From: Lineus longissimus
Taxonomy: Eukaryota; Nemertea; Pilidiophora; Heteronemertea; Lineidae
Direction: 5' to 3'
NCBI RefSeq assembly: GCF_910592395.1
Contig: NC_088309.1
Location: 16,434,599-16,498,598 of the forward strand
DNA: 64,000 nucleotides
The notes under the pieces are model-generated. The model was not told the origin of the DNA. It searched no databases and worked only from the letters and a program-made list of their open reading frames with translations. Position 1 is the stretch's first letter. Every line of letters starts with the position of its first letter. Below, piece by piece: positions 1 to 64,000 of this stretch. The position numbers were made by a program, and so were the translations under genes.

Positions 1-65
1 CCAGGTTTCAAATTTTGAAGATGATGATAGGTTGTCACCAAAAAATATAACTCAAACAATTTTGA

Positions 66-549
66 TCATAAAAACTCCAGGCAAAATCTCCACAACTGCG
101 AAGATGGGAGTCCACTGTGGTGGAATATCAGGTTTAAAGAAGGATTTGTGTATTTATGTCTAGTTGGTAGATTTACCATTATTTTCATCTTCAAATAGTA
201 CCCAAAGGACTTCAGGTTTTTCAAATTTATCAATGTACTCAAACCTTTTAAGTCAACCGATTGATCCGTCAGGATGTTTTTTTCATCCTCAGGACAATCT
301 GATAATACAACATCAACAGCAAAGATGACCTTTTTCTCAGACAAAGAACGGTCAAATACCAGCTGATTATGTTCAGCAACTTTTTCTTTACAACAGAACA
401 GATGTAATGCATTTTCAGGATAATTTGGATCTTGTTTGCTGATCAGTCTAGATTTAAGCATTTCTATGTCATCATTTGTGTGTTTGCCTTCTCTTAAGCG
501 ATTGAGAAGCATTGCAAAACCAATGCCGTCTTGTTGCCGCATGACTTGT
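66..549 (-). pseudogene. PIF1/Helitron-type helicase, C-terminal fragment
   Basis: The minus-strand product starts with a MRQQDG...LLNRLR...HTNDDIEMLKSR block. This is the conserved region of PIF1-family DNA helicases (and Helitron helicases) that follows the QLQPV motif. The ATG at 542 is not a true start: codons for G-Q-V lie in frame just before it, and family members read -VMRQ- here. About 110 residues in, the homology moves to another frame (a VLWVLFEDE-type segment near 170-240), so the piece is frameshifted. The upstream half of the same protein is found on the same strand at 41720-42877, which suggests this is the distal part of a gene split by insertion at about 550. Known of the family: ATP-dependent 5'-3' DNA helicase. 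Function here is lost. Confidence 0.75.
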
Positions 550-563
550 CCCTACTAAAAATA

Positions 564-724
564 TCTAAGTGGTGACTGAAGGGTGTTCTAGGGTATTCTA
601 TGGTGTTATGTGCTGGGCCAAAGGGTGTCCTGTAGTGGACCAGATTGCTCGTGTGGTGCACAAAGGCTGTCCTGTGGTGCACATAATCCCACATGGAGTG
701 TGCTGTGGTGGACTGTGTGGTATA
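564..724. repeat. Left subterminal repeats of the CACTA-like element
   Basis: Repeated words GGGTGTTCT, GGTGTTAT, GGGTGTCCT and CTGTGGTG(C/G) crowd the first 160 bases inside the left terminal repeat. The same word family (as AACACC and GGTGTTT) fills 40600-41072 at the other end. The block resumes at 8189 after the inserted TIR transposon, with ACAAAGGCTG present on both sides of the break. Confidence 0.55.
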
Positions 725-725
725 G

Positions 726-2289
726 CCCTCACCGAAAGGCAGTGCACTGAAAATGACTGCATCACACTGCTTTTGACTGAAACCCCCACTGCATATGACT
801 GTCTTAGGCATATCATTTTTTCTTAATGTTTTAATACCACTGATTTTGACTGAAAGACCACTGCAAAGCACTGCCACTTGCATATCATTATGAACGACGT
901 ATTTCAAAAACACTGCTTATGACTGAAAGACCACTGATTTCCACTTCTCCAACTCTGATCGAAACCCGTGGCATTTTCAACATGACTGAAAACCACTGCT
1001 TTATGACTGGTGAGATTAAGACTTGATGGCAGTGTAAAGCAGTGGTAATTGCAGTCAAATTCAGTGTTAAATATCACCCATAATGCAACCTGAGACAGGA
1101 AGCTTAAGTTTGAATTTGATAGTCAAACATTCAAGAAATCATGGCAGCTCTTCATATTTCTCGATATTTACCCGAATTTCAATATGAGAAGAGGGGAGTT
1201 TTAGTCAGTTTGAATTGGAACACATAAGGAGCCAAATGAATGCAAAAAGGGTAATCTAGACAGACACTGAAGTTGTATTTTCAGCAAATCAAGAAGGCTG
1301 TAGGCCCTATAGGTGTTGTAATGCATGCATACACTGCAAGATATCTGCATGTATCTTCATGCATCTACTGTATGCCCTATAGGTGTTAATTGTAATGTAT
1401 GCATACACTGCAAATTATCTGCATGGGAGCTCAATACACATCAATCAGTAGATCATTATTCTACAGGCCGCGCGTGCAGTTACTTTATTTGGACGTCAAT
1501 TTGATCTAGCTTCAATCCCTGACATCACTGACAGTAGCTATGTGCCATGTGTCGTTTCAATTGTCTAGTAACCCCATCTGATCACTGTCATTATGACAAA
1601 GTTTGCAATGACGTAGGTCAAGGACGGGAATTTGTCATCTTTTTACTGTGTCACGTCATCATGCAATGGCGATGTCCTCTATTTGTGCAGATGACGTCAT
1701 CACTGCCATATTGGACGCAAACAGGACAGCAAAAGTAACAGTTCGCTAGAAGTTTTTGCTTTTTCGAACAATTTCTTTGGTTGTCATCAGCACAGGGGTG
1801 TCACGTCCCCCAAACCTCTCTCGGCATCCGTGCCTGCATGCCATTAAATAAATTATTCATATTAACACTGAAAATGACTGCTCCCTCCAAGAGGTTTTGG
1901 AAATGGCAGTCAAAATCAGTGGTGTTTCAGTGTGGATTCAGTGTGCTGCGAAATATTTAAATTAACACTGAACCCCACTGCCAGCCCTGTGCATGATGCA
2001 TAGTGGGGAGTCATTTTCAGTGTCAAAAGCAGTGGAAATCAGTCAGCCTAAATATTTAAATGAGCACTGCTTTTGACTGCCTTACCACTGATTTTGACTG
2101 TCTTACCACTGCTTATGACTCCCTAACCTCTATTTTTGATTGCTGTATAACTGTATGCTTTGGTATTGCGTGACTGAAAAACACTCCCTATGACTGCTTT
2201 CCACTGATTTCAACACTGCCATAAAAATGTGAGGTAACACTGCAACCTGACTGAATCCTGACTGATATCACACTGCTTTTCGGTGAGGG
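726..2289. mobile_element. Non-autonomous TIR element (MITE) rich in CACTG/TGACTG words
   Basis: Terminal inverted repeats are CCCTCACCGAAAGGCAGTG at 726-744 and its inverse at 2271-2289, differing at one base in 19. No coding frame is convincing. The outer ~350 bases on the left and ~430 on the right are packed with CACTG/CAGTG and TGACTG/CAGTCA words, often as a CACTG-N(4-6)-TGACTG unit. These look like subterminal transposase-binding repeats. The central part (about 1100-1850) lacks them. Flanking AG dinucleotides suggest a 2-bp target duplication. Confidence 0.7.
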
Positions 2290-2290
2290 A

Positions 2291-2317
2291 GGGCACTTTC
2301 ACACAAAAGGTTGCCTT
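2291..2317 (+). repeat. Left TIR of the 725-8184 transposon
   Basis: Begins GGGCACTTTCACACAA and continues through AGGTTGCCTT. It matches the inverse of 8158-8184 except for one base. Confidence 0.85.
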
Positions 2318-2512
2318 GAATGTTTCAAATGAGTGAAAAATAAAGTTGGATATGATGGAAAACTTTTTTTATTGCTTAACAGTAGAAATATAGGGGAAAC
2401 TTAACTTACAAGGAGAAGGCTACAACCCCAACGATTACAAAAATATACTACTCCAAAGGAAAACAATGCTTTTTTTAGGGGAATACTGACAAAAGTGACA
2501 GCAATGCAAAAT

Positions 2513-2764
2513 TCAACTTGTATCATCTAGAATTTGCCCTATTTCAACTAGAAATGTTGTAACACTAGTAAATGAAACAAAAAATCCATCTTGAAAATTA
2601 TATTTTTCACAAAAAATTGATTTTAGGGCTGAAAACGAACCACTTTCTCCAAATGACCGGCCTTCATCTTGAATAGAAAGTAAATTGTTGTACCTGGCAT
2701 AGTGAAATTCATTGAGAATGTTGATTGGATAGAAAGAATGGTCTCTAGAAAATCTCAGGTTCAT
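2513..2764 (-). other. Unassigned 83-codon open frame inside the TIR transposon
   Basis: An open frame on the same strand as the candidate transposase and downstream of it. The product has no motif I recognise and no clear splice signals tie it to the gene. It may be a chance frame or a decayed terminal exon. Confidence 0.15.
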
Positions 2765-2822
2765 GCTCCGGGCAGTTTTGGTTTTACAAAGGTTTAAAGT
2801 TGATATACAAATTCAAAACATA

Positions 2823-3532
2823 TGTTCTGGAGAGGACAAAATAGTTTAACATGAAATCAACCTTCAAATTATAACACTTCTGGTTTGTTATGAATGCTAA
2901 TTTTTTTCTTACATTGTCATTTTTGTAGCATTGCTCCTCCTTTTACTACAAATCCCTAAATTCTGAAATTTAATATTGGCAAATGCTCGCCTTCAGCTAT
3001 TTCACAAAATTCATGATAACAACAAGGATTATTAACAGGAAACCGTAACGAAAATAAATCACAAAATGGTCTTCCTGACCAAAAGCAAACATGACAAGAG
3101 GGTCTAACATAGCATGAATTCAGTTATTTTAAATTGACAGCTGATTATGTAAGAAAATGAGTAATGTTCTGGAGAGGACACAACTTTTAACGCGAAGGTG
3201 GACTGAATAACAACCGCAGTACAGGCTCATATCGAAGGCAGAACTGCTTCAAGTAATGGGAATAAACCATTGAAGAAGATGGACATCATCATAGATTGAT
3301 TTTCTACACTTGAAGGTCATTCCAGCCTTCATATATTTTTATCATGGGCAATACTTACATGAGTAGCCCCGCACATGTCAACTTGTTAAGACACTGATAT
3401 AGTGATTCACAGTAGCAGATGATACATTTTTGGTTAGAACACCTTTTGCCATTCAGTCAAGTCGAACAGAGATGAGAACAAATATATTTGATACAGCAAA
3501 GTAAGCCTCAGCCTTCTGTCCAGGAGAGGACA
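2823..3532 (+). repeat. Three copies of a 16-bp motif, left of the transposase gene
   Basis: TGTTCTGGAGAGGACA occurs at 2823-2838 and 3165-3180, and as TGTCCAGGAGAGGACA at 3517-3532. Each copy is followed after 6-8 bases by TTTAAC. Spacings are 342 and 352 bases. The motif is an imperfect palindrome: TGTTCT and AGGACA around a 4-base centre. Confidence 0.85.
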
Positions 3533-3983
3533 TTTTCTTTAACAACAATATCAATGTGCACAGATCACCACAACTGTGAAATCATCCATGAGATGGTGAC
3601 GCACGTTTCCCTAATTGAAGGTTCCGGACAAATGATCATGCCATTCATGGTTTCTGACTTTCCTTAGGATTATCCAGCGATTGGTTTCCCCTAAAAAAGG
3701 GTCTAGATTTCAGTTGAGTGGCACCCACTTGGCACTGTGGTGATTTACAGTTATCTGAATTAACAAACGGGAATTATAACAGTCCAACAGTAATAGAAAA
3801 CACTAATATGGAACTACATAACACAAGTAAAAAAAGCATCTACTGGTGCTTGGAACTTGAGGATTCCATTGAGATGCATGGTTGGCTTGCAATAAGCCAT
3901 GAGTGTAGTGTCAGCAAAAATCTAGACAAAAATAAAGCATTTTCTGAAAATTGCTTTCAATGTTTTCAATGTGTTCAACGCTT

Positions 3984-4258
3984 CTACTCAAGTCTGATAT
4001 CACTTGGCACCTTGAAGAAGTACTGGTCACGCTTATTGACCTGGGGCTGCTTAAGGGAAGTTACAATACACTCAAATCCCACAGTGTCAATGTCCATTTC
4101 ATCAAGTGTGAAATAACTCCTCCCATGCGACTTTAAATAGACAATATCACATGTCTTTGTTCCTTCGTGCACATTCTGGATCACAGCGCAGTACAACTTG
4201 GTTTTGCCAGATGTTGTGCCTAGCTTCACTACCACATAATCTCCAATACGACAAACTC
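3984..4258 (-). CDS. 3' exon of the candidate transposase gene
   Basis: A pyrimidine-rich acceptor (TTCTTTTGCAG) on the minus strand precedes 4258, and a GTAAGTG donor lies at 4463, giving a 205-base intron (4259-4463). The exon encodes about 90 residues beginning VCRIGDYVVVKLG and ending at a stop at 3984. The VGDYVVVK start resembles the small barrel folds seen at the ends of chromatin- or DNA-binding proteins. The sequence between the 842-codon frame and the donor is open in this exon's frame, supporting a single gene with a frame slip near 4535. Confidence 0.55.
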
Positions 4259-4495
4259 CTGCAAAAGAAGAGCAAATGAAATAGACATTGTACATAGCTA
4301 TTACCAAAGAACAAAGAAAGGTTCCAGTCGGACATGGGAATCCAGCCAGCAACTACAGCAACACCGCGTAAAATACATCTTTTATGTCTAACCCCTTCTT
4401 TCGTGCAAAATGTACAATTTAACCATACATGAAAATTCTAAACAAATGGTTATGGACACTTACCATCGGTCTTATCATTGCTTTCACCATCAGTG

Positions 4496-7024
4496 TTAGC
4501 CAAGGGTGCCCTGTCGCTGGATGAGTGCTGCTGCTCTTTCACCTACATACTCTCGATTGTCACAGACACCAACTGCTGGATTGATGGCACAGGTTTGACA
4601 GAAGCATGACAGGATTCTCGTTTCTATCTGGTATGGCTGACCAGTTGGCTTCAGGCAGTGAATTTTCATTGTTCCGGGAACAGATTTGACAGCACGTGAT
4701 GGTCTCTGATGTTCTATATCCTCCTTTTTCACATAGAAGAACTTTCGAGCCGAACTTGTGTACTTTTTCCTCTCAGCTGGGAAACATGACTGCCCAACAT
4801 CCGAAAAATTTGTAACACAGAACTGATACAGCTCTTCGGCATTCCTGATGGTAGCCTGCCGTCTTGTAACAGCCACCGTAGCCCTGTGCTTTACCACCGC
4901 ACCTAAGCCATCAGCTGACGACTTTCCGTGTGAACTCTCAAAGTAGTTGTGCTGAACACTAACAGCAAAATCATGTTCGTAAAAAGAAAAGTCAGCAAAA
5001 CTCTTGCCACACCTGTATTGCGCAGCGCAGCAGTCAGAAAACTCCTCAACATGTGTTACACCATATTCTTTTCGAAGATATGGGTACGCAATAGACATGT
5101 AGGTTGCAACGGCGTCGGCATCATGCTTCTTCTCGTCTGAGATGAAAATTAGTGCTGCCTTGTGGGTGAATGGCCCATGATCATTTCCCTTGTTTATGAA
5201 CGCCATCACCGGGTGAATTGTAGCTTGTGGCTTGTCGCCCCAATGACCACTTTGCACTTCGTCTTGGTTGGTGCACGAATAATTTTCTGCAAAATCGATG
5301 ACAACCACGGCAGAATGAGGTTTCATCTCGGTCTTGGCCTTCTTTAAATACTTTTGTTGCCAGGCTGCTCGAAATAGATGTGCACTGATCTCTACCATGC
5401 CTTGCTCAAGCAGATCAATCAACTCTCCAACGGTGGCTTCTTTTGTCACTGGCTCAGTCACTGTTATTTCCTTCTTAACCCCTTTCACATCCTTCGTTTT
5501 TTTGACACGCAACCAAATTTCATACTTGACGGTTTTATTTCCGTTGTTTGTCTTCATTTCCCTGAAGTGTTCAGAAATCTTCTTGACACCACACACAGTA
5601 CACTCCCGATTGATGCATTTTGCTGCTGGTCGATTAGAGTCACTCTCCTTGCAGAGGGTAATCTTTGAAATTTGAGCGAGGTCATCTTCTTGAATCTTCG
5701 CTTCTCTATGCCCTGTTGCAGTCGCAGCCTGGTTCAAAGCACGTATTTTCAGCTTTATATTTTGGCATTTCTGACAGCAACACACCACCCTTTCCAATGC
5801 CCCCATTCTCCGAACATTCCATGGTTTGAGTGCCACGAACTTCACATAGCCAATCCTCACTGTTGGATTCGCGGATCGGAATTTCAAGTAGGCCTGCATA
5901 TAGCTCATTTCAAAGAGAAAAGCTGCCTGGTTCTTTTTGACTCTTTTCTTCAGTGGAAGTTGGCGTGAAATGTCCGAAGACCACCAGAAATCTTGGACTA
6001 GTTCTTTGGTGGCTTGTGGTATTACCTTTCCTCTCCGATGCATCTTCTTAACATCTTTTTCTGCTTTGACGGCTTTCCAAGTTCTCCATGAAAGACCTAG
6101 TGATCTTCGCCCATACTTCCAGGTGACGCATTTCCCCAGTTGATATAGAAATGCCCGATTCTTGTTCGTTGGTCTTGTTCTGACTTTCTTGACATTCTCT
6201 TTCATTACTTCAGGGAAAGCAAGTTTTTTTTTAGCTTGGTTGTTGGCTGGCCCACTGCGCAGAAGGTCATGGCAAACACGACTGTAGGATTTGGGCGTTT
6301 TCGGCATATGCAGGAGTATTTTCTTTTTTGCTCTGAACAGTGTGGTTCTACTACTACTTGGTTTAGGACTTCCTTCTGAATTCAAGGGAGTGGAACTGGA
6401 AGGAACATCATTTTGCTCACCAGCACAAGAAGCTTTTTTCGTAGCCCTGTCTTTTCTACGCACCACCATTTCTTTCTGCTTGGAAGTCTTCTTGCGCTTT
6501 TCCGCCATTTTTTCGCGAAAGTAAGCTTTCCTTTCTTCAGTATTCAAATCCTTAAACCGTTTCTTTGGAGGCTCATCCTGAATGCTTTCTACAACTTGAG
6601 AGAGTTCATCCTCACGTTTTCGTTTCTGTTTTTCTCGCTGTTCCTTCTTTTGTTTAGCCCACTTTTTCCGTTGCTGCTCCAGCTCCAAATCTGATAAGGA
6701 ATCAGCAGGCACATATGCCTCACGTTTACGGTCAGCATCTTTCTTTTTCAGTTCATAATATTTTCCAACATTTGATTCCTTGAGATGCTTCACATACGTA
6801 CACGTCCTGCTCTGTTTTATGTCAGTCTTTTCTTTACACTTCGACGAGCGCAGATTCCAGTTGAATTTTACTTTCAGTTGAGACATTTTAGATCTTCCCA
6901 TGAAATCCTCAATTCCAACAAAGAATGGATCCTTTCCTACACCTGAAATCATCCAAAATTTGGGCCACTTGTAATTGTCCCAGGCATGCACTGGGGCAAA
7001 AACAAGCACCTGGTAAATCTCCAA
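4496..7024 (-). CDS. Candidate DDE-type transposase, RNase H-like, main exon (842 codons)
   Basis: N-terminal ~230 residues are highly basic and probably coiled (KRKRE, KKWAKQKKEQREKQ, YFREKMAEKRKK). Cysteine clusters follow at about 415-420 (CCCQKC), 470-478 (CINRECTVC) and 807-812 (CFCQTC), likely zinc-binding. Between them lies an RNase H-fold-like core with candidate acidic residues: D577 in VVIDFAENY, D664 in FSDCCAAQYRC, and D706 in SHGKSSADGLGAVVK. I recall similar uncharacterised proteins scattered through invertebrate genomes. The DDE assignment is my inference from spacing and motif form. The frame stops at 4496, but the next exon (3984-4258) fits only after a one-base frame change near 4535, so the gene may be slightly damaged. 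The first coding exon may lie further upstream; the ATG at 7024 is near splice-like sequence. Confidence 0.6.
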   Translation of the reverse strand: MEIYQVLVFAPVHAWDNYKWPKFWMISGVGKDPFFVGIEDFMGRSKMSQLKVKFNWNLRSSKCKEKTDIKQSRTCTYVKHLKESNVGKYYELKKKDADRKREAYVPADSLSDLELEQQRKKWAKQKKEQREKQKRKREDELSQVVESIQDEPPKKRFKDLNTEERKAYFREKMAEKRKKTSKQKEMVVRRKDRATKKASCAGEQNDVPSSSTPLNSEGSPKPSSSRTTLFRAKKKILLHMPKTPKSYSRVCHDLLRSGPANNQAKKKLAFPEVMKENVKKVRTRPTNKNRAFLYQLGKCVTWKYGRRSLGLSWRTWKAVKAEKDVKKMHRRGKVIPQATKELVQDFWWSSDISRQLPLKKRVKKNQAAFLFEMSYMQAYLKFRSANPTVRIGYVKFVALKPWNVRRMGALERVVCCCQKCQNIKLKIRALNQAATATGHREAKIQEDDLAQISKITLCKESDSNRPAAKCINRECTVCGVKKISEHFREMKTNNGNKTVKYEIWLRVKKTKDVKGVKKEITVTEPVTKEATVGELIDLLEQGMVEISAHLFRAAWQQKYLKKAKTEMKPHSAVVVIDFAENYSCTNQDEVQSGHWGDKPQATIHPVMAFINKGNDHGPFTHKAALIFISDEKKHDADAVATYMSIAYPYLRKEYGVTHVEEFSDCCAAQYRCGKSFADFSFYEHDFAVSVQHNYFESSHGKSSADGLGAVVKHRATVAVTRRQATIRNAEELYQFCVTNFSDVGQSCFPAERKKYTSSARKFFYVKKEDIEHQRPSRAVKSVPGTMKIHCLKPTGQPYQIETRILSCFCQTCAINPAVGVCDNREYVGERAAALIQRQGTLG

Positions 7025-7082
7025 ACATCCAGATTAGAAGATCGCTTGAAAATATGAATCATACGTACGTGTTAAAAAAGAA

Positions 7083-7783
7083 TGTCCTCTCCAGAACAGG
7101 GTTGCATATCCAACTGCAAGACTCAAGAGACTGGAGGCAACTGCCCCCCTATGTAAAAAACAACTACAAATAATGAGAGGGCATTGAAATAAACTCTTGT
7201 AGCCAATCACATTCACTCAGAGTCAAAATGATACAATGTATCACACTGACTTCAAAACTGGTAGTTTTTGTAAACAACAATTTTTGCACCTATTTGACCT
7301 TTTTTAGTGACTGAGGTGGAGCGAATTGCACTTTTCTGCATGATGTTGTACCAGTATCTCATATTGGATCTAATATGAATGTCAGTAGCAGCATTTTATT
7401 GTCAGTCATCATCATGTTAAATAGATGTTCTGGAGAGGACATTTTGTTAAATAACATTTTATCCCATTGTCATTCACAGTCAAAGCAGGTTGAAATGTTT
7501 TCTGTTTTTGTTAGTTAGTTTGACCGAATACTTGAAGGGAAAATGCATGTCACTGCTGGCTTTCATGCACTGAATGAAATATTTCTTGTTCTGGAGAGGA
7601 CAGTTTTTTAACAGAATTTGCGGGACCTCATTCCATGGGCCTCGCTTTCAGTCATCCAGCTAGAGAGGGAGTTTGTTGGCCTGCATGGAGCAAATGCATG
7701 ACTAGTAGGTTACTGTGGACAGTCCATTTCTGAAAGCAACTGAATGTAGCCTTTTCATTTTCTGTGATGTTCTGGAGAGGACA
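7083..7783. repeat. Four copies of the same 16-bp motif, right of the transposase gene
   Basis: TGTTCTGGAGAGGACA occurs at 7083-7098 (minus orientation) and at 7426-7441, 7587-7602 and 7768-7783 (plus). TTTAAC follows within about 6-20 bases in each copy except 7426, which has GTTAAAT instead. The 7083 copy sits about 60 bases upstream of the candidate transposase start. Confidence 0.85.
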
Positions 7784-8157
7784 TTGCTCAAAACGTTTTA
7801 ACAGAAAGTGACATGGTTTGGTTTTGCCACCATAACTCCAGAACGAATGGACTGATTTTGACAAAATTTGGACTGTACTAAGTTTACCTGTGTCCTTCTC
7901 CAGAATTGTCAAATGAAATGTATAATTTGAAAGTCTTCATTCAAAAACATCATGTTAAACAAGTAGAAAATAAGGATGAAACACTCAAATGTGGCCAAAA
8001 ATGTGTTAAAAAGATGTCTAGCGTTGCAACCGACACTCCTATAATGTTCATATTTGGCTTGTAGACTCCCCCTACCATGGGTTACAACTTGAAACCATCA
8101 AAACTAATCTCACTGACACCTGTTTGCAAATATATCACATCAAACTTCAAATTTTTG

Positions 8158-8184
8158 AAGGCAACCTATTGTGTGAAAGTGCCC
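8158..8184 (-). repeat. Right TIR of the 725-8184 transposon
   Basis: Inverse of the left TIR with one mismatch. It is followed at once by TATA, the candidate target duplication. Confidence 0.85.
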
Positions 8185-8402
8185 TATACAAAGGCTGCCA
8201 TGTTGTTTTTTAATAGTATTATGATCATGTGTCAAACTTGTCCTGTAATTGTACTTATACACTGGGTCCTGTAGGGCCTACTTCTCTTTTATGTCCACTT
8301 CATTCTATTCACCGATGTATTTTGTTTTATAAGGATGAATAAAGTTTCGTAATTCGATCGTAATTCGATGTCAAATCGATATAGGGCTGATTATATCCAA
8401 TT

Positions 8403-8764
8403 GAGGTACATCACTGAATATTGACCACCTCAGAACACCCTTTGGACTTAGAAAAATTTAACTGAATATTGACCACCACATGCACCCTTTGGACTTAGAA
8501 AAATTTCACTGAATATTGACCACCTCAGAACACCCTTTGGACTTAGAAAAATTTCACCAACAACTGACCACCACAGAAACACCTCAAAACAACCTCTGGA
8601 CTTTGAAAAATTTCACCAACTACTGACCACCACAGAAACACCTCAAAACACCCTCTGGACTTTGAAAAATTTCACCAACTACTGACCACCACAGAAACAC
8701 CTCGGAACACCCTTTGGACTTAAAAAAATTTAACTGAATATTGACCACCACTGGAACACCTCAG
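8403..8764 (+). repeat. Tandem repeat of ~60-70 bp, left subterminal part of the CACTA-like element
   Basis: About six diverged copies of a unit running TGACCACCxCAGAACACC, then CTTTGGACTTAGAAAAATTT. The last copy is cut at CTCAG (8760-8764) by the first Gypsy element and resumes as CTCAGAACACCC at 17638. Confidence 0.8.
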
Positions 8765-9004
8765 TGTACTGTATCACCCAGCATACCATTGCCCTTTAAG
8801 AGGTTAGAGAGACCGGCCGGTGGCGCCCCAATTTGTAATGGCTTTGCCATTGTGGCGTTTTGTAGAACTACTTGTTCTGTTACGTGCTGTGTACGTTTTT
8901 CCGACATGTTTTGATTCCGATGATTAAAACCTGTTAAACAACATCCTGCGATTCGATCTTCTCTTCAATCAGATCACGAGGCCGTTGACCAGGAGGTCAA
9001 TACA
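8765..9004 (+). repeat. 5' LTR of the first Gypsy element
   Basis: 240 bp, TG...CA ends, identical to 17398-17637 on reading. A TTAAAAC stretch and a CGATTCGATC segment lie in its 3' half. Confidence 0.95.
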
Positions 9005-9022
9005 TTGGCTGACTCCGGCAGG
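9005..9022 (+). promoter_or_regulatory. Primer-binding site, first Gypsy element
   Basis: TTGGCTGACTCCGGCAGG starts immediately after the LTR; TGG matches a tRNA CCA end. I cannot name the tRNA. Confidence 0.6.
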
Positions 9023-9316
9023 ACTTTCGAATTGTTGTGAATTTACGAGGAAAATGGGTTATTTTCGAAATTCCAAAATCCAAAAAAAAATGAACTGGGC
9101 TATATAGCGCCCTGCATGTGCATTGCATGCTGCATGTTTAGTTAGTTATGTCGTGACTGTAGTGTACATTAGCAGTAAAAGTACACGTTCGTTTTAATAC
9201 ACACAGACACTGTGGAAGTTGTGTATATCATGATATAGTTTTACAGACTCTGCTTAGTGCATGTTATGGAGCATGATGACAACGGGAACTAACCCTGACA
9301 TTGTTTGAAGAATGAA

Positions 9317-9949
9317 ATGAGGATTTTGCTGTGTGGACATAGCTTCATTAGGAGATACAGGAGTGAGTATCTCCTCCCACAGATTCCCCACTGGTATCAT
9401 CGTGGCCTTTCGACGGACTTTTCAAGTTGTTTCAGCCTTCCAGGCAATCTGTCTGTTTACGTTAGTGGCCAAGGAGGCTTGGTCTTTGATTGCCGCGGAA
9501 TAGACTTTGTGACGGACACAATTGAATATATTCGGCCGCATGTATTGTTGTTGGAGGTTGGCACTAATGACATTTGCGATGGAGTGTCCCCAGAGTGCCT
9601 GGTGCAGAGTATAACTCGGGTGTGCGAGGAGATTTTGCGGTCGACGACTGTGCGTTACATTGTGTTGTGTCAGGTGGTTCGCAGGAGGCGCACGCGTAGA
9701 TGCCCGTCAGACCAGTTTGAGAGAAATAGACTTGAAGTAAATTTCTTGTTGCAGCGCCTGGCTAGGCGGAACCAGCGCATTTATACCTTTCGCCATGACA
9801 GATCGATTCTCGTGAACCTCCATTCCTCCATCTCGCGGGACGATATCCATGTGACTACAGGCCGTGGTCTTACGCTTTATCACTTCAGTATCGGAAGGGC
9901 ACTGTCGGTGGCCCTTGACATGTTGGATAGAATTTACTACCAGTACTAA
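9317..9949 (+). CDS. SGNH/GDSL-type hydrolase encoded upstream of gag
   Basis: An open frame of 210 codons from the first ATG (an open TTG codon lies 4 codons earlier). Family blocks in order: CGHSFIRR with nucleophile Ser9, GQGG near 51-54 (oxyanion Gly), VGTNDICDG at 81-89 (block III, Asn84), and DDIH at 175-178, which supplies the Asp-x-x-His of block V. All catalytic residues of an SGNH hydrolase are therefore present. Family knowledge: esterases, lipases and acetylhydrolases acting on ester bonds; an esterase of this fold occurs in ORF1 of CR1/L2 LINEs. The gene sits between primer-binding site and gag of an intact Gypsy element. A related C-terminal half lies in the same place in the element at 45651-53420, so it looks like a lineage-specific component, not a random capture. 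Substrate unknown. No signal peptide is evident. Confidence 0.85.
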   Translation: MRILLCGHSFIRRYRSEYLLPQIPHWYHRGLSTDFSSCFSLPGNLSVYVSGQGGLVFDCRGIDFVTDTIEYIRPHVLLLEVGTNDICDGVSPECLVQSITRVCEEILRSTTVRYIVLCQVVRRRRTRRCPSDQFERNRLEVNFLLQRLARRNQRIYTFRHDRSILVNLHSSISRDDIHVTTGRGLTLYHFSIGRALSVALDMLDRIYYQY

Positions 9950-10612
9950 GCTGTGTTTCGGATCCATAGACCATGGTTAGATTGCTTGCTAGCCTGGTGC
10001 TAATTGACTGTACCTGACAATCTGAGTGAATTTATCTGCGCCCTGGATTGAGATGATGTCATCAGAGAACCCGACAGAATTCGACATGTGATCGATATTG
10101 GAGCAGAAAGACTAATAACTGGCTATAATACATTTTTGCATATTTGTAGGTGGCGACCCCTTCTTTTCTTTGTTTAATTTTCCTACAATGTTGTAACCTT
10201 GTATTTTTGCAGTTGAATGCATTTCACGTGTTTCATTGTCTCATGTTGCATTTATTTTCAGGGTACATGCATAAATTTATAAAATAAATAGATTTGTAAG
10301 CTGAACTAATGGTACATGTAATATATATGTACATGTAATATATATGTTTTTGCTATTGGGTGTCATTTGGTTTTGCTGATTAGAGCAATTTTGATGTGCA
10401 TTTATCTGTTTTACTTTTCAGGTGGTACATACATGTATTGAATTATTGTTATACCAAGCTGCCATTTTCATTCATAAGGTGTTCTTCATACTTTTGCCAG
10501 GTGTGATTATGAATGTTGTGTATTTGGTGTGTTACTCTGCAGTGGATTTGGTATTGTTTCTTTTGCACGTGTATGCCATAGTGCTTGTGTATATTACATG
10601 TACCAGTGAAAT
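9950..10612 (+). other. Spacer between SGNH gene and gag
   Basis: No coding frame is convincing. TTTTACTTTTCAG at about 10410-10422 and TTTTTGCAG near 10205-10213 look like splice acceptors, so gag could be made from a spliced message; no donor has been fixed. Confidence 0.4.
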
Positions 10613-12139
10613 ATGGCTGAGCCAAACATGCAAGAGGGTATGGCTTTGAGAGGGAGACAACTACCGGGGGCTGTGCCCATTGTAGCCCCACGTGCTCGCC
10701 CGGAGACACCTGATCGGCCTCTCCCGTCAAGTAGGTCCCCGACCAGTAATTCTAGTCTTGGTCCTCCTACCCTTAGTCTTATTCACTCTTCTGCGCGGAA
10801 AGTGGTGGACTTCTTTGGTGGGATTAGGCGCAGCTTAAACCATGCATTTTCTTTGGTGATGGAGGATCCTGACCAGACATCATATGAACACTTGACGATG
10901 GAGGAGACGCAACCAGTGGGGTCAGGAGTTCAGATTCCCCGAACCTCAACCCCTTGGGAGGATACACCCAGCAGGCCCAGCGCAGATAGGAACGTGTCTG
11001 GTCAACGAAGCGATCTTAACCAGATAACGCCGAGGCATGATGTGGCAACCCAGGCCACTTCACCTGAACCGGAGACGTCCCCTCCAGTAAACAATATTAC
11101 GGAAAGAGTCTCTGTACCTAGCAAGGAGGAATATGAACGCATGCTTGTGCTGACTGGATTGTCACCAGTCGCCAACCAATCAAGACCATCAGACCCAACA
11201 CCAGTCGATCCTGAGCCTGTGTTGGAACAGCCGAATCATTTGCCCACTCATAGTCCTCAGCTAACTGGATTGTCGCCAGTTGCTGACCACTCAAACTCAT
11301 CAGAATCTGTTCCAACCGTTGTGAATAATTATTCCAATTGCTCGTTCGAGTCCTCTTCATCAACACGCGGAAAGAAGACTCCCAAGGTCCCGGCCTACGA
11401 TGACACCAAGCTGGACATCGAGGCCTACTCAGCTAACTTCGAGGCGATGACCGTAGAATGGACCCCCGAGGAGAAGTTGGCCTTACTAAGGGCCAAACTA
11501 ACAGGGAAAGCAGCAAAGATCCTTGCTGCTCTTGACCTAAGTGGTTCACCAGTTACCTTTAAAGTTTTAGTGGCACAGCTTGAACGTCATTATGTAGGCG
11601 AACGCTCGGAGTGGGTAGCAAAATTACGTGATGTTCGACGAGAGGATGATGAAAGCCTGGATGACCTTGCCTTTCGGATCAGGCTATATAGCAGGCGTGC
11701 CTATGGATGCCTGCAGAAGGATCTAGGACTACAGCTGTACCTCGCCCTACGTGATGGCCCGCTAGGGGATAAGCTGTTTGAGGTCAAGGACCAGGAAATG
11801 GTGGAGGTGTTGAAAAGAGCTAAGAGTTATGAGGTCCATCTCTTGGCCTTGAATCAACCCACCGTGGGACAAAGTGTTGCAAGTGCTGGCCCATCTGCCC
11901 CAGTGCAGGGCGAAACGTCTGGAAATACCCAGGGTTATACCCGTGGAAGAGGAAGAGGCACACGTGGAAGAGGCCAACAGAGATATGGATCGCAAGACAG
12001 ACGTGTTGCTGGCCAGGAGAGACGCTGCTTCATATGCAGGTCAGCTGACCATATGTGGAGGGAGTGCCCACGTGGAACAGCCCACTTTACAGGCAATACA
12101 CCATCAGTTGGGAGTGAGCAGGGAAATTTAAACCAATAG
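10613..12139 (+). CDS. gag: Gag polyprotein, first Gypsy element
   Basis: 508 codons from ATG 10613 (context AATATGGC). The N-terminal ~230 residues are proline/serine-rich and low in conservation. The capsid-like core lies at about 255-420 (YDDTKLDIEAYSANFEAM to AKSYEVHLLALNQ), with an RGRGRGTRGRG basic stretch near 445-460. A canonical CX2CX4HX4C zinc knuckle (CFICRSADHMWREC) is near residues 473-486. The role is to form the particle shell and bind genomic RNA. The frame ends at TAG 12137-12139, two codons after a UUUAAAC slippery heptamer, and pol lies in the -1 frame. Confidence 0.92.
   Translation: MAEPNMQEGMALRGRQLPGAVPIVAPRARPETPDRPLPSSRSPTSNSSLGPPTLSLIHSSARKVVDFFGGIRRSLNHAFSLVMEDPDQTSYEHLTMEETQPVGSGVQIPRTSTPWEDTPSRPSADRNVSGQRSDLNQITPRHDVATQATSPEPETSPPVNNITERVSVPSKEEYERMLVLTGLSPVANQSRPSDPTPVDPEPVLEQPNHLPTHSPQLTGLSPVADHSNSSESVPTVVNNYSNCSFESSSSTRGKKTPKVPAYDDTKLDIEAYSANFEAMTVEWTPEEKLALLRAKLTGKAAKILAALDLSGSPVTFKVLVAQLERHYVGERSEWVAKLRDVRREDDESLDDLAFRIRLYSRRAYGCLQKDLGLQLYLALRDGPLGDKLFEVKDQEMVEVLKRAKSYEVHLLALNQPTVGQSVASAGPSAPVQGETSGNTQGYTRGRGRGTRGRGQQRYGSQDRRVAGQERRCFICRSADHMWRECPRGTAHFTGNTPSVGSEQGNLNQ
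12127..12133 (+). promoter_or_regulatory. -1 ribosomal frameshift heptamer UUUAAAC between gag and pol
   Basis: In the gag frame the codons read AAT TTA AAC CAA TAG, so T TTA AAC is correctly phased for slippage. After a -1 shift the pol frame runs open from here through the ATG at 12214. AAATTTA, another slippery heptamer, overlaps it. I have not identified a downstream pseudoknot. Confidence 0.7.
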
Positions 12140-12213
12140 GCCGTGCTCCCTTACATGGAGCCGAGGAGCATGGCAAGGATAATGGGAGGGAATTTGTTGG
12201 CTCCAAGGAAAGG

Positions 12214-15200
12214 ATGTTTATCAACACCTACTTAAATGGTGTTCCTTCTTGTTTCTTGCTCGATTCTGGTGCCAGTTGTTCATTTTTGTCCTTGGCTGCT
12301 TATCATAGGATACCCAAGAAGTTTAGACCACCTCTCCAGAAGCACAGAGCTGATATTCTGATGGCTGATGGTGAATCACATCTTAATATATTTGGAAAAG
12401 TTGCCATGCCCGTGAGGATTCATAACACGAAGTTTACGTTCAACTTAACGGTAACAGACATGAAAGGTCTGGATGGAATCTGGGGAATGGACTTTTTGAA
12501 CCAGTTTAAATTCGATTTGAAGTTGAGCTCGGGTACTTATGCATTCCAAGGACAGGAATATCCGTTGATCTTTGAGCGCCACAGGATACTACCCCATTCA
12601 GTTAGATTGGCTAAACCTCTGAAACTGCCACCGGGAGAGGAGACAGCTACGATAGCGCTGTTAAACAGGCCATTTCGCAACCGGCAAGAGGTTATGTTGG
12701 AGCCGAGTGTGCATTTTGTGCAGAAATATGGTGTCCTACCAGCACGGTCCGTAACAATCCAGCAACGGAAACGTATCAACACTCCAGTTCAGCTATTCAA
12801 CCCGAATGATGAAGCACTTGTGATACCGGAAGGGACGGTTATAGGATATGAGTTTCCAGCAGATACTCTGAAGGCAACTAATGTTGAGCAAACGGCTTAT
12901 GTAGCTGGAACCTTATCGCCTAGTGAGAACCCTGCCGCTGACAATACGTCAACTGAACCATCATCTTTTGTTGACTTAGAGCAAGATATTCCCGACCATC
13001 TATTTCAACTCTACACTTCATCGTGTAACGGTCTACACGAGCAACAGAAACGACAGCTTGCACTCCTGCTTATGAAGTATTCATCTTCATTCTCAAGTTC
13101 CCCTACGGATATTGGGTTGACTGACCTTGCCAGTCATGAGATCAATACTGGTGATGCACAACCTATCCGACTTCCGTTACGTAGGCAGGGATATAGCCGG
13201 GAACAAGAAATTGAAAAGGCTGTGGATGATGGGTTGGGGCGTGGTGTAATGGAGGACTCTGCCAGTCCCTGGGCAAGCCCCCCTGTTATAGTGACGAAGA
13301 AGGATGGAACGGCCCGCTTCTGTGTGGATTTCCGGAAGTTGAACTCCGTCACTAAAGCAGACTCCTATCCACTCCCACGATTTGATGACTGTATTGATAC
13401 GCTGCATGGGAAGAAGTACTTCTGTACGTTAGATCTACAGTCGGGATATTGGCAGGTGCCACTGAAGTCTGTTGAGGATAAAGAGAAGACTGCTTTTCTC
13501 ACAAAAAAAGGACTATTCCATTTTACGGTTCTTCCTTTTGGTTTGTGTAACGCTCCCGCTACGTTTGAGCGACTTATGGAAAGGGTCCTTCGTGGTCTTC
13601 AGTGGGAACGGTGCCTATTGTATCTTGACGATGTCCTTGTGTTTGGTGCCACTTTTGAGGAAACAATTTCCAACTTGGACAAAGTCCTAGCGAGATTGCA
13701 GTCGTCTAATCTCAAGATCAAACCCAGCAAGTGTTCTTTACTCCAGCCTTCTGTACAGTATTTTGGTCATGTTATTTCGGGTCTTGGCATCCACCCGTTG
13801 AAGTCTAAGCTTGGGTCTATTCAGGCTTGGCCTTCTTTGTCCTCTGTTCCTTGTCATAAGTTACGCACTGAGGTGAAGCGTTTTCTTGGTTTGGTAAGTT
13901 ATTACCGCAGGTTTATTCGGAACATGAGTGACATTTCTGCGCCACTCTATGAGCTCACTAAGGCATCTAGTAATCTGATTTGGACTCCAGCCCATGAGGC
14001 CTCATTTCAACGTCTAAAGGCAGCACTTCTACACCCGCCTGTTCTTGCCTTCCCTGATGTGAAAGCTGGTAACTTTGTGCTTGACACGGATGCGTCAAAT
14101 ACTGGTATTGGAAGTGTTTTGAGCCAGGTCTTGGACGGAAAAGAAACTGTAATCGGCTACTATTCACGATTGCTATCTGATGCAGAGAGAAAATATTGTA
14201 TTACTAAGAGGGAATTTTTAGGTGTTGTTCGGTCTGTTGAGCATTTCAAGCCCTACTTGTATGGACATCAGTTTCTCTTGCGGACGGACAACTCAGCCGT
14301 TAGTCATATGCTGACTCTTAGTGATGCTAATGAACAGATACAGAGATGGCAGTTGTTTCTCTCACAGTTTAAGTTTTCGACCATCCACCGCCCGGGAAGA
14401 CACCATGTGAATGCTGATTTCATGAGCCGACTCCAGTGTGACCAATGCGGCCGACAAGAAGTGCCAGAGCCAAATCGACCTACAGGGCATATTCGCAAGT
14501 TCCACCTTAAAGAATCCACAGATGTACCATCTTGTACTCACACCAAGCAAACAGATGACAGCTTAGAAGAGGAAGTTGACAAGTTGATGCTAAGTTGCGG
14601 TGCAGTCACGACTCGTGCACAGGCAAAGAGACTTCAAGATGTACCCAAGACAAATAACTCTCCCACCACCGATGAATCAACTTCGGTTAAGCTACCCTAT
14701 GATGATCTTGCCAACCTGCAACTATCTGATCCAGATATTGGTCCCATCTTACAATTGAAGCTTGACGATTCTGATTACCCTTCCTACAAAAGTATCTCTG
14801 GAGAAAGTCTCAGTGTGAAGACCTTGCGGCAACACTGGAGGCATCTCTTTGTGGATAATGGCATCTTGTATAGGAGGTTGGTAGTTCCGGACAAGCCGAT
14901 GAAACACCAAATAGTCCTCCCTAGGACTCTTCGCCATAGCGTCATGGACCAATTGCACTCTGAGCCAACATCTGGTCATCTAGGGATGGTTAAGTCAATG
15001 GAGCGTGTGAAGCATCGTTTTTACTGGGTTGGATGGAGACGGGACGTTTCTCGCTTTGTTTCATACTGTGAGGCCTGTAATGTCATCAAACGCCCACACA
15101 AGAAGATACCAGTCCCTTTGACACAGCAGCTTTTCGGTGAGGCATTTGAGAGAGTGTCCATAGACCTGATCGGCCCTCTCAAGGAAACTTCAAGAGGGTA

Positions 15201-16020
15201 TAGATACGCGGTGACGATGGAAGATAACTTCACTAAGTGGGTGGAGGCTGCTCCATTGCGGACGATGGAGACCGAGGAAGTCTGTCAGGCTGTAATAAAG
15301 GAATTTGTATCAAGGTTCGGATGCATGTATATATTACATAGTGATCGAGGAGCCCAATTTGTTTCTAAAATCTATTCCTGTCTCCTAGAGAAGCTTGGTG
15401 TTTCCCGTAGCCTCACGACGCCGTACAACCCCAAGAGCAATGGGCTTGTTGAAAACTTTAATAAGATTTTAAAGAGCATGCTGAAGACGTATGTTTATGA
15501 CCATAAGGAAAGTACAGGACAATGGGATGTCATGTTGCCAATCTTTCTTATGGCGTACAGGTCATCAGTACATGGTAGTACCGGAGAGACTCCCCACTTC
15601 ATGCTAACTGGACGGGAGATGAAGGTGCCGATAGACCTGCTGTACACGAAGCCGTCTGAAGACATGACGTCTGTTCCAACCTACGTCAGGCAGCTAGAAG
15701 ATAGGCTCAACAAGGCATATGCTCTAGTAAGGAATAATCTGAAATCGGTTCAGCGGATTCAGAAGAAAAGATACGAGACCAATAGTCCTGAGTATAGATC
15801 ACTGAAGGAGGGCAACTTTGTGTGGTACTATAACCCGAGAAAGGCGTTTAAAGGAGATAAGCACCTACCATGGAAGGGACCCTATTTGGTTAAAGATATC
15901 CAGGAGGATTTCACTGTGACCATACAGTTGAATCCAGAGGGAGAATTGTACAGGACTCATGCCGACAAGTTGCGAATAGCACGGGGTGTTGACATGGGAA
16001 AGTGGATGTGCAATAGTTAG
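12214..16020 (+). CDS. pol: Pol polyprotein (protease, RT, RNase H, integrase), first Gypsy element
   Basis: 1268 codons from ATG 12214, but the frame is open back to the gag stop, so translation probably enters by frameshift near 12127. Aspartic protease: DSGAS at 17-21. Reverse transcriptase: LDLQSGYWQV and the catalytic YLDD at 470-473. RNase H: Asp624 in LDTDASNTGIG. Integrase: an HHCC zinc domain around 915-960, then the triad Asp984 (SIDLIG), Asp1044 (HSDRGAQF) and Glu1080 (SNGLVENFN), with 35 residues between the last two as expected. There are no internal stops. Domain order is Ty3/Gypsy. Closely related in sequence to the element at 45651-53420. Confidence 0.95.
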   Translation: MFINTYLNGVPSCFLLDSGASCSFLSLAAYHRIPKKFRPPLQKHRADILMADGESHLNIFGKVAMPVRIHNTKFTFNLTVTDMKGLDGIWGMDFLNQFKFDLKLSSGTYAFQGQEYPLIFERHRILPHSVRLAKPLKLPPGEETATIALLNRPFRNRQEVMLEPSVHFVQKYGVLPARSVTIQQRKRINTPVQLFNPNDEALVIPEGTVIGYEFPADTLKATNVEQTAYVAGTLSPSENPAADNTSTEPSSFVDLEQDIPDHLFQLYTSSCNGLHEQQKRQLALLLMKYSSSFSSSPTDIGLTDLASHEINTGDAQPIRLPLRRQGYSREQEIEKAVDDGLGRGVMEDSASPWASPPVIVTKKDGTARFCVDFRKLNSVTKADSYPLPRFDDCIDTLHGKKYFCTLDLQSGYWQVPLKSVEDKEKTAFLTKKGLFHFTVLPFGLCNAPATFERLMERVLRGLQWERCLLYLDDVLVFGATFEETISNLDKVLARLQSSNLKIKPSKCSLLQPSVQYFGHVISGLGIHPLKSKLGSIQAWPSLSSVPCHKLRTEVKRFLGLVSYYRRFIRNMSDISAPLYELTKASSNLIWTPAHEASFQRLKAALLHPPVLAFPDVKAGNFVLDTDASNTGIGSVLSQVLDGKETVIGYYSRLLSDAERKYCITKREFLGVVRSVEHFKPYLYGHQFLLRTDNSAVSHMLTLSDANEQIQRWQLFLSQFKFSTIHRPGRHHVNADFMSRLQCDQCGRQEVPEPNRPTGHIRKFHLKESTDVPSCTHTKQTDDSLEEEVDKLMLSCGAVTTRAQAKRLQDVPKTNNSPTTDESTSVKLPYDDLANLQLSDPDIGPILQLKLDDSDYPSYKSISGESLSVKTLRQHWRHLFVDNGILYRRLVVPDKPMKHQIVLPRTLRHSVMDQLHSEPTSGHLGMVKSMERVKHRFYWVGWRRDVSRFVSYCEACNVIKRPHKKIPVPLTQQLFGEAFERVSIDLIGPLKETSRGYRYAVTMEDNFTKWVEAAPLRTMETEEVCQAVIKEFVSRFGCMYILHSDRGAQFVSKIYSCLLEKLGVSRSLTTPYNPKSNGLVENFNKILKSMLKTYVYDHKESTGQWDVMLPIFLMAYRSSVHGSTGETPHFMLTGREMKVPIDLLYTKPSEDMTSVPTYVRQLEDRLNKAYALVRNNLKSVQRIQKKRYETNSPEYRSLKEGNFVWYYNPRKAFKGDKHLPWKGPYLVKDIQEDFTVTIQLNPEGELYRTHADKLRIARGVDMGKWMCNS

Positions 16021-17381
16021 TTGTGCGTGTGCTCGAGTTTTCGCGCATCCTTAATTCTGTATGGTTGTGTGTGTGACAGGGTTATCACTGTAATGTGTGA
16101 GAGTGACGTATTTCAGATTTTTTGACCAGGAGTAATTTCTCACCGATGGATAATTGTAGTCTGGATGGAGCTGACATGGTGTGTTTGTGTAGTGTGCTTG
16201 CGTGTATGATTGATGGGCCTGAATTCACCCTGTATGCATGATTTGTTTGTGTTGCATGTTCTCCTGTTTTGCATGTCATTCTGCCGTCTGGATGAATTCC
16301 TGGCTACCACCAGGATTAGGCTGGCGCATAAATCATACCCAGTGGGGGTATTGGTATTTTTGCCACTGTTTTCTGTTAGGAGATCTCTCCTTAAAACCTA
16401 GGGACTACTTGGTATTGCTATTTTGTGCAATCTGAAATTTTGCAGCTAGATGGTGCTTGATACATGTGAGTTCTCTACGGTTGTCATGTTTAGTCACTCT
16501 GCATTTTGCTTGAATTTTTCTCTATACTGATAGGACGCTTAGTGTACATGATGTGTGTGTGTTTTATTAGTATATAATCTGTCGCCACCTACTTTCATTT
16601 TGGATGTCGATACTGTGACACTTATTGCCAACCTGCGTGCCTTTACACTCGTTCTATTTGAGTGAACGCTATGAACTCTCTAGACTGACTGGATTGCTGC
16701 CTGTCGTCTATGATGTTACTATGATAATATACATGTAGTATATTGACCAGGTTAATTCTGCTGGTCAAACTTTCTCTTATAGTCCAGTGATAATATGGAA
16801 CTAGTATGTGATTAATGAGGATGAGAATGTGATTACTCAGGATTCCAAGTTAATCAGTAGATACTGGCTTCATATATTTTGGATATTGTGTTTTGATACT
16901 GGTATTATATTTGATACTTGCTGCTTCAATTACCAGTGTCTTCTTTTGATATGAATGTACATAGTATTGGTATTTTTGTCATTGCACCAGTAGCCATGGT
17001 AGCAACATGTGTGATTTTATTTTCATGTATCTGTGGTTCTGTGTTCAATTTCTTTATTTGTGGATTTTTTTTTTTTTTTTCCTTTTTTTTCCTACCCGCA
17101 TACTCGACTACTTGGTACATTTAAATACTCACACGGTTGTTCTCGGTTCGTTACTGGAATGTTCTCTTGGTCTGACAGGTATTTTGTCGCCTGCCATGTG
17201 TGTCTTGACATGGTTAATGTCGTAATTTGGTCTTATTTTCCTTTTGGGTTTTCCTTTGGTGTTCCGTGCCAGTCTTGGTCTCACGGGTGCATTGTATGCT
17301 TGTTATTTTGTCTTTGTAGGCCTTTATGATCAGTGTTAGTTGAGTGGTATGTTTCGGGCGTATGGCCGGAGCTGTCATACG
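16021..17381 (+). other. Non-coding 3' region of the first Gypsy element
   Basis: No frame with recognisable protein and no env-like gene. It contains a run of T at about 17065-17090. It probably serves as 3' untranslated or packaging sequence. Confidence 0.5.
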
Positions 17382-17397
17382 CTTAGGAGGGGGGTGA
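17382..17397 (+). promoter_or_regulatory. Polypurine tract, first Gypsy element
   Basis: TAGGAGGGGGGTGA lies directly before the 3' LTR. An equivalent AAAGAAGGGGGTGA precedes the LTR of the related element at 45651-53420 (minus). Confidence 0.8.
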
Positions 17398-17637
17398 TGT
17401 ACTGTATCACCCAGCATACCATTGCCCTTTAAGAGGTTAGAGAGACCGGCCGGTGGCGCCCCAATTTGTAATGGCTTTGCCATTGTGGCGTTTTGTAGAA
17501 CTACTTGTTCTGTTACGTGCTGTGTACGTTTTTCCGACATGTTTTGATTCCGATGATTAAAACCTGTTAAACAACATCCTGCGATTCGATCTTCTCTTCA
17601 ATCAGATCACGAGGCCGTTGACCAGGAGGTCAATACA
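17398..17637 (+). repeat. 3' LTR of the first Gypsy element
   Basis: Identical on reading to the 5' LTR; followed by CTCAG, the target duplication. Confidence 0.95.
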
Positions 17638-17642
17638 CTCAG

Positions 17643-18235
17643 AACACCCTGAGGAACACATAATGTGCCTTGGAAAGTCTTAGGGTACTAAATCATTTCG
17701 ACAAAGATCGTAAATCTGCTATCATGTGCTGTGAATGCTGATGAAATTTACCTTCTCTTAACACGTTGAGTGCCACCTACGAGATAACTCGTAGTTTTAG
17801 GTTCCTTCCGCAGGCCAACTACGAGTATACTCGTAGTACCATGCCTTATTCATGCTCCTGTGGCAACTATTTTAGTGTATGGGCAATGAGAATAACAAAT
17901 TGCATCTCATGAATAAAGTGTACTTTCATGAAAAAATCAAGTTACAAATTATCACCAGAAAGTCAAGTCATATACAAGTTGTCACCAAGAAGCATGTATT
18001 TTCCTAAAAAGGTATATATCTTCTGCTGTATCATGAAGAAGTTATCCCCAGGTGATTTACTGTCGCATTTCCTAGGCAAATTACGCAACCCAGAGGACAT
18101 TTCAAGGAAAATGAAGTAGCGATCAGACGAATCTTATCAGTAAGGTTTCTTTCTATATCCATGCAAACAACCAGAGCCTAAATATGATCTAAAGCGTCAC
18201 TGTCAGTATCTGGTAGATGAAGTTACTAGTATTGC
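17643..18235. other. CACTA-element sequence with a piggyBac-like end and two palindromes
   Basis: No gene. TTAA at 17758-17761 is followed by CACGTTGAGTGCC, reminiscent of piggyBac-type MITE ends. CTACGAGATAACTCGTAG (17777-17794) is a near palindrome, and CTACGAGTATACTCGTAG (17819-17836) is a perfect 18-base palindrome. I found no matching right end. Confidence 0.35.
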
Positions 18236-21200
18236 TTAGTCAGTTTCAAACTGATTTGGCATAGGCACAGAAAAAAGTCTACCATTAAATTGCACCACAA
18301 CACATTTCTTCTTGATACTGTCAACTGTTCGAGCAAGCGTTTCACCAGTTCTTTCAACTTCTACTATGTCTCGACACTGAACACCAGACCTCCGATCAGT
18401 GAAGAAGGCAGCGTTGTTCACAGCAAGTTTCTGCAGAATGGCGAATGGCTGCAATTCGCAGACACAAGCTCCATCATCACAGTTACAGTCAGGCACAAAC
18501 ACCACAAGTTCTTTTACAATGCACAGGGTACTATCATCAAGAAGCACGATATCATTTCGTCCTTTCTTACTTCTATCATAATTGCAGGCATGGCACACAA
18601 ATCTACCAGTAGAGAATCTCAAGAAATGATCGAATTCCTTCGCAACTTGAATTGGTTCATTCAAAAACCGTTCCAATGCTACCCTACTGGACAATGTCAT
18701 TTCCTTTTTTACTGCCTTGCCATACAAATAGACTCCAGCTAACTTTGTCTCACTGGAAGAGAGATACCGACCACTATGAGACAGTCGCTGATACAACAGT
18801 TTTGCACCCTCACCAGCAGCACCCATAATCGCAGGTGCAGCAGATTTTAATCCTATTTTGATGGCGAATTTTTCAGCTATTTGCTGTGGTGCAAATGTCT
18901 TCCCATGAAAGAGTTTAATGAGCACTTGGTTTTGACCTTCAAATGGGAACGCTGACGTAGCCCACACTGGTCCCCAGTTCCGCACTGATGAACAAATGTG
19001 TACCAACTAGTGAACATTGAATGTAACATGCTGGATTCCATAGTATTTTTGAACCAACTCGACGAAGATTTTGAGACCGTGCTCTAGCACAAGAAGTTGA
19101 TCCTCAGAAATTTTCTCCTTCATGAGTCCAAACACGCAAGACACCAGCAACATCCAGTGTTTGTAGTACTTGTCTGGGAGTCCAGTCAACCTCAACACAA
19201 ATGGGGAATAGTACAGAAGAAATGACCGCCATTCCGATGCTTTCCAATATTTTCGAACAGCTAAACTTCTAGGTGCCCTTGTTAGCTCAGACGGCGGTTT
19301 TATTTCTGTCAATGATTGGCTGACCATGTCGCTGAATGTTCCGATATACCATGGTCTGTCATGATACTGGCTATCAAACCACAATGTGGTAAACTGACGT
19401 GCAACACCGAGCAAGACGGCATGCATATAGTCTACCACAAATCCGTCAACTATGTCGAAGTCTGGTAGCAATGACAGTAGCGAGACTCCTTTCACACCCT
19501 TCTTAGATTCTCCAGCTGTTTCAGCCGCAAATGCTAGATCCATCTGTGTGGCTTTAGTTCTCACAGACGGTTCTGGCACCGTCGGGTCCGTTGTTGATGG
19601 ATAACACCTGGCATAACCATCCCCACGTTCAACATGCTCACCCTCATGAAGACACCAATCACAGCCGAACGCACCATTGAATTGGACCGTATTTCGTATG
19701 ATTGGCCGAGCAACGGAGTCGCATGATGCTGCGAGGAAGAACACCCGGCTCCTGATTTCCCTGCCAGAATGTTTGGCACGCCAGCCGAGTCCTTCCTCCT
19801 TTAATGTCACTGCCTCCGAAACAAATGGCCTCAAGAAGGTATGGGCTTTTGGCTTTTGGCTCCCGAACCACAACCCATACATCAGAACATTTTTCTTCCG
19901 TACGTCATAGGGAAGTTCATTTATGGTGAGTTGAATGGGTGTGATTGAAAAATTCGTCGATTTGAAAATTGGCACACCATGGCAAAGATGACATCGGAGT
20001 AGATACCATATTATTCTCCATCAGATTTTTTCAAACACCGCCCTTCATCGACGCTCTCCATGATACTCCTGATTTGATCTTCCATTGGTATCGTAAGGAA
20101 GAAATGTCCACTCTTGACGGAATCTTTGATGCTGTACGGTGTTTCACAAACCTCACAAATCCCATTTTGTGCTAGCTCTTCCTTAGAACCTATGTAACTC
20201 ACACATTCTTTACAGTAAATGTGGGTCTTGGTATCTCCTTTAAACACTGGAAGAGACTTCTTGAACAGATACTTTGACCTGGGAAGTTTTCCTGGCAGTA
20301 ACAGCTCCATAAACTGACAAAAGTCCTCTAAAGACTGTCCACTATAGCCGTGTTTGAATATCTGGAGCAGGAAGAGTATTTGAAATTGTGACAATGTCAG
20401 GGTTGTCCCAGCATGGAGTGGAGCTTCTTCAGGGGCATAATTTCCACCCTCATTTCCCTGGTTGACATCATCGACTTGGTCGATCTGGAAAATGATCATA
20501 AATGTAAATGAAAGACATGGAAGTGTCGGCTTGAATGCAGAATTCCTTGCCAATTAATATTTTCACACCTTTAGAAGAGTGGTTATGGTTAGAGTGAGGG
20601 TTAGTTAAGTATTGTATTTACAAAACCCAAGTGTTGGTTTCAATGGGCCAAGACAACCACTCTTCTTCCACGATCAAAACATGTACTCATGTGTTATTCT
20701 TATTTTATTGATTCTAACTAACTGAAATTTATATGGTCAAACGTCTGTGATGTCTTGAGTGGTTACAGACATAGTACATAAGTTACACGTACATTATTAT
20801 CATCAAGAATTTCAAAGTCACTCTCGTCTGTGATGGTATCATGTAGTTCTTATCTAATTCTAATGGCCGGGCATTCTCAGTTTCAAAAGGCTGAAATGAA
20901 GAGAAAAATGAAATTAATTTGTATCACACATTTAGTTGTGTTCTCTGTTAACATTTGGGGTTGTCATAGGCCTACTACTACTACTATTATGTTTGCCAAG
21001 ACATTTGGTTTCCAGGTGGGTTGGGTCATTCAATATCGATATATTTTTTACTAGGCCTTTTTTACCATAGCCACTTTTACCGTAGCTTTTTTTACCTAGA
21101 TTCCATCAGTTTAGCAACATTGAGTTTCACATGCCCATCCATCCAGTTTAGCAACATTGAGTTTCACATGCCCATCCATCCAGTTGGCTGGATGGGCATG

Positions 21201-23026
21201 TGAAACTCAATGGTGGATGGGCATGTGAAACTCAATGTTGCTAAACTGATGCAGGCAGACGTTGTAAAGGAAAAAAGGAACTTACATCTATGGGTTCAGG
21301 TTGAGCAAAATTCAAAATGTCCACAGCTGGACCCTCTTCGTATTCTTCAAGATGTGAGAGCACTTCAAAAAAGACATGTGATCGTGATTCGCCACTGTTG
21401 CTGAAATGCAAACAGAACATTTGATGGAATGTATGTATGTATGTAGTGAAGGATATTGTATGCAATTTTTTGCTCAAGGCAATGCAGTCATTTTTTAGAA
21501 AAGTCACCGCCTGATAGCAAAGTCAACAAAAGTTGAATAAGTCATTGTAATGGAACCACTGTGGCCACTCGTACACTGACAAGAAATGTATTCACCGCGT
21601 GTATTATTACTTCCTGTAGCAGACCATGAAAATATTTTGATCAACAATTTAAAGTTTCTTCATTATCATCCGTCTATATTCCAATAGAAGCCTAGATTGG
21701 GGGAACATACAGCCTATTTCTTGTGCCATGATTTAGTAATGTGCTTCTATTCAGGCCATTCATAAGCATGAGCTTTGGCTGGAACGAAATTTTTGCCATG
21801 GAGAGGGTGAGGGACAGGCTTTCAACAAATAGTATACAGTCAAAGTTCCATTATTTGTCTCTTTGGTTGAAAAATCTGACTTTTTGAAGTTTCAGTATAC
21901 GCTGTGTATGCCACACGCATTTTATCTGAGTGAACACGTGTTTGCCCAGGTGGTATAAACGCGTTCATGCCAACACGAGAATGATTCTTGGTGATGATCT
22001 GGTCATTTTCTCAGGGTCTACCGTTGATCTTTCCGCAGTAGACTTGCGAGTGATGATAGCTGTATCGTTATCTCTTTGCAAACACAATGGAAAGACATGC
22101 GTCAGCAGGCAGGCTCTGCATTCAGTTCACGTACCGGTACATACCTTTTCGTTTCAACAGATTTGAGGAGAGAAGACGTGATATCATCATCACTCTGTGT
22201 ACTGCTGTGCTTTCCCTCATAGTCCCTTTCTTCTTGGTACCGGTAGTCACAATTCTTGACCTTATACCGCCAGTCACTGCTTCTAGGAATGTCTGAGCCA
22301 ACATCGACAAGATACTTTTTGTACATCTTGTAAGGTGGACATTGGACATTGGTTGATGACTGAAAAAGTGAAATTAACACAGGAATGATATCAATTTTCA
22401 AAAGCCAATCATTCTGTCATGTCTGTGCACACTAGACATTTTTTTGGGAAATGAAATGGGCGGGGGAGGGGGGAGAGGGGGGATGGGATGATAGTCAAAC
22501 GATGCTCAGTGAATAGGATGAAAAAAGGAAATGGCCAGTTTCAGGTTACTTGAATTGAAGATGTATGGCTAAGAAAAATTACTAAGTGCCCAATAATATA
22601 TGAGTCGACGGTTGACATGAACTTCACTCGCCATGTGCACAGTGGCCGAAATTCTCAGGATGTACAGTGAACACTAAAAATCTGCCCCACTGCACCAATT
22701 TTCCTATAGGCCTGAGACAAGCACCGTGATGTTCAATGAATCAACTTCTTTTAGTTGTTTACCTTTGCTTCTCCAATTGAAAATTCTGATGCTTCTGAAT
22801 CAGATGATTCAGAGGCATCATCAGAGTCCAAATCAGAGGGAGGCCCAACTGCATTCGATTTTTTTCGGTGCCATTTGGTAGATCGTGGCATTTGCTGTGC
22901 TCCATCATCCACAAGGAACTTTTTCCTAAGCTGACGGCGACGTTTGGGCTGTGGGGGATCCTCATCGTCACTAGCGCTCAACTGCCAATTTGGCCTGGGG
23001 TGATGTCTTATGCTACTGGTCTCCAT
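18236..23026 (-). pseudogene. CACTA/EnSpm-like transposase (Transposase_21 type), four exons, broken
   Basis: Exons on the minus strand: 22763-23026 (acidic/basic N-terminus), 22145-22359, 21286-21400 and 18236-20484. Donors GTAAAC, GTATGT and GTAAGT and CAG acceptors are in place, and codon phase is kept across every junction. The last exon holds the transposase homology: a CKEC...CEVC zinc pair, FKSTNFSITPIQLTINELP, FGCDWCLHEGE, VVDYMHAVLLGVARQ (with the DxMH signature), RSFLLYYSPFVL and FPFEGQN. Lesions: an in-frame stop at 20011-20013, a frame slip near 19978-19985, and a stop (19007-19009) in what is otherwise NVH-LVH. Known role: cuts and joins element ends. It is divergently paired with the intact BEN gene; their shared upstream region is split by the second Gypsy element. 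Confidence 0.75.
21104..21251. repeat. 148-bp near-perfect inverted repeat (hairpin) in a transposase intron
   Basis: Starts CATCAGTTTAGCAACATTG and ends with its exact inverse. Each arm contains two copies of a 35-39-bp unit (TTGAGTTTCACATGCCCATC), so it is an inverted pair of tandem duplications with only a few central bases unpaired. It lies 35 bases from the exon at 21286-21400. Confidence 0.8.
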
Positions 23027-23649
23027 ATTCAGTCACCATTCTACAGTGCAGCAAGGTATCCCATAGATGTACCTGTGTATAAGAGAATGGTGTAATAAAC
23101 AAGATGGCAAACCAAAATGTCAGACGGGGGGGGGGACACTCATCTGTGCTGGGAGGTAGCTATACAATACTTTCATTGTGTTCAATGGCCAGTTACGCAC
23201 AACAGTGCCCGAGTGACCAGTATTGGAAGTGATGATGTCATTGATGATGATGATTCTCTGCCAAAGCCCAAATCATGAAATAAACATCAGGTCTTGATTG
23301 ATTTGAACTTCAGAAACCCGTGGTTCCAGGGCAATCAATTACCAACCATGGTCCATGGGACCATGACGGCATGAGGCATGACCATCATCCATGCCAACAT
23401 CGAACAGTTTGGTAGCCTCTCCCCCTTCCAGTCTGGTAGTAGTAGGCATCTACTTTTACATGGGGGTGTAGGCCTACATGGTGAAATAGATTATCTAGAC
23501 ATTACATGTATTGTATTTAGGCCTACATCTACATGGCTCTCGTATATCAGATATCATGTATATGTCATGTACATGATGTATGTCATGTATGTATACCATC
23601 GTACCACCATGTCGTGTACAGCAGCCATATGATATTCCATCCATTTAAA
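23027..23649. promoter_or_regulatory. Left half of the divergent transposase/BEN intergenic region
   Basis: No gene. With 34540-34984 it made about 1.07 kb between two divergent starts before the Gypsy insertion, so it probably held a two-way promoter. It has an AGGCCTACATGG repeat pair (about 23470, 23519) and a G10 run near 23126. Confidence 0.35.
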
Positions 23650-23653
23650 GGAC

Positions 23654-23951
23654 TGTGGTGCGGAGGGGTAGCGAGCGCGTCGCCAACAGCCGGTATCCCG
23701 TGACGTCAGCAGGTGGAGGGCCCAGTGACGTCACTCCCGGACCGCATAAAAGCCCTCGCAGGCCTAGTCTCGGGGCAGAAAACAACAGAAGTCTATAAAG
23801 TAAGTTTATCCCGTATCTTGTCCGGTTTCGTGCACATTTCATGCATAATGCACCGTATCATGCTCGCACCTGAATATTTGTGGTAGTGCACACCTGAATC
23901 AGCCCGTGGGTCACCCCGTCCGGCCCCTCGCTAAAAGTGGCCGGCACTACA
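23654..23951 (+). repeat. 5' LTR of the TatD-bearing Gypsy element
   Basis: Holds two perfect CRE palindromes TGACGTCA (23701-23708, 23726-23733), then a TATA-like CATAAAAG (23745-23752). These look like the promoter. A consensus splice donor AAA/GTAAGT lies at 23800. Confidence 0.93.
23800..23805 (+). promoter_or_regulatory. Splice donor in the LTR leader
   Basis: GTAAGT after AAA, about 48 bases downstream of the TATA-like box. It could splice to the acceptor at 32404-32405 to give a subgenomic message for the TatD gene. Confidence 0.5.
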
Positions 23952-23970
23952 ATTGGCGACGAGGATTTCT
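23952..23970 (+). promoter_or_regulatory. Primer-binding site, TatD-bearing Gypsy element
   Basis: ATTGGCGACGAGGATTTC starts at the LTR boundary; TGGCGACGAGGAT is a familiar Gypsy-type primer site form. The tRNA is not assigned. Confidence 0.6.
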
Positions 23971-24338
23971 TAGTTCGAACCCACTGCGGCTGTAGTTTTG
24001 CGATGGTGCAAGTCAGTGCACTGTGCTGACAACTTCGGGCGAATGTATTTTTGCCTTAGTAAATATATTTAGCTCAGACATGTTGGGTGTGGCAATTAGT
24101 ATCTCTCGTATCTGAAGTTTTGTAAAAGTTTGCGACTAATATTTCACTTGCACATTTTGAATTTGTTGGTTTATTCCGCACTGTATTTTTGTACCGAGCA
24201 CCGGCGACGTATACCCGCATATTCAGTCGTATCAGTTTCATTAGTCAGATTGTGAATTATTATTGTGTGCCACACCCGTCTAGGCCTTTGAATTATTTCT
24301 CTCTCGTCTAGTGAATACCTAGGCCCGGTTCTTAGGAA

Positions 24339-26167
24339 TTGATTGATTTCTCTTCTCCATCAAAGGACCAGAGTGTTCGTCCAAAGGGACGGAATATCAC
24401 TTGGGGGAACCCTCCTCCTGCCAATGTCGAGGAATTAGGCCGTACTGTAGGCCTATTAGCTCCTAATGGGAGTTATTCTCTTAGGCCCACTGCGCGAGCT
24501 CCGCCAGGTTTTGATGCGCGACCGCAGGTTGTAAGCACGCCATCGCACGATCGAAGAGACTGGTCTGAATTCGACTTATCGGACGGTTTGGAACCGATTA
24601 TATCACGTGGGCCACCCACGTCACAGTATCATGGTAATCCCATGTTGCGTTCTTCGGTCCAATCTCCGGACGGCAATGAGCTGGGGAGGCGGCTGGAGGA
24701 CGTTGGGATCCCGTCATTGTCTAAGTATTATCCACCTCATGTACCACAACGTCCTTGTCCTAATCCAAATGTTCAACAAGGAACATATCACCAGAGAAGT
24801 GCTAGTACTGGATACCCAATACCTCCCCTGAATTACATTTCAGGTCAGCACGGACAGGTGTTGAGTCGTGCCCCATTTCCACCATTTCAGGTTCCTCCCT
24901 ATTTGAGTGCAGGTCCCTGTCCAGGCTTGACTGCGACACCACGTCTCCCAAATCATTTTCAGGACAATAGACAGCCGGAATATAATCCTCAATATTCCCA
25001 ATATTCTCCGTTTACAGCTGTGGTTCCACCTCAACCCGGTGTCCAAGTACGTCCATTTACTCCTGCTCCTCAACATCTATCTGCCCATTTTCAGTCACCC
25101 GAGGTACGACGAGAGGATGTTCATCGATATGATTCTACTTCCATGATGCCCCCCCGTTTCCCATTTTCAGATCCTGGGCTGCAACATCATGCAATTCCGG
25201 AACAGATGGATCACTCCAGGGACGACTCACGTCATTCTCATTTCCGTCCATACAATCCACCCCCAGCCCGCTCCCTATTTTCGATGGTGGTGGCCAGTGG
25301 TCAACCTTTGATTTACAGATGCAGAGGGCGGCTACCAAGTATAGGTGGTCGGAGGTGGAGAAATTAGATCGTCTCATTGACGCTCTTCGGGGGAGGGCAC
25401 TCGAGTTTGTGGCGGAGTTGCCTCATTATTACCAGAACGATTACAATCAAATTTATATGAAACTACGTTCCCGTTTCGGGAGGACCGAGCCTCCGGTTTC
25501 GTATCGCCGTCGTCTGGCTGAGCTTGAACAATATGAAAACGAATCGTTGGCGGAGTTCGCGGAGCGCGCGCAACGTCTTGCGTCCCGTGGTTTTTCCTCT
25601 GCGGAGCCCGCGATTATTGATGAGTTGGCGGTGGAGGCCTTCTTCCGAGGCTGCCGGGAAAAGAATGCCGTCATTTTTGCTATGGACAAATGTCCTCTGA
25701 ACATTGATCACGCCCTCAAATTAGTCCAGTCAAATCTGGATAATCAAAAAGCTATTTGGGGCCGTACAAAACAGTCAAAATTTTATAGTCGTACTACTCT
25801 TCCTGTAAGTGATGGTCCAAGCATACGTGCTGTCTCTGCTGGTGGTCTGGAGGGACGTGTTGGAGTTCTGGAGACCGATGTCTCTGTCCTCCGCTCAACC
25901 GTCGAGGCGACACGAGAGGATGTCTCTACTATAAAAAACACTGTGTCCTCGACGGGTGAGAAGGTGGACAGGGCACTCCGTTCGCTTGACGGTCGGCAGC
26001 GCTCCCGTTTCCGATCCTCCAGTCCACGGCGGGGCTGTTCAAATTGCTTTTCAATGGATCACTTCTTCAGAGTCTGCCCGGATGTGTCATGTTACTTCTG
26101 TAAAGAAAAGGGGCACATCAAGGAGAACTGTCTTAAATTGTCTCCGTCACCGTCCCCAAATGCTTAG
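24339..26167 (+). pseudogene. gag: Gag polyprotein with one frame break, TatD-bearing Gypsy element
   Basis: The first frame (24339-25367) is a proline/tyrosine-rich N-terminus of about 310 residues. The second (open from about 25265, ending 26167) continues with FDGGGQWSTFDLQMQRAAT, the capsid core (KLDRLIDALRGRALEFVAEL to DHALKLVQSNLDNQ), a coiled segment (SVLRSTVEATREDVSTIKNT) and two CX2CX4HX4C knuckles (CSNCFSMDHFFRVC, CYFCKEKGHIKENC). The join needs a one-base frame change near 25260-25290, which could be a mutation or a frameshift. Two knuckles distinguish it from the single-knuckle Gag of the SGNH elements. Confidence 0.85.
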
Positions 26168-26175
26168 GGACTGAA

Positions 26176-29100
26176 ATGTATGGCCAACATTCAGTCCCTA
26201 CCATCGTAAGGCCAACTTTGAGTCATGTTTCTCCCACCATACGGCAATTAGCTGAGTCTCATTCGTGGGACTCGGACAGTCGTATGGTTCAGGTTCCTTC
26301 ATCTGGATCTGTAAGTGAAGATAGTCTCGGTCGCAAATTGTTGGAAAGTCAGTCAGGTTATGTGTGCAAGTCGTCACCTTTTCGGGTCGTGTATGACGAA
26401 CTACCCGACGTTGCACCGGAGACTGAGTGGACTAGTGAGTTAGCAGAAGAGCTTTTTCTTGCTGGGACACCAGCCTCTGGCCTACCCCCTGGTGGTTCGG
26501 TCTACAGCGACTTTGGGGATTACGATTTTGTTATGTCTCGGAGGTCGTCCCAAGCGAATTGGAGTGGTGACATTGTAGCCCCAGATAGTTACATTTACTC
26601 TGAAGGTTGTGGCTTGGCTGTCCCAAGTAATCCGTCTCCTGTAGAGTCCAGTTTGCCGGTCGGTTGTGACTTTGTCCCTCCAAATGTATCCGGGATGTCC
26701 CATGATAGTGTCTGTCGGGTTGTGTCTCGGCCTGTTGAAGGTTATGACATTGTCCCCTCGGAGGACTCTCAGGGGACGTCTCGTGTTGGAGGTGGTGAAG
26801 TGCTTCCCCTTGCTGACTATGACGGGATGCCCCGTTCTGTTAGAGGTTGTGACAATGACCTTTCAGGTCTTTGTCAATCTGTGCTGTTCCAATCCTTTGA
26901 TCCTGGTAAGAGATGGTTGTCACCTGCCCCTGATTCTTCTCCGGACGAGTTAGAGCTGGGGAGGGAGGGGGGAGGGGTGGTTTCATCATCTAATCCCGTT
27001 TCGGTTATCTCTCATTTTGACCTCGGGTCACCACCAGCCCCTGATCCTTCTCCGGACAATTTAGAGCTGGGGAAGGGGGGAGGAGGCGTGGTGTCATCAT
27101 CAAATTCAGTCCCACTCATCTGCCCTTTCAATCCTATATTGTCACTTGGTTGCTCAACCAACACTGGAGACATTGGCTGTATCCGGGAAGTAGATTTTAT
27201 GGGTGTGGGCGTAGTGGGGGAGAGTGCCGTGGTCCTGGCTTCAATACAGGGAATGGTGGCTGAAGCGACAATAGACAGTGCTGCTCAGGTTACCGTATTG
27301 AGTACAGACTACGTGCGTTCACTCCCTGTCGCTCTCATTTCTAAAGAATCCGTAAAACTTAAAGGTGCAGCCAAGGATAGTGACATTATTGCTTCGTATG
27401 TGGAGGGGGTGGAGTTCAGGATTAGTGATCAGGTGTTCTTGGTAAACGCGTACATTGCTCCGATATCAGATCCCATTCTGTTGGGGTTGGATTTTCTCAA
27501 GGCACAAAAGGCTGTTATTGACCTTCACCTTGAGAATCTAATCTTGAATGATATCCCAATTCCGATTAAGCTGGTACCCAATGTTCCACCGGTTTCCGAA
27601 CCCAATGTACGCAACATCCGTATGGACTCATCCTCCCACGTTGTTGGGAACTTGGATGAGAAGTCTGATGTGTTGTCTTCGGGACTTAGAACTCCCATTG
27701 ATCTCTCTCCGAGTTGTGAGTCTCTTCCTCCCGATCCGGATCCCAAGGCTCCTGTTCCTGAGTATTTAATGGATCTATATCTCCGTTCCATAGTACACCT
27801 TACGGACGAGCAAGCAGTGAAAGTTGCTGATCTCCTGAATGAATTCCAAGATGTCTTCTCAAAAGACGAATTCGATATTGGAACTTTTTCGGGGGTGCAG
27901 CACCATATAGACACTGGTGATGCTGAGCCCATTAAGGTCCCGACTAGACGAACTCCTGTTGCTTTTGATGATGAGGAGAGGCAGAATCTCACTTTGATGT
28001 TGAAGGCCACTGTCATTGAGCCTGCCTCATCTCCCTGGTCTGCGGCCCCGGTGTTGATCCATAAAAAAGACGGCAAGGTCCGCTGGTGTTGTGATTGGAG
28101 GGGTCTGAACTCTGTTACAAAAAAAGATGCATACCCTGTCCCAAACATTGAACAATGTTACCACACACTGAAGGGGTGCAAGTACTTCAGCACCCTAGAT
28201 GCTACTTCCTCGTATTGGCAAATTGAGATTGCCCCCATTGATCGAGAAAAAACTGCATTTTCGTCTAGCAAATACGGTCTCTTTCAATTCCGGAAAATGG
28301 GGTTCGGACTTTGCAATGCTCCCGCGACGTATCAACGTGTGATGGAGCATATTCTCTCTGATCTGTTGTGGGACAAACTGGTTTGTTACTTGGATGACGT
28401 CATTATGGGAGAATTGACTTTTGAAGACCACCTGGTACTCCTCCGTAAGTCACTTCTCAGGTTCCGTGAACACAAACTCAAGTTGAAACCTCGAAAATGC
28501 AACCTCTTTCAACTAGCGGCTAAGGTTTTGGGTCACATTCTCGATGAGCGCGGGATTGCAGTCAATCTCGAGAACATCGAGAAAGTAAAGTCATGGGCCC
28601 CACCTAGGTGTCTCCGAGAGTTGCAATCTTTCCTCAGCTTCGCTAATTACCACATATCTCACATCAAGGGTTTTTCGGAGATTGTGGTTTCACTCACCGA
28701 ATTACTCAGTAAATCAGTCTCATTTCAGTGGGGAACAGAGCAGCAGTCTGCTTTCGTACGGTTACGGGAGGCCCTGTCATCTGCTCCGGTGTTAAGTTAT
28801 CCCAACGATTCTGACCCCTTCATTCTAGATTGCGATGCTTCTGATCGCACCATAGGAGGGGAACTCCTACAGGTTCAGAATGGAGAGGAAAGAGTCATTG
28901 CATATGGGAGTTACACCATGACACCGGAGCAACGGCGTTACTGTACCACCCGTAAGGAGTTGTTGGCGTTGGTAAGATTTACCCGGAAATTCCGGCACTT
29001 CCTTCTCGAGAAGAAATTCACGGCCAGAACAGATCATGGCAGTTTGGCTTGGCTTATGCGATTTAAGCATATTGAGGGCCAGTTGGCTCGTTGGTTGGAA

Positions 29101-30264
29101 GAGCTAAGCTGCTATGATCTCCAAATTATTCATCGTCCGGGTAAATTACATGCCGACGCTGACGCTCTGTCTCGACTCCCTGATTTGCTCCCCGCTTGTG
29201 ATTGTTATAGGGCGGGTATCTCCTTAGACAGTCTTCCTTGTGGTGGTTGTGCTTACTGTACCAGGGCGCACAATCAGTGGGCACGCTTCGAGGAGGAGGT
29301 GGATGATGTTTTGCCTTTGGGAATTAGGATTGTTTCATTAAATTCCTCAGACAACTCTCCTGAGGACCCTATGTTGAACCCCATGTGTAATCCTTTTCTT
29401 AGTGTCTTACAAGATCAAGATTTGGACTCAGAGTTGAGTTGGAATGGTGAGGAGCTGGATTTTATTCCGGACATTGTCACTTCGGGTACTGGTCGTGTAG
29501 ACGTACTGCCTTGTTTGTTTGAAGAGCTGGATCATTCAGATTCATTGGTTGAGTTGTGCGACGGGGCTGGGACGGTAGGGGTTGGTTCTGTTTTTGACCC
29601 TGTTTCCCCCCCGGACGTATCTGAGCTGGAGGGGGAGCAGGATCTGATAGAGCCGGTGTGCCCCTGGTCCCCTTCTTCCCCCTCGGGCAATTCTGGTTGT
29701 TCAGATGTTCCCGATCTTTCAGAATATTGCTCTCCTGTGAATTGGACGGATAGTTTCACACGTGATGAACTAGAGGCGTCTCAGACTCAAGACCCAGATT
29801 TGGGAAAAATCATTGGTTGGCTTAAGGAAGGTGTGGTGCCGTCCAAGTCCATGCTACAGTCATGTGGGCCTGTGGTTAGGCATCTTTGGTTATGTCATAC
29901 TCAACTGGTATTGGAGGATGGCCTCCTTTGGTATCAGTGGGATGATGTTGTTAATTCCCGTTTGCTTCTTATGGTTCCCTCATCTCTCAAAGAACGTGTC
30001 TTTGGTATAGTTCACGATAACATCACATCCGGCCATCTGGGGTACAAAAATACTCTTTCTCGTCTCAGACAATCATTTTATTGGCGAGGTATGGGTCAAG
30101 ATTGTTATGCATATGTGGCCTCGTGTTCCATATGCAGTATCAATAAGAAACCCTGCCGTAAAATGAAAGCCGCTCTTGTGCCATTTACGGCTTCTGTTCC
30201 GATGGAAAGGGTCCATCTGGTCCGTTTATTCCGAGTTCTAATGACAATCTTTACATTCTCATGA
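26176..30264 (+). pseudogene. pol: Pol polyprotein up to integrase, TatD-bearing Gypsy element
   Basis: 1362 codons. An N-terminal ~340-residue acidic, Ser/Pro-rich extension contains two copies of a ~45-residue unit (PAPDSSPDELELG and PAPDPSPDNLELG). Protease: DSAAQ with Asp367. RT: LDATSSYWQIEI and YLDD at 738-741. RNase H: Asp885 in LDCDASDRTIGG. A second acidic insert of ~190 residues with a CDCYRA...CGGCAYC cluster lies between RNase H and the integrase HHCC domain. The frame ends at 30264 because a small deletion just after ERVHL removes the stretch holding the first integrase catalytic Asp and shifts frame; the rest continues at 30261. Confidence 0.85.
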
Positions 30265-31483
30265 TTATAGATCAGTTTACCCGTTGGATTGAGTGCTTTC
30301 CACTCCCCACTCAAGGAGCTGAGCAAATTGCTCGGACGTTCGTCTATGAGTTTGTCGCACGTATGGGTTGTCCGTTGGAGATACACACAGATCAGGGCCC
30401 TAACTTTGTTTCAAAGTTATTCGGAGCTGTCTGTCGTCTCCTTCAGATAGCAAAAACCCGCACTACGCCTTATCATCCTTCGTCTAATGGTCAGGTTGAG
30501 CGATATAATCGCACTCTTCTTCAATTAATTCGTTGTTTCCTGGGAGACGACCAGCGGGATTGGGACAATGATTTACCCCTTCTCGCTGGTGTTATCCGCT
30601 CTATGCCGAATCGGAGTACTGGTTTCACCCCCAACATGCTTATGTTGGGAAGAGAGGTTCACATGCCCTCCGACCTGGTCCTCAGCCCATTCCTAAAACA
30701 ACCTCCCGCAGCATCGGCCGGCGAATACGTACTGAAGCTGCGGGAGAAACTTGAGTTTGTACATCGTATCGCTCGGCAGCACTTGGGTGTAGCCGAGCAC
30801 CGTAGAAAAAAGGACTATGATGTGCAACTCCGGGAAAAGAAGTATTAGGCCGGGGATATCGTGTACAAGTCTGACACTGCGTCCAAGGTTGGGCAAAGCT
30901 CCAAACTTAGGCAATCTCACCGGTTTTATATCTCATCGACGGGCAGAGTAAGAACCAAGTCGTTCATCATGATCGGCTTAAGCTCTGTCGAGATCGGATC
31001 TTGCCGTTCTGGCTTCGGAGAAAGCGTTATCATCTCCTTGGTCCGGACGATTCAGTGATTGCTCCATGTACAGATTCCCCTGACATGGAAACTGGGGTGT
31101 TTCCCTTTTGTGCTCTGGATGAATTGGAGTTTGCGGATGTTGCCCAGGGTTCATTAGAGAATATTTCTCCTTCATTACTCTCAGTTTCTCCTCCGTCCGA
31201 TGATGCGCTGCCCGGACGATCTGTAGAGCTGGGCGGGGCTTCCCGGTTGGAGGAGACAACTTCTCACCATGAAGCCGAGTTGGACCTCAGTCTGTCTTCC
31301 TCCCCGTCAGTTAGTCTCCCTGAAATCAGTTTCTCTCAGGATATGCCCCCGATTCCAGGGTTACCACTCTGGGGGGTACGTAATGGGTACGACGAAACTG
31401 ACGAACCACCCTGGAGACTGTCTGATGGACGCGGTGGGAGAAGGCGGCGGTTGCCGGCTTATTTGGGAGATTATATTCTCTAG
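30261..31483 (+). pseudogene. Integrase remainder and Pol C-terminus, fragmented
   Basis: 30261-30848 encodes the integrase core after the deletion, with IHTDQGPNF (second Asp) and SSNGQVERYNR (Glu) intact, then the post-core helices. A TAG at 30846-30848 interrupts KKY/AGDIVYK. The tail jumps frames again around 30900-31000 (a VVHHDRLK-type segment) and ends in an acidic stretch open to 31483. With the first catalytic Asp gone this copy cannot integrate on its own. Confidence 0.8.
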
Positions 31484-32403
31484 ATTACATGAAACTAGGC
31501 ATTCCATAGTTGCGGGCTTGGGTTATTGTTTCCCTTTACCTTTCTGTGTTCAAACACTATCTTACGATACGTCCACTTCTCGTCTATCGGCGTATCGATT
31601 TCCACTATTTCAAGCTTCTTGAGACTTATTGTTGAATTCTGCCGGAATCAAATTGCCGAAGTTGAATTTCTCGTAGTCCGTCTTTTCCCCAATCGGTTAC
31701 TCCGTGTTAGTACTCTGTTCGTTTGTCTTGTTCTATGGGGGATTTTATATTTTTTATCCTGTCTGAAATTCAAATTGGTGATCTGTTCCTATTGTCGATC
31801 GTTGATACCTCATTTGTTTCAACATCGATTCAGTGTTGTCAAATTTTAAATTTACAGTTTCGTAGCAAGTTCCTGCTTTGCAATCTTGTCCGTGCCGAGC
31901 TGAGATGAATCTCGGACTAAGCACGATTTCCTTGCGGTAACAAAATAGGTTTGTTTGCAATTTCCATGTTAACTGGATCAGGCATGATTCAGCTGGTTTG
32001 ACCGGCTTCGTAAAATAATCTTTTTTTTTTTTTTTTGTGTAAAACCAAAGTCCACTAAAAATCTAAATCAAGCCATTTCTGCATTAAAGCTAAACCGTTC
32101 TTTATCAGGATGGTTCAATACCACATTGCGTCATCAGTGTGTTTACACTTCATAAAATCGGTCATTATTTCCTTGTTTCTGGTTACCGCATTACCGTCTC
32201 AATGGGGTTGAGTGGTGAATTACAGTTGCAGATAAGCAACCTTCATTTCGTTCTCATTTTTTTAGTTGAGTTCAGTTTGCCGTTTTGGTTCTAATTCTGG
32301 TTAAATTAAGACGGGAACCCCATTTTCGTTCTAGTTATTTTCTGTTCTCAAATATATTCGATTCACCATCCGACCCTATTGGTAAAACGGTTTCTTTCGT
32401 TTC
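31484..32403 (+). other. Spacer between pol and the TatD gene
   Basis: No convincing frame. It is T-rich, with a T16 run at about 32021-32036. It ends in a polypyrimidine tract and splice acceptor. Confidence 0.4.
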
Positions 32404-32405
32404 AG
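32404..32405 (+). promoter_or_regulatory. Splice acceptor before the TatD gene
   Basis: GGTTTCTTTCGTTTCAG is a strong acceptor 6 bases before the ATG at 32412. With the LTR donor at 23800 it would give an env-like spliced message. Confidence 0.55.
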
Positions 32406-32411
32406 GCAATT

Positions 32412-33475
32412 ATGTCACCAACTAAGGTTCAGTGTCCGGTTTGTCCAGCCAAGGCTGGACATGTCAAGCGCCATGTTGTACGAACGCGGGGTATGTCCGG
32501 GTCCGTCTGACACCATCTGGTCGGACCACGAGATTTTATTCGTTCGGGAACTGCGTCTGGCGGAGTGGCTCCCCCCAACCTGGGACCTCTCCGTCGGATT
32601 CAGTCTAGCGCACTTATGGCATTGGAGGACGGCGTGTCGGGTCTTGTCGCTGTTCCCGGAGGCCCTTCGGGCCTCGTTCTATCTACCTCCTTTAATAGCG
32701 CCAAGACTCGCCCCGCCGCTCTTCGATGCGCACTTCCATCTGGACCGTCTACCTGGTGGGGTGGGGATGGCTATCGATCCCCTGGTTACCAGGGCGGTCG
32801 CTAGCTATTGCTTCCCCTCCTCCTGGCCTCGCGCGGGTGGTCCTGGGGTCTCGGATGGCAGGGTCTCTTTTGCTGTGGAACTCCATCCCAGGATCGCCCA
32901 TAATATTTGCGCGACAAATTTTGGTACCAGATTGCAGGCAGAGGTGGCGCTTCTTGGACCGAGGGTGGTGGCCATCGGTGAGGTGGGGTTGGATTACGTT
33001 TGTAATCCAACGCCTCAGGTTCGGGAGGCACAGTTCAGGATTTTCCGGGTTTGTGTGGGGGTGGCTAAGGACCGGGGCCTTCCCCTTGTTTTACACTGTA
33101 GGGGTAACAAGTTGTCCCCGGACTCCGCCGGCCTTGACTGCCTGGACTATCTGAAGACTGTCCTCCCCTCCTCCCACCGCATCTATCTCCACTGCTTTAC
33201 CGGGGGTTGGGAGGTTGCCCTTCAATGGCTGTCCGCTTTTCCTGCGACTGTCTTTGGCGTGACCATCGTTCGAAATTTGCTGGGGGTGCGGCGAACTCGC
33301 CCTGCAGCGTTTGGAACTGACTTCACTGGTGGTGGAGACGGATTCCCCCTACCTCCTTCCTAGCCCTGGCAAAATTACCGAAGTGGTAGAGTATCTGGCC
33401 GGGATTGTGGGCGAGTCTAGGAGGACCGTCGCTAAAGCCACCAGCGAGGCGGCTCTACGGTTCTATTCGCTGTAG
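32412..33475 (+). pseudogene. Zinc-finger plus TatD-family nuclease gene carried by the Gypsy element
   Basis: An ATG at 32412 opens 32 codons with a short C2H2 finger (CPVCPAKAGHVKRH). The frame then changes within about 32455-32510 into the 300-codon frame 32461-33363. Numbering from 32461, TatD metal ligands appear in order: HxH in FDAHFHLD (His91, His93), Glu174 in AIGEVGLDY, His212 in LVLHCRG and His244 in YLHCFTGGW. The last ligand lies in ETDSPYL, in another frame at about 33345-33365, reached by a second frame change near 33260-33320; that frame runs to TAG at 33473. Family: metal-dependent 3'-5' exonuclease/endonuclease of the amidohydrolase fold. The ligand set is complete although the frame is broken twice. 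Its place between pol and the 3' LTR is where env normally lies. Confidence 0.8.
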
Positions 33476-33649
33476 ACCTGCATTTTCGAGCGAGCAGGCC
33501 AGGCTTTGTGCAATTTTCCAGGTAGGTCTGGCCTGTCCCGTCGTCCAGTATTTCTCTTTCCGAGGAACGACCAGTGTTGTCATTTTTTAAATTTATTCCG
33601 GTTCATTCCTGGGGAGGGTTTTACACTCAGTTCACTTATACGGGTTTGG

Positions 33650-34001
33650 CCTCTTCGGACAATCAAAGGCTGAGGAGGCCCTAGTTTTTTTTTACTAAAA
33701 TCAAGTTGTCTTGGTAACGGGGTGTCCTAATTTAGTATGCTCCTCGGACTTTGTGAGCTGAGGGGTCCTTAAGGACATTCCAGTTTCCTTTATGTATCTA
33801 TTAACTTGTCTTTGGAACGGGGTGTCCTAATTTAGCATGCTCCTCGGACTTTGTGAGCTGAGGGGTCCTTAAGGACATTCCTACTTCCCTCCGTGTATAT
33901 AGTTATTATAATCATGATCTAAAGTGCCCTTGGAACTGAGTGTCCCATCGTAGCACGCTCCTCGGACTTTGTGAGCTGAGGGGTCCTTCTGGGCATTCAC
34001 A
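33650..34001 (+). repeat. Three tandem hairpin-forming repeats in the Gypsy 3' region
   Basis: Units at about 33705-33781, 33806-33881 and 33927-34000 share GCTCCTCGGACTTTGTGAGC then TGAGGGGTCCTT. Each can fold: an inner CTCCTC/GAGGGG stem and an outer stem TGTCCT/AGGACA in units 1 and 2. In unit 3 the outer arms read TGTCCC and GGGCA, so pairing is kept by matched changes. A related CTCTTCGG...GGCTGAGGAGG pair occurs at 33650-33680 and 34100-34130. Confidence 0.65.
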
Positions 34002-34221
34002 GTCCAAGTTTTGTATAAAATACTATAAAGTCTAGTTTTTTCATACATATTATAGGCCCGAGTGGGGTTAAGTTTTTTTTTGGTAAAAAAGCCGGCGTGT
34101 CTCTTCGGATATAAAAAGGCTGAGGAGGCTCGTGCAGGGAATTACATTGTACAGTACATCGACAAGATCATGCAGCTCCCAGAAGACGGTGACCACCATC
34201 ATCATCCCAAATCCCGAGACG

Positions 34222-34237
34222 ACCTAAGGGGGAGGAA
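34222..34237 (+). promoter_or_regulatory. Polypurine tract, TatD-bearing Gypsy element
   Basis: TAAGGGGGAGGAA ends directly at the 3' LTR. Confidence 0.75.
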
Positions 34238-34535
34238 TGTGGTGCGGAGGGGTATCGAGCCCGTCGCCAACAGCCGGTATCCCGTGACGTCAGCAGGTGG
34301 AGGGCCCAGTGACGTCACTCCCGGACCGCATAAAAGCCCTCGCAGGCCTAGTCTCGGGGCAGAAAACAACAGAAGTCTACAAAGTAAGTTTATCCCGTAT
34401 CTTGTCCGGTTTCGTGCACATTTCATGCATAATGCACCGTATCATGCTCGCACCTGAATATTTGTGGTAGTGCACACCTGAATCAGCCCGTGGGTCACCC
34501 CGTCCGGCCCCTCGCTAAAAGTGGCCGGCACTACA
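34238..34535 (+). repeat. 3' LTR of the TatD-bearing Gypsy element
   Basis: 298 bp, three differences from the 5' copy by eye; both CRE palindromes and the CATAAAAG box are kept. Followed by GGAC. Confidence 0.93.
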
Positions 34536-34539
34536 GGAC

Positions 34540-34984
34540 CATCAGCCAACATGACCAATATAGGCCTAGCCTACATGTACATACTAGCCTTAACTAGCGC
34601 TAGCTTACCGGTATGTACTAGCTAAAGTGAGAACATCGAAGTGTTTCGCGTAATTTTGTGAACAAAACATGAAATTCGGGAAGTCTTCCCATTTTCTTCT
34701 GGACCGCACCAAATAAGTCATGGCTGTTCATTGTCGCAAAATCATTTTTAATGTAAATTTAAAATTATCTTTGATGTTATAAATTATTTCTAGTGATCAT
34801 CCTTTTTGTTAATTATTTTAGAGTTCCTCATGACCTTCCTAACTGAATTTAACATTTTATCTAGTTGTTATTTTAAACTTTGACCTGTTGACTTTGCTGC
34901 CGGCGGGAGCGGGAGCAGCCAGCGTCGTCTGCTATCTTTGTTCATGTCAGTGTTTTGGATTTCTGTTCATGATTTTGATTAAAA
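34540..34984 (+). promoter_or_regulatory. Upstream region of the BEN gene
   Basis: No gene. It is the right half of the divergent intergenic region cut by the Gypsy element. No clear TATA box. Confidence 0.35.
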
Positions 34985-37900
34985 ATGAAGACTTTCGCTG
35001 TGTTTTATTTTACGGAGACCCACGAAATAGACATAGGTCTATCCAGTTGGACCACTGATGATGTTGACGAGAAATGTTTTCAGCTGGGAGTTACTGATGT
35101 GTCAGTGAAGTGTCCAGATGAAAAAGACTATGCACACTGGATTGAGCATTATGAATCACCACCATCAAAAAAGAATAAGCAACCGGCACAAGAGGTAGAT
35201 CCAGAACAGATGGTTGGGCCTTTTGTTGCACGAGTTCTGCGATTCGGAGGTAGGCCATAGTTCGGAGTACACTCTCTTTACTTTTCGCACTGGTCAAGTG
35301 TGCATCATGTGGACCATCATGCACAAAGGCCTACAGATGTTGCACTCGCAAATGCACCACTGGCCACTGCAGTGCAACATGTGCAAGTGTTAGCGTGGTA
35401 AGTGCATGTGCAATCCAAAGCACTTGCAAGCCAGGCCATGCAACCTCTTTACCCAGGGGTCATTCAATATAATTTACCGTAAGTAAAAAACACTCTCTTT
35501 TTTCCTAAATAATTTAATTAGCCAACAACGAAATTCCTAAAAAAATGGTTGAAAAACCTCCTAATTATTCTCCTAAAAATTGCTTGGAAGTGGCTTGACA
35601 GCATGCAGAAGTCTCAGCTCATGTATTGTACCAACTGTAGGCCTAACAGTAATCTTAAAGTCTCTTTTTCAGATACTTACGATGAGCTAAAGCCAGTACG
35701 ACAACGGGCAATAGATAAAAGTAGCCGCATAAAAAAATTACAGGACTTGACTAACAATTTGGGTAAAGAACTAGAGCCATTGGGACGTGGACATCGTGAA
35801 AGAAGACCACCTAAGAGAAATCATTCATCGTCAAGTGAATCTGATGATGAACCGGCCCCCAAGCAGGCAAAAAAGCGTCTTGCTTTGGAGAGAAAGGTTT
35901 GTAGGCTACTAGTAGTAGTATTAGGAAATGAATAAAAAATAGGGGGCCTAACCTGTTGATCATTAACGCGCGCATGGAGATTTTAAAATTTTGTTCAGAA
36001 TGTTGTTTTTCAAGCTTTTAATTTAAGCCAAGCCATTATTGTAGTCATTGCAAGTGGAAGGCCACCGCCCTCCCTACACTATTATGTACTGCTCATGCCA
36101 GGCTTCCTGAGTGAAAATTGCCTGGTGAAATACATTTTCTTCCAGGAACAATCAAAGAAAGAGTTGGCCGCCGACAAATTGCCGGCATCTTCAATTGTTA
36201 AAGAACTTGTTCTACAAAAGGCAAGTTCTTTCAATCTTGATTAGGGCATGAAAATGCAATGGAATGAGGACCTCTGAAGCTATTCTGCTAGGACACCCCG
36301 CTTAAGTACTGCTCACAGGAGGAAAGACAATACGTAATTCAGAAAAATAATAAATGCAAATTTCTAATGCAATTCCAGTTGTTTCTGACCGAAAAAACCC
36401 CTGACTTCCTTTCATCCAAATTAAGCCAAATCTGTGGTTTTCTGTGTCCGACTCAAATCTGAAGACAAAGGGACAATATTCTCAAGCTTAACAATAAAAC
36501 ATGCACACACAACAGAGTTTTCAACCCTGTACACGAAATTATGATAATTCTGTGCACAATGCTGCATTTTAGCATTCTTCTGTTTGGAAAAAATTGTTGC
36601 TGCTCCAGTCGGGTTTCCCATGGTTTCACTCCTGGAGGAAGATTTTCTGGTAACCACTGGGTCTGGGCAAATTTATCCCTAAAAGTAAAATGTGCCAGTG
36701 GGCTGTTTGTTGGTCATCAGTTATTCAAATGAATGTAATGTTCTTTTCTTTCCAGAAACAGCATACCACATCAAAGCACAGCAAATCTGTGAGTAAAGTA
36801 ACATTTTGGAATTGTACATGTATAGTGATGCTAGCTAAAAGAAAGGATATTACCAAAAATAAAATAAGGCTCGCTTGTATATTTTTGATATTACTCATCT
36901 CCGACACAAAACATGTCTCCATAAGTAAAAGTTGGACAGAGTCTCATTGTGCCCACTTCGTCCATCCTGTGAATTCAGGTCATTTCACTCCACACAGCGG
37001 TGCGAGATGAGGAGTGCATTATGGAGGCGCTGTGTATAGAAGATCAGTCACTTCAGTGGCTGATCCAGGGGGTGGCGCCTTGGGCGCGCGCCATCCTTTT
37101 TCATGGCTTAGCAACCATTTCATAAAAGAATCCTTTTCAATAAATGTCTGGGGAAATCTTCTCAAATCAATGTATGCTAATTCACAAATCGGCCTATAAG
37201 GACAGCCAGGGGAACAACAGCAAAATTCTCATGAAAGTCTTTCCTTCCAATTGGAGCTGAGAGGTTAAATATATCATCAGATGTCAGGAAATCGCATCTA
37301 AGGGCCTCTGAAATCCAAATTTTCCTGGGGGAACCCCCCAGCAGACCCCTCCCCCCCTTCCGCCAGGGCTTTGGGCCTACGACCCTTGCTTCCTTTCACC
37401 CTCCTTCGGCGGATGGCGCCAGCTTTTTTCTGGATCCTGGATCCGCCAGGAAGATGAAGATGTTCAACTCGCCAAGTCCCTGTTCACCACTAATGCATTA
37501 TTAACTCAATCACCATTGATTTAATTTCAGTCATTCCAATCCTCCGACTCTGAGTCGGAACTAGATGCGGCAGAGCGGAGGGTCAACGCATATAGACAAC
37601 GAATGAAAGAGATGAAAAAAGAGATGGGTGAATTGGAGAGAGAGAATGTTAATCTGAGGGCTGCGTTGACCCTCTCCGATGGTAATCATTACTTACTTTC
37701 TGGGGTTTTGGCTCACCTGTGAAGAATCAAAGAATGATTCAAAGAAAGATTTGCTGACTTACCTACAACAAGCAACATTTTAACAAAGAAAGTGAGAGAA
37801 AGCAAATGAATGAATTGCATCCTTTTTATCCATTTTTCAGCTCTGCCAAAATGCCTCAAGGAGGTCAAAGTCCTGACCGAAAAACTAAGCGGAAGCCTTA

Positions 37901-40070
37901 AAAACATAGTCACACCAGTAAAGCCAAGCACAACTACAGGTGAAGTTGTAAAGCAGAAAAAACAGGTGAGTGGCATGTGATATCGCCTTTCCCAAGTTAG
38001 CAATACAGGATTTCGAGGCTTCTTCGCAAGTACTGTATATGAAATATTTGGAGCGAGGACTCAAATACTCCATATCAGATGAATCAGTATTCAAAAGCAA
38101 ATTTAGAACACTACACGTCACATAGAATAGAATCTTTGTGCAAAATTGACCCCTACAGTCAATATTTCCACATCGATTTTATGTGCAGCGGAAATACGCT
38201 GTGTTAGGTAATTGGCTATCGAGAACAATTACGACAAGGGCTCAAAACAACTTCTTCCTGCATACTCTCTGTAAGAGCTGTGTGATTCCTGAGCGGAGCT
38301 GTAGTACTATGATGAATCCATTCAAAACTGAACTTGTTGGTGGTAGGTGGTTAGGGACCATCTCAAAATAATGAGAAGCCAAAAAACTAAATTTTTAGTT
38401 TGGGGGGAGGGGGTCATCGATCCAAAGACCAAAATTTTGTTTCACCTTGCGGCTTTACCATACACAATGTTGAAGCCAGAAAACCCACAATCTTTTGTCT
38501 TTTGAAGGGGGGGGGTTCACAGAGAAACTAAAAAATTTAGTTTTTTGGGCTTCACGTTTATTTGGAGATGGTCCCTTGCCAAATATTTTTTATGCCTTGT
38601 TTCGCGTGCATTTCAGGACAGATTCTTTTTCAGAAGTCGGAAAAAATATATAAAATCCTGTTATTTATGCAGCTGTCTACTTTATCTCTTTCTTTCAGGC
38701 CGCCCTGGATGATGATAATGATCAGTACCAATTCCTATCGCCGAAGAAGCTGAAATTAGCCAACCATTCAAGCGCGAGAAAGCTAACAAATGACCTAATT
38801 CTATCGGCATTTGGCAGGGATGGCCTGCAAAAGAGGTCGTTCAGGGGTGGCACCTGTAATGCAAACAAATCAGGTACCACAAATCCATCCCTGGATCAGG
38901 ACAAGGTCAATGCTATTCAAAGTATTACAATTTGAAAATTCTAGTTACCTGTTAAGCCAAGTGTAACCCGGAAAATATTTGCAGCTGGTTATTTTTTGCG
39001 GATTTTCAAAAACTATTAAAAACAGTCGACGCTATCAGTAGACGTAGAAGTGCCATTCGCGTTGGCGACATTGTGTCCTGAAGGGCCAGATGTTTTCACT
39101 TTTAAGTAACGGTCGTTGACTACTCCAAGCTATACACTATACCCACTATAAACTGGTAGGAATGCACATCTTCGATTATTGCTTTCAGAATACGTCAAAA
39201 AGCGTTATCCGGAAATGAAAAATACTGACTTCAACACTTGGGGAAACACAAAGGTGAAGAATTCCCAAGAGGCAACAATGGAAGCAAAACAAAAGCGCCT
39301 CGAGAAACGCAAGGAACAAGCCAAAGAGAACTTGGGTACATGTGTGCTGGCAGCAGCATTGGTTGAAACGGGTACTGCTGAAGGTAAATAAAACCCTAAT
39401 TATTAGTCTTGTGTTGACACATCGCCAATTACTGGTCAGATCATAAGATGATTTATGCAGCATTACCCCTATCTCCCTCAATACATCTCCCGTTGGCAAT
39501 GTAAAATCTGCATAAAACCTGCACCACCACAAATTCCCCTAAGATACCAGAATTCCCTTCAGTTCAGATGACGTGCATTGACACTATCTGAGGTGAGCAC
39601 ATGGTCGTGGACCATTTCATAAATGAATTACTGTTGGATCACTCCCCTTTACTGCTGGTGAGATCTAGTTAATCAATCACTCCTGTTCAGATTTCTCCCA
39701 AAAAGCCCTGATAATGAAGAAAGGTTGACCAGAAATAGTTCGTACAACTGATTTTGTAACGATATTTACCGAGCTACTTTGTGCGCGTATGCATCGGACT
39801 GATTTACAAAATGACGTTTTGCGTGCATTCGTGAAGTGGTTCAAGATGGTGTAGAGCCAACTATGCTAGGGATTATTGTCGACGACCTCAATCCAGGACC
39901 GTAAGAGCAATAATTTTTAGGGCCAAGGTTGACATACACATGGCAATTCTCCTTGATAAGCCTACCACTAATCAATGTGTCTATTATCTGCAGATAAATC
40001 AGACTCGGAGGAGGAAGACACAAATGTGGGAAAAGATGTGCGGAGTGATGTGTCACAGCCACAGGATTGA
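34985..40070 (+). CDS. BEN-domain protein, nine exons, intact (455 codons)
   Basis: Exons: 34985-35249, 35673-35896, 36146-36220, 36756-36788, 37531-37681, 37841-37965, 38699-38921, 39189-39383, 39994-40070. All acceptors are AG after pyrimidine tracts. Donors are GT except exon 3, which has GCAAGT (a GC-AG intron). Phase is consistent at all eight junctions with no stop, so the gene can encode a full protein. N-terminus: FAVFYFTETHEIDIG, a module I associate with BEN proteins. Exon 2 is basic/serine-rich, exon 5 a coiled coil (about 210-245). The BEN domain spans about 318-395 (LTNDLILSAFGRDGL, LDQDKVNAI, YVKKRYPEM), and the tail is acidic. BEN domains bind DNA or chromatin proteins, often in repression. 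Divergent from the broken transposase and inside the same TIR-bounded block. Confidence 0.85.
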
Positions 40071-40599
40071 ATACTGGTCTGAAATTGAAAACAAAAAATA
40101 GGGAGTAGACATGGCAAAAGGACTCGATGTTTGGACGATTAAATACTGAAAAAGACGGATATTACTAGTATTCTATGCAGAAGCGCAGAAGAATATTTGT
40201 CGATCTAGCATTTGATAAGTTGATATCGGGCGACGACAACAACGGCAGTCCTGAAGAAGCCATTAGGCTATGGACAATGGTGACTCTGTACATATTTCTC
40301 AGTAAAACGGAACTTGATCTAGTGAAGATACTGTTCGATTTTATATATTCTTGTTGCAATATCAGGTTTTTATTGTTATTATTATTTTTTTTATCAGGTT
40401 TTTATTGTTATTATTTTTTTTTATCAGGTTTTTATTGTTATTATTTATTTTTTATATCTTATTTGAATTTATTGAATAAAAGTTCAAGATACAAGTTCAT
40501 ATGATCCATTGTTGTTGTTATCAGAATGGTCAGGTCAAAAGGACACATGGTCAAACCTGGTCATAATGATTCTCAAGGGACCTGATCTTTCATCACCAC
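40071..40599 (+). other. 3' flank of the BEN gene
   Basis: Three near-identical copies of TTATCAGGTTTTTATTGTTA lie at about 40360-40445. AATAAA at about 40475-40480 is a candidate polyadenylation signal. No gene. Confidence 0.4.
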
Positions 40600-41072
40600 T
40601 TAATTAGGGAGGTATCAGCCAGCTTTTCATTGTGAATCATTAAAAGCTGGTTTGACTGCAGGCAAGCAGTTGTGCAGTGTACTCCAGCCCGGCAGTACCA
40701 CAGAAAGCACCCCAGGATCACCCATCAAGACAGCCTTTAAGAGATACCACACAAAACATCCTTCAGCACCACACAGGGGCTGTGTGTGGTTCTTTAATTT
40801 AGGAGCCCATAAACACCCCATAAAACACCTCAGAGACATCCCTTGAATCTGTGAGGTGTTTCAGGAGCAGCTGTGTTGTGATTGTGGGGTAAAGTGTCCA
40901 ATAAGAACCCATGAACACCTCAGAGTATCTCACAGATTTGTGGGGTATTTTGTTTCAAAAGAACCCACAGACCACTTCATGAACACCACATAAACACCCT
41001 TCAACTTGTCTGGGGTTTTCTGTGGTGTTTCAGAGGTGTTTTGAAGGGTGTTTTCTGAGGTGTTTTAGCGAT
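40600..41072. repeat. Right subterminal repeats of the CACTA-like element
   Basis: Dense GGTGTTT/AACACC words in both orientations, becoming regular near the end (GAGGTGTTTT, AAGGGTGTTTTCTGAGGTG). They are the inverse of the CTCAGAACACCC units at 8403-8764. Confidence 0.65.
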
Positions 41073-41086
41073 TATTTTTAGTAGGG
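41073..41086 (-). repeat. Right TIR of the CACTA-like element
   Basis: Inverse of CCCTACTAAAAATA at 550-563; followed after one G by TGT. Confidence 0.55.
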
Positions 41087-41087
41087 G

Positions 41088-41719
41088 TGTCAATTCAAAC
41101 ATCTGAAAATTTGTTCCTGCATTTCCTGCATTTCCTGCATTGGCACAAAAATGCCAATTTTGAGACACCCCTCCCCCCCTGTATGCACCTTGTACTGTTG
41201 TACGCATTGCCTCACACCCCCCCCCCCCCCCCCCCCCGTACGAGCGTACGCCTAGAGAACCTTGAATTCCCTAGCAGACGAACAGACATAGTACCTAATT
41301 TTGCTACATTTTGGCGCCACAATCGGATTGGCGTCGTATTGGCAAGTCGACTGCGCAATTTTTCTCCGACGGCGACACGCATTACCGGGAAATTAAACGG
41401 CGCTGGAAATTGCTAAAACATTGTAGTCGGGTAACATCTGAACCCAGAAGCGTATGAGTTCACACATCTTATGAAGAACAAGTATGATTATCCAAATAAG
41501 AATAAGAAAGAGGAGAAGATTATTATGATAATATTTATTTATTTTTTATTTGTTCAAAAAATGGTTCTTGGGTTGCGTACGTACGCAAGACCATTAACCC
41601 CCCCTCCCCCCTGTACGCATAGTGTACAGATTTCATATACCCCCCTCCCCCCTCAGTGCGTACGTACTTAATGGATGCTCCCTATCTTGATCAGATGTCT
41701 CTTGTGGGTTATTACCATT
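41088..41719. other. Unassigned insertion-like segment with C-runs and TACGTACG palindromes
   Basis: No gene. It includes a ~21-base C-run (41216-41237) and two stretches combining CCCCCCTCCCCCCTGTACGC with GCGTACGTACG. It separates the CACTA-like right end from the helicase sequence that starts at about 41720, so it is probably another inserted repeat. Confidence 0.4.
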
Positions 41720-42877
41720 TTGTTCAAGGTCAGTTATTTCACCAGTCCATAAATTGGTTGCTAAATCACTGTAATCAGTAATAGCCTTCTTTTTAGGGAC
41801 TTTTCGCTGTTGATGCTTTCTGTTTACGTTTGTTTGGTCCAAGAAAACCCACTTATCTGTAACAGGTTGTAATTGATACTTTCACCAAAATGTGATAACA
41901 TGAATATCTCCAAATGGTTTCTTAACACCTGTTATTTCTTGTAACCTTAGAGATATGATATCAAACATTCTTTTTCCAACCATACTGATTTCATCAATGA
42001 TGAGAACTGATAAATCACGATGGTGTTGAATGAATTTCTGAGTTATAGTAGACGGTAATGGTCTATATGTCAGTCCTTGGTTTGGTAGAATATGAAATGC
42101 AGTATGAAGGGTAGTTCCATTGATATTATATGCAGCTGTTCCAGTGGGAGCAGTTAGGAGAACATGGCATGTTTAAGGATCATCACCTGGCCTGCTACCA
42201 AGATATCGGATGAGACATTGATATATGGCCTTTATAGTGACACTTTTGCCAACACCAGCACCTCCAGTAATGAAAAGATGCAACTTTTCTTCAGGTGATG
42301 TTTTAACATGTTTTAAAACATGTTTAAAAATCATACGTTGACGTTCATTCAAACTGCGTATTAGTTGGTGGTAGTCTTCATTAGGTAATCTGCCTGGTAA
42401 TTTTTCAAACTGAAAAGAATTTGCTTGAGCTGATAGCTCAATATCAGGACCTATATCATACTCTATGGTCACTGCATTACTGTTGGCTGGGTTAAAAAAG
42501 GAAAGCTCTGCACAATCTTGTACACTTTGTTCAGCATTCTCTGCTTCAGCATGCATGGTAGTGGTACCTGGGTCAATGTTTCCATGTTCTTCAATTTCGG
42601 CTCTTTTAGCAGCTTTTTCAATAACATCAGCCATGTGTTGATACTGTTTCATCTTTGGCTCTATAAGATATATCTTAGCATTAAAATGAGCATAGTATGA
42701 TGAATGATTACCAATTAAGTCAGTTTCTTCATTTCTCCAAGGATAAAAAAACATAACTCTTTCTCGGAAATAGTTTTCAGGATCAGTGGATTTATTGTAT
42801 CGCACATAGCGTATCACTCTGGGATTTTTCCGAATTTTGTATGAAGTTCCACTTTTTAGCTCAGCTGACAAAGTCAT
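41720..42877 (-). pseudogene. PIF1/Helitron-type helicase, N-terminal half of the helicase domain
   Basis: Minus-strand product: IRYVRYNKSTDPENYFRE, then MFFYPWRNEETDL (the block that precedes the helicase in Helitron Rep-helicases), then LNERQRMIFKHVL, Walker A GGAGVGKS, APTGTAAYNINGTTLHTAF, Walker B LIIDEISMVG, and a QLQPVTDKWVF segment. A stop (42173-42175) lies between Walker A and APTG, and another stop/frame slip (about 41885) lies just before QLQPV. Homology ends near 41720 at ITDLEQ, and the expected next motif (VMRQ) is at 549 and below. Known activity: ATP-driven DNA unwinding, in Helitrons during rolling-circle transposition. Broken. Confidence 0.85.
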
Positions 42878-42884
42878 CGAAGCT

Positions 42885-45465
42885 GGTCATATTACTAAGG
42901 GAATGGTGTCCGTCCTTCCTGCCATCCTTCCTTCCATGTCAATTTTGGGCATTTTGTAACCGTAAGACCTAGGCACTTTGTTGACACTGCTAAATTAGGA
43001 GTAGCCCAAGGGGAACTTAGAAACCAAAAATCAGCGCGATCCGACCTACTTTCGGCGAATGAGGTCATCGGGAAGTTTAAACTTCTTTCCTTTATACCTC
43101 GGTCCACAGAGGAAATATTGTTTTCAAATCTGGCCGAATATTTTTTGATAGTTTTTCATTTCGACTTGTAATGGAATTAGTTTAGTTTTCACCGCCAGTT
43201 GGCGCTACAGGCACATTTGACAGATTTTTTGATGATTCCAAAGCCCGGGTTATGACGCATAGTTGCGCAGTTGTATTCTGCGCATTGAATTGGCCAGGGA
43301 ACCAGGCTATATTTCAGCATACCCACTGTGGCCAGTCTAAAGATGGAAGACTGATTTTGCAACAAGTAACCAATTTTCTGCTAAAAAGTAGTCAAGCAGG
43401 CGATATTATCACTAGTTCCTTTCAGTGGGTAGTCATAAGGTCTTAAGGGAATACTTTCAGAAATTAGTTCATGAAAATTTGGCCACAATTCTGTGAAAAC
43501 GATATCGGAAGTGCACGCTCTGTTCGCGATGTATTTTGAAGTGGAGAATTCCCACAGTATGTGCAGTGAATCGGCATGATTCTGTTTGCATATTAGTTTT
43601 TAGTACTACGATTCTTACATGAGTAAAAAGTAGACGTTTTAAGCAACACAATAATGTTACTCCCATAAAAATTGATTGCAAATTGATGGAGCTACGGCAT
43701 TCTGTTCGGCATTTGGCAGCGCTGATAAAATACATTGCATGCTAATGCATGCCAAATGGCACACTTTAAAAAGCGCTCATTGGACAACGTAGGGAATCAC
43801 CAGTAATGACGCCATCGCTGGTCTTAATCTTCTATATATAATCATATTAGAAGGGGGACGAATAAAGTCACACTTAGAGGCGTTGGATACCCTGATGCAA
43901 CGTCTTGGTTTTATTCAAAAATTTGCTTCAGCGGAGCAGTAATGAGGGATTTTTAATCGGACACTGTCAATTCTCCTTACCACTCACAGAAGCCAAGCCA
44001 TTGCTGTTAAGTTATGCAGGGGCTTTATCAATTACCTGCACTCCCTGTGGGGTGAATAACATTACCTTTTGAACAGCTGGCTGTAGGGGGGATGATTGGA
44101 ACAGCCCGTATACCTGCTGACCTGCTGAACCCAGGTAAATGTTATATTCAATCCACGATTGCAGGTCACCTGATTTTCGAGATTTCGCGGGAAATTGTAA
44201 ACAAACGCATGTGTGCAGTTCAAATGTAAACAAAAATGTATTTTTGGTACTTTTGGTTGCTGGACTTGGGTTTTCCCGCAGTTAGGAGCTGGGGTCAAAT
44301 TGGTGGTCTATTGTTTATGGGTGCTGTTTTAGTCAGAGGTAGCCCTAGATTATGAAGGGATTTTCAAATTAAGGTGACCATGGTCTTTTTATGTGCTCAC
44401 CACAGCTTTCAATACTTGATGTATCTGAAGAGGCGCGTGGAACCTGACATGGACTTACCAAGGAGCTGCTCACGGTGCTGAACTTCTAGCTTGCCTGTCG
44501 ACAAAGTGCCTTTTTGGCCCAGACATTGCTACATGTAGGAGGAGCACGCATTTTAAAGTTATAGTAGTGATAGTACAGTTTTCCTCGAGCCATTTGGAAG
44601 CCGACATGTGAAGGCCTATCTGGGTTCTCCTTCTTCTCTGTATAAAAAGGGGCATATTGCTGACTAAGGAACGAGGCATATTGTCATTGCCTCATCATCT
44701 CTATCGGACCAATTGATATACTTTTATATGCACGCATACATCACGCCATTGCAGGGTCCGAGTCTGTGGACAATTGGTTTGATTAATTTGTCTCTTCGAT
44801 ATTGCTCCTTTATTGCATTAGATTTTCATCGCAATTGAATCTATTCAAGATATAGCCAATTTGAACCTGTCTGCGCCAAGGATAGATTGGTTCCCGATCG
44901 ACTCACTAGGGATACGCAGTAGAGCACTATGTCATGAAAAACGACCCTTTGTATTGTAAATTCCAATCACCTGCAGGACAGGTCAATTTCTCTCAATAAA
45001 ATTAATTTTGTTGACTCCTGTAATCTCTACCTTATTAAAAAAAAGACAGTGGTGTTAGTCCCAAACTGGTCATTTCTATTTATTTTGACCTCTGTTAAAT
45101 CAGGATACCTCTCAATTACAGACAGCATTTTGTATCCTTGTGCTGTACAACCCAGCCTGGACATACCACAGTTGTCCATGGAGAAGTCTCATCCTCTCTG
45201 ACACTTCTTTTCTGTAAAGCTACCGATACAACATACTGAAGTAGGGATATCTTCCATTGCCTCCTGTAATATTTACATACCATGGATGATTAGTTCAATT
45301 ATATTTCATCCAGCTGGCAGCTCTGCATTGGAAATTTTAGTGGTATAACGTGTTCTCTTGACCTTCAAACAGTAGTATAAAGCCGATATTTACTACTTTA
45401 CACCCTCAGTCCTATGTTATTAGGTCATTCAGCTGAGCGCCAGGCCCTTGGGCCTCTTGTTGTTG
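42885..45465. other. 2.6-kb insertion between two helicase pieces, no recognisable gene
   Basis: Interrupts the Helitron-like coding sequence. Its 45429-45460 end carries the 32-base GGCCCAAGGGCC motif. AATAAAG at about 43860 and TATAAAAAGG at about 44640 are the only other signals seen; open frames are short and unconvincing. Confidence 0.45.
45429..45460 (-). repeat. 32-bp repeat with GGCCCAAGGGCC core, copy 1
   Basis: On the minus strand reads ACAAGAGGCCCAAGGGCC, then TGGCGCTCAGCTGA. Identical to 54267-54298 on the plus strand. Confidence 0.8.
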
Positions 45466-45650
45466 AAAACATGGGAATTTGTTCATTATCATCATCATCT
45501 GGTATGGTGTTTTTGTCTGTGTCATCCAAGTTGTCCATGAACGGATCTTCAAATGCTGTGGCATGTATGATGTCAATTTTTGAAGCATAGTCAACTAAAC
45601 ACCAATCTTCCAACTTTTTAGGTCGCCCTATGTATCTTGAGATTACTGCT
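45466..45650 (-). pseudogene. Helitron-type protein fragment upstream of the helicase domain
   Basis: VISRYIGRPKKLEDWCLVDY resembles the YxxRP...LE...CLAxF block that precedes the PIF1-like helicase in Helitron Rep-helicases; an acidic stretch follows. Same strand and correct order relative to 41720-42877. The open frame extends through the adjacent LTR to 45724 by chance. Confidence 0.6.
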
Positions 45651-45874
45651 TGGTTTTCCACCCGCTTGGCCTCGAAATCAGAAGACGAAACAGTGGGTTC
45701 GTATAATCGGTGGGTTTTAATCACTTATAGAATAATACACACAGCATGTTACTTGGTCTCACTTCCGCTTCTCCAACCTCTTCCCCGGTCTCACTCCACA
45801 GTCGCATATGCCAGGTCTCACTTGCTAGTTAGGGTGCAATCCCCCCCCCCCCCCCGGCCCCCGGGTATCATACA
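45651..45874 (-). repeat. 3' LTR of the third Gypsy element
   Basis: On the minus strand starts TGTATGATACCC after a GAAGGGGGTGA purine tract (45875-45890). About 224 bp. Its last third (GTGATTAAAACC, CGAGGCC) resembles the 240-bp LTR at 8765. It contains a 16-base C/G run. The inner boundary (about 45651) is estimated. Confidence 0.7.
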
Positions 45875-45890
45875 TCACCCCCTTCTTTAG

Positions 45891-46951
45891 CGTATAAGGC
45901 TCCTGCCATACGCCGAAAAATAAATAAATCGCAAAGTGAGATGGTGGAACAACAAATTAATTATATATACATGATTCAATAACCAGGCAAACTATGCCTC
46001 ACGAAATCCAAATGCAAATGAATTAACAACATGGGTTACTCTAAATATCAGCAGCGATTAGCATCAATCCAGTCAACCTACGGTATGATTTCAAGTTCAC
46101 GTGCAGCAACCGGCATCAATCCAGTTAACCACTAAATATCATGTCCACACTTAATATTTCATGGCGACTGGCAACAATCCAACCAACCACTAGAGTCCGT
46201 AGTGGAACATGCATAGCGACTAGCAACAGTCTAGTCAACCGTGGTAATAGGAAACCCCAGACACGGCGACAAGCAACAATCTAGTCAGCCACTGGACGTT
46301 CCCAGTGTCGAAAGGACAAATATAAGGAATTTTCAGAGTGATGGACATTCAAAACGGCATGCGATATACATGTTACATAACAATAGCACAAGGAGTAAGT
46401 CCATAGGACGGGTAATGTGGCCCTACTTACAATAACTGATTCATACATGTGGCCAGACTATACTATTGGACTAAGGAAAACTCTTCACCTACTATACCTT
46501 TAAGTACTAGATCCTACCATAAAGTAACAAACTGACAATGGTGAGTGTTACCCTCTCTAGTGAGCAGGAGTTCCAAAACAGATTCACTGTTAACACTATA
46601 CACTAACTCAAATTTCCAAACTTGTTCCTCATCTGGAACATATTGAACACACAGTGTATGGAACTAATTATGCAAGCAACATGCAAGTACCCGAGTTCAT
46701 CCTGTTGCAATAATCACACATATATTCACAAGTATTGACCAATAACATACGAAAGAAGCACACACACATTCACACTTAATGCAACAGACTACATTCACAG
46801 GGTCACAAGCAGACGCGAAGCAGAAGTTGGTAAAACTCACACCATTTAATCAGGCAACTTCCGTAGGCAACTCTCATCCATATATGGTCCAATTCTGACA
46901 CCAAACATGTCGACCAAAGGTGTCATTACAAGAGCCTATATCTCTAAATTC
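45891..46951 (-). other. Non-coding 3' region of the third Gypsy element
   Basis: No gene. Repeated CAATCCAGTCAACC-type words (about 46067-46290). It matches the position of the non-coding 3' region in the first element. Confidence 0.4.
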
Positions 46952-49900
46952 CTATTGTGGGCGTGGCCACTCCAAATTTACTCCTCGTGCGATGCGCAGC
47001 TTGTCCGCATGTGTCCTCATGGTCCTACCAGCCTCATCACATTGCAGTAGCACTGTAAAATTCTCGTTCATTTCCAAGACCAAATACGGCCCAAGCCATG
47101 GACGGTGCCGATCTCCCTTGAATGACTTCCTAGGATTGAAGTAGTATACAGCATCTCCAGCTTTCAGCGACTGGTACGTTGGAAGAGATGTTTCCCACTG
47201 CTTCTTTTGTACCCGTTGCGTGGTCTTGAAATGGTTCCTAACAAACATGAAAGCCTTATGGAACTTGGCCTCCAGGTTAGTAACGTAAGCAGGTACATCG
47301 GTTACATCCTCGGAAGGAGTGGTGTAGAGAAGGTCAAGTGGCAACTTCATCTCCCTTGCTGTCAATAGGAAGTGGGGGGTTTCGCCTGTGCTTGAATGAA
47401 TGGATGATCGGTACGCCATCAGGAAAATAGGTAACATTAAATCCCAACTGCCGACGCTTTCCTTGTGATCATGAATGTATGTCTTCATCATATTCTTTAG
47501 GGTCTTGTTAAAATTTTCGATAAGCCCGTTACTTTTAGGATTGTACGCTGTGGTCAGTGTTTTGTCGACTCCTAACTTCTTCATCAGGGCAGTATACAGG
47601 CTCGAAACAAACTGGGCGCCGCGGTCGCTATGGATGATGTACATACACCCGAATCTTGATACTAAATCCTTGATTATGGCATTACAGACTTCCTCTGTTT
47701 CCATAGTGCGAAGGGGTGTGGCCTCCACCCACTTCGTGAAGTTGTCCTCCATAGTGATAACGTATTGGTATCCTCGGTCCGTAACTCTCAATGGCCCAAT
47801 CAAATCAATGCTTACCCTCTCGAACGCTTCGCCAAACAACTGCTGAGTAAGAGGTTGTCGTATCTTCTTATGGGGATGTTTAACCATGTTACAAGTGTAA
47901 CAGTAGGAAACAAAGCGCATAGTGTCCCTACGCCATCCGACCCAATAGAATCTCGATTTTACGCGTTGCAGAGTTTTCGGTGTTCCCAAATGTCCGGCAG
48001 TAGGATCACAATGAAGCTTTTCCAAAACTTGCTGACGCAGAGCTCGTGGTAGCACTATCTGTACCCGAAGGTCCTTATCCTTCACTTCCAGTCTCCGACA
48101 TAGAATCCCATCACGTACAAAAGATTCCTCCAGTGTTGCCTTAAGGCTTTGACACTGATACTTTCTGCTGAAATGGCTCTATATGTGGGGTAGCCCGACC
48201 CACTGATCTTTATTTGAAGAATCGGAGCAATATCAGGGTCACTACGTTGTAGATTAGCTAGTTCACTCAAGAAATTTGGATTTGTCAATTCCGTTGTTGA
48301 TTCAGGTATGTCCTCTGTCTCTCTTTCCTCTGCTTCCTTTTCTTCCTCCTTCTTTGTCCGTGAACGTGTCATTATGGCGTTACAAGATATCATAAGGTCA
48401 TCAATCTTTTGTTCAAGATTGTCATCTGTGTCACGTGTATGCTCGCAATGTGGCACTTCTGCTGGTGGTACTACGCGTCTGTAGTGTCTTGGCTTTCCAG
48501 GACGATCCGACGATTTAGCCTGTCTGCATTGGCGTCCACACTGCAAACAGGGCATCCTACTCATGGCATCAGCGTTGCCATGCAGGCGTCCGGCACGATG
48601 AACCAAGTCGAATTTGAATGATGACATAAACAATTGCCAACGTTGGATTTGCTCATTAGCATCCGTGAGAGTAAGTAGGTGGCTAACTGCACTATTGTCC
48701 GTTCTAATCAAGAAATGCTGTCCGTAAAGATAAGGTTTGAAGTGTTCAATTGCACGAATCACCGCCAGAAATTCACGCTTCGAAATGCAGTAATTTCTTT
48801 CTGAGTCCGACAGTAATCTGGAGTAGAATCCGATGACATGCTCACATCCCTTTTGAACCTGACTAAGCACTCAACCCATTCCCATGTTCGAGGCATCCGT
48901 GTCCAAGATGAATCCTCCACCTTTCACGTCAGGATAGGATAGAACCGGTGCCGACGTCAGTGCAGCCTTAAGTCGAACAAAAGCTTGCTCACATTCGGCA
49001 GTCCAAACCAAACCACTGGAACTCTTGGTAAGCGCATACAAGGGGGCAGCGATGTCACTCATGTTTCGGATGAAACGTCTGTAGTAAGACACGAGACCTA
49101 AGAAACGTTTCACTTCGGTTTTGAGGTCCTTCTTCGGCACAGTGGACAACGACGGCCATTCCTTCACTGCTTCAATTTTGCTCTTCAGTGGAGCGATTCC
49201 TTTCCGTGAAATTACATGTCCAAGATATTCCAATGATGATTGCATTAGTATGCACTTGCTGGGCTTTATCTTCAAGTTAGCCTTCTGCAGTCTCGCCAGT
49301 GCCGCTTTCAAGTTGTTGAGGGTTTCATCGAATGTCCGACCGTATACTAAAATATCGTCCAAGTAGAGAAGACACTTTTCCCATTGTAAGTGACGAAGTA
49401 CATTCTCCATCAACCGTTCAAAAGTTGAAGGGGCGTTACATAGCCCGAAAGTCAGAACCGTGAACTGGAAAGATCCTTGTTTCGTCAAAAATGCACTCTT
49501 TTCCCTGTCACTCTGGGTGGCCAAAGGTACCTGCCAGTACCCCGACTGTAAATCTAGTGAACAAAACAGTGTGCTCCAATGTAATGAATCCACACAGTCA
49601 TCGAACTTTGGTAGGGGGTAGTTATCGACCTTTGTCACTGAGTTCAAGCGCCGAAAATCAATGCAGAACCTACTAGTTCCATCCTTTTTGCCAACGATGA
49701 CAGGGGCACTTGCCCATGGACTACTTGACTCCTCCATGATTCCCCTTGCAAGTCCATCCTTTACAGCTTCCTTGATTATTTGTTCCTTTTTGAATCCTTG
49801 GCGTCTAAGAGGGAGTCGAAACGGTTTAGCTTCACCCGTATTAATCTCATGTCCCACAAGTGATGTCTTGCCAATATCTGATGGTGACTTGGAAAAAGTG

Positions 49901-50781
49901 TCCTGAAATTCGATCAGCAACGATGCAAGTTTTATCCTCTGAGGCACATCCAGGTCCGTACTCGATTTATGATAAAGTTCTGACAGATGCTGTGGCATAT
50001 TATCCTCGAGTTTCTCCAGAAACTCGTCATCATTTGTGATGGGACTTTCATTGCTCGCATGAAAGATCTGTTCGGACTCGACTTCCGTATCCTCAGATAC
50101 ACAACCTGGAAATGCATATCCCACTACGCTGTCCTTGGGAATTACAATTTCCTCATCCGTTGCATTGAATAATTGAACAACTGTAGATCGCCTCTTCCTC
50201 CCCTGGGTCGTTAATGATCGTGCTGGAAGTACTCCACTCTTCTGGATAAAGTACACACTGGGTTCAAATGACACATCCTCCTTGGAACGAAAAGGTCTGT
50301 TCAAACACGCCTTGGTGATCAGTTCGGACCCAGGTGCTATCTTTGTCTCATATTGTAGCCTCACAGAATGGGGAAGAATGCTATGCTTTTGAGTTATCAT
50401 GGGATATTCCGTCCCATTGAATACGAAAGTTTCAGTACTCATCTTAAAGTCACATCTAAATTCAGCAAGAAAATCCATTCCCCATATTCCGTCCATGCTA
50501 TCCATGTTTGCTACCGTCATCTCGAATTCAAACCTAGTATTATACACTCGCACTGGCATCCTCACTGTTCCGAGTATACCCAGTTTCGATGCTCCATCGG
50601 CCATGGTTATGACATCTCCAGAAGGTAGTAGTGGCGGCCTATGCTTCTTCGGTATCTTGAAGTATGCCTTCGAGGACAAGAACGTCGACTGTGACCCAGA
50701 ATCAATCAAAAAACATGTTGGCAGTCCGTTCAAATAGGTCGTCAAATATGACCTCGATGGAGCTCTATTGGTTGCATTCAC
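46952..50781 (-). pseudogene. pol: Pol polyprotein with one stop and one frameshift, third Gypsy element
   Basis: 48871-50781: protease (LIDSGSQSTFLS), RT (LDLQSGYWQV, YLDDILVYG) and the start of RNase H (LDTDASNMGMG), then TGA at 48871-48873. 48082-48870 continues in the same frame with the RNase H remainder and linker (FLIRTDNSAVSHLL). A one-base slip near 48117 moves the rest to 46952-48085, which holds integrase with VSIDLIG, HSDRGAQF and SNGLIENFN, all three catalytic residues kept. Domain by domain it parallels the Pol at 12214-16020. Confidence 0.9.
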
Positions 50782-50822
50782 GTATTGGCCGTGCCCCGCC
50801 GCTGCCTCAGGGAAGGCACGGC

Positions 50823-52277
50823 CTACTGGTTTTCCGGGTCCTCAGTATTCTGGCCGGTGGCGGTAAAGTGCTGAACACCAACAGGACAATCTCTCCAGAA
50901 GTCGTCAGGTGAATGGCAAATAAAACACAACCTATCTGCCTGCTGTAACCTCCTATCTTCTTGATTATACCGTCCACGTCCATAGCCTCTTCCCCTACCA
51001 AAACCACGGACTCGTCCACGGCCTCTCTGAAAAGGGTTGCGCTGCCCCTGGGTGTTCTCTGATGATGGCTCTGGGGTGTTGAGAGCTGCCACCTCCTCCC
51101 TGCCATAGATGGGCTGATTCACTGCCAGAAGGTGAGCCTCGTAACTCTTCGCTAGCTGGAGCACATCCGCCAATGGACGATCCTTATGTTCAAATAATTT
51201 GTCACCCAGTGGTCCCTGACGCAATGCAAGATAAAGCTGTAAGCCTAAGTCGGGTTGAAGGCGTCCGTAAGCTCGCTTGCTGTACAAAGAGAAGCAAAAT
51301 GACAGTTGTTCCAGTGTTTCTCCGTGCTCCCTCTTGACATCTCTGAGTTTGGCCACCAATTCGGATTTCTCACCAATGTAATGCTTCTCTAACTTGGCCA
51401 CCAGTTTCTCAAACGTTACAGTCTCTCCAGCTAGATCCAGCGCTGCCAAAACCTTCGCTGCTGGTCCCGTCAACTTCTCTCTCAGTAACGCAAGTTTTCC
51501 CACAGATGACCACCCTGTGGTCATGGCGTTGAAATTGGCCAGGTAAGATTCAATATCAATTTCCTCCTCCTTGAATGGGGCCATCTTGGGCTGCCTTCTA
51601 TTCACTACCGCAGATTGCAAAGGATCGCCAAATGAACAGTTTGTGAAGTGATTTACTACTGATGCACTGACACCACTTGTTTCCGTACTGTGGGTAGGCA
51701 ACAATCCTGCCACATCAGTACTATTGTCACTCATCACTACCTCCGGCCTGGTACTGTGGACAGGCAACAATCCAGTCACATCAGTACCCATGTCAACGAA
51801 TGTCACTCCCGTTGCACTGCTGCTGGCTGGCTCACTTGACTCTTGTCCTACTGGTGGTGCACTTAATTCCGGGGCTGGTGGTGATAGGCTCCCCATCAGG
51901 ATGGGACTGGTAGTAGGCATCCTAATCCCACGCCTCTCAGCAGGGGGTCCCATGGGAGTTTGGACTACTTGTGTTGACGTCGCCGGCGCACTGTCTGCCT
52001 GGATCCATCTCTCTTCCATCGATAGGTTTTCATAAGACGTCACACACCCAGTAATCGAAAGACTATATCGAATGCTTTTTCGGCAGTGAAGTCTGACAGA
52101 ATTCAGAAATCCCAATGTTCCCCATGGTCCTTCATAGGTAATGGTGGGAGCATTAGGGGTGTTGCCAGGGGAATCTGTCCTAGCCTGTCTCCGTTCCACA
52201 GGTACATCACCCGGCCGTCCTCTACCCCTTAGCTCCATTCCTTCTTCTACTCTCCGATCCTCACCTCCGTCGGCCAT
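50823..52277 (-). CDS. gag: Gag polyprotein, third Gypsy element
   Basis: 484 codons, ATG 52277. Same plan as the Gag at 10613-12139: proline-rich N-terminus, capsid core (KEEEIDIESYLANFNAM to AKSYEAHLLAVNQ), an RGRGYGRG-rich stretch, and a C-terminal knuckle. The knuckle reads CFICHSPDDFWRDC, with Asp where CCHC knuckles have His. pol is in the -1 frame and open back through the gag stop. The heptamer here (GGAAAAC) is weaker than UUUAAAC. Confidence 0.9.
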   Translation of the reverse strand: MADGGEDRRVEEGMELRGRGRPGDVPVERRQARTDSPGNTPNAPTITYEGPWGTLGFLNSVRLHCRKSIRYSLSITGCVTSYENLSMEERWIQADSAPATSTQVVQTPMGPPAERRGIRMPTTSPILMGSLSPPAPELSAPPVGQESSEPASSSATGVTFVDMGTDVTGLLPVHSTRPEVVMSDNSTDVAGLLPTHSTETSGVSASVVNHFTNCSFGDPLQSAVVNRRQPKMAPFKEEEIDIESYLANFNAMTTGWSSVGKLALLREKLTGPAAKVLAALDLAGETVTFEKLVAKLEKHYIGEKSELVAKLRDVKREHGETLEQLSFCFSLYSKRAYGRLQPDLGLQLYLALRQGPLGDKLFEHKDRPLADVLQLAKSYEAHLLAVNQPIYGREEVAALNTPEPSSENTQGQRNPFQRGRGRVRGFGRGRGYGRGRYNQEDRRLQQADRLCFICHSPDDFWRDCPVGVQHFTATGQNTEDPENQ

Positions 52278-53143
52278 TTTGAAAACCTGTCAAGTCTTAT
52301 CAAACACTTAATCAAAGAGTAACTCTATAAATTCACTGACCATGTACTAAATGCATATAATTTTACTGTACCACTGTACATAAATTCCAAGCAGCTTACT
52401 AATAACACATACGTGCATGCATACACTATGCATACACTATACACTGTGTATTCAACAACACCCAAAATTACCAAAATAAATGTGAGCGTTCAAGGAACTC
52501 CCAATCACTTAGAGACTTACCTATACCAATGAATGAACCACACATGTACACTCTGTACATCTACCTATGTACATGCACCTACAGGTAATGCTGGAAATGG
52601 AAAACCGAAGTTATTCCCAAAGAATACCCACCTAATGTGTACTCAGTTATGCATGGTGATGTATACATGTACACCGAACATAATACAAGCATGTAATAGG
52701 CATATCAAATATACCAGTAATACACAACATGGAAAACAAAATGCAAGTATCAAATACAGTTGGCATCCACAACTGCAATTCCAGAAAATAGCAAAATCAC
52801 ATGTATCAAATCTTCACTTTACCAATCTGTCACACAACAGAGCAGTGACTTAAAATATTAATGGTAACACTCACCAAGAAAATCATACACAGCATCAAAT
52901 TACCACCAAGAGTTAAACATCATACATGTGGACCAAAATTACAACAATAATACAAGTACTCAGTGCACAAAAACTAATATACACTACAGAAGCGTTGGAA
53001 AAAATTTAACAGGTCGTCACCCAGCAGGAAAAAAGTAATATGAAAAAGACAAAATAGGGGTCGCCACCTGCTGGACAACAAGAATTAAACAAATTCCAAA
53101 CAAATCATACTAGAAGTACATGTATATTTACATGTAGTTGCGT
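52278..53143 (-). other. Spacer between gag and SGNH fragment, third Gypsy element
   Basis: No gene; many ACATGTA words. It corresponds to the 9950-10612 spacer of the first element. Confidence 0.45.
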
Positions 53144-53420
53144 TCATATTTTCAGTTCTCTCGCACGTCTGCAGCCTGTTGTTATGGCCCTTCTCAAACT
53201 GAAGTTATATAATCGCATCCCTTCCTCCGAGGTGATGTGAATATCGTCCGATGTTAATGCCACATCTAATCTGACTATCGCACCCCGCTCGTGTCGAAAA
53301 CAATAAATCCTCTTGTTTGACTTCGCCTCCTTCTGAATTTCCGCATTAAAGGTTGCCGCTTTTTGCTTAAATTCTTCAGCGGTCAGTCGTGTCAGGCGAA
53401 AACGGCTGATGACCTGACAA
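53144..53420 (-). pseudogene. SGNH hydrolase, C-terminal half, third Gypsy element
   Basis: The minus-strand frame from about 53420 to the stop at 53144-53146 reads LCQV, then KRIYCFRHERGAIV, then SDDIHITSEEGMRLYNFS. These align with LCQV, QRIYTFRHDRSILV and RDDIHVTTGRGLTLYHFS of the SGNH gene at 9317-9949. The DxxH catalytic block is kept. The N-terminal half with the serine block is missing because the element is truncated at about 53421. Same position (upstream of gag) and strand sense as in the first element. Too short to have been flagged as a long frame. Confidence 0.8.
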
Positions 53421-53843
53421 AGTCCTCATCAGAACGGACAATGCTGCAGTTAGCCATATGCTCACGTTGACTGACGCACAAGAGCAAATACAGCGATGGC
53501 AACTTTTTATGTCCCAGTTCACCTTTGATGTAGTGCACAGGCCCGGCAGACACCATGCCAATGCTGATACAATGAGTCGGATGCAGTGCCTTCAGTGTCG
53601 ACGAGAGGATGAAGTGGTCGAGACTGATCGACAACCCAGCAAAGGAAAGCCAAGATGGTACAAACCAAAGCAACCACCAGACATTCCCCCTTGCCATCAC
53701 ACAGTGAATGTTGATAAAAACATAGAAGAAGCTGTAGATAAACTTATGCTAAACTGTGCAGTAACAACTAGATCACAATCACGGAGGCCATTCAAGATCA
53801 AAAACAAGCAGATGTCGTTCAAGGTCAACAACCAGTAACAGAC
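53421..53843 (+). pseudogene. Gypsy Pol scrap (RNase H to linker), opposite orientation
   Basis: Encodes VLIRTDNAAVSHMLTLTDAQ, EQIQRWQLFMSQFTFDVVH, RPGRHHANADTMSRMQCLQC and a linker with PPDIPPCHHT, paralleling 14270-14640 of the first element. It starts abruptly at the SGNH fragment and is cut at 53844 by a Harbinger-like end. Confidence 0.8.
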
Positions 53844-53846
53844 TTA

Positions 53847-54178
53847 GGCCCGTATTCTAAGACCTCACTCAACCTCATCCTTCACTCACACTACAGTGAG
53901 GAGGACTCAAGTGTAACTCAAGGAAAAGGGGAAGGTCTACCTCACCCTCATTGAGGTATACCTCAACCTTACGGGAATAATGGCATTTTGTTATTCAAAG
54001 ACATTCCTCAAGTTGCACTTGATTGAGGTCAGCCTGCACTGGTATGACTGGTGCTGGCTATTGAACAACAAGCGATATGAATGGAAATGTGTAATCTACA
54101 TAATAGATTACACATTCAAGAAGGTCTAGCTCGGCCTGTTATTTCTCTGTGTACCCACAACCAGAGTGTAAAGGAACC
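53847..54178 (+). mobile_element. Harbinger-like transposon left end
   Basis: GGCCCGTATTCTAAGACC begins directly after TTA (53844-53846), the 3-bp target preferred by PIF/Harbinger. An inverted pair AATGTGTAATCTA/TAGATTACACATT lies near 54087-54117. A Myb-like fragment follows. No right end was found. Confidence 0.45.
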
Positions 54179-54300
54179 ATGTCAACCAGGCAGTACTTCT
54201 CGGAGCTTGAGAGATCACTGCTTATCGAACTGGTAGATAAATATAAAGAAACATTGGAAAGCAAAAACAAGAGGCCCAAGGGCCTGGCGCTCAGCTGATT
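54179..54300 (+). pseudogene. Myb/SANT-like N-terminal fragment (Harbinger accessory protein)
   Basis: ATG 54179 begins MSTRQYFSELERSLLIELVD, then KYKETLESKNK, the first helix of Myb/SANT-like proteins carried by Harbinger elements. It is then cut by the 32-base GGCCCAAGGGCC repeat and stops at 54300. Confidence 0.5.
54267..54298 (+). repeat. 32-bp repeat with GGCCCAAGGGCC core, copy 2
   Basis: Identical to the inverse of 45429-45460. It interrupts the Myb-like fragment. Confidence 0.8.
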
Positions 54301-55061
54301 GTGATTGATGAGTATAGAAGGGTAAAAGGAAGTTGGACCGGGAGATGAGAAAATTCTCAAATGGCATTCAGAGAATAGGGCAATGCTGTATGATGAGCAC
54401 TTGTATTAATTTTCATTAAATGAATTAATTACATTAATATTTCTGCTATTAAGTCTGGAATGCCGGTTAGAGTGGAGTGCCAGTATGAACGGATAGAAAT
54501 GACCGATATCATGTACCCATGCCGGTATAGATGGACACCAAATTACAGTTTGTCTTTGTCAAGGCAACGAAACTGTTGTTCATGTTTTTACTTCCATCCC
54601 ATGTGTCTAATTCCAGATGCAGTTGTCTAAGTAATAAAACACCTTGCTAATACGGCTAAAACATGGTTGGGTTGTTTCCTTTCCTCCTCAATATCTTGCC
54701 GTGTCAATCTCATTCCTGGCCAGTGTGATCATAGCTGCCTACTATAGGTCTTTCAATCAACATCCGTCTCAAACACAGGCGGCGCTGATCTCTCAGATGG
54801 GCCCGTTTAGAACAGAGGAACAGAACGCAAATAAACATTCGATAATTGACAGAAGAGGAGCAACTAAATTTTAAAACTCAGTTTTATTGATTGCCAAAGC
54901 TCTCACTTTTATACATTACTTTTTAATCAAGTATCATTTTTGATAACTTGATTAGGGTAAAATTACGCAGCAGTAAAAAATCAAAATGCCAACTCACTCT
55001 CACTCAGACATATGACACAACTGACTATTGACAATTGGTCAGAACACAAGGTCACAGACTA
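54301..55061. other. No recognisable gene
   Basis: Short frames only. Nothing further supported. Confidence 0.4.
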
Positions 55062-55152
55062 CAGGGTGGCCAAATAAAAATGTCCCAGACCCACTGACAA
55101 CACTAACAGGATCTGTATTGTTTACGAGGGAAATTCTTATTGGGCCACCCTG
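55062..55152. mobile_element. Tc1/mariner-type MITE, 91 bp
   Basis: Starts CAGGGTGGCCAAATAA and ends with the inverse of CAGGGTGGCCCAATAA, flanked by TA on both sides (55060-55061, 55153-55154). Confidence 0.75.
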
Positions 55153-55281
55153 TAGTGTACAACAAATCAATGAAAACTTAAAACGTTGTCATTTTGTGCA
55201 CGTTGAAGAGATTGTCCAAGGCGATATTTATTCTTTTTTCAGCATAAAAGCTGGATAAATGTGCAAATTCCTCCTTTTTTT

Positions 55282-55479
55282 TTACTCGGCTGTTTTAAAT
55301 TGTGCATGCATTTTTTTCGAAAAACATACAACACGCTGATATTCTTTTGGGCCTGTTTGTAGGGTTGCATTGAAATATTCACTGTTCGTGGCGGATCTTT
55401 TGATTAGTGATGTAGCATGTACAAAACCTGTGTCATCTTCTGGTGTTTTTCTTTTGAAGCCATGTTTACTGAGTCTGAA
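55282..55479 (-). other. Isolated candidate exon, uncharacterised protein
   Basis: A minus-strand acceptor (TTCTTCAATTTCAG) precedes 55479. The exon reads LSKHGFKRKTPEDDTGFVHA, then SEYFNATLQT and YQRVVCFSKKMHAQFKTAE to a stop at 55282. It has the feel of a real exon (compact, basic, alternating hydrophobic), possibly an OB-like fold, but I cannot name the protein. Other exons were not found; the DIRS element lies just upstream. Confidence 0.35.
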
Positions 55480-55694
55480 ATTGAAGAAAAGTGAAAAAGA
55501 TATGATTGCGATTGGTAAATAGCTTTTGAGGACATTGAAGAACAAGTAGAATCATCCTTTTATGCTTAAGAATACAATTAGCATGATATATGTAGACAAA
55601 AAAAGCTATTTTACTGAAAAGAATAGATAATTACTAGTATAGTCAGTATTTTGATGCTTTACAGCTGTTCATTTTGTGTCATTCAAACTTACCT

Positions 55695-55859
55695 ATGGAA
55701 CACTTTTGCATGTTACTCCATTTGGGCTCAAACACAAGAGTATCCCTTTAATTTTCCAAAGGGAGAACTGAGTTAACAGCTCGGCCGCCAGGCGGCGCCC
55801 TGACCGATCCCGCGAGATCGCGCCGATCTCATGCCGCCATATTCAGTCTTTACTCTTGT
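55695..55859 (+). repeat. Left inverted terminal repeat of DIRS
   Basis: ATGGAACACTTTTGCATGTT to the ATTCAGTCTTTACTCTTG segment; the inverse is at 61383-61547. It includes a CGCGAGATCGCG palindrome. Confidence 0.88.
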
Positions 55860-56152
55860 GCTTCTACGAAGCACATCGTTTTTTCAAAGCTGCCGTGAAT
55901 TCGATTTAAAACCAAATTCAACCAGCCAAGTCTAGACGATTTTTGGGTTCATTTACCTACGGAGTAGACCGCCAAACTAATCTTGGCATTAGTATTGTCC
56001 AGTCTATTTAATTATAGACTTTTCTTAGCTAGCTTAGTCGACCCGGCTCCATTATTTTGATCTTAGTAGGGTAGATTTACGTAGGCTATTCTCCGCTCTA
56101 TTGTAATGAACAAAACTCAGATCCATTACAATAGTGTTTATTTCAAGTAGGC

Positions 56153-58227
56153 ATGTTTTCCTTTCCATTCATTGTTGCGTCCTTTCTGGCCTACTTGGGG
56201 TTTCCAGTGTTTTTATTGTCATTGGTACCATTTTTTATGTGGCGTACCCCTCCGACGGCATCCTTTGTCTCACCACAAAGGAATGCGTCTGGTGGCGGGA
56301 AACGGGCCGCGAAGACGCCTAAACCCTCTTCCGGTTCCGTTTCCGGGCATATAACCCGGAGGTCTACCAAACCTCCCGCCACCACCCCTTCCGTCAGCCG
56401 AGTTCCGGTTCCGGCCGCGGCTGCGAAGGATGCGGGATCAGACATTATTAATGTCTGTGGTCCCAAGGGAGACTTACATCCAGTAAGTCTCCTCACGGAC
56501 ACAGTAGAGTAGGGACGGACTATATAACGCCACCTCCGAAACGCCATGCGTCTTCGGTAACAGCGTTTCCGCCCTTTGACCTCCTTCTAAAAAGGCAACC
56601 GGTAGCTCCATACCGGCGAAGGAGTTACGGGCATTTCCGGTTTCGGACTTCGTCCTGCCGGAAATGCAGGCACCTCCCTACATTGGCCAACCTCTTAGGT
56701 GGAGCCAACCGGAAGTGCCACCCCCTCCTCGTAGCAGAGGCGTCGTTCCCATGGAACGAGCTACGCAGAGAGGACATCTGAACTCTAGTTCAGAATATGG
56801 GCATCTTCCGCTTCCGGAAGACCCATTTGCCCGTACATACGGCTTCGAGGGTTCGCTTATGCGCTCACCCTCGCCTCAACCGCCCGTCGTTGAGAGAAGC
56901 CGCACGTCGGGTCCGGAACCCGAGTCAGGACAGCAACTGTCCCAGCTCATCCAGATGGTAGCAGGTCTTACTGATAGACTCAACCATCTGGAGCAGGGTT
57001 CCGGTTCCTCTGGTGCGCCTGGTCCCATCGGATACCCACCATCCGACTCCTCTATTTTAGAGGAATTTTCTGAGAACGAGAGTTCTCAGCCAGGCTACCG
57101 CTCCCCAAATCAGGAGGAGCTGTCACCAGAGGAGGCCAGTATCTTGTCGGATATGAGGACACTCAGATCCTTGATCAGAGCGTACCTCCCGCAGGATCTG
57201 TGCCCTGCCCCGCCGGAACTGCCAGCCTTATCTACACCGACCTTTTCACTTTGGGGACAGGAAGTGGATCCCAATCCACAGGTTTCTCAGGCCTCCACTC
57301 GGGCACTTGAATTCCTTCCTCCCTCCCCGTCGGTGGTAGCAGTCTCTGAACTTTTGGAGCGTACAATCAGAGACTCCCAAGGCGCCCACCAATGTACTTC
57401 CATCCCTTCCGGCAGTCGGACCGGAAGCTTGGTGTAAACCGGGGAAGTTGTTCACGGCACAACTTCCTCCAGTTAGGCAGTACCGCGCTGACTATTATCG
57501 AGTCAGCTCGGCCGGCTGTCCAGCTGCAGCATCGACTTCCATATTAAAGGACGATGTACAGCTGGACCAACTCATGCCTAGGGTGACCTCCTCCTCGGCT
57601 TACCGAGACCTTAGAGCACAAGAGGGTCTGGCCAAAAACACGTTAGCGGTGCTCTCCTACGCAGAGCACACTAACCTGGCCCTAGCCAGATCCCTAAAAG
57701 ATAATGAGTCACTATCTGATGACACAAAATTGCTTGTGACATCCTTGTCACATTCGATTAGGCACGCTATTGCTCTGTCCGCCAAGACCGCAGCAAATAG
57801 CGTCCTACTCAGTAGAGACGCCGCACTGGGCTCTCTCAATGTCATCAGATCCCTCCAGCTGGAAGGGGCCTTAAGAACCGCTCCTATGGACGGTTCTTTC
57901 CTGTTCGCAGATTCTGTACAAGAGGCGGCTCAAGCACAGAAAGATTGGGACAAATTATATGCCCCCACTGCGACACAGAGGGCCAAGACCTCTCTACCTA
58001 ACGCTAGAAAGATAGAGAGGCCCCAGCAGGCATCGGGTTCAATCCCGTACGCCAGGCAGGTCCTGCCTAGGCCTACCCCGCCTAGTCAGCCTGCTCCTGC
58101 TGGATCCTTCCGACGGGAAGCGGAGGGTCGCCAGACTGGAAAGAGGAAAAATACTTCCTCTAACCAGGGTGGATCCGGTCCGACTAAGCACTCCTTTCGT
58201 CCAAGGGGTGCAGGCCGGAAGAAGTGA
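56153..58227 (+). pseudogene. DIRS Gag-like region in three frames
   Basis: 56153-56512 (hydrophobic start, then basic Ser/Pro-rich), 56664-57437 (Pro-rich, QLSQLIQMVAGLTDRLNHLE helix, acidic) and 57448-58227 (LFTAQLPPVRQYRADYY, helical core AVLSYAEHTNLALARSLKD, basic tail ending RPRGAGRKK). The last frame is open upstream to about 57380, so it joins the second by a frame change there. The helical core followed by an Arg/Lys tail fits the nucleocapsid-like ORF1 of DIRS elements. Confidence 0.65.
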
Positions 58228-58308
58228 CTCCCCCCTCCTTTCTCCTCCCGGACGCAAAAAGGAGCCGACTCCGGTAGTCGGGGGCCGTCTGCAAAAATTT
58301 GCAGACAT

Positions 58309-59922
58309 TTGGGACGATTGGTGCCCAAAGGGGTCCCCAGTCCCAAACATGTTGAGGTACAGAGTGAAACTAGATTTCAACCGTACCCCCCCCGACTACC
58401 ATATATCCAACCCCAGTTCAGCCACCGAAGGACCCAGTCAAGGCATCTGCCCTCCAAGCAGAGGTCGCGACATTACTGGAGAAGCAAGCTATCCAGGTCC
58501 TTCAAAATCCATGCTCCCCCGGCTTTTACAGCCACGTTTTTTTGGTTCCTAAGAAAGCAGGGACATGGAGAAACAAAGTCAGAATTCATACCATCCCAAG
58601 ACTTCGTTTACGTTGGAGTTCGGTTCCTTACGGCCATAGGGAAAATGCTGCCCCTCCTAGACAGGATAAAGAAAATTCTTCATCTCGTCGCAGAATTCAG
58701 AGGAAGGACTCAAGCTCCCGCAAGGCGATGCTTGAGCCTTTTGGGACTTCTGAATTCGGCAGCAGACCAAATCCCTCTTGGCCGTCTATATATGCATCCC
58801 ATCCAGATGTTTCTAATGTCTCTATGGAAACCCCACAGGGACCCATTAGACAAGTTGGTATTGATACCTCAATACCTACTCAAGAACGTCTGGAACTTCT
58901 GGGAGTCGGAGACTCGTCTCCAAAGCGGTGTAGATCTTGCTCCACCGCCCCCAGAAGTGTCCCTGTTCACAGATGCTTCCCTACTAGGGTGGGGAGCACA
59001 TCTGAACAACGGGGACATGTCCATAAGGGGTCTATGGACAAGGGAGGAGACCATTCTTCCAATAAATATATTGGAAATGAAGGCTGTCCTTCTTGCCGTG
59101 AGGGCTCTTTCCCTTCGCCTGAAGAATCGGAGAGTAACCCTGTTCTCCGACAATTCTACAGTAGTAGCATATGTCAGGAGACAGGGAGGCACAAAGTCCG
59201 GCATTCTTTGCCAGCTAACTTGGGAGCTTTACCATCTTTGTGCCGACCTTGGAGTATCGATATGTGCCAGACACATACCGGGCAATCGCAACATCCTTGC
59301 CGACGCCCTGTCCCGTCAGAACAAGCTAGTTCAGACAGAGTGGACACTCCATCAGGAGATTGTAGACGACCTTTGTTGCCTTTGGCAATCTCCGAAGGTA
59401 GATCTGTTCGCCACCAGGCTGAACAATCGCCTTCCCATCTATTACTCTCCACTTCCGGACGAAGAGGCCCTGGAAGTCGACAGCCTTACAGCCTCTTGGG
59501 TCGGGCTGAACGCATATGCGTTTCCACCCCTCCCTCTCATCCAACCAGTCCTGAACAAGATCTTGACCAGCCACCCGGTGAGAATAACTCTCATCGCACC
59601 TTGCTGGCCAAATCAGGCCTGGTTCCCAGCCTTGCTGGAGCTTCTGATAGACCACCCCAGGAGTCTTCCTACTTGGAAGCACCTCCTGTGGCACCCCCTG
59701 GGGAGATGCTACCACCAGAACCCTGGATTTTTCAAGTTTCACGCCTGGAACTTATCCAGTTGCATCTCAACCAGAGAGGCTTTTCGGACATCGCTGTCAA
59801 GCGCATGTCCGCACCACAAAGGGGGTCTACCCTTGATGTGTATCAAGGAAAGTGGTCTACCTTCACTTCCTGGTGCAGGGAGAACGGAGTTAATCCGATC
59901 TCTCCCTCTATATACAGATTAG
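58309..59922 (+). pseudogene. DIRS reverse transcriptase/RNase H, RT core deleted
   Basis: The start is RT N-terminal (a VPKKAGTW-type segment near 58540, in an overlapping frame). Sequence then jumps directly to FIPSQDFVYVGVRFLTAIGK (58590), the segment that normally follows the catalytic palm. No LDLxxAY or YxDD motif is present, so several hundred bases of the RT are gone. RNase H is complete in form: SLFTDASLLGWGAHL, ILEMKAVLLAV, TLFSDNSTVV, GNRNILADALSR. A conserved post-RNase H region (VDLFATRLNNRLPIYYSPLP, then IAPCWPNQAWF) follows. Confidence 0.8.
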
Positions 59923-60812
59923 TTGATTTCTTCATTGAATTATTCACGGAAAGACAACTATCTGTCACGGCTATAAAAGGGTACAAGTCCGCCATCGCTT
60001 CTACCCTCCGTGTTTTAAGCACCTGGGATCTTCGTTGGGAGGACCAAATAACCCCTCTTTTCAGAGGAATGTTATTAGAACGTCCTAGACCGGTTCACAA
60101 CACCCCTAAATGGGACCTTTCTGTTGTCCTTAAGGTGCTCATGAGGCATCCTTTTGAACCCATGTCTATTTCATCCATGAAATATCTGACACTCAAAACG
60201 GTCTTTCTAGTAGCCTTGGCTACCGCCCAACGGAGATCAGAGCTCCATGCACTTTCTTTTAAGAAGCTGGCTTTTAGAGAGGGAGGGGAGGTTATCCTGG
60301 CTTTCATACCAGGCTTTCTGACGAAGAACCAGGGACCGGCCGCCTCTCGGCCCCCGGTTACTATTCCCTCTCTGTCAAGAACGATCTCATATGATCTTCC
60401 TGACAGAACTTTATGTCCCGTCAGGGTCCTAAAGTTCTACATAAATAGGACAAAACCTCCCGGTATCCCCCAGGGGAGAGAGCGTTTGTTTTTGTCCTAT
60501 AAGGAGGGAAATAAACGAGAGATAGCGGCCGCCACTATTTCAAGGTGGATTGTGGAGACTATTCGTCTTTCCTACAACACCTTGAAGACTTCCTCTGATC
60601 TTCGTGCGCTAGCTAACATCTCAGCATACGAAGTTAGAGCACTAGCCACCTCCTGGTCTAACTACCGAGGAGTTGCTCTTCAAGAAGTTGTTTCCGCTGC
60701 ATGTTGGAGTAATCACTCCACATTCTCTCGTTTCTACCTACGAGACGTTTCTTCCCTTGTAGATGGCATGCACACAATCGGCCCGATTGTGTCTGCGGGG
60801 CATGTTGTTTGA
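59690..60812 (+). CDS. DIRS tyrosine recombinase
   Basis: Part of a frame open from 58542 to 60812, but only the part from about 59690 is recombinase; the upstream part is an out-of-frame shadow of RNase H. SAM-like N-domain: STLDVYQGKWSTFTSWCREN. Catalytic domain: ALATAQRRSELHALSF (first Arg), then SAYEVRALATSWS, where the family HxxR box has Tyr in place of His with Arg kept, and nucleophile Tyr in STFSRFYLRDVSS. Replaces the integrase: inserts a circular DNA intermediate by recombination. Open and possibly functional apart from the His change. Confidence 0.8.
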
Positions 60813-61245
60813 TCCTGGCTAGATCAAAAGGGGGGGAGCCCGATTGAAGAGTCAAACGCGCATCTTGCACCATTTTTGATATGCCCTATCTTCAACAATC
60901 CAGGCAACCCCTAGTAGACTAGAAAGGACGCAATTTCTTATTGTTGTTTAGCAATAACTCATTCTACACCCTTCAACATGCCTTACTTGCTCTAAGCTCT
61001 GTTGCCGTAAAGAAGATGGTTTCATTACGCAATTCTAGCGCTTTCCGGAGAATGGGTCTATTACTCTCTATAATTCGATTGTAATACCGAGATCAAAATA
61101 CCGGTCCCCCGGGTTCTCCCCATTTCTTTCCCCTGGCGGTCCTCCTTAGCTAATATGCCGGTGGTGCCTCCTTGATGGAACAACAGCTCAGCCTTAGGTA
61201 AGTCCTCGTTTCCCACCTCCAATAGGTTGCTGGGATTCGATGCAA

Positions 61246-61336
61246 AAGTGTTCCATAGGTAAGTTTGAATGACACAAAATGCCCATTTCCTTACAAGAAA
61301 TGGCCATTTTGTTAGTTCATACTTACCTATGGAACA
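61246..61336. repeat. Internal complementary region of DIRS
   Basis: The two halves are inverses of the left and right outer ends and form a hairpin around TTCCTTACAAGAAA. Known to template circularisation in DIRS replication. Confidence 0.8.
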
Positions 61337-61382
61337 CGGCCCTCCCGCCGTCCCCACAAACGGGACATACTCTTTGTTAACG

Positions 61383-61547
61383 CTCAAGAGTAAGACTGAA
61401 TATGGCGGCATGAGATCGGCGCGATCTCGCGGGATCGGTCAGGGCGCCGCCTGGCGGTCGAGCTGTTAACTCAGTTCTCCCTTTAGAAAATTAAAGGGAT
61501 ACTCTTGTGTTTGAGCCCAAATGGAGTAACATGCAAAAGTGTTCCAT
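61383..61547 (-). repeat. Right inverted terminal repeat of DIRS
   Basis: Inverse of 55695-55859 with scattered single-base differences. Confidence 0.88.
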
Positions 61548-61569
61548 GAACTAACAAAATGGGCATTTT

Positions 61570-62571
61570 CAAGCAGCAAGTATATTTCATCGCAACAGTA
61601 TTTCAGGTTATTTTTCTAAGAGTATTAAGGTCGTATCAGTTGATGTTTTCCATTCAATGCTGTTGTCTATGTCTTTTTCCTGTATAAGAAGTGTGAGCGT
61701 TTTTGTTTTTGTTTCAGCACAGCAGTTCGTATCCAGATAAATCTTGCATGCGATATGAAATATTCCGTTAGAATCGTGTATCCTGGCACAATCACATTGT
61801 ATCCTGTCGCAATCACATCATGTAGATGTATAAGTCTTTGTTGAATCCATTATATCGTAAAATGGTTTAGAAGTTCCTCGTAATCCTGTTGAATCTTATC
61901 AGTATCACATACACAATATCAAAATTTCAATTGAGTCTATGTCCAATGTGTACATTTTCTACTATCATATAAGGTCAAATTTTGGCTGTTTACGCCCCCC
62001 TCCCCCCATGTTGACAAGATGCAGCTCTAGTACAGAATTCATGATTAGCTGCAAGCAGTGGAAAAAAGTATGGTACTGGATTATTTTGCATCATTGGTTT
62101 TGTAATAAAGGTGTAGAGTGTACCTTGGCAATAAAACAAAGTAGACTAAGGTAGCACCTGGAGGATGAGGACGTTTATTTCAATGATGTTATCCCGATTC
62201 ACTTTTGATGTCATCTATGTTCCACCATTGTTCCCCCTTCTTTGTGCTAAATTGCAAAATGTACATGTGAATGTTAAGTCTTATTACAAGAAAGCAAAAT
62301 GATATGAAAACAAGGTACTGGTATAGAACTTTAACATGATATAAGATTGGTCAAATCTGCCTGATTAGAGTTAGAAATCAACCCCTTTTGTTACATTACA
62401 ATTACCAACTAATACAAAGATATTCTATCCTAAGTTAAACAGTGTCATGCAGAACATGCATGACTTAAGTTGATCTGTGAATGACAGATCCCACCAGCCC
62501 TAATTTAGTCCACCTCCTCCCCACCCTCCGCTAGTGCTACTGAACTGAATATTCTATGTTATAACTGAGCA
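61570..62571. other. No recognisable gene
   Basis: Short frames only, AT-rich. Nothing supported. Confidence 0.4.
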
Positions 62572-62976
62572 TTAGTGTGTGTTAACAGGATAAGCTATTA
62601 AGATAATCTTATGATCTGACCAGGTTGATTCTAGTGTAGACGTAGCAAGATTGGATTCATTTGAAAATACCATATCAAGCAGTGAATTATAATCAGTAGT
62701 AATTTCATTGACAAACTGCTGACATCCTAATATATCAGAAACTGTTTGTAAATGATGATCATTTTTGCTATTCCAAATATCAAAGTTGAAGTCACCTACA
62801 ACAAGTAGAGGTTTTGTGAGGTCTATCTCTGATGCAATAACCTGAAGCTTTGAACACAGTTCTGTAAATGAACATGAAGGAGACTTGTACAAGCAGATAA
62901 TTTGAAGGAAATTCATGGGTTTTGATAGGGAAATGCAGGTGGCTTCGAAGTTGATACGTGTTGAAGTGTACAGAAC
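62572..62976 (-). pseudogene. Endonuclease (EEP/AP-type) fragment of a retroelement
   Basis: The minus-strand frame, open from about 62976, reads IICLYKSPSCSFTELCSKL, then LLVVGDFNFDIWN (GDFN catalytic block), then SLLDMVFSN and STWSDHKIILIA (terminal SDH block). The second half of the exonuclease-endonuclease-phosphatase domain is present; the N-terminal half is missing. Could derive from a LINE or from the endonuclease domain of a Helentron. Confidence 0.75.
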
Positions 62977-64000
62977 TCAGAAAGTGCATCTGATATATAT
63001 ATGTCGCGGGAAAGGTGACCTCCTCGAATTGAGTCGAGTTTTCTTTAGCAGCTAGCATATGCTACTTGGATCCGACGGTATCTAAGAGACACCCATACAG
63101 TGCTGCAAGTGCAAGTCTGAGTCCTCCAACACATCAGAGAGGGATAGCCTAGGGAGACATTATCCATTCCACGTCGCAACCAGCTGAAGACAATCCATAA
63201 CGAGACAAGTGTCTGAAGTAACACAATCACGAACAAGGACTACTCCGTCTGCTACACTGCCTTCGGCTTTAGTATCACACTTTTCTCCCTCTACACAAAT
63301 TTAATAGTACAAGATCCTAGGTGTAAGACATAGTAAGATAAACATCCGTAACTCCACATGGATGCATTTTAGTACAAGAACCTGGGCAACTTCCGCCCAC
63401 TTCAAACATGTGCATGCACTGTCAAAGGCTCGACTGCGGTCTTTCTTCTGTGAAATTCGGCTTCGGACTCCCCTGCGAGAACCCCGTTGCACCCTTTTAT
63501 TGGGACGGGAAAGGAACTTGTGAAAATGTGAATCAATCAGCCAATCACAGTGCTCGCCGGTTTCACATATTTGTAAAAAGATCCTAAGATTACGGAATTA
63601 TTTAAAATACGATGGGACCACGTTGACCCAGTTTAAATTGAAACGAGATAAATCTACTCCCCGACAATTCCCCCAGTTTTTTACCGTTACTTGCCCTCAA
63701 GTAACCAAAAGAAAGACCAGCATGATACCAAAAGAAAACCGAAAGAACCCTGGGTCCACGTAGTTTACAAATATATAAAACATGGCACCAAGTTAAGTGC
63801 AAAGGCCTACTACTTAAACTTAAACTTTATGAGCAGGAGTTATTTACCAACAACAACAAGAACTTATTACAGTATAATCGTCTCAGTTACTTTTCAGAAG
63901 TTGACAATAAATGAAATACTTTTAAAGACAGAACAATTTTGTTTTTAGTTGACAGTTGTGTTTCTTAAAATGACTGGACTATACAATCTACATTGTAGCT
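62977..64000. other. No recognisable gene
   Basis: Several short frames on both strands without family features. Confidence 0.4.

What the first reader, a model, noticed from the sequence alone, without database searches (positions are those of the whole stretch)
32404..33475. Zinc-finger/TatD nuclease in the env position of a Gypsy element, behind a splice acceptor
All five TatD metal-ligand blocks are recognisable in order, preceded by a small C2H2 finger. A strong acceptor sits 6 bases before the ATG, and the LTR leader holds a consensus GTAAGT donor. That is the layout used for env subgenomic messages, but with a DNase. I do not know of a described role for TatD in LTR elements; it could trim cDNA ends or attack competing DNA.
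Basis: partly seen in the sequence, partly recalled or inferred. Interest (0 to 1): 0.87.

Follow-up and report, generated by a model that had tools for sequence, protein, structure and literature searches.

The report
Retrotransposon lineage carrying zinc-finger TatD nuclease
Several families of Gypsy-type jumping genes in one animal genome carry, after their replication genes and behind a splice site, a gene for a zinc-finger nuclease of the TatD family, which suggests that these elements bring their own nucleic-acid-cutting enzyme along.

Summary
The observed parts are real, but in this copy finger and TatD pieces lie in three frames, so the window copy is broken. The gene is no accident. 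The window holds a complete 10.9-kb Gypsy insertion (LTRs differ at 3/298 bases; target duplication GGAC). In the same genome at least five element families carry a C2H2 finger, a helical stretch and a TatD nuclease after pol (for one, B, no LTR was found). In all five a strong 3' splice site ends 0-6 nt before the TatD start; the four with a 5' LTR in hand each have a strong 5' splice site in it. All five TatD motifs recur in every family. The proteins form a clade with 12 database relatives, apart from the host's TATDN2-like gene. Five window-family copies have lost TatD (four by one deletion); three of them have the longest uninterrupted pol frames and near-identical LTRs, so TatD is not needed in cis. 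One family also carries a ribonucleotide reductase small subunit behind its own acceptor. Best reading: an accessory nuclease from a spliced message acting on reverse-transcription intermediates. Splicing is inferred from sequence, activity is untested. My searches found no described TatD in LTR elements.

The parts
23654..34535 (+). Ty3/Gypsy-type LTR element, one insertion flanked by GGAC
   Evidence: LTR pair and 4-bp target duplication
23654..23951 (+). 5' LTR, 298 bp, TGTGG...CTACA
   Evidence: 26 places with this LTR in the genome
23800..23805 (+). splice donor GTAAGT in the LTR, after a TATA-like box at 23745
   Evidence: no ATG between 23771 and 23799
23953..23966 (+). likely primer-binding site, TTGGCGACGAGGAT, also seen in the family D leader
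   Evidence: read from sequence; role recalled
25319..26167 (+). gag with zinc knuckle
   Evidence: PF03732 E 5.4e-6, PF00098 E 0.0068, below its cut-off
26176..30264 (+). pol: protease, RT, RNase H, integrase zinc-binding part
   Evidence: Pfam matches; protease matches below their cut-offs
30261..30848 (+). integrase core in another frame (pol is broken in this copy)
   Evidence: PF00665 E 1.1e-11; one frame in TatD-less copies
31001..31483 (+). tail of pol in a further frame
   Evidence: inferred: the pol frame of the TatD-less copies runs on past the integrase to about the matching place
31831..31854 (+). left direct repeat beside the TatD region (22 of 24 bases like 33572-33595)
31843..33693 (+). 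stretch absent from four TatD-less copies of the family (ends approximate)
32404..32405 (+). splice acceptor AG, 6 nt before the ATG
32412..32510 (+). C2H2-like finger piece (frame 1)
   Evidence: longer and in frame with the helical part in C15:3.11 and C10:11.08
32461..33363 (+). helical part and main TatD part (frame 2)
   Evidence: PF01026 E 6.8e-22
33320..33475 (+). TatD C-terminal part with the ETDSPY block (frame 3)
   Evidence: PF01026 E 9.6e-8
33572..33595 (+). right direct repeat beside the TatD region
   Evidence: right breakpoint region of the separate deletion in C10:12.84
33700..34006 (+). three hairpin repeats in the 3' untranslated part
34226..34237 (+). polypurine tract AAGGGGGAGGAA
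   Evidence: read from sequence; role recalled
34238..34535 (+). 3' LTR

Best explanation
This is a Ty3/Gypsy element whose third gene, in the env position, encodes a protein with a C2H2 finger, a helical stretch and a TatD metal-dependent nuclease. The gene is shared by several element families and has been kept over long divergence. Shown from sequence: place after pol, recurrence in five families, kept catalytic motifs, splice-site layout. Inferred: the protein is made from a spliced mRNA that joins the LTR donor to the acceptor just before its ATG, while unspliced RNA serves as genome and gag-pol message. Inferred, about 0.4: the finger-guided nuclease acts on RNA:DNA or DNA intermediates of reverse transcription (clearing RNA from hybrids, trimming 3' ends or flaps). 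It helps but is not needed in cis, since recent copies without it have spread, perhaps with help from other copies.
For: Five families (A-E), about 24-30% alike in long alignments of this protein, carry it; target duplications enclose it in A, D and E. Acceptor 0-6 nt before the TatD ATG in 11 of 13 loci tried, the other two having no recognisable start; such a site precedes 0.04-0.54% of 2579 window ATGs. Donor inside the LTR in 4 of 4 families with a 5' LTR. The five motifs are kept in each family. In family A dN/dS of TatD is 0.35-0.59, like pol 0.27-0.55. By PF01026 alone, 6 of 13 RT places at least 50% like the window's have TatD within 15 kb, against 1 of 84 below that (Fisher p 1.1e-5). 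The fold model of a relative is a TatD barrel.
Against: No transcript or enzyme assay. Five family-A copies without TatD include the most open pol frames and the most similar LTRs. No A copy seen has both an open pol and an unbroken TatD with all motifs. In B, D and E dN/dS is 0.70-1.03 from few changes, so no sign of constraint among those copies. The TatD tree does not put A with B-E as one branch: database proteins of unknown context lie between. No LTR was found for B.
Confidence: 0.72

Rival explanations
1. Passenger: one element picked up a host TatD gene or pseudogene by chance and it has no role.
For: The window copy is broken; the gene is lost in five copies of the family; B, D and E show no constraint among copies.
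Against: Five families share the architecture, motifs and splice layout; the proteins group apart from the host TATDN2-like gene (96/89 against 99/92).
Confidence: 0.06
2. The protein is an envelope substitute for entry into new cells.
For: It sits in the env position with the spliced layout of env.
Against: No strongly hydrophobic stretch in the three window-genome proteins scanned (highest 19-residue mean 1.65; up to 1.95 in four outside relatives); the model is a TatD barrel.
Confidence: 0.02
3. The nuclease is offensive or defensive: it destroys DNA of competing elements, or host signals, rather than serving the element's own copying.
For: Same sequence facts; a cheater could drop such a gene and still profit, as the TatD-less copies may do.
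Against: Nothing here separates it from the main reading; no target is known.
Confidence: 0.12
4. The protein works mainly at the RNA stage in the nucleus (hybrids at transcription sites, export of genome RNA), as CERV does for Cer1, with the nuclease secondary.
For: Spliced Cer1 mRNA encodes CERV, needed for export of unspliced RNA (PMC10309623, abstract); TATDN2 acts on R-loops (PMC12709183, abstract and passages); B and C have NLS-like stretches.
Against: Catalytic motifs are kept, so a purely binding role is unlikely; TatD-less copies keep the hairpin repeats, so export may rest on RNA.
Confidence: 0.15

Closest known systems
ORF3 enzymes of bdelloid rotifer LTR retrotransposons (DEDDy exonuclease, GDSL esterase in Juno and Vesta; PMC5408684, abstract and passages)
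   Same: A non-envelope enzyme, one type a nuclease, after pol; the authors state that ORF3s are expressed from spliced messages; related forms shared by unlike elements.
   Different: DEDDy or GDSL, not TatD (the word TatD does not occur in that paper); other host; here a finger and helical part precede the nuclease.
Cer1 of C. elegans with spliced CERV (PMC10309623, abstract only)
   Same: LTR retrotransposon whose extra protein comes from a spliced message.
   Different: CERV is described as a novel protein for RNA export, not as a nuclease.
Host TATDN2 (PMC12709183, abstract and passages; P0041)
   Same: TatD nuclease of animals; nearest host branch in the tree.
   Different: Separate clade; the host gene at C7 is split by introns.
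Orchid Ty3/Gypsy elements with an m6A demethylase domain (PMC9289625, search listing only)
   Same: Gypsy element that has fixed an extra enzyme domain.
   Different: Other enzyme and host.

Membership tests
Ty3/Gypsy LTR retrotransposon | Two LTRs with short target duplication | tested here: met
   298-bp LTRs, GGAC
Ty3/Gypsy LTR retrotransposon | gag, then pol in the order protease-RT-RNase H-integrase | tested here: met
   (protease matches below cut-off)
Ty3/Gypsy LTR retrotransposon | RT groups with named reference Gypsy elements | not tested
   only elements of this genome were in the tree; Pfam does not split these groups
TatD nuclease family | PF01026 match over the curated cut-off | tested here: met
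   78.5 and 32.2 bits against 27
TatD nuclease family | Five metal-ligand blocks | tested here: met
   all in order but over two frames in the window; all in one protein in B and C
TatD nuclease family | Barrel fold | tested here: met
   model of relative P0013, best match 6l25; the window protein itself was not modelled
TatD nuclease family | Nuclease activity | not testable with these tools
   none
Host TATDN2 orthologue | Falls in the TATDN2 branch | tested here: not met
Env-bearing (retrovirus-like) Gypsy element | Third gene is a membrane glycoprotein | tested here: not met
   hydropathy of other family members and fold
Env-bearing (retrovirus-like) Gypsy element | Third gene expressed from a spliced message | tested here: inconclusive
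   splice signals present, no transcripts seen
LTR elements with enzymatic ORF3 (bdelloid type) | Non-envelope enzyme gene after pol, recurring in several families | tested here: met
   B without an LTR found

The most novel reading that the evidence does not exclude
An undescribed lineage of animal Gypsy elements replicates with its own DNA-metabolism kit, each tool made from its own spliced message: a finger-guided TatD nuclease in every family, and in one family also a ribonucleotide reductase small subunit that raises dNTP supply. Such elements would depend less on the state of the host cell, and copies that drop the kit would live on helpers.
Probability: 0.4. Interest if true: 0.88.

Novelty: new variant of a known kind. 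Interest (0 to 1): 0.74.

Why it matters
Extra genes of LTR elements other than env are rarely followed over several families together with their expression signals. Here very different leader and acceptor sequences keep the same splice layout around one nuclease gene, so the central prediction can be tested with ordinary RNA-seq and the enzyme with one purified protein. It gives a way to ask which steps of reverse transcription need help, and why a selfish element would keep such help for long and then shed it. The ribonucleotide reductase in one family points to dNTP supply as a second need.

Tried and rejected
That the TatD-less copies are spliced retrocopies: rejected, the shared deletion does not have GT...AG ends. 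That the TatD-less state is ancestral: judged unlikely, since four other families have TatD. That TatD is a later nested insertion: rejected, several copies carry it at the same place. Family E pol from L034: dropped as evidence, because similarity between the two E copies does not reach it; that row is in the RT tree and should be ignored. Rfam for the 3' hairpins: one match far below its cut-off on the other strand, taken as chance. Family-A hairpin motif in B-E: none found. IMG/VR scans with A1, the window RT and P0013: no relatives. Selection in B, D and E: no signal. Five searches for TatD with mobile-element words (in 109, 25 of 27 papers listed) and one for TATDN2 with transposable element: no listed title or abstract start described TatD inside a retroelement; those papers were not opened. 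A general search for extra genes in LTR elements listed 20 of 37 papers. One for ribonucleotide reductase with LTR retrotransposon listed 15 of 28; no listed title described that gene inside an element.

Full report
WHAT IS THERE. The window holds a complete Ty3/Gypsy-type insertion, 23654-34535. Its 298-bp LTRs differ at 3 places and GGAC is duplicated on both sides. Inside are gag and pol with protease, RT, RNase H and integrase; pol is broken into pieces. After pol come a C2H2-like piece (32412), a TatD piece (PF01026, E 6.8e-22) and a C-terminal TatD piece (E 9.6e-8), in three frames.

OTHER COPIES IN THE SAME GENOME. The window's genome (391 Mb, 30 contigs) gave 27 PF01026 matches at 21 loci (a lower bound). 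I read DNA round each of the 21. Sorted by DNA likeness, neighbours and protein: family A, the window's own, 6 loci; B 3; C 1, plus one found later; D 2; E 2; F, a different repeat, 5; a TATDN2-like host gene with introns, 1; an unassigned remnant, 1. In C15:3.11 finger, helical part and TatD form one open frame, 436 codons from stop to stop (402 from the ATG), though one metal-ligand motif is altered. In B at C6:8.74 (498 codons from stop to stop, 455 from the ATG) and in C at C15:0.64 (481) the frame holds the finger, the helical part and all five motifs. Other copies read here are broken or cut short.

THEY ARE LTR ELEMENTS. TatD lies after gag/pol and before the 3' LTR. Target duplications are GGAC, GAAG and ATGG in three A copies, CCAG in D and AAGG in E. 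C has gag, pol and TatD and an LTR pair of about 92% identity, with an insertion in one LTR and no target duplication found. B has an integrase about 46-50% like the window's directly upstream, but no LTR was found. The D and E copies are internally deleted. The window's RT was scored at 97 places (1769 candidates). By PF01026 alone, 6 of 13 places at least 50% alike have TatD within 15 kb, against 1 of 84 below 50%, a D copy (Fisher p 1.1e-5). Reading the DNA after three of the 13 that had no such match added one truncated TatD (C15:1.86) and none in C1:10.41 and C10:8.25; the 84 were not read in this way. An RT tree puts A with C and D (97/97), apart from two other Gypsy elements of the window.

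SPLICE SITES. A strong acceptor ends 6, 1, 0, 1 and 4 nt before the TatD ATG in A, B, C, D and E (11 of 13 loci; the other two, one D and one E, have no recognisable start). One A copy (C10:11.08) has a weaker site (3.56 against 5.06). The share of 2579 window ATGs with a site as good within 6 nt is 0.23, 0.04, 0.08, 0.08 and 0.54% (the window's own site is among those counted). In A, D and E the LTR plus leader (546-754 bp) holds exactly one donor over my threshold, inside the LTR; C likewise. As a rough control, 101 of 1274 blocks of 298 bp of the window hold a donor as good as the weakest of these; the stretches scanned were longer. The weights are approximate and recalled, not a trained splice model. 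No transcript was examined.

SELECTION AND ORIGIN. The five motifs recur in each family; the copy at C15:3.11 and relative P0035 depart. In A, dN/dS against the C15:3.11 copy is 0.41, 0.59, 0.35 and 0.42 (Fisher p 0.014, 0.077, 0.0017, 0.096; the four comparisons share one sequence), pol 0.27-0.55. In B, D and E the few changes give 0.70-1.03, no evidence of constraint among those copies. A tree of 30 TatD domains puts A-E and 12 database proteins in one clade (96/89), the host TATDN2-like gene, hyena TATDN2 and F in another (99/92), bacterial and archaeal proteins outside. Within the clade the element rows are not one branch: A sits beside P0040 (88/82), B-E beside P0001 (99/96). Of the 12, five have a C2H2 pattern by script and two more (P0012, P0036) by eye. 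Two are named, from scallops (Pecten, Argopecten). Whether any of the 12 sits in an LTR element is unknown. So the protein is old and not a recent capture of this host's gene.

LOSS OF TATD. Four A copies (C13:8.10, C3:1.96, C15:0.275, C2:14.77) share one deletion of about 1.85 kb that takes acceptor and gene; a fifth (C10:12.84) has another, ending in direct repeats (22 of 24 bases alike) that flank TatD. LTR differences: TatD-bearing copies 3/298, 7/298 and 2/299; TatD-less 1/299, 0/299, 0/287, 1/289 and, with only 81 bp left of one LTR, 1/81. The open pol frame round the RT is 1792, 1796 and 1530 codons in three TatD-less copies, 1793 with one stop in C10:12.84, and not listed for C2:14.77; in three TatD-bearing ones it is 1375, 569 and 531 with one stop. 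So the copies that look youngest and most open have no TatD: it is dispensable or supplied by other copies. Losing the acceptor would also leave more RNA unspliced (inference). Not every place with this LTR was examined: of 26 LTR matches those at C8, C16, C10:12.64, C13:16.65 and C15:11.91 were not read.

STRUCTURE. AlphaFold2 on relative P0013 (11-row alignment, mean pLDDT 78) gives a TatD barrel, helices before it and a finger region (mean pLDDT 84-89 for residues 61-100). Best solved match is a bacterial TatD (6l25, E 8e-15); TATDN3 and TATDN1 follow. In the viral library one giant-virus protein matches at E below 0.001.

HOW IT MOST LIKELY WORKS. Shown: gene order, recurrence, motifs, splice signals. 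From others: E. [quoted passage not shown] Inferred: unspliced RNA is genome and gag-pol message; a spliced RNA makes the finger-TatD protein; NLS-like stretches in B and C fit a nuclear place; the protein clears RNA from hybrids or trims DNA 3' ends or flaps. The substrate is a guess (about 0.4).

A SECOND ENZYME. In both C copies an intronless ribonucleotide reductase small-subunit gene (PF00268, E 2.1e-90 for a piece of one) lies between integrase and TatD; in C15:1.86 an acceptor scoring 6.8 ends 8 nt before its ATG. The two copies are 98% identical over 3.5 kb. The only other PF00268 gene found in the genome is split into exons; the element's protein is 68-88% identical to it, exon by exon. 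Each element copy is interrupted once, at different places. By its title, PMC3002893 (search listing only) reports that regulators of this enzyme inhibit Ty1 mobility, which fits a need for dNTPs.

NOVELTY. Enzymatic third genes in LTR elements are known (bdelloid DEDDy and GDSL, PMC5408684). A TatD one was not found in the searches named under Tried and rejected; the library holds open-licence papers only. I call it a new variant of a known kind.

Noticed in passing
L052:1410-2300 and L028 (minus strand, before its TatD): Ribonucleotide reductase small-subunit gene, intronless, inside both family C elements between integrase and TatD, with its own strong splice acceptor.
   Followed up: partly
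L001:1393-2280; L009:5722-8742; L012:766-3960; L022; L047: A second TatD-bearing repeat (F), at five loci and up to 97-99% alike: a Cys-rich CCCH-like start plus TatD near TATDN2 in the tree, beside a long ORF (1006 or 1064 codons) with no Pfam match. Perhaps a DNA transposon; ends not sought.
   Followed up: partly
33700-34006: Three hairpin repeats after TatD (z -3.1, -3.1, -1.3), present three times in seven of eight other family-A loci scanned and twice in L016, also in TatD-less copies: a candidate export or packaging RNA element.
   Followed up: partly
31831-31854 and 33572-33595: Imperfect direct repeats (22 of 24) flank the TatD region and may favour its loss; one TatD-less copy has its junction there.
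   Followed up: partly
10613-16020; 46952-52277; 56664-60812: Two other Gypsy elements without TatD, and what by eye looks like a tyrosine-recombinase (DIRS-like) element, in the same window.
   Followed up: no
L048:1054-1463: A broken TatD remnant among ORFs that by eye look like Helitron replicase/helicase; perhaps a sixth finger-TatD family.
   Followed up: no
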